Assembly (NCBI RefSeq): GCF_026914265.1
Contig: NC_069130.1
Location: forward strand, 45,077,929 to 45,141,928
Source: Mya arenaria
Taxonomy: Eukaryota; Mollusca; Bivalvia; Myida; Myidae
Direction of reading: 5' to 3'
Length of the DNA: 64,000 nt
A program made the translations under genes and the position numbers. The notes under the pieces are model-generated. The model was not told the origin of the DNA. It did no database searches and saw nothing but the letters and a program-made list of their open reading frames with translations. Below, one piece after another: positions 1 to 64,000 of this stretch (positions are counted from its first letter, which is position 1; every line of letters begins with the position of its first letter).

Positions 1-1126
1 CTTTTGCCTTCTTCCACCTATCTTCTATTGTCATATCTTTAAATCTTTGGCATTCCCAAACTCTATGATCTTTGTAGCAAATTCTACATGCACCTTTCTT
101 CTGATCTGTGTTTCCAAAATAGGATCTAGCTGGCTTTTCAGTTTGTCTGTTAAAATGGTGATTTGTTAACCCATAGATGGTTTCTTCAGCGTTAACAGCA
201 TATTCTGCCTCTTGGTTCACAAATGTTCTTAACGTTTCTACTCCTTCTACTAATTCTTGTTCATGAACCTTCCTATTGTAGCGAATAAGCATAGACTGCG
301 GCAACTTTTTCATAAGTCTATAGTACAGTGACCCATCATTCAAATCTTCCATATGGTCTACTTCTTTCAAATTTATGACGGCAATGTCCAATAAATCAGC
401 AAAATTTTCTAATCCTTTCACATTTTCATTTTTAAGAGGTGGAAATTTCTCTAGTTCATCCAGAAATCTATTTACAATGCGTTTTGTACCTCCATATTTC
501 CTTTCTAATCGTTCCTTCGCGGCATCATAAGCCGCCGCAGAATGACCAAGATTTTCTATAGAAGCCAATGCCTCCCCTCCTAGATATTGCCTGAGCTGCA
601 AAAGTTTATATTCGGCACTACAATGCTCTGCGCTGTCTACACATGAGTAATATGCAGCTTTCCATGCGGGGTACTTAATTTTGTTTCCGTAAAAAATTGG
701 TATAGAAACCTTTTTCAATTGTTTCCAAAGATCCTTACCAATTTTACTTTCTTCTTCAGCGCCATGACTTCCTTGACCTGTACTTATCTCTTTCTGTTTC
801 CTGTGGTACTCTTTTGCCCCTTTTTCATAACTACTATCGCACTCTTCCACCTCTTCTGTAACTTTTTTCAACTCTTTTGTGTTCTTTGTAATTTTTAAAT
901 GTTCAATCATATTGTCTAGGCTACTTTGGTATTTGTCCATTTCTGCTTCCAATCGGTCTAAACATTCTTTTAGCTCCTCACCACTAGTGTCAGAGTCCGA
1001 TTTACACAGATCCAAAAGTCTATTTCTTATTCGGGTATAACCTGCTTTGGTTCTCGACTTCTTCTGTTTTAATGAGGCATATTCTATTTCTGCAGATATC
1101 TGTGAACTATCCTCGTGATCAGACAT
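1..1126 (-). CDS. BEL/Pao retrotransposon gag (5' part, runs off the left edge)
   Basis: An open frame of 375 codons starts at the ATG at 1126-1124 (MSDHEDSS...) and continues past position 1, so only its N-terminal part is here. The first ~130 residues are charged and coiled-coil-like. A gag core of the type found in BEL/Pao elements (DUF1759-like) follows, with runs such as WKAAYYSCVD, LRQYLGGEA and LERKYGG. Near the edge is a zinc knuckle, C-x2-C-x3-H-x4-C (CRICYKDHRVWEC). Gag coats the RNA in the cytoplasmic particle; protease, RT and integrase should lie to the left. Upstream on this strand are a leader, a primer-binding site and an LTR edge, which fits a genuine element 5' end. No stop or frameshift is seen. 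The family is assigned from motif pattern, without a search. Confidence 0.85.
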   Translation of the reverse strand, partial: MSDHEDSSQISAEIEYASLKQKKSRTKAGYTRIRNRLLDLCKSDSDTSGEELKECLDRLEAEMDKYQSSLDNMIEHLKITKNTKELKKVTEEVEECDSSYEKGAKEYHRKQKEISTGQGSHGAEEESKIGKDLWKQLKKVSIPIFYGNKIKYPAWKAAYYSCVDSAEHCSAEYKLLQLRQYLGGEALASIENLGHSAAAYDAAKERLERKYGGTKRIVNRFLDELEKFPPLKNENVKGLENFADLLDIAVINLKEVDHMEDLNDGSLYYRLMKKLPQSMLIRYNRKVHEQELVEGVETLRTFVNQEAEYAVNAEETIYGLTNHHFNRQTEKPARSYFGNTDQKKGACRICYKDHRVWECQRFKDMTIEDRWKKAK

Positions 1127-1260
1127 GATGCTGATATAAACTTATATGAACTAATTTTTAAAGGTAAATATTTCACGTGGTCCGAATGTTTCGTCCGAAT
1201 TACTATACCACTTTTTATTCTTCGTCCGAAAACACAACAACCCTATAAGTCTCTCACAAA

Positions 1261-1277
1261 ACCACGCTCTGCTACCA
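1261..1277 (-). other. Primer-binding site, initiator tRNA-Met type
   Basis: Read on the minus strand this is TGGTAGCAGAGCGTGGT. It matches the complement of the animal initiator tRNA-Met 3' end except at two adjacent bases, and the match continues for a few more bases. It lies about 135 bases upstream of the gag ATG and 4 bases inside the LTR edge, where an LTR-retrotransposon primer site should be. Confidence 0.7.
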
Positions 1278-1281
1278 ATTT

Positions 1282-1489
1282 TGTTCTCCTGGGTGAAGAG
1301 GTTTTAGTCATGTTTTGGGTTTAAAGAACACTAAACTATACTTCTTTCAATTTTAACTTTATTTTGTTTTTGTTGTTGTTGTTTGTCGAATTATGGCGTC
1401 GTCGTCGCCTATGGTCTCGATGTACTATATCGAATATTTTTGCCGATATCATCTTAGTGCTTTATTCTATGTACTTGAACTCTTGTTAC
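1282..1489 (-). repeat. Candidate BEL/Pao 5' LTR, downstream part
   Basis: On the minus strand the stretch ends in ...AGGAGAACA, i.e. with the CA expected at an LTR terminus, four bases before the primer-binding site. It contains AATAAA-type signals. Its upstream limit is the poly(A) tail of the non-LTR element at 1490-1505, so the LTR is probably cut there. The rest of the LTR was not recognised on the far side of the insertion. Confidence 0.5.
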
Positions 1490-1582
1490 TTTTTTTTTTT
1501 TTTTTGGACTCATCGAATTTTGGAAAGTTGTGTGTTTTTTAAAAAGGAATTATTTTTTGTTATTTTTTATAAAATTAAATAT

Positions 1583-4500
1583 TTATAGCCTGTTTGTTTC
1601 TGACAGATATAAGCTTAATGAATCCATCAGTTCTTCTTTCGCACAGGTATTCGTTATTTCTTCTATTTCACCCGCTAATAACCCCAACGTAATTGCTACT
1701 TTGGGTATGCAATATCTGTATAGTATTTGCATAGTTCTTTCTTCCAGTCCTCTTCTAGCTTCATCATACTTTTTACAGTGGAATAAGAAGTGGTCTATGG
1801 TTTCAGGAACTTGGCAGACACTGCAACAGTTGTCTGTTTGGTCTGGTGTCTGTTTTGCCCAGTGATCTTTCAACCGGGTGTGACCACTTAGGAGTTGGTT
1901 GATTTGGCTGAAACATTTTCTTTTCTTTTCACCAACGCAGTTTCTTACCCCGGGTGTGACAAAGATGTCATGTATGGCGGAAGACCTCTCAGAGTTACGG
2001 TATTGGGCTGACCATTTTTCATTAATTGCTTTTCTTTTCATCATTTGCATGACTTCACCTGCATCTTTCTTTTCATCATCGAATTCTGCTTCATCAAATT
2101 CTGCTGCCTTCTTAGCCCCTTTTTTTGCCTGCTCGTCAGCCAGCTCATTTCCCTCTATGTTTTTATGGCCAGGTATCCAGTGCACATGGAGTGTATTACC
2201 ATTGTCCTCTAAACTTGTTACAGATGTTTTAATGTTAAAAACGGTTTCAATTTTGTTCTTGGGAATCTCTCTTGAAAATGCTGTTGATATTGCTCCCTGG
2301 CAGTCTGTGAATATGTGAATGTTTTTTCTTTGTGGTGTTGTAGCTGTTAGAAAGTCCAGTGAAAGTTCAATACCCGCCATTTCGCCAGAAAAGTTGTTGC
2401 CAAGTTTTGACACGCCCTTATTTAACAAAACTGGATTTGTCTTGTATCCTTCAAGATAGATGGCAGCACCCGCACCGGTAGGGCCTGGGTTACCCAGTGA
2501 AGAGCCGTCTGTAAACACTAGGATGTCTCCTCCAGAGCTAGCATCTAGTATGTGTGCTATATTTGCTGTCTGGGTTTCCTTATCCACAGTGAATTGTTCG
2601 AAGTTAACCTTTTCGCGTGTCCTAGAAAGACCAATGTACTTCACGTTGTACTCAAATTCCTTCTCTATATTTTCTAGCTTGATTTTGTCTTTGAGTTCTG
2701 TGTAGCGGCACATTAGAAGCGCAAATGTTGTAGGTTTCCCTCTAAAACTTGACCTATTTGACATCCACTTGTTAAAGTCTGCTTTCAGTGGATCTTCATC
2801 TCTTTTGGCTACAATTCTGACCAGTTCCTCTGCTTGTCTCAACTTAATGTGAATGTTCATTGGTAGGGTATTTGTTAATAGTTCCAATGATTCTGTGCTT
2901 GTACTTGGTAAACATCCACTAGCTTTTAACATGGCGCTGCGTTGGACCGGTTCAAATGCGCGTATGCATTGGTCAGTTTGAGTGACCAGTACAGGTAAGC
3001 CAAAGTCCAAAATTGGCAAGACCAAGGCTTTGTAGAGTTTCATATATGTAGTCTGTGTGCAACCTCTGTATTTACTTGTGAAACAATCAAGTCCTTTTAG
3101 TGCCCTGTAGCCAGCCATTGACTTCTCATGAATGTGGGTGTTGAATGACAAGTTGTTGTCTATGGTTACCCCTAGCAATTTTTTGTTTTGAACCAGCTCA
3201 ATGGGAATATTATTGTAAACCAACTTCTTAAAGGGTTCAATGTCAGTTTTGAATAGGATTGCCTTAGTTTTTTCAGAGGCTATGCTCATGTTCCATTGAT
3301 CACACCATATATTAATCTTATGAAGATCTTCATTTGTTTTTTCAATGGCGTTTTCAATTGACTTGTCACTGTTCCATATGCTGGCATCATCTGCAAATTC
3401 TGTATGATGTCCGGTCACTCCATCCATGCTGTCCCTTGTGTAGAGGTTGCAGAGTGTTGGGCTCAGAACAGACCCCTGTGGAATGCCTACTTTAGAAATG
3501 ATTAACGGAGACTTGTGGTCATTTACCTTTAGGTAGTATTTTCTGTCGGTTATGAACTCCTTCAAGTATATCCAAAGTCTTCCACGAATGTTGCTGTTGA
3601 ATGCCTTTTGGAGTAGACCAGCCCTCCAAACTCTTTCAAAGCATGATTCATAGTCCATGATGACTAATGCTGATTTTTCACCCTTATTGTTGTTTTCCTG
3701 TATGCTTTGTACAATACGTAGTAGGGATTGCGTACAAGACTTATTTTTCCTATATGCATTCTGATATTTTGACACTGCTTGTTCTGTTTCAAGTTTCCAT
3801 GTTAGTCTCTTTTTTATAATTTTTTCAAGTAATTTTCCAATGATGCTTTCTAATGTTATAGGTCTGTATGATTTAACTGTATTGTAGTTTTCTTTTCCAG
3901 GCTTTGGTAGCATTATTTTTGGGTCTGTTTTAAAACCGCCTGGCAGTTTACCTCTCTCCCAGCATCTTTGGAACAAGAAAAGCAGACTTTTGCTTAGTAA
4001 TTCGCCACAATTTTTCAACATTACCCCAAAAATTCTCTCTTCTGGACATGGTGCACTGTTCTTGTCAAATTCTTTTAATACCGATTCTACTTCATCAAGT
4101 GTTATGTCTGAATTTTCCATTGTGTGTGGATCTCTCACCAGAGACATTCTTTCATCATTTTCAATGGTTTCAACTTGATTTTCAATTTGGTAGTAATGTG
4201 TATGGCACTTTTCTTTCACTTCGAGTGTTTCTTTACCATATTTTTGTTTCATTTCTTGAAAAATCTCCACATCAGATACTGCTAAGGATAAGTCTTCTTT
4301 AACAATAGGCTGGACTGCACACTTGGATTCATCACTTCTATGTTTGTTTATTATTTTCCAAAACTTCTCTGGTTTCCTAGGATCCAGCTCATGTGTCAGT
4401 AGGTCAAGGTATGCAGTTTTTGCCTTTTCTATAGCTTCCTGGAATGCCTGTCTTGAAATACTAACTGCACGTTCATTAGCCGGATCTGACCTTACCTGGA

Positions 4501-5422
4501 ATTTTCTTTTTGCCTGTTTGAACTTTTTGTTGAGCTCATTTAATTCAGGTGACCAATAACCTTTGCTATGTGGACAAATCTTCTTCTTAGGTATCACATT
4601 TTCTGCACAGCTGAGAAGAGTCTCTACTAGAGATGCATACATTACATCCACACTTGAGTTTGTTTGTTGTTCAATCCATGACTGTAATCTCTCTGAAGTT
4701 TCTTTTTCCCAGGTTAACCAATTGGCATTTTTAAAATCCCATCTTTCTTCAGCTTTCCAGGTCTCTTTTTCACCCAGTTGAAATGTTATGAGTTTATGAT
4801 CTGTGTTTAAGTAAGCTTCTTCTTGTACTTTCCAGTTGCTGATGTTCTGTGACAGGGAGCCAGTTACTATAGATAAGTCAATCACTTTGTCATTTCTAGT
4901 GGGTGTCTGATTGTTTAAGACCATTAATTGAGTTCCTTGTAGGTATGTATGAAGTGTTATGCCCAGTTTATTATCTTTTTTGCCGTACCAAAATTTGTGT
5001 GAAGCATTAAAATCTCCAAGTATTATTAACGGCGTTCCAAACCCTTGTGCTTGATCTATTATCTCCGTAAACTTTTTAAGCATAAGTTCATTTGATGGGG
5101 GTATGTATACAGAGCATATAAGGAAGTTGCATTTTTCATGGAAGACCTCACACCAAACCGCCTCTACATCACATGATCTTAGATCTTTTCTTTCAAATAT
5201 TTTTATACTCTTGTCAATCATCAGTGCGACTCCACCTCCTTGTATGATTCTTCTTTCACTAGCTACCCAGTGCCATCTTTTCTTTATTGTATCTTTGATA
5301 TCAACTTCAGGATGCCATATTTCTGATATTGCAAAATTTTTGATGTTTTGTGATTTTACTACATTTTCAATAAAACTAAAAGATGTGTTTATTGATCTTA
5401 TGTTAGCTTGAGCAATCTTCAT
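1583..5422 (-). CDS. Non-LTR retrotransposon ORF2: AP endonuclease, reverse transcriptase, RNase H
   Basis: 1279 codons, intact. An exonuclease/endonuclease/phosphatase-type endonuclease occupies residues ~1-215 (MKIAQANIRS at the start, YIPPS, ILGDFNA at 134-140, NTDH at 206-209). The reverse transcriptase spans ~490-760, with SYRPITL at 518-524, the catalytic Asp of VIMDYESCFE at 590, GIPQGSVLSP at 646-655, and FADD at 676-679. A type I RNase H follows (~965-1100): VFTDGSS with D972, GEMAGIEL with E1013, IFTDCQG with D1040, HWIPGHKNIEGNELAD with D1096. The C-terminus carries a zinc-binding cluster, C-x2-C...H-x4-C, around 1200-1216. It nicks target DNA and copies its own RNA into the genome. 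All catalytic residues are present, so the protein could be active. Length and order are normal for an RNase H-bearing LINE. Confidence 0.95.
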   Translation of the reverse strand: MKIAQANIRSINTSFSFIENVVKSQNIKNFAISEIWHPEVDIKDTIKKRWHWVASERRIIQGGGVALMIDKSIKIFERKDLRSCDVEAVWCEVFHEKCNFLICSVYIPPSNELMLKKFTEIIDQAQGFGTPLIILGDFNASHKFWYGKKDNKLGITLHTYLQGTQLMVLNNQTPTRNDKVIDLSIVTGSLSQNISNWKVQEEAYLNTDHKLITFQLGEKETWKAEERWDFKNANWLTWEKETSERLQSWIEQQTNSSVDVMYASLVETLLSCAENVIPKKKICPHSKGYWSPELNELNKKFKQAKRKFQVRSDPANERAVSISRQAFQEAIEKAKTAYLDLLTHELDPRKPEKFWKIINKHRSDESKCAVQPIVKEDLSLAVSDVEIFQEMKQKYGKETLEVKEKCHTHYYQIENQVETIENDERMSLVRDPHTMENSDITLDEVESVLKEFDKNSAPCPEERIFGVMLKNCGELLSKSLLFLFQRCWERGKLPGGFKTDPKIMLPKPGKENYNTVKSYRPITLESIIGKLLEKIIKKRLTWKLETEQAVSKYQNAYRKNKSCTQSLLRIVQSIQENNNKGEKSALVIMDYESCFERVWRAGLLQKAFNSNIRGRLWIYLKEFITDRKYYLKVNDHKSPLIISKVGIPQGSVLSPTLCNLYTRDSMDGVTGHHTEFADDASIWNSDKSIENAIEKTNEDLHKINIWCDQWNMSIASEKTKAILFKTDIEPFKKLVYNNIPIELVQNKKLLGVTIDNNLSFNTHIHEKSMAGYRALKGLDCFTSKYRGCTQTTYMKLYKALVLPILDFGLPVLVTQTDQCIRAFEPVQRSAMLKASGCLPSTSTESLELLTNTLPMNIHIKLRQAEELVRIVAKRDEDPLKADFNKWMSNRSSFRGKPTTFALLMCRYTELKDKIKLENIEKEFEYNVKYIGLSRTREKVNFEQFTVDKETQTANIAHILDASSGGDILVFTDGSSLGNPGPTGAGAAIYLEGYKTNPVLLNKGVSKLGNNFSGEMAGIELSLDFLTATTPQRKNIHIFTDCQGAISTAFSREIPKNKIETVFNIKTSVTSLEDNGNTLHVHWIPGHKNIEGNELADEQAKKGAKKAAEFDEAEFDDEKKDAGEVMQMMKRKAINEKWSAQYRNSERSSAIHDIFVTPGVRNCVGEKKRKCFSQINQLLSGHTRLKDHWAKQTPDQTDNCCSVCQVPETIDHFLFHCKKYDEARRGLEERTMQILYRYCIPKVAITLGLLAGEIEEITNTCAKEELMDSLSLYLSETNRL

Positions 5423-5456
5423 TGTACTTTGTAGTATTTAATATCTAAATTAAATG

Positions 5457-6659
5457 CTACTGTCGTTGTTGTAGTTGATGTTTCAAGCTGATAAATGCTT
5501 GACACCCTATGTACCCTGATGAGTGATCTCCTTTGCAATTTACGCAATGCTTAGCATTCCTGCACTTTCCTGAGTGGTTACTTGAGCAATTTTCACAGCA
5601 GGGATCTGATTTGCAGGATGCTGCAATATGACCAAATCTTTGACAATTGTAGCACCTGGTTGGGATATTCCGTTTGCTGCGATACGGATGAACGCTGACT
5701 TGCCTGTCCTGAATAATGATTCGGCTTTTGAAAAGCGTTTGTTGATCCTGGAATGAAGCACAGCTAACAACAACTATAGGTAAAGGTTTATTTGTGTCTC
5801 TGTATCTCAACCTTCTGTAAGATGCCTGTATTCCTGTTTGCGCAACAACTTGTCTGTGGATATCAGTTTCTTTTATGTTGGTGCCCACGTTTTTTAGCAC
5901 ACAAGCTGGTTTGGGATGGGTATCATGTACAGCCAATTTTCCTTTTCCCGTAGAAAATGATCCTTCTGGCCAGTCTTGAAGAAGTTTCTCCTTATCTTCT
6001 TTATTTTGTGTGTGAATTGCTATCCCACCTCTAGATAGGGGATATGCTAGCCTTACCTCCACTTTTTTCTGTTTTGCAATCTCTTCGCGTATGATTCTAC
6101 TATCTTTGAATTTTGAAGGTGACGAGATACCATCAATGATGAGGCAGTTTTTACTGAGGTCCTCTTTAAAAGTTGCTGGTTCTTTGTTTGTTTGATCGGG
6201 TTTGTGCTTTATTGATTCCGTACTATTGTCTTTTCTGCTTGATGTAGATACTTCTGACTGCTGAAGAGCGATAAGTTCAGGAGCTGGAATCGTATCAGTT
6301 TGAATACTTACATCAGCCTGGCTCTTTTGCTGATTATCTTCTTTTTGTGTATTTGATTTAACAAATCTTATCCAAGGAGAGTGTTCAACTACACACAATG
6401 CACATGGGAAGAGTATTTTGTGTTTATCTATTTTGTACAGGTCTTCTATCCGTAGATAAGAACATTCAAGATGCCACCACTGATTACATATATCACACTG
6501 AATCCAGGGTCTGTCTGGGAAACGTCGAATCTGGTCTGGAGGTTCTATTTTCAGGCAAGCACAGCAAATGGTTTCTTCAATGTTTCTTGGGGATGGTGGA
6601 GGTGAACGGGATTTTGATTTGTTAATCTTCTTTTTCTTGCCCTTTCTTTTTCCAGCCAT
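5457..6659 (-). CDS. Non-LTR retrotransposon ORF1: PHD finger and CCHC zinc-knuckle protein
   Basis: 400 codons, intact, ATG at 6659. A lysine-rich start (MAGKRKGKKKK) looks like a nuclear or RNA-binding signal. Residues ~32-88 form a PHD-type Cys4-His-Cys3 finger: CCAC, then CDIC, then HLEC, then CALC. A linker and an RRM-like region follow (~170-330). The C-terminus has zinc knuckles: CYNCQRFGHIAASC, then CENCSSNHSGKC, then CVNCKGDHSSGYIGC. ORF1 proteins coat the element RNA and help target-primed reverse transcription. A PHD finger in ORF1 is known from CR1-like elements; here it accompanies an RNase H-bearing ORF2. Thirty-four bases separate its stop from the ORF2 start, suggesting reinitiation or coupled translation. 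Confidence 0.9.
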   Translation of the reverse strand: MAGKRKGKKKKINKSKSRSPPPSPRNIEETICCACLKIEPPDQIRRFPDRPWIQCDICNQWWHLECSYLRIEDLYKIDKHKILFPCALCVVEHSPWIRFVKSNTQKEDNQQKSQADVSIQTDTIPAPELIALQQSEVSTSSRKDNSTESIKHKPDQTNKEPATFKEDLSKNCLIIDGISSPSKFKDSRIIREEIAKQKKVEVRLAYPLSRGGIAIHTQNKEDKEKLLQDWPEGSFSTGKGKLAVHDTHPKPACVLKNVGTNIKETDIHRQVVAQTGIQASYRRLRYRDTNKPLPIVVVSCASFQDQQTLFKSRIIIQDRQVSVHPYRSKRNIPTRCYNCQRFGHIAASCKSDPCCENCSSNHSGKCRNAKHCVNCKGDHSSGYIGCQAFISLKHQLQQRQ

Positions 6660-7324
6660 GTTTAATAGTCTGTATTTACATATTAATCTTTATTTTGGTA
6701 TTTCTTAATGATAACATAAACTTTTTACCTTAGTGTTCGTTGAAAAGAAGTGAAAACCGTGTCCAAACCTCGTCAAAGCACTTTGTTTACATGTTTATAT
6801 CTTTTACCCGTACCGGAAGTTACCATCAGCTGTTAACTGTCAGAATGATGCACAGAAATTTTACACTTTTTACACAAAATATATTGAATTAGACACTTTA
6901 ATATTTCCCAATCATTTCCTTTTACACTTCTTGATTGTTTCAAATAACTTTTCATTCAACAAATCACTAAATTTAAGCTAATTTTAAATATTTTCAATTT
7001 TGAAATAAAAACAACAACTTTCCGTTTTCGTGACGTCACGTCATGTAAAACAATTGTAATTGTCATGTTGTAAAGCTGCAGTTGTATAACATCATGTCTG
7101 TTTTGTTTTATGTTACATCATTTTGTAGCAGTCAACAACTCTCTTTTTTTATATCCCCCAGCGAAGGTTACATAAAACTATTATCAATAGTCCTTCACAA
7201 CAAACAGTGACCTTGACCATAGGGACCCCAAATGTAATCTCATGAAAGTCTCCATAAACTCTTCCTAAATACCAATTTGGTCAAAATATGTCAACCCTTA
7301 TTAAGGTTATTCAGTACCAAGTGG

Positions 7325-8070
7325 GTATCTTGTTGTAAAGTTGCAATTTTATAACGTTATGTCTGTGAAGTTGTATAGCTGCAATTTTATAACGTCATGT
7401 CTGTGAAGTTGTAAGGCTGCATGACGTCATATGTCTGTGAATGTGTAAAGCTGCAATTTGATGACGTCATGTATGTGAAGTTTTAAAGCTGCAATTTAAT
7501 AACGTCATATCTGTGAAGTTGTAAAGCTGCCATTTTATGATGTCATGTCCGTGAAGTTGTAAAGCTGCCATTTTATGACACCATGTCTGTGAAGTTGTCA
7601 AGCCGCAATTTAATGACGTCATGTCTGTGAAGTTGTAAAGCTGCCATTTTATGATGTCATGTCCGTGAAGTTGTAAAGCAGCCATTTTATAACGTCATGT
7701 CTGTGAAGTTGTCAAGCCGCAATTTAATAACGTCATATCTGTGAAGTTGTAAAGCTGCCATTTTATGATGTCATGTCCGTGAAGTTGTAAAGCAGCCATT
7801 TTATAACGTCATGTCTGTGAAGTTGTCAAGCCGCAATTTAATGACGTCATGTCTGTGAAGTTGTAAAGCCGCAATTTAATGACGTCATGTCTGTGAAGAT
7901 GTAAAGCCGCAATTTTATAACACCATGCATGTGAATGTGTAAAGCTGCCATTTCATAACGTCATGATTGTAAAGTTGTAAAGCCTCAATTTCATGACGTC
8001 ATATATGTGAAGTTGTAAAGCTGCAGTTGTATAACATCATGTCTGTGAAGTTGTTAAACTGCAAATTTTA
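7325..8070. repeat. 38-bp minisatellite with TGACGTCA palindromes
   Basis: About 19-20 degenerate copies of a 38-bp unit (core GTGAAGTTGTAAAGCTGCCA followed by TTTTATGACGTCATGTCT). An isolated copy lies at about 7062-7100. Six of the units keep the full TGACGTCA palindrome, the binding core of CREB/ATF-type bZIP proteins; others have AACGTCA or ATGTCA. Short open frames across it are by-products of the repeat. Confidence 0.9.
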
Positions 8071-8989
8071 ACAAATAATAGCAGACGGGTAATGTCATTG
8101 GCTAGAAAGGTAATTATAATCTTAACTGTTGTGTTCCAATATCACAACTTCAGTTCGAAAATCAAGAACAACAGAGTTTTACATATTTACATTATATTCT
8201 AGTCTTAATACATACTTACATACATATTTAACCGAAGGTATGTTTAACATCATAACTGAACAGAGTATATAACACAGGTCTTAAGCAATGAAATTAAATC
8301 ATAATTTCTAAATGTATGCATGCAGTATACACATTAAATACACATGTAACTTCGGTCTGAATGCCAATTTTACAACACAGTAAATACACAACAGAATGTA
8401 TAAGAAATACCAGAATACTTGATGTCAATTTCTAGCACTATGAAGCAACGACATTGGGAATGTTTATACATGTACTGAGCCAATATTCGAGCCCTTGTTG
8501 AAGAAATGTTCATAATAACTAGATTTAAAATGTCAAACACATCATTCATATCATTTCTGTGTACGTCATTGTAAAACACACATCTGGGTCATTTATAATT
8601 CAGTATGTAACAAATTTTACCATCTTACCAACTGTTCTAGGAGCAAATTTATGACGAAATTAAGATTTGCAGTCTTAAGTCTGAAACTAGGACTTAGAGT
8701 CTTTCCATGATAAATGTTAATGACAATAAAATTGAACATGAGTGGGCAATATTGAAGACTCCATCAATATATTGATAAAATCAGAGAGTGCAAATATCTA
8801 TTGTCAAATTGTCCATATTATTAGTTTTCTACTTCTTCAGAACAGATGTTGGATTACAAGAGTACCAAAATATTTACTGAATGATTGCGCATTATGTGGC
8901 CAAAATGTTTTTGTCAGTTTCATCAAGTCAAAATTATTGTTAAATAATATCTATTGAGGATATGTCATTTAAAGAGAATATTGCAACCA

Positions 8990-9414
8990 GGCCCCAATAT
9001 CACGAAAATACTTAAGTCAAATCTCAAACTAAGTCTCAACTCATTTCACTATATTAAAGCATAATTTTCTTCAAAATCTTCCGTGTTTTATACTTTTTGA
9101 AAACATATTTTCTTATAGAATTTGTTGTTAAAAAGATTTTTTCACTATTTCAAAGAAAACAAATTCTAGAGCAAAAAATATACTCGAGTATTTTATAATT
9201 AATACAGAATTGTACTCATATACAATTTTGGCTGTAGAATAGATTTCCCTTGGAATTTGACCAAAGGCTTTTTTCAGCATATTCTATGATAGAATGTGCT
9301 TATAAAACTGTAAAAAAAACATATATGATTTTTAATGAATTTTGATGCTATGTGGTATAATGTGTTGAGCCTGAGTTTGAGATTTGACTTAAGTATTTCG
9401 TGGTATTGGGGCCC
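8990..9414. mobile_element. MITE-like element with ~42-bp terminal inverted repeats
   Basis: The left end (GGCCCCAATATCACG... through ...CTCAAACT) is repeated in inverted orientation at 9372-9414 (AGTTTGAG... through ...GGTATTGGGGCC) with few mismatches. The AT-rich middle has no coding potential. No clear target-site duplication was found. Confidence 0.8.
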
Positions 9415-10501
9415 GGTCTTTGTGAAATATAACAATTAAATCAAAAGTACACTGATAAATCGTATATATACTTGCTTACTTGAACTCTCATTATATTCAT
9501 GGGCAAAACCATTTTAACAACAGAATTTACAATTATGTAATTTCTTTCATAGGCTCAACTCTCAATATCCTATATGAACCAAAATACAGAATGTGTGATT
9601 AATTAAACATTTGATAAATAAATAAGAAACCATTTTATTTGCTATACATTGCCAATATTTCACAAAGTAAATAACTGAATATTTTTTCATGTTTTTTTTA
9701 TTCATAACTACAGTAGGTACATGTAAATGAATGAATTAAAATGAAGAGAAAAATCATATACACATACACCAGTCCACTAGCTATTGACAATGTATACATA
9801 TATTGTGAAAACACTCAACAAAATTCATTATTCTAAACATATTGCATCAAGCCTTAATCCAAAGTCTGGCCTCTTTTAATGTTTGTAAATATAGCCAACT
9901 TCCAAGAGTCAAGGGCAGCAACCGCATACATAACATTCTGAACAAAAGTTAAATATCTATTATATGAATTAAAATTTTACATTTTTTCAAAAATACTGTA
10001 GTCCAAAAAAACTTTTATCTCTAAAATGTTAACAATTGATTGCGCCAAAGCAATGTCCATCTGTGCACCATGCACTAGTTTGACGCTTAAGGCTGGTTAA
10101 ATTATTTGCGGTCCAACAGAAAAATTCATGGCTTCATACCTTTTTGGCCATGCACTATACTGTACTTAGGGCTGTTATCTAGAAAACCTAAGGAAAGCCT
10201 ACCTTAATAGGTTTATGTTTCAAAAATCCTTTTGTACAAACTGAATAAGTTCACATATTTTAATCATAGAAGAGCAACCTCATAACTAAAAAGATAAATT
10301 AAAAATCAACGACTGAGCGTTTTCAAAGTCAAATTATAACCTTTCATCATGTATCTGAGTGGATGTATTTTGTTTAGATAATGCTTTTCCAGATGATTTT
10401 TTACAGAAATATCTCAATTCTATATCATCTATGTTGTTTGTTCAGTTTAAGTCTTTCAATCGCCCAAGACATGCTGGCAGGTGTTGGGAGTCACAAGCAG
10501 A

Positions 10502-25766
<15,265 letters not shown>

Positions 25767-26306
25767 CTGAAATAAAGTAGGATAAAATGCATCAAATTAT
25801 ATTTAACAATTAAATAAATTGCTAGTCATCAGACTGGACGGTACTATCTGGTAAAAATTATACAGGACTGGTTGATTTCTTTTTGATAAATATTATAACA
25901 ATATATACATAGTCCAGATAAGATGTCAAATGCAATGAGTAAGTTTTGAAATAAATTTGGTATCTTACACTATCAATGAGTATTTCAAGTTTCTTTTAGT
26001 TTTTCGGTTTGATTTTAAATGAGCATCAATAGTGAACAATTGTCTTTTCTTAGTGTGATAGAAAACAATAACAGGTACAAACTTATTAATTAATTTGGGT
26101 ACAAACTTATAAATTAATTTGTCCTACATGTCCCCAACTGTATTCTCAGATCATGGAGGATTCAAATAATATACTGTCTAAGCGTTTGATTGAGTTTTTA
26201 TTACTTTTTTTCATCCTCTTTCTTAGACATTTTATCAGGAAAGCTTGTATAAAAACATGTAATTTCTGCCTGCATATGTAAATAGCATATGATTCTCAGC
26301 AATCAA

Positions 26307-29166
26307 CAGGGCTCTCACTAGGCTGAAATTTTTGGGAGAAGTGACTTCTCCCTTCAGTCAATTTAGGGAGAAGTTGGGAGACTTTAGGGAGAAGTGATAC
26401 TTTTCATAACACCTGATACAAAAACTATGCCATACCACACACCTAAGTTTATATATTCACATTCAAATTAATTGCTATAACTATATAAAATGTTCACAAA
26501 TAACGTATCATTTTTGGCTCAGCAAAAGTGTATTTGTCAATGTCACATAGTTTATCTCCAAATAGCATCTAAAATGAATCAAAAACCAAGACAGCTAAGG
26601 ATTTGAAACAATCAAAATGAACTGTCAATATAGTAGGGGGACGAATCTTATTTTGGTACGTTCAGGATGGGTACGAATGTCACATTCAGCTATGCTGTTA
26701 TATACTTGTCTCTGGCTAAATAATTTTCAATATGCTGACATTTAAGAACCAAATGACATTTAAATCACTGTTCTTGATGAAATTTTTACCAATACATAAA
26801 AGGAGGTTGAGAAATTTACTCGGAAAATTGTTTTGACAAAATGGCATCTCGCCGATTTTTTAAAGTCATAAACAGGAGAAAAATACTGTAAGTAAACACT
26901 ACATAAAGCAAAAAAAGAAAATATTTTTGTGTTTACAAATAATTTTTTATCATTTCATTTTATCATGAACATTTCACTAAAACCAATCAAATATTTGTTG
27001 AGACGTCATGTTATTGATTTTCTTAGCGCCGCCTTGCCGATGGCCCGAGATGGCTATGACCGTCTGCTTCAAAAAACAGCAATGTTTAAAATGTCTTGCA
27101 TTGTTTGTTCAATACATATATCAATTACTTTTTAACTTATTTAATGCTTGACAAGATTTTTCATAATTATGTCGCCTTTTAAATTTGATTAAGACAAACT
27201 TATATCATTTGATCAGGGACTTCCCAATGTACATTCTGATTGGTTGACGTATATGACTTCCATTTCACCTGTATCGTGATAGATATATTGTTTCTCTTAA
27301 GCACACGTGTTGAATTTATGATGCAATAGCGGGATAATGCATTTTAGTCTGGAAAATTTCGGTGAAATTTGCGGGTAGTTGGTTCGTCGAGTAACATGTT
27401 TTAGGAAATTCGGGTTTGAAATTGCATTTGTTTTCATTAAAACTGTACATTTTCTTAAAGATTGACACTAACTCTACAAGGAAAGACCAAAAATGTAGAG
27501 TTTGGTTAAGATTTGATAAAGTTATGGTCTCTTAAACAGGGTCATGTCGGCAAATACATGGAAATTCAGGGTCAAGTCGTCACCCTTTACTAAGATAATA
27601 AAATAAAAAAAAATAATAAAAAAAATTTTTTTGCCAATTTTCACAAGTTACAGTTACCACATCATATTCTTACTACAATTTGATAAAAAAAAAATTGATA
27701 AAAAAAAACAACAAGAGGCCCAAAAGGGCCTATGCTCTACTGGCATGGCTTTTGTGGTCATATCAATCCAGAGCATGTATGTATGGGTAAAAGGCAACAG
27801 ACATATAGTTTATGTTTTGTGTTTGGGTTACCTGAAAACGTAGCAAGTTCAACATCTGAGCCCAGAAAGTATTGTAAGCAGATTAGTTGCATGAACTATT
27901 TTAATATGTGCCAAGTAAAAGTCATCTGACAAAAAAAAAATGCTTTCAAAACTGTACTCATAGTAAAAATTTCTGTAGTTTTAAAAGTTAAAAACAGTTG
28001 GTCAAAAGGTCAAAGTCAAGGGCATCCTAGGACAACATTGATCAATTTAAACAAACATTCACAATCAATTGTTGAGATGGATGCACGAACACACAAAAAG
28101 ATTTTCAAACCTGTCCAGATTTATGTTTACCAAACCTGTGAACCCTGGGTGTGGCCAGTAATGACACCAGGTGCATAACTTAAACATTCACAACCAATTT
28201 TGTTAAGATGAATGCACAAACTACAGAACTTCAAGCTAAAAAATGGCCTTTGGGCTTTCAACAAGAACAAGGCAAAGTAATTCACAAAATCAACTGTCGA
28301 AGCAAAAAGCAAATTGTCTCTCAAAATCCTAGACTTGCAAATTGTCTCCCTTAACTCTAGACTTGAATTTACATGTACATGTAAACTTGGCTAAAAATAG
28401 AATTCGCTCATGCAGACCTGGCTAAGAATAGAAAGCATTTCTTTAAAACTTTCATGGCCCATAATCTAGGCATTCATGGGCGGATCTTGCTGGTTTTCGA
28501 AAGGAACCGAGCTCTAATGGATACCTAGATACTGTACAAGTTTCATCGAGATACAATCAAAACTAAAGACTGTATCGTGTTCACAAGCAATTGTTTACAG
28601 ACGCACAAACGCACGACCGCACATACTACATACACATTACCATCGCATAAGCTCTTCTGGCCTTTGGCCAGTAGAGCTAAAAACAAAAAGGACTGGGGCG
28701 TGGTGTGTCAAAACAACGCAACCTGCCCCTGTGGTTTACACTCGACTACGTAGCGGAGTTAAGTTCATGTTTATTCTACTTTCCTTTTAACATTTTGTGG
28801 TCTAGAAAAAGTTACTCGCAGAATTTTGCGAGCTTGAATAAAAGTCACACGCAATTTGTAAATGTCGCTCGCATTTTGCGAGTATGCGAGTCTAAATTCG
28901 AACCCTGCATCAATAGCTCCGCCTACTGGCGATGTTTTGGTAATTGGATGGCACAGCCCAATTATCGGATTGAGATTACCTAATTTTATGAATGGCTATT
29001 TGCGGTGTTTTGACTAATGTGACAGTGTTCAAATACTCGCTGATTGACAGATTTACAATGTGCTAATTTTTTCGGCGAAGTCAATGTCGCTTTGATGATA
29101 CAAAAGGGCGAAGTCTGGGAATTTAGGCAACCACTTCGCCCAAGTCGCTCCCTCGCGATAGCCCTG
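26307..29166. mobile_element. Non-autonomous CAGGG-ended element (~2.9 kb) with a nested insertion
   Basis: The left end CAGGGCTCTCACTAGG and the complement of the right end CAGGGCTATCGCGAGG are similar, and both carry TTGGG(A/C)GAAGTG about 20 bases further in. ATCAA flanks both sides directly. No transposase was recognised inside. The 27711-28684 element is nested in it. It could instead be two unrelated solo ends; the pairing is an inference. Confidence 0.45.
27711..28684 (+). mobile_element. Non-autonomous element with palindromic ends, possibly Helitron/Helentron-like
   Basis: It starts ACAAGAGGCCCAAAAGGGCC (a palindrome) and ends with an 11-bp stem, TTT loop (CTCTTCTGGCC / GGCCAGTAGAG, one mismatch) followed by CTAAAAAC. 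TGCTCTACTGGC near the start is echoed inverted near the end. No ORF of note. Confidence 0.5.
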
Positions 29167-30513
29167 ATCAAAAAGCTTTTATAGTCAAACTCTGAGGTAT
29201 CCGTCTCCTATCTCTCTTCCATTAATGTCTTACCCTAGTCTAAAATTATAGACGTGTTATACAGGATTCTTCCAATCCCTAACGTCTAAACGGGTTTGTG
29301 CAAAAAACGGGGGTGTTTTGAAAAATATTGAAATTGAAGTGAAGTATTTTATGGTTTAAATTGATCATAAAGGTTTATATTCATATTTTACCATGTAAGT
29401 GAAAAGTTATTTTGCACAAAACAAGCATTTAATGCATTAAAACACATTATTTACCTTTCCAATAAAGTTAACTGACACAGACAACAATTATGCCAAGTGG
29501 AACAACTCGACCTAATCGTAATAACTCAGCCACCTCCGACAAGCTTCGAGATAGAAAATATAATCGTAACGTTCTCGGCCATGGCCGAAATATTTCGATT
29601 GTTTAATAATTGTGCCCTGAAGCCTTGCAGGTGCCCTTCATGTATATATTGCTATGTTTTGACAGCAAGAAATGAAAAAAAAAACACGTCAAACTCATAA
29701 TTATTCGTAGGATATGACATTTTTATGAATGGAACTGATATAAAATAACATAATCTGGTAATATTTCTTGTTTTTATGATATTTTTTAGATGTTAAATGC
29801 TTGAACCCGAAATCCCGATCGGAATAACTACCCACTTTTGATACTAAACCATTTGGATTTGCCATATCAAAAATAGTAAAAAAAGTCTGTAAACGTACAA
29901 TTATTTGGACCATGTCAAAACCCTATTGAGGACCTAGAAATTTACGCGTTGAGCTATTTTCTGTTGTTCCGCGATCATTATTAACATAATTTATCAGTTT
30001 TACAACACACAATTCAGAATGTATGACTTTGAACCACTGTCACTCATCATTTATACATATTTTGACAACTGATGAGGTGGGTGGGGAAGTGAATCCCAAA
30101 AAATAAGTTATTAAAAAGGACAAAAAGCTATGCTAGTATGCAATACGATGGTGATTTCGATATGTTAAATGAATTCTTTATTAAAAAATGAAGATAATGA
30201 TAGGTGTAGAAAGGTTGACAAATAAACAAACTATTGAAATTACCGGTAAATTATTCACCAGTGGGTGTTTTCGGGGATCGATCCGTCAGAGCTTCCGGTC
30301 AAGATGTATAAACGAATATAACTCGTCGATATCGACAAAACGGTTACATACTACTATAAATCGCATAAGTGCAGCAATACTCGTTGATGTTCGCCAACCA
30401 AATGGGGTAGTTAAGCCTAAACCGTAAATTGCAGTGCATAGAAAATGTTTTGACATATTGTTGTAGCTAGACCCTCTTATTCAATATTCCGACTGATGGC
30501 CTCGCGGCACCTT

Positions 30514-30865
30514 CGGTTAAACATTCGGAGCTCCTCGGCCATTATTTTCAAAAACAACCTCGGATGTATTTGGACGGTTTACATACTCAAAAAGTGGTAC
30601 GTTTAAGTCCGCTGCAAATAGATCGCGTAGTAATCTGAATTAGTTGTTAAACTTTATGACTTAACTCTTGGGAATCTTAATCATGTTTGCAATAATACAC
30701 TTTACTGGTAATCAATTTAAACTGAGAGCAATAAATACAACTCTTAAACACTACATTTAATTAATGATATTATTCAAAAAATTACGGACTACTTCAACTG
30801 ATGTACCGGTATACATCCGAGGTTGTTTTCGATAAAATGGCCGAGGAGTTCCGAATGTCGGTTAA
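30514..30865. mobile_element. Foldback/MITE element with ~54-bp arms
   Basis: The left arm at 30514-30568 (with CTCCTCGGCCATTATTTTC, AACAACCTCGGATGTA) is inverted at 30812-30865 with a handful of mismatches. About 240 bases lie between, with no coding potential. It lies in the intergenic space between AP2M1 and the NLR-like gene. Confidence 0.75.
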
Positions 30866-30984
30866 AATGATATTCAATGTGGCGTCTATTGTTGATTTTG
30901 TTATGTATTGACATATCGACAAGCTTTTACAAAAGCTTATATAATTTAGTGTAATGTAACCTAGACGGTGAACGATACCTTGCG

Positions 30985-31165
30985 GCCGGGAATGTGAGTT
31001 TTGATTTTATTAAACACAATTCAACAATTTTTCAGATCAGCATTACATACTACTGTATGTGTAAATCAGAGACATAAAGAAATGCAAAACCATGTTGTGA
31101 GTTTAATATTTGAAAATCATGGTTTCATTACACGTATATTTTCATGATCCTGTTCGTATGTATAA
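30985..31165 (+). repeat. Diverged partial copy of the 468-bp repeat unit
   Basis: GGCCGGGAATGTGAGTTTTG, AAACACAATTCAACAA, TCAGATCAGCATTACAT, GTTTAATATTTGAAAATCAT and CATGATCCTGTT follow each other exactly as in the units at 32300-34720, but with scattered substitutions. Confidence 0.85.
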
Positions 31166-31849
31166 AATCCGGCCCTATACTGTAGCGCCTCAACTGAGAC
31201 ACAGGTAAGAAAAACACGACCCTATGGTATAACTTTTTTAACTCGTAACCAAATTAATAAAGTTTGGTATTGTTGAAAAGAAGAAACAACCAGCTTTCGG
31301 GAAATGTTTTTGGTTTTTATCCCAACATGATAAAGTATGATAATATTGCTTTAATAGAGATAAAGTCCTCGTTGAAAATCGCGTAAATGCGCAAAGAGGA
31401 ACCACAGGCATCTGACTCATTGTTTATCACTTAAATATTGTTTAAAACCATTTTGGGTACTTACAATGAGATAAACAACACATCTGAAGATATTTAGTGT
31501 CTTTGATATACAAAAAAGAAACAAGGTATGTAACTCAAACTTACCCGATTTACGATAGAGTCCAGTTTTATGCAAATTTCTCAACCAACATATAAACAAT
31601 CCATTTTTAAATAAGTGACATGGAAAGAAGAGTCAATTACCTTTAAAATGGTGTACGATATGTTGGTATAACTATATTGTCTTTAGACAAACAAGCATAA
31701 TTCAATGTCCAATTCTCGTGTTTTTCTTTAGTCGGAAAGAGTACAGCAAATTCCAATCTTCAATTTTCCCCGTGTAAACAGTACTAATCACAGACCTATT
31801 GAAGTTATTTTATGCTTCAGTGTACAGATAAATTAATTCCATTTAATAA

Positions 31850-32190
31850 TATCCACAACATTGAAACAAAGGCATGAAAGGCAAACAACTGATAGCTTGC
31901 TGGGCGGCTATTCACTCCCCCCCCCCCCCTCCACAACACTAAAACAAAGGCATGAAATGCAATCAACTGATCGCTAACTGGATGGTTCGCCCCCCCCCCC
32001 CCCCCCTCCACAACATGAGGCATGAAAGGCAATCAACGGATAGCTAACTTGGCGCCGGTGGCTAGCCTCCCCCTCCACAACGTTGACACAGCGGCATGAA
32101 AGGCAATCAACGGATAGCTAACTTGGCGCCGGTGGCTACACCCCTCCACAACGTTGACACAGAGGCATGAAAGGCAATTAACTGATAGCA
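31850..32190. repeat. ~70-80 bp minisatellite with long poly-C tracts
   Basis: Five copies of a unit built from CACAACRTTGA, GGCATGAAAGGCAATCAAC and GATAGCTAACT. Two copies end in C runs of about 14 and 18 bases (31917 and 31990 regions), i.e. long G runs on the minus strand. The two copies at 32020-32170 are nearly identical, so expansion is recent. Confidence 0.85.
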
Positions 32191-32299
32191 ACACAAATGT
32201 AACAACACAAATCCATTTCCTTGTTGTATTGGCAGTACAGCAAGCCTTCTTTACGCGGATTAAAAATGGTGTTAATCGCCGGCGACCTCATCATATTTC

Positions 32300-34720
32300 G
32301 TGTATCCTTACTACTATTTAGGATGTCTATATCTCGTAGCTTGCCGGAGTAGGCCGAGTTGTTACGATTTGGCCGAAGTGTTCGGAATGTTTTCAATAAG
32401 TTTCGACAAGCCAGGCAGAAACGATGTAAAACCCTACGGCTCACACAGCCACCCAATGAGAGCGACCGACGGCCAATTTTTGAGTGTGTATGTGGTCTAT
32501 TTTGAATCTTGCCGGCGAAAGGCCGGGTTGTAAGGGTTGACGACCAAGTGTATTCGCGCATGCGCTTTGTTTAATATTCGTCAGGTATTCGGTAACTAGG
32601 ATAGCGGCCCTGAATGTGAGTTTTGATATTTTTAAACACAATTCAACAACTTTTCTGATCAGCATCATATTATATGTGTAATCAGAGACATAAAGAAACG
32701 AAAAACCATATTTAGAGAGTTTAAAATTTGAAAATCATGTTTCATTTCACGTATAATTTCATGATCCTGTTAGACCTGTTTATTGCGCTTCTAACTGCTT
32801 TCGTTTTACGTGTATGTATACTGCTCAAACCTTGAACGTCAGTTCTAAGTGTTCGGAATGTTTTCAATAAGTTTCGAGAAGCCAGGCAGAAACGATGTAA
32901 ACCCTACGGCTCACACAGCCACCCAATGAGAGGGACCGACGGCCAATTTTGAGTGTGTATGTGGTCTATTTTGAATCTTGCCGGAGAAGGCCGGGTTGTT
33001 AGGGTCGACGACCAAGTGTATTCGCGCATGCGCTTTGTTTAATATTCGTCACGTATTCGGTTACTAGGATAGCGGCCGTGAATGTGAGTTTTGATTTTTT
33101 TAAACACAATTCAACAACTTTTCAGATCAGCATCACATTATATGTGTAATCAGAGACATTAAGAAACGAAAAACCATATTTTGTGAGTTTAATATTTGAA
33201 AATCATGTTTCATTACACGTATAATTTCATGATCCTGTTAGACATTTTTAATACGCTGTTAACTGCTTTCGTTTTACGTGTATGTATACTGCTCAAACCT
33301 TGAAAGACAGATCTAAGTGTTCGGAATGTTTTCAATAAGTTTCGAGAAGTCAGGCAGAAACGATGTAAACCCTACGGCTCAAACAGCCACCCAATGAGAG
33401 GGACCGACGGCCAATTTTGAGTGTGTATGTGGTCTATTTTGAATCTTGCCGGAGAAGGCCGGGTTGTTAGGGTCGACGACCAAGTGTATTCGCGCATGCG
33501 CTTTGTTTAATATTCGTCACGTATTCGGTTACTAGGATAGCGGCCGTGAATGTGAGTTTTGATTTTTTTAAACACAATTCAACAACTTTTCAGATCAGCA
33601 TCACATTATATGTGTAATCAGAGACATTAAGAAACGAAAAACCATATTTTGTGAGTTTAATATTTGAAAATCATGTTTCATTACACGTATAATTTCATGA
33701 TCCTGTTAGACCTTTTTAATACGCTGTTAACTGCTTTCGTTTTACGTGTATGTATACTGCTCAAACCTTGAAAGACAGTTCTAAGTGTTCGGAATGTTTT
33801 CAATAAGTTTCGAGAAGTCAGGCAGAAACGATGTTAACCCTACGGTTCACACAGCCACCCAATGAGAGGGACCGACGGCCAATTTTGAGTGTGTATGTGG
33901 TCTATTTTGAATCTTGCCGGAGAAGGCCGGGTTGTTAGGGTCGACGACCAAGTGTATTCGCGCATGCGCTTTGTTTAATATTCGCCACGTATTCGGTTAC
34001 TAGGATAGCGGCCGTGAATGTGAGTTTTGATTTTTTTAAACACAATTCAACAACTTTTCAGATCAGCATCACATTATATGTGTAATCAGAGACATTAAGA
34101 AACGAAAAACCATATTTTGTGAGTTTAATATTTGAAAATCATGTTTCATTACACGTATAATTTCATGATCCTGTTAGACCTTTTTAATACGCTGTTAACT
34201 GCTTTCGTTTTACGTGTATGTATACTGCTCAAACCTTGAAAGACAGTTCTAAGTGTTCGGAATGTTTTCAATAAGTTTCGAGAAGTCAGGCAGAAACGAT
34301 GTTAACCCTACGGCTCACACAGCCACCCAATGAGAGGGACCGACGGCCAATTTTGAGTGTGTATGTGGTCTATTTTGAATCTTGCCGGAGAAGGCCGGGT
34401 TGTTAGGGTCGACGACCAAGTGTATTCGCGCATGCGCTTTGTTTAATATTCGTCACGTATTCGGTTACTAGGATAGCGGCCGTGAATGTGAGTTTTGATA
34501 TTTTTAAACACAATTCAACAACTTTTCAGATCAGCATCACATTATATGTGTAATCAGAGACATTAAGAAATGAAAAACCATATTTTGTGAGTTTAATATT
34601 TGAAAATCATGTTTCATTTTACATATTTTTTTATGATCCTGTTCGACCTTTTTAATACGCTGTTAAATGCTTTCGTTTTACGTGTATGTATGATACTGCT
34701 CAAACCTTGAAATCATTTTC
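32300..34720 (+). repeat. 468-bp tandem repeat, about five copies, promoter-like unit
   Basis: The word GTTCGGAATG recurs at 32380, 32851, 33319, 33787 and 34255: period 471 then exactly 468 three times. Later copies are about 98 percent alike by eye. Each unit has, in order on +, CCAAT in CACCCAATGAGAGG, GCCGG-rich text, the palindrome CGCGCATGCGC (an NRF1-type site), a GC-rich stretch, then GGCCGTGAAT followed by GTGAGT, a good 5' splice site, then AT-rich sequence. That order resembles a promoter with a short first exon. No protein is encoded. It lies upstream of the plus-strand NLR-like gene, but no link is shown. Confidence 0.9.
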
Positions 34721-36640
34721 CCATTAAGACCTTCAAATAAACAATTAGGTATAGATATACATACTGGTTAAAGAGGGGGGAAATAAAAGATAAATAATTT
34801 AGAAAGGGAATACGGCTTAAGTACTGTAGAGTTAACAAAATACTTTCTGATTATATCACATGGATTCTACTGATTTCAATACTGTACTCATTCATCCATA
34901 ACAGTTGCACAAATGTGATGAATATATGAAATTAGACTTGATTACCATAAATGTAGTTATACATACAGTATATTATACGAATTGTCATTCTTTATGACAA
35001 AAGTATTGCATTTTGGTTCAATATATGGTTTTTTAAGTTGTGTGTTTTTTATATTAGGAAACCATTTCTTTCATTTACCTTTGTGATAAACCATCTTGGT
35101 ATCCCAGTGCAAACCTATTTATAGGCTGTGAATCATAGTAACACATAATCATCAATTTGGTGTATGATAATTTAGATATTAACACTGACTCTGCGAGCTA
35201 AATGGCTGTACTGTAGACATGACAAGGGTGATTTGACTTTTTAGATCTCCTGAGTACAAAAATGCCTTCAAATTCACATTAACATTATGCAAATATGTGA
35301 ACCTTGGCAATGACAGAGAGGTAGATTTGGGTCTTAAAAGCGGTAGTTCGGGTTCAAAAGCGGTAGAATTTCTAATACCTTTATTTTTCAGTCAATAACA
35401 ATGATGGAAACAATGTAAACAAAAACTTGATATTTGTTGCTATTTTTAGATTTTCGGAAAATACACATAAAATACGTCATGGTTAAGAGACTTGTCAAAT
35501 GTCAGTGTTTTTGCCGAGAAACAGAAGGAATATTACCTCTTACTTGTAAAAACAAGTTTATATTCAGAAGAGCTGCTAAAAAATCAAATTAGACTGCCAA
35601 AGCAGGTCGGAATGTAAGTACAGACGATTGCAGAATTGTGTATGTCAATTTTCCCGCCAAAATGTCGTAAAACTTTAATTATACACTGTAGATAATTAAC
35701 ACATTGAAACTGTTGTTTTCTTTGATGTTTTGACAGTTTTATAATGTTTTTGATATTTAAAAAATGCTGATTAGTAGGTTGCCAATTAACAAAGAATGCT
35801 GATTAGTAGTCTGGTGTACCATACAGGTAACTTAGCAACGATCTCGACAAAGTGTTAAGTGATTTGACAAGTTGTTTATTGCACCATGTTCTTTAAAGTT
35901 TTTAAAAGAAAATTTAAGGCCAATTTGATATAATTTTGCGTTTTTTAAAGAGCTTTGAATAGCGGTAAATTTCGACAGGAAAGCGGTATGGCGTTAGAAG
36001 GGTCTCAAAAGCGGTATATTTGACCTACCGCCGATAGAGTTCACATGTATGATTATGATTTTATGAACGTTTTTAAATAAAACAGTCTTTTAATTTGCAG
36101 AAATTAAACTACATACAATTAACGCGCTTCGTCCTAATTTTTAACACAATCGCATTTACCATTAATTATTCTAACATGTCATGTCAAAAGGTAAAGAGAG
36201 ATAATTTATTTCCTCTGATATGAAGAGACATGACACATGATAATCAGAACATATACAAAGAAACATACAGTCTTAAAGAACAAAAAATTACATAAATGGT
36301 ATACTATAAACATATAAATCAGGTATATCAAGAAGAATAACTATAAATAATACAATGAATACTAGTAATACTGTATTAATAACAATGCATCTACACATGT
36401 ACTGAGTGAAATATCAGTCATCGAAATTAGACTTTTGGATGAAAAAGCCAAAATACTTATGGTATTGTTTAATGTCAATTCATGATAAGCCCTGCTTTAT
36501 AAAATCAAGAATCTGAGCAAGCCCGGAAAGCATTTTACCAGTGCAGGGCTTGTGGGCTTGTGCTAATTTCGACCACTGAAATATAGTGAATGAAACATAG
36601 TTCTATCATTTCATTTTCCTTATCTGGTGATACCTGATAC
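34721..36640. other. Intergenic, no gene recognised
   Basis: AT-rich with no ORF of note. GGGTCT(T/C)AAAAGCGGTA occurs near 35330 and again near 36000 in the same orientation, with further AAGCGGTA words around both. This may be the remains of a transposon about 700 bp long, but no boundaries could be set. Confidence 0.4.
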
Positions 36641-36644
36641 TATA

Positions 36645-36718
36645 GACTGTAGGCCTGCATGGAAGTCGAACCTCCGACCCCTGGAGTGCCATTCAAGTGC
36701 GTCACCACTCGACCACGG
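36645..36718 (-). mobile_element. tRNA-like sequence / SINE head
   Basis: On the minus strand there is an A-box-like TGGTCGAGTGGTGACG and a B box GGTTCGACTTCC spaced as in a tRNA with a long variable arm. The acceptor stem does not pair well, so it is more likely a SINE head or tRNA pseudogene than a working tRNA. Confidence 0.5.
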
Positions 36719-36791
36719 ATCAGCATCAATTTAATCATTCTCGTTCACCAGAGTGATGATGCTATGCGTTTCATAGACTGGATTTATTACA

Positions 36792-36990
36792 AGAGGGGGT
36801 GAGAGTGGTCTAGTGGTATAGGTATCCGCCTCTTACCCAAGAGGTTGTGGGTTCGATCCCCATCAGGGGTACTTTCTCATGGCCTCTCAAAAAAGGACAC
36901 AGTACTAGTTTCTGCCCAGGAAACAGACTCGGGAGTGATTCTGTAAGCTATATATGCTTTCGTCACAATATCGAGCTAAAATAAATTTGT
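36792..36990 (+). mobile_element. tRNA-derived SINE of the bivalve Meta-domain type
   Basis: The tRNA-like head at about 36795-36867 has an A box (GTGGTCTAGTGGTATAGG) and a B box GGTTCGATCCCC. A conserved body follows: ACTTTCTCATGGCC, CAGTACTAGTTTCTGCCC, AGGAAACAGACTCGGGAGTG, and the end CACAATATCGAGCTAAAATA. This layout agrees with the published bivalve Meta-domain SINEs (BivaMD type) as I remember them. RNA polymerase III promoter boxes are intact. Confidence 0.75.
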
Positions 36991-37302
36991 ATATACTAAT
37001 CGAACCTGCGATTTGGTGGTCGAAATTATATTTTTGCCCAATGCAGGGCTTTTTCACCAAAAATTGTGAAGAGGCCTAGCCTTTTCATTTTGGGAAATTT
37101 AAACGCGTGAAATTCTGCAAATTTGAAAATTTATATGCGTAAATGTCTCAAAATGGGAAATTCCACAAATGAGGATTGAAGACACCTTTTAAACTTGGGT
37201 CAAGGTATCCATATGAAACTTGGAACTCATGTTACAAAAAACAGGCTCATATCTTACATGTGAGTCTTATGGTGGCATACTTCTGCCACCAGATAACCAT
37301 AT

Positions 37303-37370
37303 AACTAACTAGTTAATTAAGTGGTTAACTGGTTACGTAACTAGTTAACCACTTAATTAACTAGTTAGTT
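37303..37370. repeat. 68-bp near-perfect palindrome before NLR-like exon 1
   Basis: The two 34-base halves (centre between 37336 and 37337) are exact inverted copies except one base. It is built from TAACTAGTTA-like words, and a partial further copy continues to about 37400. It ends 82 bases before the exon 1 acceptor at 37452. Confidence 0.9.
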
Positions 37371-37480
37371 ATCGGGTTAACTAGTTACGTAACTAGTATG
37401 TTTTTTCAATAAATAAAAGATCATAACTCAAGTGTCTTGTTTCTTTTACCAGGTGATGAATACAATCTCATGGCTAAACA

Positions 37481-40400
37481 ATGACGACTTATGGCCAATT
37501 ATTGAGGGATAAGAAAGCCCAGAACTGGGTTAAGGCTGCCTTCGCCCTCAAAATAACCAAGGATGGTCTACAGCCTCTGGTAGAGGATGTGCTGACATGC
37601 GTTCACCAGGACATCTATAACAACGTCAGAACATCTAAGGGTCTTCCAGGCGGGGCAACATGTGCACAATGTTTCACCGAGAACGTGTTGAAATGCTCTA
37701 CTCGTGGGATATGCACCAGTACTGGAAACTGTAAATTTCATAACTCCCCTCATAAGATGTATGCTCCGTGTCCAAACAGGATTTGTGAAGGCGTCCGTGA
37801 TGAAATAATTCAACATCACAGGTTTCCGGTACCATCATGGAAGAACACGAATGCCGACAAATGGTGTACGAGCCACTGGGAGATCGGCAAGTGTTTCCTG
37901 CCTCCTGATGGTTACAAGACCAAGTCCTCCATCAACGACAGTGACTTCAACGGAGTGATCAGCGTCATGATGAATTGTAAGGATTTCCAGAACAAGCTGT
38001 CGTTTAACGTTGCGACACAGACAAATTTGTTAACAGAGGTAAACATATGAATCATACTATAATCATATTATGCGATTTAGATGACTTATAAAAGCTGCAC
38101 TCTCACAGACTGTCAGACAGTTTGACTTTTATTTCATTTTGTATCCCAGAATCAGCTGATTTAGGCATTAATACATTTAATTCAATCATATAAGATTACT
38201 CACTAAAGAACTGCCGAAAAACTTTTTCTTAAAGCGTTTCTTATGCTTTTAGCCATTAAACTTCAATTTTCGAAAATTTGAAAAAAACGCGATCTGATCT
38301 TGTCAGCAGTCTTATATTACTGGTTTACAGACATTAACGCAAACATTGGCTTGTTCCCATACAAAACATAAAAAAGTTGTCTAAACAATCTGTGAGAGTT
38401 CAGCTTTAATGAATGTTCATATAAATTAATGCAGAATGTTTTAGTATTCACTTGAAGTTCCTCTGTGTACTTATTAAATACAATGACAACCATTGCAAGT
38501 ACTCTATCTTATTGATTATTTTGTACATGTATTCGTTACTTTTATCCAAACAACCAAGGAGTCTTACCGGGCACACATATATATATGTATACTATCATGC
38601 ATACTATCATATAATATGTAGTAACATATCTATATATATATCTATATCTAACTATCTATCTCTCTCTCTATATATATAATATATATATAGATACGTTACT
38701 ACATATTGTATGTTTTGTAGCTTTGTTTGTCAATACATTTGAAACATTACATTTAAGGTTCGGGACATTGGTCGAGGCGTACGCCACTTTAGTGACCAGA
38801 AAGTCAAGGACACGGAACTAGTGGACTTTCTGTTCAAGCTCCGCACCCTGCTGGAGGACAAGACTGAACTTGCAACCAGACCCGAGGCACAACACGCCGT
38901 GGAACAGCTAAAGAAGGTACGCACTTACATTCTTTATGACTAAACTGAACTAGCAAACCGACACAAGGCACAACACGCTGTGGAACAGCTTAAGAAGGTA
39001 CTAACTTACATGCTTTATGACTCAACTGAATTAGCAAACCGACCCGAGGCACAACGCGCTGTGGAACAGCTTAAGAAGGTACGCACTTACATGCTTTATG
39101 ACTAAACTGAACTTGCAAACCGACCCGAGGCACAACATGCCATGGAACAGCTTAAGAAGGTACGAACTTGTATGCTTTTTGACTCAACTGAACTAGCAAA
39201 CCGACCTGAGGCACAACACGCTGTGGAACATCTTAAGAAGGTACAAACTTATATGCTTTAAATGACTAAACTGAATTCACAAACCGACCCAAGGCACCAC
39301 ACGCCGTGGAACAGCTTAAGAAGGTACGCACTTACATGCTTTATGACTCAACTGAACTTGCAAACCGACCCGAGGCACAACACGCCGTGGAACAGCTTAA
39401 GAAGGTACGAACTTGTATGCTTTTTGACTCAACTGAACTAGCAAACCGACCTGAGGCACAACACGCTGTGGAACATCTTAAGAAGGTACGAACTTATATG
39501 CTTTAACTGACTAAACTGAATTCACAAACCGACCCGAGGCACCACACGCCGTGGAACAGCTTAAGAAGGTACGCACTTACATGCTTTATGACTCAACTGA
39601 ACTTGCAAACCGACCCGAGGCACAACACGCTGTGGAACAGCTTAAGAAGGTACGAACTTGTATGCTTTTTGACTCAACTGAACTGCCTGAGGCACCACAC
39701 TCCGTGGAACAGATTAAACAGGTGTGACATAACAAGATGGCCGTTACAATTAGCATACACGAACTGAGGCACCACACTCCGTGGAACAGATTATACAGGT
39801 GTGACTTTACATGATAGATGGCACAGCTGAACTAGCCTACTGACCCTAGGCACAACACGCAATGGAACAGATTAAACAGGTGTGACATTACATGAAAGAT
39901 GACACAACTGAACTGGCATATACCGACCTGAGGCATTACAAGCCGTTGAACACATTAAATAGGTATTTCTTAACTTGATAGCTGACACAACTGAACTAGC
40001 GTACCGACAACAGGCACAGCACGCCTTGGAACATATTAGACAGGTAAGACTTTACATGATAGCAGACACAACTGGACTAGCATACCGACAACAGGCACAG
40101 CACGCCGTGGAACATATTAGACAGGTATGACTTTACATGATAGTGGACACAACTGGACTAGCATACCGACAACAGGCACAGCACGCCGTGCAACATATTA
40201 GACAGGTATGACTTTACATGATAGTGGACACAACTGTACTAGCATACCGACAACAGGCACAGCACGCCGTGGAACATATTAGACAGGTGTGACTTTACAT
40301 GATAGCGGACACAACTGAGTTAGCTTACCGACAACATGCACAGCACGCCCTGGAACATATTAGACATGTATGACTTTACATGATAGTGGACACAATTGAA

Positions 40401-43400
40401 CTAGCATACCGACAACAGGCACAGCAGGCCATGGAACATATTAGACAGGTAGGACTTTACATGATAGTGGACACAACTGAGCTAGCGTACCGACAACTGG
40501 CACAGCACGCGGTGGAACATATAAGACAGGTATGACTTTACATGATAGTGGACACAACTGAGCTAGCATACCGACAACTGGCACAGCATGCGGTGGAGCA
40601 TATAAGACAGGTATGACTTTACATGATAGTGGACACAACTGAGCTAGCGTACCGACAACTGGCACAGCATGCGGTGGAGCATATAAGACAGGTATGACTT
40701 TACATGATAGTGGACACAACTGAGCTAGCGTACCGACAACTGGCACAGCACGCCGTGGAACATATAAGACAGGTATGACTTTACATGATAGTGGACACAA
40801 CTGAGCGAGCGTACCGACAACCTGCACAGCACGCCGTGGAACATATTAGACAGGTGTGACTTTACATGATAGCGGACACAACTGAACTAGCGTACAGACA
40901 ACATGCACAGCACGCCCTGGAACATATAACAGGTATAACTTTATATGATAGTGGACACAACTGAACTAGCATACCGACAACAGGCACAGCACGCCGTGGA
41001 ACATATAACAGGTATAGCTTTACATGATAGCGGACACAACTGAACTAGCGTACAGACAACATGCACAGCACGCCCTGGAACATATAACAGGTATAACTTT
41101 ACATGATAGTGGACACAACTGAGCTAGCGTACCGACAACTGGCACAGCACGCCGTGGAACATATAAGACAGGTATGACTTTACATGATAGTGGACACAAC
41201 TGAGCGAGCGTACCAACAACCTGCACAGCACGCCGTGGAACATATAAGACAGGTGTGACTTTACATGATAGCGGACACAACTGAACTAGCGTACAGACAA
41301 CATGCACAGCACGCCCTGGAACATATAACAGGTATGACTTTACATGATAGTGGACACAACTGAGCTAGCATACCGACAACAGGCACAGCATGCCTCGGAA
41401 CATATTAGACAGGTATGACTTTACATGATAGCGGACACAACTGAACTAGCGTACAGACAACAGGCACAGCACGCCCTGGAACATATAACAGGTATGACTT
41501 TATATGATAGTGGACACAACTGAACTAGCATACCGACAACAGGCACAGCACGCCTCGGAACATATTAGACAGGTATTACTTTACATGATAGTGGACACAA
41601 CTGAACTAGCATACCGACAACAGGCACAGCATTCCGTGGAACATATTAGACAGGTATGACTTTACATGATAGTGGACACAACTGAACTAGCTTACCGACA
41701 GCAGGCACAGCATTCCGTGGAACATATTAGACAGGTATGACTTTACATGATAGCGGACACAACTGAACTAGCGTACCGACAACAGGCACAGCACGCCGTT
41801 GAACATATTAGACAGGTATGACTTTACATGATAGTGGACACAACTGAGTTAGCTTACCTAAACAATGCACAACCTGGTACAGCGTAACCTTGGTTAAACA
41901 GCTTGTCATATAAGATCACCGGATTTTGGTGTAGGTGGGGGTCCCTATATGGGTATATGCAGGGATTTTGGGGTGCATATTTCTGCGTGGTGACCTTATT
42001 CGATGTAAGGCAAACCAAGGTTGCGTACCATTGGGACTCCACCCATGACACAAACTGAACCTGTCTGAGCTCTCCCGCGTCTATTGCATACGAAGTGGTG
42101 GCCTCGAGTTTATTAAAGTGACTCGCTCATGTTTTGAACCAAACATTAGTTATCCCGGTAATGCATCTAAAACACTTATTTTATCATTAGTTTACTCTAT
42201 GATATCGAAATTGCAGAAAAAAAATACAGTTATAGCATAACAAAGTATTTTGGTTTTAGTGGGGTTCGAACCCACGCCGGTAAAGTCAAGAAAAAAAGAT
42301 GGAAACAGCCAACTAAGCCTCACAGCCACCGGGATTTAAAAACAGTGGTGGATATGTAGCCCTGTTTTGAATACATTGATAACATCACGTGAGAATGTCA
42401 ATCAATGAATCACGCAACACCACAGCCGTAATTAATTTTCAATTGCGTTACAAAAATGTGGTCTTCAAAGACGCTATTTGAGCAACATCATCTGCTAAAA
42501 GTGACATTCTCATTCAACATCAATACATACACATGTATAGCAAACATCTATTTTGAGTGATAAACTACTTACTTAATAGTGCATTTATGGAAACTATTTA
42601 TAACTGATAATAGGATTATAACCGTGGATTTAATAGCAAAAATATTAAATTATTGGTAATTGCTAAAAGATTTACGGTGATCTACTATAGTCGCATAAGG
42701 TAGAAATACCGTGTTTCTACACCTTTCTTTCAAATTAAACTCTGTTATATTCACAAAAACAACTGTTTTCAACATTTATCCATCCTTTTTATTATATTTG
42801 AACAATAATATTAATTGTGGTAAATCTTACATCGGAGTAAGAGTGCATCAATAAGGGTTCCAGCTTTTGGCATTTTTGTTTTAACACTCCTTATGATTTG
42901 CCACACTTTATTTCATAATTAAAAAAAAAATGCATGTTACAAACCATGAACGAGTTACCTTAAGTCGTGGCCACAACATGTGAGTTGTTGGAAGTCAGTA
43001 AGTATGTCGTGAGCACGAGATTAAAACAGATATTAAAAATACGCCTGTCACCTCAATGACAGCGTACATAAAAAGTGCTCACGACATACTTACTGACTTC
43101 CAACAACTCACATGTTGTGGCCACGACTTAAGGTAACTCATTCATGGTTTGTAACATGCATTTTTTTTTAATTATGAAATACACTAATGTAGTTATATTG
43201 TTTTTCGTTACAATATTGTCTTTATTAGTTTATATTTTTTGTAAAATAGCCTTTGAGTTATGGTATGCTTAATGTCTTGATCTGTTTTGTTGACAGCTGC
43301 AAACAGACGATTTCAAGATAAGCGCAGAGAACGAAGCAGAGATGTTGAAGGAAGGTAAGAGACGATTTTCATCAATGGCGTATCGAGCACTGAAACTTCA

Positions 43401-46400
43401 TGCTTCAATCAATGAACGTCAATAAGGGACTTCTTCAAACAGGCTTTCAGAGAAAACTGGGTTATCAGAATGAGGATGTCTTTGGTTGGCGGGCGTCAAA
43501 CTTTGGTTTGTGCCCAATAAATTAAGCTACCATTGGTGGCTAGTAATAAATCTTGGTATGAAGGTAGTTGATGTAAAGGGCTAGCTTGGGATAGCGTTAG
43601 AGGGGATTGACGTCAAAGTCAATGTCAATGGTGAAGGGGGTTCAAGATACTGAAAATGGCTACAGTTGAGTAGTGATTTTCAAACTCTGATTGGAAACGT
43701 TCGGCCCAGATATCTACTGATAGTGTGAAAAACTGTAACGATGAATGCATCATGTAAAAGTGTTTATAATCATATTAAACTTTCTGGTTCGTAAAAAAAT
43801 GTTTAAGTGGTGTTCAGTGCTTTCTGTTTGCAAAAAAAGTTTTAACATTGTCATAATTATGCAAAAAGTGTATATTCACATGAGACTTGGTATGATTTGT
43901 TAAGCAAAAATAAAGTCATAAGATACTTAACAAGAGTAGTTTTTAGTTGTGTCTCTTTTTCATTAAAGTAAAGAGAAATGATGCTGCATTTTTCAAACTC
44001 ATATAACCTAACAACTTACAATACTGCCGCCTATCGTTTATGCCAAGAGTCTTGTAATAATACTGCTGCCTATCGTCTATGCCAAGAGTCTTTTAATAAT
44101 ACTGCTGCCTATCGTCTATGCCAAGAGTCTTTTAATTATACTGCCACCTATCGTTTATGCCAAGAGTCTTGTAATAATACTGCTGCCTATCGTCTATGCC
44201 AAGAGTCTTTTAATAATACTGCTGCCTATCGTCTATGCCAAGAGTCTTTTAATAATACTGCTGCCTATCGTCTATGCCAAGAGTCTTGTAATAATACTGC
44301 TGCCTATCGTCTATGCCAAGAGTCTTTTAATAATACTGCTGCCTATCGTCTATGCCAAGAGTCTTGTAATAATACTGCTTCCTATGTGCTGTGCCAAGAG
44401 TCTTGTGATAATACTGCTGCCTATCGTCTATGCCAAAAGTCTTGTGATAATACTGCTGCCTGTCTTCTATGCCAAGAGTCTTGTAATAATACTGCTTCCT
44501 ATGTGCTGTGCCAAGAGTCTTGTGATAATACTGATGCCTGTCTGTTGTGCCAAGAGTCTTGTGATAATACTGCTGCCTATCTTCTATGCCAAGAGTCTTT
44601 TGATAATACTGCTGCCTGTCTGTTGTGCCATGAGTCTTGTGATAATACTGCTGCCTATCTTCTATGCCAAGAGTCTTGTGATAATATTGCTGTCATCTTA
44701 TATGCAAGAGTCTTGTGATAATACTGATGCCTATCGTCTATGCCAAGAGTCTTGTGATAATACTGCTGCCTATCTTCTATGCCAAGAGTCTTGTGATAAT
44801 ACTGATGCCTGTCTGTTGTGCCAAGAGTCTTGTGATAATACTGATGCCTATCTGCTGTGCCAAGAGTCTTGTGATAATACTGCTGCCTATCTTCTATGCC
44901 AAGAGTCTTGTGATAATACTGCTGCCTATCTTCTATGCCAAAAGTCTTGTGATAATACTGCTGCCTATCGTCTATGCCAAGAGTCTTGTGATAATACTGC
45001 TGCCGCCTATCGTCTATGCCAAGAGTCTTGTGATAATACTGCTGCCGCCTATCGTCTATGCCAAGAGTCTTGTGATAATACTTATCTTCTGCAACAAGAG
45101 TCTTGTGATATTCCTGCTCGTTACCTTCTATACTAAGCGTCTTTTGACATTGCTGCTACTTATCTTCCGCAACAAGCGTCTTGTGATATTGCTGCTCATT
45201 GTCGTCTGAAACAAGCCTCTTGTGACAATGCTGCTACTTATCTTCCGCAACAAGCGTCTTGTGACAATGCTGCTACTTATCTTCCGCAAAAAGCCTCTTG
45301 TGATAATGCTGCTACTTATCTTCTGTACTAAGCGTCTTGTGACAATGCTGCTACTTATCTTCCGCAAAAAGCCTCTTGTGATAATGCTGCTACTTATATT
45401 CTGTACTAAGCATCTTGTGATAATGCATACGTATCTGTTCTTATTTTTTATGTCTTCAATGATATATTTTTTACATTTACTTCAGGATTACGACTACGTT
45501 TGGCAAACCATTACCAAACCACTTTGGCCGACATGCCGGTATCTCCCATTTTTGAGGAAAAGAACGCAAAACTCAGGAAATTCTACGTGGCACCGAAAAT
45601 TGTGGAGAAAGATCATAGAAAAATCGGCAAAATTGACAAGGAAGAAAGTGGTCAAGAAGTTGCAAAGTTTTCAGATGTTTTCTCAAAAAACGGTCAGTTG
45701 CTCAGAAATGCTTTCCTTGTTGGCGAACCGGGCGAAGGCAAATCCACATTTTCCGTAATGTGTGCCCTGGATTGGACTCACCAGTATTTACCAGCGGAGG
45801 AAAACGTTGGTATTAAAACAAGCTATGCCGACCCAGAATTCTTCAAAGAGTTTGCATTTTTGTTTCATGTCACCCTACGAGATTCAGGTAAAACGTGTGA
45901 TCTAGCAGAAATGATCAAGGATCAACTTATACGTAAATTCTACCACGAGAAGGATGCCGATGATGGCTACCGGCTCTTACAGACGGTGCTGGAAAGTGAA
46001 ACATGTTTAATCATAGCTGACGGCCTCGACGAATGGACCCATCCGAAAAACGTAAACTGTACCTGCAAAACTGCGGAAAAAGTCATCCCTTTCCGAAATT
46101 CGGCCAACAAGGCCACACTCCTCACGACAACGCGTCCCTGGCGAATGTCACAGTTTAGAGTGCAGGATTCAAAGATCGACAAATATCTTGAAATAGAAGG
46201 AGCTGCAGACACAGAGCAACTCGTGGAAAATATCATCAACATTCTTAATGAGGGAAATAAGGATGAACGGACACCAAAGGCTTTCATGAAAATGGTGTCA
46301 GCGAAGAATCTTGAAGGATTATTGTCAGCACCTATCAGTATCACCCAGCTCGTGTGCCTGTGGTTCGAGGGAAAATCGTTTACCGATTCAAAATGTGACA

Positions 46401-47761
46401 TTTATGCTGGCGTGATAAACATGCTATCATGTAGATGTAGTAATATGCAACGGAAGCATAAGATTCCGAAAATTGAACTGCCACCCGTACTAAAGAAACA
46501 TAAATGCTTCATGCAAAATCCCATGGTTTACCTTACGCTGGCAAAGTTAGCATACAAAACGTTGTTTTCAGAGTGCAGAGATTCGTCTGTTGTCTTCAGC
46601 AACACAACAGTCGACGATTTGTTAAGCAGGAAGCAGGTTGAATTTGCATTGACGTCAGGCTTACTCACGGAGAAGAAATCCAACTCATTGATCAAGAGAT
46701 CATCTCACTTTTCATTCTTTCATAAAACACTTCAAGAGTTTTTAACGGCTCTTCATTTATGTTTAAATGAAAACGACTACAGTCAGCTATCAAGCAAGTA
46801 CGAACAAGATAATAAGGAAAATATCTTGGGAGATGTTTCTCAGACATTTATTTTCATATGTGGAATGAAGCCCGAGCTCGGTGTACAAATGTCTTCATGG
46901 ATCAATAGTTCTATACCACCATACCGACTATCAATCTACAGTAGAGAGGCTAGACTACTTCAGCCCCCGATTCTCTCCGGACTCCGTGAAGCACAGGCGA
47001 ACAACTATGGTGACATACCGCTCTATCTCGCACGCTTCTGGATTTATAGTGACGAGGATGTCGTAGTGTTAAAAAAGCTGATGATGATAAACAAGGAACG
47101 TATTCAGTCACTACACATCAGTGGATGCTATGATCAAATTAATGGGGAAGAGCTGCAGGAGGTGATCACATCCTCCTCCGACTCCCTCAAAGCAGTGATA
47201 CTGTGGTACCGTGATGGGCAGTATGACCTGTCCCAGTGTCACAGGCTGGAATATCTGTATATACACGGAGACAATACAACACGTGTGCAGGTTGATCCAA
47301 CACATATTACAACATGTGACTTATATCATGTATCATCGAATGTTGAAATGTACATATTTAGATTATTTAAACACGATCAAAGGAGGAGTAAACTACAACA
47401 TGTTGTGTTACAGAGCGTTAAGAATGTCCAGTTACTTGTGGATACACTACCAAGTCTCCCTCAGTTACAACGCCTTGGCATATGGGATACAGATCTAGGT
47501 GAGCTCCACCTCCTCCCTCCAGCCTCCATCACCGATATTAAACTATGGGGTGTGACAATGACAGCGGAGGCGGTGCGGAGTCTGATAGAGACGATGAAGA
47601 ACATACCACACACCATTACATGCGAAATGGAGGACTGCACGGTGGAACCTGCCAGTGAGATGAAAGACATCCGAGAACATATGAACAGTTCGCCGTCATT
47701 TAAGGATCTCAAATTTGAATATGAGGGTGGAAAGCTTCATTTCACATTCACCAAAATATGA
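37481..47761 (+). CDS. NLR-like protein: CXorf38/DUF4559-like region, NACHT NTPase, LRR-like C-terminus
   Basis: Coding exons 37481-38038, 38758-38916, 43297-43354 and 45486-47761 join in phase (GT-AG) into 1016 residues plus stop. An acceptor (CTTTTACCAG) precedes the first exon. In-frame TGA and TAA just upstream fix the ATG at 37481. Residues ~1-240 resemble human CXorf38 (DUF4559): QNWVKAAFAL at 14-23, WEIGKCFLPP at 133-142, VRHFSDQKV in exon 2, plus a Cys-rich insert at 61-102. The NACHT domain begins at ~330: Walker A GEPGEGKST at 338-346 and Walker B LIIADGLDEW at 433-442. Residues ~810-1016 look like irregular leucine-rich repeats. By analogy with animal NLRs it may sense infection or stress in the cytosol and oligomerise on ATP binding; the ligand is unknown. 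No CARD, Death or TIR domain is seen. Introns 2 and 3 hold large minisatellites. Confidence 0.85.
38089..38409. mobile_element. ~320-bp foldback MITE in intron 1 of the NLR-like gene
   Basis: Terminal inverted repeats of about 20 bp (AAAGCTGCACTCTCACAGA on the left, TCTGTGAGAGTTCAGCTTT on the right). The interior is also partly self-complementary, with AATCATATAAGATTACTCAC against GTCAGCAGTCTTATATTACT. No ORF. Confidence 0.8.
38573..38697. repeat. TA-rich microsatellite with flanking inverted words
   Basis: Runs of TATATC and TCTATA form a simple repeat. ATATGTAGTAAC on the left and GTTACTACATAT on the right are exact inverse copies, so the block can fold into a long hairpin. It ends about 60 bases before NLR-like exon 2. 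Confidence 0.8.
38864..41860 (+). repeat. 81-bp tandem array derived from the 3' end of NLR-like exon 2 and its splice donor
   Basis: About 37 units fill the first 3 kb of intron 2. The first block (to ~39720) repeats ACTGAACT(T/A)GCAAACCGAC, then CCGAGGCACAACACGC, then GTGGAACAGCTTAAGAAG followed by GTACGC, the exon 2 end and donor. The second block (from ~39950) has a diverged unit reading CATACCGACAACAGGCAC, then AGCACGCCGTGGAACATATT, then AGACAG followed by GTATGA. Each unit still encodes TELA-x-R-x2-AQHAVE, and nearly all keep a GT donor. 81 is a multiple of three. Stops such as TGACTAAAC interrupt read-through in the first units. Confidence 0.95.
42243..42340 (-). mobile_element. tRNA-like SINE head or tRNA pseudogene
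   Basis: On the minus strand there is an A-box-like stretch (GGTGGCTGTGAGGCTTAGTTGG) split by one extra base pattern, a long variable region with a T run, and B box GGTTCGAACCCC near 42251-42262. The T run inside (seven T) would stop polymerase III early, which argues against a working tRNA. Confidence 0.5.
42909..43181. mobile_element. Foldback element: ~107-bp arms, 58-base loop, intron 2
   Basis: The left arm 42909-43016 and right arm 43075-43181 are inverted copies with one substitution (AACGAG versus AATGAG) and one base of poly-A length difference. The near identity means recent origin or conversion. It ends 115 bases before exon 3 of the NLR-like gene. No ORF; no certain target duplication. 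Confidence 0.9.
44012..45425 (+). repeat. 39-bp minisatellite in intron 3 of the NLR-like gene
   Basis: About 36 copies. The first ~28 read (in one frame) N-N/D-T-A-A-Y-R-L-C-Q-E-S-C/F, 13 residues per unit. The last ~8 (from ~45130) are a diverged subfamily with CTACTTATCTTCCGCAACAA. Because 39 is a multiple of three, two frames stay open for about 250 codons each. Neither frame joins the flanking exons through recognisable splice sites, so I treat it as intronic repeat, not coding sequence. It ends about 60 bases before exon 4. Confidence 0.9.
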
Positions 47762-48345
47762 ACAATAAGTTGAAAGTTCGCATCGATTATGGGAATTCAT
47801 GTTCAATGAAAAACAGTGAAACAATCATAAAAGTGTCATTCTATTTATAGAAATATATGTCACTTTTCCACAAACTAATTATCATCAACCAATTCTATGT
47901 GTATTCAATTAATTTGATTTATGTTGTGTATTAACATGCATCCTAAAAAGATTTAACTTTACACAGCAATGTCGTTGGGGCTGGTGTTATTAAATATATC
48001 GAACTTGGATGAAAACTTTCGTAATCAACACGTGCAATAGTCGGTTCAACTTGATCGACTTTTTTTAAAAAGAATCCCTTTACAAATGAACTCATTTTCT
48101 AGTTTAATGTGATATCATTTGTTAAATGTTAAGTACTTACTTCGCTTAGGGAAAATTGATTGATAGGGATGATAATCCGTATTTAATAGACAAATATACC
48201 TATAACATGTTGACTTTTTTAATTTTAATCATCTATCACATAAATTTCACGTAAATATAATAATATCTTCAAAATAATAATATCATATATGGACAATTGC
48301 TACAAAAGAAATACCAAACAATAAACACATTTAGTTACCTAAATA
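47762..48345 (+). other. Probable 3' UTR of the NLR-like gene
   Basis: AT-rich non-coding sequence follows the TGA. Possible polyadenylation signals are ATTAAA at 47989-47994 and AATAAA at 48320-48325. Neither can be proved from sequence alone. Confidence 0.4.
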
Positions 48346-48477
48346 ATAGAATATACAATGGCTTATTATTTAACATGTCACACAATTGGATTATAAATTT
48401 ATAATTGAAGATATAATTAAACGTTGAAAATATTGTTTGATTTGTATTTAATACGATAAGGATGAAAATGTGTTATA

Positions 48478-48676
48478 ATGATGATAAGTATGATGATGAT
48501 GATGGTGGTGTTGTTGGTGATGATGATGATGATGATGGTGGTGGTGTTGGTGGTGATGATGATGATGATAGTGGTGGTGGTGGCGATGACGACTAAAACC
48601 GCCACGACGTCGATGATAGCGATGACGACTACAACGACGTCGATGATGATGATTATGATGATGGTGGTGGTGGTTG

Positions 48677-48725
<49 letters not shown>

Positions 48726-48772
48726 AACGATGATAATAATGATGATGATGATGATAGTGGTGGTGGTGGTTG

Positions 48773-48827
<55 letters not shown>

Positions 48828-48835
48828 AATTATGA
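48478..48835. repeat. (GAT)n / (GTG)n trinucleotide microsatellite
   Basis: Long runs of ATG and GTG triplets with two CGACG-rich interruptions near 48590-48645. Open frames across it (poly-Met, poly-Ile) are by-products of the trinucleotide period. Confidence 0.95.
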
Positions 48836-49149
48836 CTGAGAAATCAAATTTAAGGCTGGACAATAAATGTTAACTTGCTCTTGAAGCAAGGTACGTAAAA
48901 AACATACAACACACTGTCATGATGTGGGCATTAGAAGTACGTTATATCAAAATAATCATGCAAGGAATAGTATTTCTAATATAAGCAAAACTCAGAAAAA
49001 AAAATGGTTTTGTATACAAATACACACACTGCGGGAGTCGATTCTAGCAGGCTCAGAAATGCATCTGATTGCATTTATATGAATGAATCCTTTGGGGACT
49101 GACGGACACGTCAACTACCAGACCATTTTACTACCAGAAGGCGGGCACA

Positions 49150-49225
49150 TCTATCACCTTACTACTATTTACGAGGTCTATCTCGTAGCTTGCCGGAGAT
49201 GGCCGAGTTGTTACGATTGACCTGG
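49150..49225 (+). repeat. Fragment matching the left edge of the 468-bp repeat array
   Basis: CCTTACTACTATTTA, CTCGTAGCTTGCCGGAG, then TGGCCGAGTTGTTACGATT recur as at 32306-32370, with small differences. It shows that the sequence leading into the 468-bp array is itself a dispersed repeat. Confidence 0.75.
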
Positions 49226-49564
49226 CGTCAAACCAAACAAATTGCAGACACAGCCAACGTTCTTCAAGAACCTTATACACTGTTCCATGTCAATTATTAT
49301 CATTTAATATAAAACAATTTAGTCATATCATTTCATTCATTAAATTTAACCATTTTATAAATAAGAAACATCAACATAATACTACAAAGCTATACTTTTA
49401 GCAATTCACCGATTTTCTTTTTTATTGAAAACAAATTTGCGGTGACACTTGTATTAAATATCAATACATACACATGTATATAAAAAAACATAAATCTTGA
49501 GTGATACACCTTTAACGACTTCTTAGATAATGCATATATGGATAATATTAATTACTGGTAACAA

Positions 49565-51110
49565 GATTGCGTCATCGGTGAGGTATCGTCATCGGTGAGG
49601 CGTCGCCCATAGCGTCATCGTCGAGGTGTCGTCATCAGTGAGGCGTCGCCCATTGCGTCATCGTCGAGATGTCGTCATCGGTGAGGCGTCGCCCATAGCG
49701 TGATCGTCGAGCTGTCGTCATCCGTGAGGCGTCACCAAAACGTCATCGTCGAGGAATCGTCATCGGTGAGGTATCGCCCATAGCGTCATCGTCGAGGTGC
49801 CGTCATCAGTGAGGCGTCGCCCATAGCGTCATCGTCGAGGTATCGTCATCAGTAATGCGTCGCCCAAAGCGTCATCGTCGAGGTGTCGTCATCAGTGAGG
49901 CGTCGCCCATTGCGTCATCGTCGAGGTGTCGTCACCAGTGAGGCGTCGCCCATTGCGTCATCGGTGAGGTGTCGCCCATTGCGTCATCGGTGAGGTGTCG
50001 CCCATTGCGTCATCGGTGAGGTGTCGCCCATTGCGTCATCGGTGAGATGTCGCCTTTTGCGTCATCGGTGATGTGCAGCCCATTGCGTCATCGGTGAGGT
50101 ATCAACCATTGCGTCATCGGTGAGATGCAGCCCATAGCGTCATCGGTAAGGTGTCGTTCATTGCGTTCATCGGTGAGGTATCATCCACTGCGTTCAGCGG
50201 CGAGGTGTCTCCAAAAGTGTCATCGGTGAGGTATCGACATCAATGGGGTGTCTTCCAAAGTGTCATCGGTGATGTTTCGTCTTCGGTGAGGTATCTCCCA
50301 TAGCCTTATCGTCGAGGTGTCGTCATCGGTGAGACGACGCCCATTGCGTCATCGATGAGGTGTCGCCAATAGCTTCATTGATGAAGTGTCGCCAATAGCG
50401 TCATCGGTGAGGTATCGCCCATAGCGTCATCGGTGAGGTATCACACATAGCCACATCGGTGAGTGATCGTCATCAGTGAGGTGTCGCCCATTGCGACATT
50501 GGCGAGGTGTCGTCATCAGTAAGGCGTCGCCCATTGCGTCATCGTCGAGGTGTCGTCATCATTGAGGCGTCGCCCATTGCGTCATCGGTGAGGTGTCGTC
50601 ATCGGTGAGGCGTCGCCCATCGCGTCATCGGTGAGGTGTCGCCAGTTGCGTCATCGGTGAGGTGTCGCAATTTGTGTCATCGGTGAGTTATCGCCATTTC
50701 CGTCATTGGTGAGGTGTTGTCATTTGCGTCAGAGGTGAGGTGCCGCACATAGCGTCACCGATGATGTATCACCCACTGCGTTATCGGTGAGGTGCCGCCC
50801 AAAACCTCATCGGTTAGGTATAAGCCATGCCGTCATCGGCGAGTTGTCGTCGGTTGTGTCATCGATGAGGTGTCGCCATTTGCGTCATCGTTCAGTTGTC
50901 GCCATGTGCGTCATCAGTGAGGTGTCACCATTTGTGTCATCGGTGAGGTGCCGCACATAGCGTCATCAGTGAGGTATCACCCATTGCGTCATCGGTGAGG
51001 TGTTGCCCATTGCGTCATCGGTGAGGTGTCGCCAATATCGTCATCGGTGAGGTATCACCCATTGCGTCATCGGTGAGGTGCCGCCCATCGTGCCATAAGA
51101 GAGATATCAC
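49565..51110. repeat. 26-bp CpG-rich minisatellite
   Basis: About 59 units around ATTGCGTCATCGGTGAGG then TGTCGCCC. The 5' third alternates two unit types (CATCGTCGAGG with CATCAGTGAGG), and the middle is a near-pure monomer run at about 49950-50040. It is far richer in CpG and GC than the surroundings, and copies diverge toward both ends. No ORF. Confidence 0.95.
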
Positions 51111-51114
51111 TCCT

Positions 51115-54100
51115 TGCTGGCAAACTCATTCTCTATAGAGTTATTGAATCTGCTTCTTAATCACCAACCAGTGATATACACTGTACTTGTTCTATAATTA
51201 TAGAGTCTGCATCTTAATCATCAACCAGTGATATACAATGTACATGTTCTAGAGTTATTGAATCTGCTTCTTAATCATCAACCAGTGATATACACTGTAC
51301 ATGTTCTATAATTATAGAGTCTGCATCTTAATCATCAACCAGTGATATACAATGTACATGTTCTAGAGTTATTGAATCTGCTTCTTAATCACCAACCAGT
51401 GATATACAATGTACATGTTCTATAATTATATAGTCTGCATCTTAATCATCAACCAGTGATATACAATGTAAATGTTCTATAATTATAGAGTCTGCTTCTT
51501 AATCACCAACCAGTGATATACACTGTACATGTAACAGAGTTATAGAGTCTGCTTCTTAATCACCAACCAGTGATATACAATGTTCATGTTCTATAATTAT
51601 AGAGTCTGCATCTTAATCATCAACCAGTGATATACAATGTACATGTTCTAGAGTTATTGAATCTGCTTCTTAATCATCAACCAGTGATATACAATGTACA
51701 TGTTCTAGAGTTATTGAATCTGCTTCTTAATCATCAACCAGTGATATACAATGTACATGTTTTAGAGTTATTGAATCTGCTTCTTAATCACCAACCAGTG
51801 ATATACACTGTACATTTTCTATAATTATAGAGTCTGCATCTTAATCATCAACCAGTGATATACAATGTACATGTTTTAGAGTTATTGAATCTGCTTCTTA
51901 ATCATCAACCAGTGATATACACTGTACATGTTCTATAATTATAGAGTCTGCATCTTAATCATCAACCAGTGATATACAATGTACATGTTCTAGAGTTATC
52001 GAATCTGCTTCTTAATCATCAACCAGTGATATACACTGTACATGTTCTATAATTATAGAGTCTGCATATTAATCATCAACCAGTGATATACAATGTACAT
52101 GTTCTAGAGTTATTGAATCTGCTTCTTAATCACCAACCAGTGATATACAATGTACATGTTCTATAATTATAGAGTCTGCATCTTAATCATCAACCAGTGA
52201 TATACAATGTACATGTTCTATAATTATAGAGTCTGCTTCTTAATCACCAACCAGTGATATACACTGTACATGTAACAGAGTTATAGAGTCTGTTTCTTAA
52301 TCACCAACCAGTGATATACAATGTACATGTTCTATAATTATAGAGTCTGCATCTTAATCATCAACCAGTGATATACAATGTACATGTTCTAGAGTTATTG
52401 AATCTGCTTCTTAATCACCAACCAGTGATATACAATGTACATGTTCTAGAGTTATTGAATCTGCTTCCTAATCACCAACCAGTGATATACAATGTACATG
52501 TTCTAGAGTTATTGAATCTGCTTCTTAATCATCAACCAGAGATATACAATGTACATGTTTTAGAGTTATTGAATCTGCTTCTTAATCACCAACCAGTGAT
52601 ATACACTGTACATGTTCTATAATTATAGAGTCTGCATCTTAATCATCAACCAGTGATATACAATGTACATGTTTTAGAGTTATTGAATCTGCTTCTTAAT
52701 CATCAACCAGTGATATACAATGTACATGTTCTATAATTATAGAGTCTGCATCTTAATCATCAACCAGTGATATACAATGTACATGTTTTAGAGTTATTGA
52801 ATCTGCTTCTTAATCATCAACCAGTGATATACACTGTACATGTTCTATAATTATAGAGTCTGCTTCTTAATCATCAACCAGTGATATACAATGTACATGT
52901 TTCAGAGTTATTGAATCTGCTTCTTAATCATCAACCAGTGATATACAATGTACATGTTCTATAATTATAGAGTCTGCATCTTAATCATCAACCAGTGATA
53001 TACAATGTACATGTTCTCGAGTTTTTGAATCTGCTTCTTAATCACCAACCAGTGATATACAATGTACATGTTCTATAATTATAGAGTCTGCATCTTAATC
53101 ATCAACCAGTGATATACAATGTACATGTTCTATAATTATAGAGTCTGCTTCTTAATCACCAACCAGTGATATACACTGTACATGTAACAGAGTTATAGAG
53201 TCTGCTTCTTAATCACCAACCAGTGATATACAATGTACATGTTCTATAATTATAGAGTCTGCATCTTAATCATCAACCAGTGATATACAATGTACATGTT
53301 CTAGAGTTTTTGAATCTGCTTCTTAATCACCAACCAGTGATATACAATGTACATGTTCTAGAGTTATTGAATCTGCTTCTTAATCACCAACCAGTGATAT
53401 ACAATGTACATGTTCTAGAGTTATTGAATCTGCTTCTTAATCATCAACCAGTGATATACAATGTACATGTTTTAGAGTTATTGAATCTGCTTCATAATCA
53501 CCAACCAGTGATATACACTGTACATGTTCTATAATTATAGAGTCTGCATCTTAATCATCAACCAGTGATATACAATGTACATGTTTTAGAGTTATTGAAT
53601 CTGCTTCTTAATCATCAACCAGTGATATACACTGTACATGTTCTATAATTATAGAGTCTGCATCTTAATCATCAACCAGTGATATACAATGTACATGTCC
53701 TAGAGTTATTGAATCTGCATCTTAATCATCAACCAGTGATATACACTGTACATGTTCTATAATTATAGAGTCTGCATCTTAATCATCAACCAGTGATATA
53801 CAATGTACATGTTCTCGAGTTTTTGAATCTGCTTCTTAATCACCAACCAGTGATATACAATGTACATGTTCTATAATTATAGAGTCTGCATCTTAATCAT
53901 CAACCAGTGATATACAATGTACATGTTCTATAATTATAGAGTCTGCTTCTTAATCACCAACCAGTGATATACACTGTACATGTAACAGAGTTATAGAGTC
54001 TGCTTCTTAATCACCAACCAGTGATATACAATGTACATGTTCTATAATTATAGAGTCTGCATCTTAATCATCAACCAGTGATATACAATGTACATGTTCT

Positions 54101-56735
54101 AGAGTTTTTGAATCTGCTTCTTAATCACCAACCAGTGATATACAATGTACATGTTCTAGAGTTATTGAATCTGCTTCTTAATCACCAACCAGTGATATAC
54201 AATGTACATGTTCTATAATTATAGAGTCTGCATCTTAATCATCAACCAGTGATATACAATGTACATGTTTTAGAGTTATTGAATCTGCTTCTTAATCATC
54301 AACCAGTGATATACACTGTACATGTTCTATAATTATAGAGTCTGCATCTTAATCATCAACCAGTGATATACAATGTACATGTTCTAGAGTTATCGAATCT
54401 GCTTCTTAATCATCAACCAGTGATATACAATGTACATGTTCTATAATTATAGAGTCTGCATCTTAATCATCAACCAGTGATATACAATGTACATGTTCTA
54501 TAATTATAGAGTCTGCTTCTAAATCACCAACCAGTGATATACACTGTACATGTAACAGAGTTATAGAGTCTGCTTCTTAATCACCAACCAGTGATATACA
54601 ATGTACATGTTCTATAATTATAGAGTCTGCATCTTAATCATCAACCAGTGATATACAATGTACATGTTCTAGAGTTATTGAATCTGCTTCTTAATCACCA
54701 ACCAGTGATATACGATGTACATGTTCTAGAGTTATTGAATCTGCTTCTTAATCACCAACCAGTGATATACAATGTACATGTTCTAGAGTTATTGAATCTG
54801 CATCTTAATCATCAACCAGTGATATACAATGTACATGTTTTAGAGTTATTGAATCTGCTTCTTAATCATCAACCAGTGATATACACTGTACTTGTTCTAT
54901 AATTATAGAGTCTGCTTCTTAATCATCAACCAGTGATATACAATGTACATGTTTTAGAGTTATTGAATCTGCTTCTTTATCATCAACCAGTGATATACAC
55001 TGTACATGTTCTAGAATTATAGAGTCTGCATCTTAATCATCAACCAGTGATATACAATGTACATGTTCTAGAGTTATTGAATCTGCTTCTTAATCACCAA
55101 CCAGTGATATACGATGTACATGTTCTAGAGTTATTGAATCTGCTTCTTAATCACCAACCAGTGATATACAATGTACATGTTCTAGAGTTATTGAATCTGC
55201 ATCTTAATCATCAACCAGTGATATACAATGTACATGTTTTAGAGTTATTGAATCTGCTTCTTAATCATCAACCAGTGATATACACTGTACTTGTTCTATA
55301 ATTATAGAGTCTGCTTCTTAATCATCAACCAGTGATATACAATGTACATGTTTTAGAGTTATTGAATCTGCTTCTTTATCATCAACCAGTGATATACACT
55401 GTACATGTTCTAGAATTATAGAGTCTGCATCTTAATCATCAACCAGTGATATACAATGTACATGTTCTAGAGTTATTGAATCTGCTTCTTAATCACCAAC
55501 CAGTGATATACAATGTACATGTTCTATAATTATAGAGTCTGCATCTTAATCATCAACCAGTGATATACAATGTACATGTTCTATAATTATAGAGTCTGCC
55601 TTTTAATCACCAACCAGTGATATACAATGTACATGTAACAGAGTTATAGAGTCTGCTTCTTAATCACCAACCAGTGATATACAATGTACATGTTCTATAA
55701 TTATAGAGTCTGCATCTTAATCATCAACCAGTGATATACAATGTACATGTTCTAGAGTTATTGAATCTGCTTCTTAATCACCAACCAGTGATATACAATG
55801 TACATGTTCTAGAGTTATTGAATCTGCTTCTTAATCATCAACCAGTGATATACAATGTACATGTTTTAGGGTTATTGAATCTGCTTCTTAATCACCAACC
55901 AGTGATATACACTGTACATGTTCTATAATTATAGAGTCTGCATCTTAATCATCAACCAGTGATATACAATGTACATGTTTTAGAGTTATTGAATATGCTT
56001 CTTAATCATCAACCAGTGATATACACTGTACATGTTCTATAATTATAGAGTCTGCTCCTTAATCATCAACCAGTGATATACAATGTACATGTTTTAGAGT
56101 TATTGAATCTGCTTCTTAATCATCAACCAGTGATATACACTGTACATGTTCTATAATTATAGAGTCTGCATCTTAATCATCAACCAGTGATATACAATGT
56201 ACATGTAACAGAATTATACAGTCTGCATCTTAATCATCAACCAGTGATATACACTGTACATGTTCTAGAATTATAGATTCTGCTCCTTAATGATCAACCA
56301 GTGATATACACTGTACATGTTATTGAATTATAGACCCTGCTTTTTAATCACCAACCAGTGATATACACTGTACATGTTCTAGAGTTATAGAATCTGTTTC
56401 TTAATCACCAACCAGTGATATACACTGTACATGTTCTAGAGTTATAGAATCTGTTTCTTAATCACCAACCAGTGATACACACTGTACATGTTCTAGAATT
56501 ATAGAGTCTGCATCTTAATCATCAACCAGTGATATACAATGTACATGTTCTAGAAACATAGATTCTGCTTTTTTATGATCAACCAGTGATATACAATGTA
56601 CATGTTCTAGAAACATAGATTCTGCTTTTTTATGATCAACCAGTGATATACAATGCTCTAGAATTATAGATTTCGTTCCTTAATCATCAATTAGTGATAT
56701 ACAATGTACATGTTCCCGAAATATAGATCCTTCTT
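51115..56735. repeat. 57-bp satellite array with higher-order structure (~98 copies)
   Basis: Unit: CAACCAGTGATATACAATGT, then ACATGTTCTAGAGTTATTG, then AATCTGCTTCTTAATCAT. Two main types, A (ATAATTATAGAGTCTGCATC) and B (AGAGTTATTGAATCTGCTTC), often alternate as 114-bp dimers. Larger blocks repeat too: the run from ~54648 recurs from ~55047 (399 bp, seven units), sharing the rare TACGATGTAC variant, and a 912-bp shift relates ~52368 and ~53280. The open frames (19 residues per unit) are stopped wherever type A occurs, so it is not coding. Confidence 0.97.
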
Positions 56736-57821
56736 CATAATAAGGATTGATGTTATGTTTCGTTGGATAAGTAACATGTGAACTACATTTATCCACAAAT
56801 GCATGCAGTTTTAAACACAACTCTTCAAATATTTTTATTTTTAATTCAATACTAATCAGTTACTGACAAACACAAGACGTTTCCAAGAAAACGGACCAGA
56901 ATGTTTTTAAATGCTAAAAATATCAATCAATTCAGTTAACAGAGCTAGGATATTTTTTAAAAACTCTGAAAAAAACCACACTTCACCAGACTTATACATT
57001 TAAACATCCCATTACAACTGTAACATTTATACTAAATAACTTTGGGTCTTTTCTGTCCTACAATCTTTTAAAATTTTAAAACATTTAAATATGTACGTTA
57101 TTAGTTATTTGGTCTGTTACTGACCCACTATGGAAAAATGGGGGGGGGGGGTCTGTTAAAATTGATTTGAATCAGGTAAATCAGTAGGGTTAAGAGACTG
57201 GGCAAATAGACAAAATATAACCTCAAGCACTAAGCCAGTTAACCTTTGACCATTATATAACGTTGAACTTAGTGGAAAAGTGTAAATTGCTGAATTTTAT
57301 AAATTGTAACAACATTCCCCAGTGTTTGAATTTAATGATTTCTTGAAGCAATAGTATGATGCTTACAAGAATATCTGTGATGTTTGGCACATGTTACCTT
57401 ATTATCTGTTTCAAAACGTATACTATAGATTCAGTAATCGACAAGAGGTTACATACAAAGTTTATTAAGGTAATCCATCCAACAAAAATGCAACAAATTG
57501 CTATTGGTAAAGTTTTGTTTAAAAGTAACAAAATGTTAAAGTATGTTTTGAGTTAGAGCATTGTATTATAGACATTATGTTATTTAAGAAATAAATTAAT
57601 AAAACTGCTTAATAATCATATTTAAATTTAGTTGTATTACCTCCCTTTATTATATCATAACATAAATGTTTTATTACTTCCCTTTTATAAATCATATTAT
57701 AATAGAAGCGGCATTATGGTGTTATCAAAAATGTGATACATGCAAAACTAATATGATGATTCATGAATAAATATAGATTAAACATATAAATAATCTCGAT
57801 GTCAACATCTAAAATGTATAC
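56736..57821. other. Spacer between two satellite arrays, no gene
   Basis: AT-rich unique-looking sequence with a G run at about 57142-57151. I see no ORF, tRNA or transposon end with support. Confidence 0.5.
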
Positions 57822-59986
57822 ACATCCTTATGATGGATGACAATTCTTAATGCACTAACACATCTTTGCATCCTGATGATGGATGGCGTACCTTAATGCA
57901 CTAACACATCTTTGCATCCTTATGATGGATGGCGTACATTAATGCACTAACACATCTTTGTATCCTTATGATGGATGGCTTACCTTAATGCACTAACACA
58001 TAGTTGCATCCTTATGATGGATGGCGTACATTAATGCACTAACACATCTTTGCATCAGTATGATGGATGGCTTACCTTAATGCACTAACACATCTTTGCC
58101 TCCTTATGATGGATGGCTTACCTTAATGCATTAACACATCTTTGCATCCTGATGATGGATGGCGTACCTTAATGCACTCACACATCTTTGCCTCCTTATG
58201 ATGGATGGTTAACCTTAATGCACTAACACATCTTTGCATCCTGATGATGGATGGCGTACCTTAATGCACTAACACATCTTTGCATCCTTATGATGGATGG
58301 CGTACATTAATGCACTAACACATCTTTGCATCAGTATGATGGATGGCTTACCTTAATGCACTAACACATCTTTGCCTCCTTATGATGGATGGCGTACCTT
58401 AATGCACTTACACATTTTCCATCCTTATGATGGATGGCTTACCTTAATGCACTAACACATCTTTGCATCAGTATGATGGATGGCTTACCTTAATGCACTA
58501 ACACATCTTTGCATCCTTATGATGGATGGCAAACCTTAATGCACTAACACATCTTTGCATCCTTATGATGGATGACGTACCTTAATGCACTAACACATCT
58601 TTGCATCCTTATGATGGATGGCGTACCTAAATGCACTAACACACCTTTGCATCCTTATAATAGATTGCGTACCTTAATGCACTAACACATCTTTGCATCC
58701 TTATGATGGATGGCGTACCTTAATGCACTTACACATTTTGCATCCTTATGATGGATGGCGTACCTTAGTGCACTTACACATCTTTGCATCAGTATGATGG
58801 ATGGCTTACCTTAATGCACTAACACATCTTTGCCTCCTTATGATGGATGGCGTACCTTAATGCACTTACGCATTTTCCATCCTTATGATGGATGGCTTAC
58901 CTTAATGCACTAACACATCTTTGCATCCTTATGATGGATGGTTTACCTTAATGCACTAACACATCTATGCATCCTGATGGTGGATGGCCTACCTTAATGC
59001 ACTAACACATCTTTGCATCATTATGATGGATGACGTACCTTAATGCACTTACACATCTTTGCAATCTTATGATGGATGGCGTACCTAAATGCACTAACAC
59101 ATCTTTGCCTCCTTATGATGGATGGCGTACCTTAATGCACTTACACATTTTCCATCCTTATGATGGATGGCAAACCTTAATGCACTAACACATCTTTGCA
59201 TCCTTATGATGGATGACGTACCTTAATGCACTTACGCATTTTCCATCCTTATGATGGATGGCTTACCTTAATGCACTAACACATCTTTGCATCCTTATGA
59301 TGGATGGTTTACCTTAATGCACTAACACATCTATGCATCCTGATGGTGGATGGCCTACCTTAATGCACTTACACATTTTCCATCCTTATGATGGATGGCA
59401 AACCTTAATGCACTAACACATCTTTGCATCCTTATGATGGATGACGTACCTTAATGCACTTACACATCTTTGCATCCTTATGATGGATGGCGTACCTAAA
59501 TGCACTAACACACCTTTGCATCCTTATAATAGATTGCGTACCTTAATGCACTAACACATCTTTGCATCCTTATGATGGATGGCGTACCTTAGTGCACTAA
59601 CACATCTTTGCATCCTTAGGGTGGATGGCATACCTTAATGCACTTACACATCTTTGCATCCTTATAATGGATGGCGTACCTTAATGCACTAACACATCTT
59701 TACCTCCTTATAATGGGTGGCGTACCTTATGCATTAACAAATCTATGCATCCTTATAATGGACGGCGTACCTTAATGCACTAACACATCTTTACCTCCTT
59801 ATAATGGATGGCGTACCTTAATGCATTAACACATCTTTGCATCCTTATAATGGATGGCGTACCTTAATGCAATAACACATCTTCGCATCTTTATGATGGA
59901 TGGCTAACCTTAATGCATTAACACATATTTGCCTCCTTATGGTGGATGGCGTACCTTAATGCACTCATTCATCTTTGCATCCTTAT
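57822..59986. repeat. 46-bp minisatellite (~47 copies)
   Basis: Unit CATCCTTATGATGGATGGCG, then TACCTTAATGCACTAACACA, then TCTTTG. Variants (CAGTATGATGG, TTACACATTTTCC, TTATAATGG) recur in blocks, e.g. around 58380-58440 and 58840-58900, which shows multi-unit duplications. The array grows more diverged toward its right end. Confidence 0.95.
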
Positions 59987-62328
59987 GGAACTTAATCTTT
60001 GTTTGGGCTGACCATTTTAAGTCAAATCTTGATACCACTGGTATGTTTTTTGGCCTAAATGTTCAGCTTAATATATTAAGTCGATACTTGATTTAACGGG
60101 ACATTCTTACGTTTGGCTTCAATAGAAATTTAAAATTTCTGCGATTTATGACGTCAGTAAACAACGTTTCAAGCACTTTTTGTAAAATGTACAAAAGTGC
60201 GTTTTCTACGTCAATTTTTCCACAAATTGATAATTTTAGATATGCAAGAAAAAATATCAATTATGTTTTTCAGGTCCGGTTAAAAAAAACATCCCTCGGT
60301 CATGCTGCGTGGCCGGTAATTCGGCTTACGCGCGTGCACTGGGGTTGGATTTTTTCTAGCCGTACCGGACATACATGATATATACTTATAGTTCTATGGT
60401 AAAAATAAAGCACCTAGTCTTTTGTTTTCGAAATAGTTTTCAGTAAGGTTAGATAGTTCGCGAAGAGTTTTGTTTCCGCAGGAAGTATGCATAACCAGCA
60501 ACTTTTATATTCATTCCAAAAGCGTTTACTTTTTATATTCCTTCAAGAAAAAAAACATTAGCGATAGCGCCACCACTAGGGCAACAGCGCCAGCACTTTT
60601 ATAAATATGTGCATTTTTCCTTTTAAGGAAGTGCTTATCAGGTTTGTTGTGTTCCGGCATAGGTACTAGACATAACAGTTATGTTTACATGCGTGAGAAT
60701 GTTCCTACGGGGTGTGTAAGCAAGAAATGTATTTGTATGCAATCAAATCTTAAAATATGCACAAGTCCGATTCGGGAGAAAAGCTCCTGACACCACAGTT
60801 TGCACACTATTGAAACAAAATAGTAACCAGCCCACAGTACAAGTATTCTTACACGGTACCACATCTTCCGATTTTCGAAATATGTCCGTTAAATGAAATT
60901 ATAAAATAAAATATAAACCATACTCACGTTTGTTCATGTAAACATAGGGCACAGCTCCACCACGGAATTGTCGACAACTCTTTTTCTTTGCACCACCGTA
61001 AAGTGGTGGAGATGGCGTTTAGAGGTCGTGTAGTCTGTGTTTATAGGCCAGTCAATTTAATATTTGGAGTCAAACAAATTTCTTAAAAATTGTTGTGTAT
61101 TTTGCGATGCGTTATATTTTTTGTCTTAAATCTGTGAAATGTCCGCACCCGAGCTCACGCGGCATTTAGAAATGCAGACATTTAAAATTCGAAAAAAAAG
61201 TTTACCGATGACCTGCATTGAGCACAATACTTACCATTTGCGAATTCCATACACGGTGCGCATGTTAAAAGTCATATCAATCAATATGCGCGTTTTTTTT
61301 AAATTTTAAAACGTTGCTTAATAGTTCACTCCACGAAATCGATCTTTGCAATAAGAAGGACGACAAACAAAGTCAGTTCACAATAAGGTCTGGGCATACA
61401 CATGTCCTCTCATGAAATAATACATAATTATACACATGTATTCAACCGATGCGCAACCTATAAAACATTCTGCTTTTAAACAAAAACAAATGGTTCATGT
61501 ATTGTATTCAATAAGACAGCAGTATTTCCAATTGCACAGTTATTTATTGTTCATAATTATTGATACTCACGTATATATACCAGATATGAACAATACAAAA
61601 TAATGATATTTCACTGTTTCAAATACAGGATATATCAGTTGGACAGTTTTCACTGTTTTTAAAATTTCAGCCCACTATGACTATCAAATCAAACGTCAAC
61701 GCGCACAGGGTTGGGACACAATTCCAACGAAGATATTACACAATATGACGTCATTTTCGCATACGATTCGGCGCGCCTTTCTGAGAAACTTCAGTCTTTT
61801 CATCCTTATAGGCAAATATTAAAAACGAAAGAAAATGTTTGTTTCTGTTCATATGGCAAAATATTTCATTTCCTTAACACCAAAAGTAAATATTGATTTT
61901 GTTAGCCGATCAGTCAGTCTTTCTAATGAGACTATATGTAATGCTTATTTAAGAACTTTAATTTGTGGGTATCTAAATCCTTTCAGTTACAATTTACTAC
62001 CGAAACAAATATCTATTTCAGACCATTAGTCAAGCGGATCTAACTATTTGCCGAATGAAAACACCTACACCATATGGAGAGGTCATAGGGTAACAGTTGG
62101 ATACGAACTAGTTTTTTTAAAGTTTAAATATACACCACATTTTGAAATGTCCATGAACTAACCAGTTCCATATGTACAAGAGTGGTAGTTTTTATTTAGC
62201 ATTACGGATCACGCCTTGTGCTCTCATGGAAATCCTGGCTTATTGCATTTCAAAACATTTTCTTATTACTATATGATATATTCCAAGGTTTTCACCGTTA
62301 TAATCAGAATGTACATAGTCATAATTCA
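59987..62328. other. No supported gene
   Basis: Mixed sequence, with CpG-containing patches around 60290-60370 and 60940-61030. A minus-strand stretch at about 60935-61010 could be read as SPPLYGGAKKKSCRQFRG and ends near a GTGAGT donor, but it lacks an acceptor and an in-frame stop lies just before it. Confidence 0.4.
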
Positions 62329-63445
62329 GGCGCGTAGCTAGGGCCAACTTGGGATTATGCAGATCGATGTTTTAGGGTAGATGTGGGAGTTGGTCGCCCC
62401 CTCCCGCTGGTAGGGGTTAGGGGGTCCGAGAATCATTTTAATTTTCCTCTTTAAAAAGATCCTTGGTAAGGCATATTGCGACTAAAATGAAACAAAAAAC
62501 GTGTTAACACTCTATTCTTTTTTTTTTGGCGTTAAAAGTGTGAAGTTGCACCCTTTTTGCATTATAATTCTACTTTATATGCAATATATTTATTTATTAG
62601 TATTTCAATGAAAAATACCAATGTTCATACGCACTGATACATAAGCAAATCGCTCATCATCTGCCCGACTGTTGGTCTCATTGCCATTTGTACCTCAGTT
62701 CAGTTAGGTATACTACTCAGATCCCACTTTACAACGAAATTTTGTAAGCACATTTTAGACGTCTAAGTACTATACAGTACATTGTAGGCAGAATTTAAAC
62801 TCTGAAAAAGAAAGTTAATCGCAGATCTTTTTTATGTGCACTATAGTATATTACTCGCCGGACATCAATGTCCTTTTCACGGTAAATGTTCAACATATTC
62901 TAAGTTTTCATCATTGCTCTTAGGTGTGTCTTGACGCGGTGCAATGTGCTAAACGACCTCTCTGTGGTGGTGGTTGTGACTGGCATACACAGCAAAAACA
63001 CATATAACTGTTGGGATATAAATCCGTTTTTATAGCATTCAATGTGTTTGCCATTGATTTCGGCCGTGTTTCATGTTCATTTTGTCCACACGACCTTCAA
63101 TCCGTTCACATCCCTTGCAAGGTTTGGTTCATCAACGTCCAAATTGTGACAATACGTATTGTAGATAAAGGCAGTATCATCTGGGGCTAGTTGTTTCACA
63201 TCCAAAGGCAATTTTTCAGCCGTGTCACCTGTCCTTCCATTCAATAGACTGATTTCCATCTCTTGTATGAGGTGGTCGACGAATTGAAGATACATATTAA
63301 TTCTTGAGTACGTGGATGGGTCTTGTGCGGGGGCGTTTGGCCTGTTCCGCTGCCTTCCATACAGACTAGGCAAGCCCGGTTCCACATCCACACCTCTGGC
63401 GAAATAAACACCTTAGATATACAGTGCCTCCCATACAGCATCATC
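62329..63445 (-). pseudogene. Decayed hAT transposase (ZMYM1/THAP-repressor-like C-terminus)
   Basis: On the minus strand, 63391-63077 encodes GLPSLYGRQRNRPNAPAQDP, then YLQFVDHLIQEMEISL, matching the RQ-x-R-x-N-x-PA...FLDHL pattern of hAT transposases of the ZMYM1-like type. After a stop and a missing piece, about 63030-62920 encodes MPVTTTTTERSFSTLHRVKT, the start of the hAT C-terminal dimerisation domain, then a stop. The element end on this side is probably CAGGCGCGTAGCTAGGG at 62329 (+). The N-terminal two thirds (BED/zinc finger, first catalytic Asp) is absent, so it cannot transpose itself. Confidence 0.7.
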
Positions 63446-64000
63446 TTCGCGCTAACCCTGAAATATGTTAAAGTTAGTCTAAAGAAAAATGCAGAAATTC
63501 ATGAGGACATCCTTATGTCTTGTAACAGTAATTAGTTAATATATCATCTATCCTATGATTAAATGAATTGTCATATAACTCTTTGTGGTTCTATTTAAGT
63601 TATATAATAACAAACGTGATTAAAACCTTTATCAGTGTATATAAGCTTAGTCCGTATTATTTTCTTCGATTGATTATAAACGGGGGATAACCGTGCTTTC
63701 GAGTAAGTATGAATGTACGTTATACTTGTCTTGCGCGTATACGAATGTATTGTATCAATACGAGAAGAGATATCATTGTTTTATTTTAGTTTTTTTCTCA
63801 ATTCCTTACAGGGTATGTGTATATGTTTTTCTTTCATGCTTTTCGATGAAATATAGGATCTTAACAGTGAAATAACTACAGTGAAAATATCAAATTGATA
63901 TTTTCACTGCAAAATAAGGAGTGGAAATATCAACTTTCAGAACTACTTTTAAATTCCTTTGTAGCTACTAGTAAACCAGTAAATATTGTCAAAATAATGT
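63446..64000. other. No feature recognised
   Basis: AT-rich sequence with a small inverted repeat around 63880-63910 (GTGAAAATATCAA / TTGATATTTTCAC). I see no gene or further hAT sequence. Confidence 0.4.

Follow-up and report, generated by a model that had tools for sequence, protein, structure and literature searches.

The window, a stretch of 64,000 nucleotides of the clam Mya arenaria, holds on its forward strand a gene that, judging from its predicted domains, is a DUF4559-NACHT gene of the innate-immunity type, with an 81-bp tandem repeat that starts within exon 2 and fills much of intron 2. The features of this gene are the following:

37481..38038, plus strand: exon 1, the first coding exon (186 aa), an open frame that ends in phase 0 at the donor GT at 38039
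38758..38916, plus strand: exon 2, 53 codons, phase 0-0, with its donor GT at 38917-38918
38863..41842, plus strand: the array, 37 full units by wraparound alignment, the first being the native exon end; a partial unit continues to 41873
38863..39676, plus strand: A block (exon-like), units 1-10
38917..38943, plus strand: native donor GT (38917-38918) with the 27 intron nt of unit 1, ending in an in-frame TAA (38941-38943)
39677..41842, plus strand: B block (diverged), units 11-37, with donors mostly CAG/GTATGA or GTGTGA
43297..43354, plus strand: exon 3, 19 codons plus 1 nt, acceptor TTGTTGACAG, present in all 20 of the 10-kb paralog loci that were fetched
44020..45424, plus strand: a separate 39-bp minisatellite in intron 3 of the same gene, distinct from the 81-bp array
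45486..47761, plus strand: exon 4 with the NACHT domain, an open frame with the stop TGA at 47759-47761

DUF4559 is matched in exon 1 over residues 8-171 (Pfam PF15112, E 6.1e-17) and NACHT in exon 4 (Pfam E 1.3e-6; 28.8 bits, above the curated cutoff of 26.7). Exon 4 is present in 14 of the 20 fetched 10-kb paralog loci and lies outside the fetched stretch or is missing in the other six. Upstream of exon 1, an acceptor-like site at about 37452 suggests a 5' UTR exon. A genome search with exon 2 returned 132 rows, one being the window itself and one lying inside an array, and in the first 105 nt of this exon divergence reaches 0.16 at third positions vs 0.03 at positions 1 and 2; thus, exon 2 is under coding constraint. 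Many further minisatellites occur in the window and its paralogs and, therefore, repeat turnover is normal here.

The array in intron 2

Tandem Repeats Finder places 36.5 copies of an 81-bp period at 38863-41805 and adds rows of 81 and 162 bp up to 41858, and its scores of 1357-3116 leave chance out of the question. Units were called by wraparound alignment against two consensus units, and the nominal unit of 81 bp joins 54 nt from the end of exon 2 to the first 27 nt of intron 2, the final 54 nt of the exon (38863-38916) being the exon part of unit 1. The preliminary description of this DNA had seen about 37 tandem copies of an exon end with its 5' splice site within one intron, and had offered a minisatellite seeded at an exon boundary as one reading; both points hold, with 37 full units aligned, in agreement with Tandem Repeats Finder, and a unit that spans the end of exon 2, the donor, and the start of intron 2. 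Its two sequence families are also recovered in the distances from the native unit, which are 0.10-0.14 for units 2-10 and 0.31-0.40 for units 11-37, and the two expansions that it proposed agree with a layout in which the exon-close units come first and the diverged units after.

GT is kept in 37 of 37 window units, which bears out the ladder of possible donors described earlier. As for AAG/GTACGC or ACAG/GTATGA being kept in nearly every unit, the statement is right for GT and too strong for the full motifs, the donor 9-mers being more varied: CAGGTATGA in 13 units, CAGGTGTGA in six, AAGGTACGC and AAGGTACGA in four each, and nine others found once or twice, making up 10 units in total. Nor does the period stay a multiple of three, as had been supposed, since the spacings are 81 (26 times) but also 79 (five times), 83 (three times), 80 and 69 (once each), and the frame of exon 2 is shared by 10 of the 37 donors.

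Coding status and donor letters of the units

The exon pieces of the array are without coding constraint. Private changes in these parts comprise 297 nonsynonymous, 93 synonymous, and 26 stop changes, in agreement with a neutral expectation of 67.7, 24.5, and 7.8 per cent, and the steps per codon position are 26.3, 20.9, and 23.0 vs 22.9 in the intron part. Changes among units are thus random as to codon position, a result against the coding reading of the units. In the window, the TAA at 38941-38943 lies eight codons past the native donor and ahead of donor 2, and if a downstream donor were used the frame would end there, with the loss of NACHT. In 35 of the 42 array genes, the window included, the frame closes before any downstream donor is reached when partial units are counted (36 of 42 with full units only) and, therefore, the longer in-frame isoforms that had been envisaged are excluded in these 35 genes. 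The seven exceptions are L020, which is out of frame, and six in-frame genes (L010, L011, L012, L021, L050, and L059) with one to five downstream donors reachable before a stop; all seven sit uneasily with the reading as a boundary-spanning minisatellite.

Across the array loci, AG/GT is the slowest four-base window of 78, both in the first 28 loci and in the later 14 (base-normalised 0.46 and 0.43), its rate of change being about half that found elsewhere in the unit, a difference not expected under pure neutrality. Of the 641 non-native units, 563 retain AGGT and 610 retain GT; the AGGT share of 0.878 compares with 0.775 for the second-best 4-mer, and donor positions +3 to +8 are not slow. 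Among the 22 arrays that have 10 or more non-native units (the window and 21 others), which share ancestry so that their ranks are not independent, AG/GT ranks 1-5 of 78 in 15 (the window and 14 of the 21 others), often tied on steps. The effect is absent or weak in seven of the 21 others, with ranks of 28-44 in L018, L020, L024, and L035, 13 in L017, 10-11 in L051, and 15-31 in L056. Private changes are mildly scarce at GT (9/766, Fisher P 0.046), with P 0.10 for AG/GT (24/1499). A Poisson P of 1.4e-7 for GT was set aside in favour of the ranks given the over-dispersion of the column counts (variance/mean 2.5) and the shared ancestry of the arrays. AG/GT is the best-kept part of the repeat in the window gene and its close relatives, and not in every array. 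GT is also kept throughout two arrays that lack an intact exon 2 (37/37 and 15/15 units), with few changes in both, so that a functional exon 2 is not required for its retention.

Splice sites were scored by U1 pairing and match count only, with the 5' end sequence of U1 and the donor consensus CAGGTAAGT. Out of nine positions of this consensus, array donors match 6.2 on average, native donors 5.6, and a background set of 172 GTs 3.8, and pairing with U1 equals or exceeds that of the native donor in nearly all units, being better on average for the array donors. Since AG/GT is also kept, the units other than the first are, by these scores, competent-looking pseudo-donors. Array donors thus look stronger than the native one, and the letters by themselves do not make it obvious that the first donor is the one used productively. 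By a simple pyrimidine count, cassette exons from the units look unlikely: pyrimidines make up 35-53 per cent at the acceptor-like AGs of the consensus units vs 76 per cent at the acceptor of exon 3 and 71 per cent at that of exon 4 (that of exon 2 itself has 53).

Origin and possible roles of the array

The same repeat lies at the same boundary in 42 of the 55 related exon-2 loci that were read, and the 13 others, which are more distant, have no array; loci L001-L008 were left out of further analysis. Copy number ranges from 2 to 56 full units between paralogs of one assembly, with L034 and L059 having just one full unit besides the native one. The 42 array loci cluster in both exon-2 trees, with moderate support (0.72 and 0.75) and none of the 13 array-free loci inside, and the array was probably born once, in the ancestor of one DUF4559-NACHT gene group. 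No loss was found among the sampled genes of this group, whose membership is read from those same loci, and this could mean that the array is useful. The array might also be a shuffling point between the 5' and NACHT halves of these genes: upstream and exon-4 distances correlate poorly (0.21, 15 loci), but four pairs (L009/window, L013/L014, L016/L025, and L018/L024) are mutual nearest in both tables, so that no clear swap at the array is seen.

The array is probably a boundary-spanning, or 'mirage', minisatellite, the first donor of which makes the productive mRNA. The 81-bp piece running from the last part of exon 2 across the 5' splice site into intron 2 would have been tandemly duplicated in an ancestral DUF4559-NACHT gene and carried along with later gene duplications, while tandem-repeat turnover would have shifted the copy number. 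In the group of the window, the array may have been re-seeded from the exon end, placing a young A block beside an old B block. Unit 1 would be the real exon end, its donor yielding productive mRNA, and the remaining units would be intronic, with their exon pieces left untranslated.

Two other readings give the exon pieces a use and are both very improbable. A reservoir of alternative coding exon ends for longer isoforms, the weaker of the two, would suit a unit of nominally 27 codons and the six genes with reachable in-frame donors, but it is contradicted in the window by its early TAA and opposed by the stop in 35 of 42 genes, by neutral private changes, and by spacings that are not multiples of three in 237 of 641 cases across the array loci. 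A sequence bank for conversion of the exon 2 end would draw on the continuity of unit 1 with the array and on an exon-like block that looks re-seeded from unit 1; however, in all 27 array genes compared (a set without L032 and L049-L062, 15 array genes), the exon-2 tail is nearer to the exon 2 of another gene than to any unit of its own array, so that these distances do not support conversion from the array, and third-position divergence is similar in the tail (0.156) and the head (0.162).

A regulatory role is unlikely, if less so. Repeated donors could recruit U1 snRNP and act as competitors of a weak native donor or sequester the acceptor of exon 3, thus making productive splicing less frequent or later, through intron retention or a DUF4559-only product, and restraining an immune gene; they might also shield a long intron from early polyadenylation. 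The slow AG/GT in both locus sets, the AGGT kept in most non-native units, and the mean U1 pairing above the native level are in line with such decoys, and decoy splice sites that promote intron retention have been described (PMC8706089). Nevertheless, the effect is uneven among arrays of shared ancestry, positions +3 to +8 are not slow, the private changes are only mildly scarce at GT, and GT persists even where exon 2 is not intact. Moreover, selection on a single donor among dozens should be very weak, and comparable amphioxus repeats are reported not to disturb splicing (PMC3087553). Somewhat more doubtful is a wider proposal in which the pseudo 5' splice sites in the inherited arrays would be maintained solely for their donor letters and serve as U1-binding decoys, splicing to the NACHT exon would be inefficient or inducible, a DUF4559-only protein or a retained-intron transcript would be the default, and array length would set the level by gene and allele.

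Comparison with known systems

In bivalves, the domain pair of the window gene is known from NLRP-like genes, DUF4559 being present in 45 of 99 NLRP members of Corbicula fluminea, in an account whose accessible parts do not mention intron arrays (PMC8298618), and a literature search brought up no report of a comparable array in NACHT genes of molluscs. As in intron retention by decoy exons or decoy splice sites (PMC8706089), the extra sites near the boundary could compete with the real one, whereas the clam units have no clear acceptor partner by the simple pyrimidine count. In human IFI6 (6-16, G1P3), two downstream repeat units serve as donors (PMC4526556, which cites Turri et al. 1995, with 'multiple splice donor sites' in its title), and the clam repeat likewise supplies several putative donors at an exon end of an immune gene. 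Use of the repeat donors is reported for IFI6; in contrast, the downstream donors of the clam array are putative, and 35 of its 42 genes stop before every one of them.

A close parallel is found in the amphioxus 'mirage' minisatellites of Adh3 and the globins BflGb6 and BflGb9, in which many units retain AG/GT and unit turnover spares the array edge (PMC3087553). The clam unit also spans an exon-intron boundary, in 42 of 55 loci, and keeps AG/GT in many copies. The mirages described there have units of 10-160 bp at 5' or 3' boundaries of several separate genes, unlike the clam array, in which a single 81-bp unit reaches 56 copies at the same boundary, always a 5' splice site, of at least 42 paralogs. 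Thus, the clam array is a large, family-wide case of already known boundary-spanning minisatellites. These paralogs, seemingly of one birth and differing in age and copy number, form a natural series for two questions, namely how one 5' splice site comes to be chosen when dozens of copies match or surpass it, and whether minisatellites at exon boundaries have a regulatory effect or none, on a scale that contrasts with the amphioxus globin BflGb6, in which separate haplotypes of one gene carry three and six units (PMC3087553).

The gene and its exon-end repeat

The predicted gene, whose exon limits were read from frames and splice signals with the backing of paralog conservation, would comprise the following coding exons:

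37481-38038, forward strand: first coding exon, with DUF4559 (domain search)
38758-38916, forward strand: exon 2 (frame and splice signals)
43297-43354, forward strand: exon 3 (frame and splice signals; paralog conservation)
45486-47761, forward strand: exon 4, with the NACHT domain (domain search; open frame; paralog conservation)

As read from the frames, the exon 2/exon 3 junction is in phase 0, and one base passes from exon 3 to exon 4, in which the open frame runs on. Exon 3 was present in 20/20 and exon 4 in 14/20 of the 10-kb paralog loci fetched. Beginning at 38863, sequence made up of the final 54 nt of exon 2, its donor and 27 intronic nt recurs with an 81-bp period. By wraparound alignment there are 37 full units, with GT in 37/37, and their spacing is 81 in 26 of 36 cases, the remainder being 79, 83, 80 and 69.

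Other repeats accompany the gene. A 39-bp minisatellite (36 copies, 44020-45424) occupies the portion of intron 3 directly before exon 4, and of the 14 fetched paralogs with exon 4 found, 12 have a 39-bp array at most about 450 bases ahead of it. Intron 2 holds an inverted repeat (about 42941-43150; arms of 76 bases, 98.7 per cent identity), and further large arrays are found at 32376-34712 (468 bp, 5 copies), 49569-51117 (26/43 bp), 51136-56715 (57 bp, 98 copies) and 57823-59987 (46 bp, 47 copies); 43- and 46-bp arrays also lie downstream of the gene in the paralogous loci L012 and L025. On the reverse strand, 1583-6689 holds two long open frames, of 1284 aa and, upstream, 410 aa, which we take, by eye from their motifs, to be endonuclease/reverse-transcriptase/RNase H-like and CCHC-type, respectively, and thus non-LTR retrotransposon-like.

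Distribution and origin of the array

Exon 2, used as the query against the window's own genome, recovered at least 132 rows, including the window once and one inside an array, a lower bound since 150 of 490 candidates were scored. The window and 54 other exon-2 loci were read, the latter in sets of 20, 20 and 14 that were chosen rather than random: ranking decided the first, distant members were sought for the second and further array genes for the third. The array occurs in 42/55 loci, namely the window, 20/20 of the first set, 7/20 of the second and 14/14 of the third. The 13 loci without it (L036-L048) are more distant family members, and the single unit-like stretch of L037 is its own exon end. 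In exon-2 trees rooted on L040-L043, no array-free locus fell inside the array group (support 0.72 for protein, with 42 array loci; 0.75 for DNA, with 41, L058 being omitted for a codon gap), and a single birth of the array is therefore probable.

Arrays hold 2 to 56 full units, although counts may be low in L051 and L056, whose arrays reach the end of the fetched stretch, and those of L019 and L033 take in a detached stretch; L034 and L059 have two each, one beyond the native unit. In the window, units 2-10 are close to the native unit (0.10-0.14 different) and units 11-37 distant from it (0.31-0.40). Among loci L009-L035, exon-like units also come first and diverged ones later in L009-L016, L021 and L025; the native unit is the sole exon-like one in L017-L019, L022-L024, L027, L029-L031 and L033, and the order is mixed or otherwise in L020, L026, L028, L032, L034 and L035. 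For the window's group, we infer an old array that was later re-seeded from the end of the exon, and the two separate expansions of the preliminary description agree with this, as judged from unit distances and block order.

In the near-identical pairs L010/L011 and L018/L024, divergence is about 0.005 in the upstream intron and exon 2 and about 0.036 in exon 4; exon 4 is thus more divergent than the upstream 1.1 kb, the reverse of the usual order, which suggests paralog conversion or diversifying selection acting on the NACHT exon. The exon 4 match is in two pieces, with many stops when the span is treated as a single frame, in L010 (5916-8196) and L020 (5822-8078, both in oriented coordinates), which are possible pseudogenes.

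Coding capacity and donor retention

The exon pieces of the array bear no sign of coding. The first 28 array loci supply 392 distinct non-native units with 621 private changes, and the synonymous/nonsynonymous comparison proposed in the preliminary description gives, for the exon part, 297 nonsynonymous, 93 synonymous and 26 stop-making changes (71.4, 22.4 and 6.2 per cent), against 67.7, 24.5 and 7.8 per cent expected neutrally under the same spectrum. Moreover, across the 42 loci, the first, second and third codon positions take 26.3, 20.9 and 23.0 parsimony steps per column, and the intron part 22.9. By contrast, the exon 2 tail itself differs by 0.069, 0.028 and 0.156 at these positions among 27 array genes.

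Longer in-frame isoforms, which had also been envisaged, would be precluded by an early stop in most genes. In the window, a TAA (38941-38943) precedes donor 2, and the first stop precedes every downstream array GT donor in 35/42 genes with partial units counted, or 36/42 with full units only. A downstream donor lies ahead of the first stop in L010, L011, L012, L020, L021, L050 and L059; that of L020 is out of frame, and those of the other six are in frame. Because the AGs within consensus units have little pyrimidine upstream, individual units are unlikely to be spliced in as cassette exons, although the score is crude and the acceptor of exon 2 likewise does only modestly on it (53 per cent).

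GT is present in 610 and AGGT in 563 of 641 non-native units. With gaps taken as losses, AGGT leads the 4-mers in retention (0.878; runner-up 0.775) and GT leads the dinucleotides (0.952; top outside AG/GT, 0.911). AG/GT, the last two exon-part bases with the donor GT, also has the fewest base-corrected parsimony changes of 78 windows (0.50 in all loci, 0.46 in the first 28 and 0.43 in the later 14 alone), and GT ranks first, first and fourth among two-column windows in these sets. Among the 22 arrays with at least ten non-native units, AG/GT ranks 1-5 in 15 (window, L009-L016, L021, L025, L026, L029, L053 and L062), with as many as 19 step ties where changes are few; it ranks 28-44 in L018, L020, L024 and L035, 13 in L017, 10-11 in L051 and 15-31 in L056. 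Positions +3 to +8 of the donor are not slow (0.89 to 1.73 across the three locus sets), and recent private changes are only mildly scarce (GT, 9/766, P 0.046; AG/GT, 24/1499, P 0.10). L063 and L064, two arrays that lack an intact exon 2, served as controls:

C14:55802300-55806299: L063, 37-unit array, a detached or decayed copy

No exon-2 match was found in the bases beside the L063 array, and 8/8 array matches displayed contain a stop. GT is kept in 37/37 of its units and AG/GT takes rank 33 on identity and rank 44 on steps (18 ties), as expected from drift in a young array. In L064, exon 2 is broken by frame changes, GT is found in 15/15 units and AG/GT ranks 1 (10 ties on steps); donors kept without a working exon 2 argue weakly against selection via exon 2 splicing. 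Given these controls, the unevenness among genes, the mild scarcity of private changes and the behavior of +3 to +8, donor retention is suggestive and not general, and the donor signal of the window array may be under weak selection.

By simple U1 matching, the array donors show no weakness relative to the native site, whose score of 6 of 9 is equalled or exceeded in 34/36 window units; mean U1 duplex energy is -6.7 vs. -5.6 kcal/mol. The density of sites matching at least 7 of 9 is 5.0 per kb in the array vs. 0.7 per kb over the rest of that strand. How the spliceosome would choose the first donor is the point of interest.

Placement among known systems

Genes combining DUF4559 with NACHT are described among bivalve NLRP-like genes (PMC8298618), and repeat-borne donors, which are used, are described for the human IFI6 minisatellite (PMC4526556). 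Tandem repeats spanning an exon-intron boundary, named mirages, occur in amphioxus Adh3 and globins, where AG/GT is kept in many units and splicing is reported as undisturbed (PMC3087553). The window array belongs with these boundary-spanning repeats and occurs in a different animal and gene family; it is larger than the amphioxus globin case and common to a gene clan.
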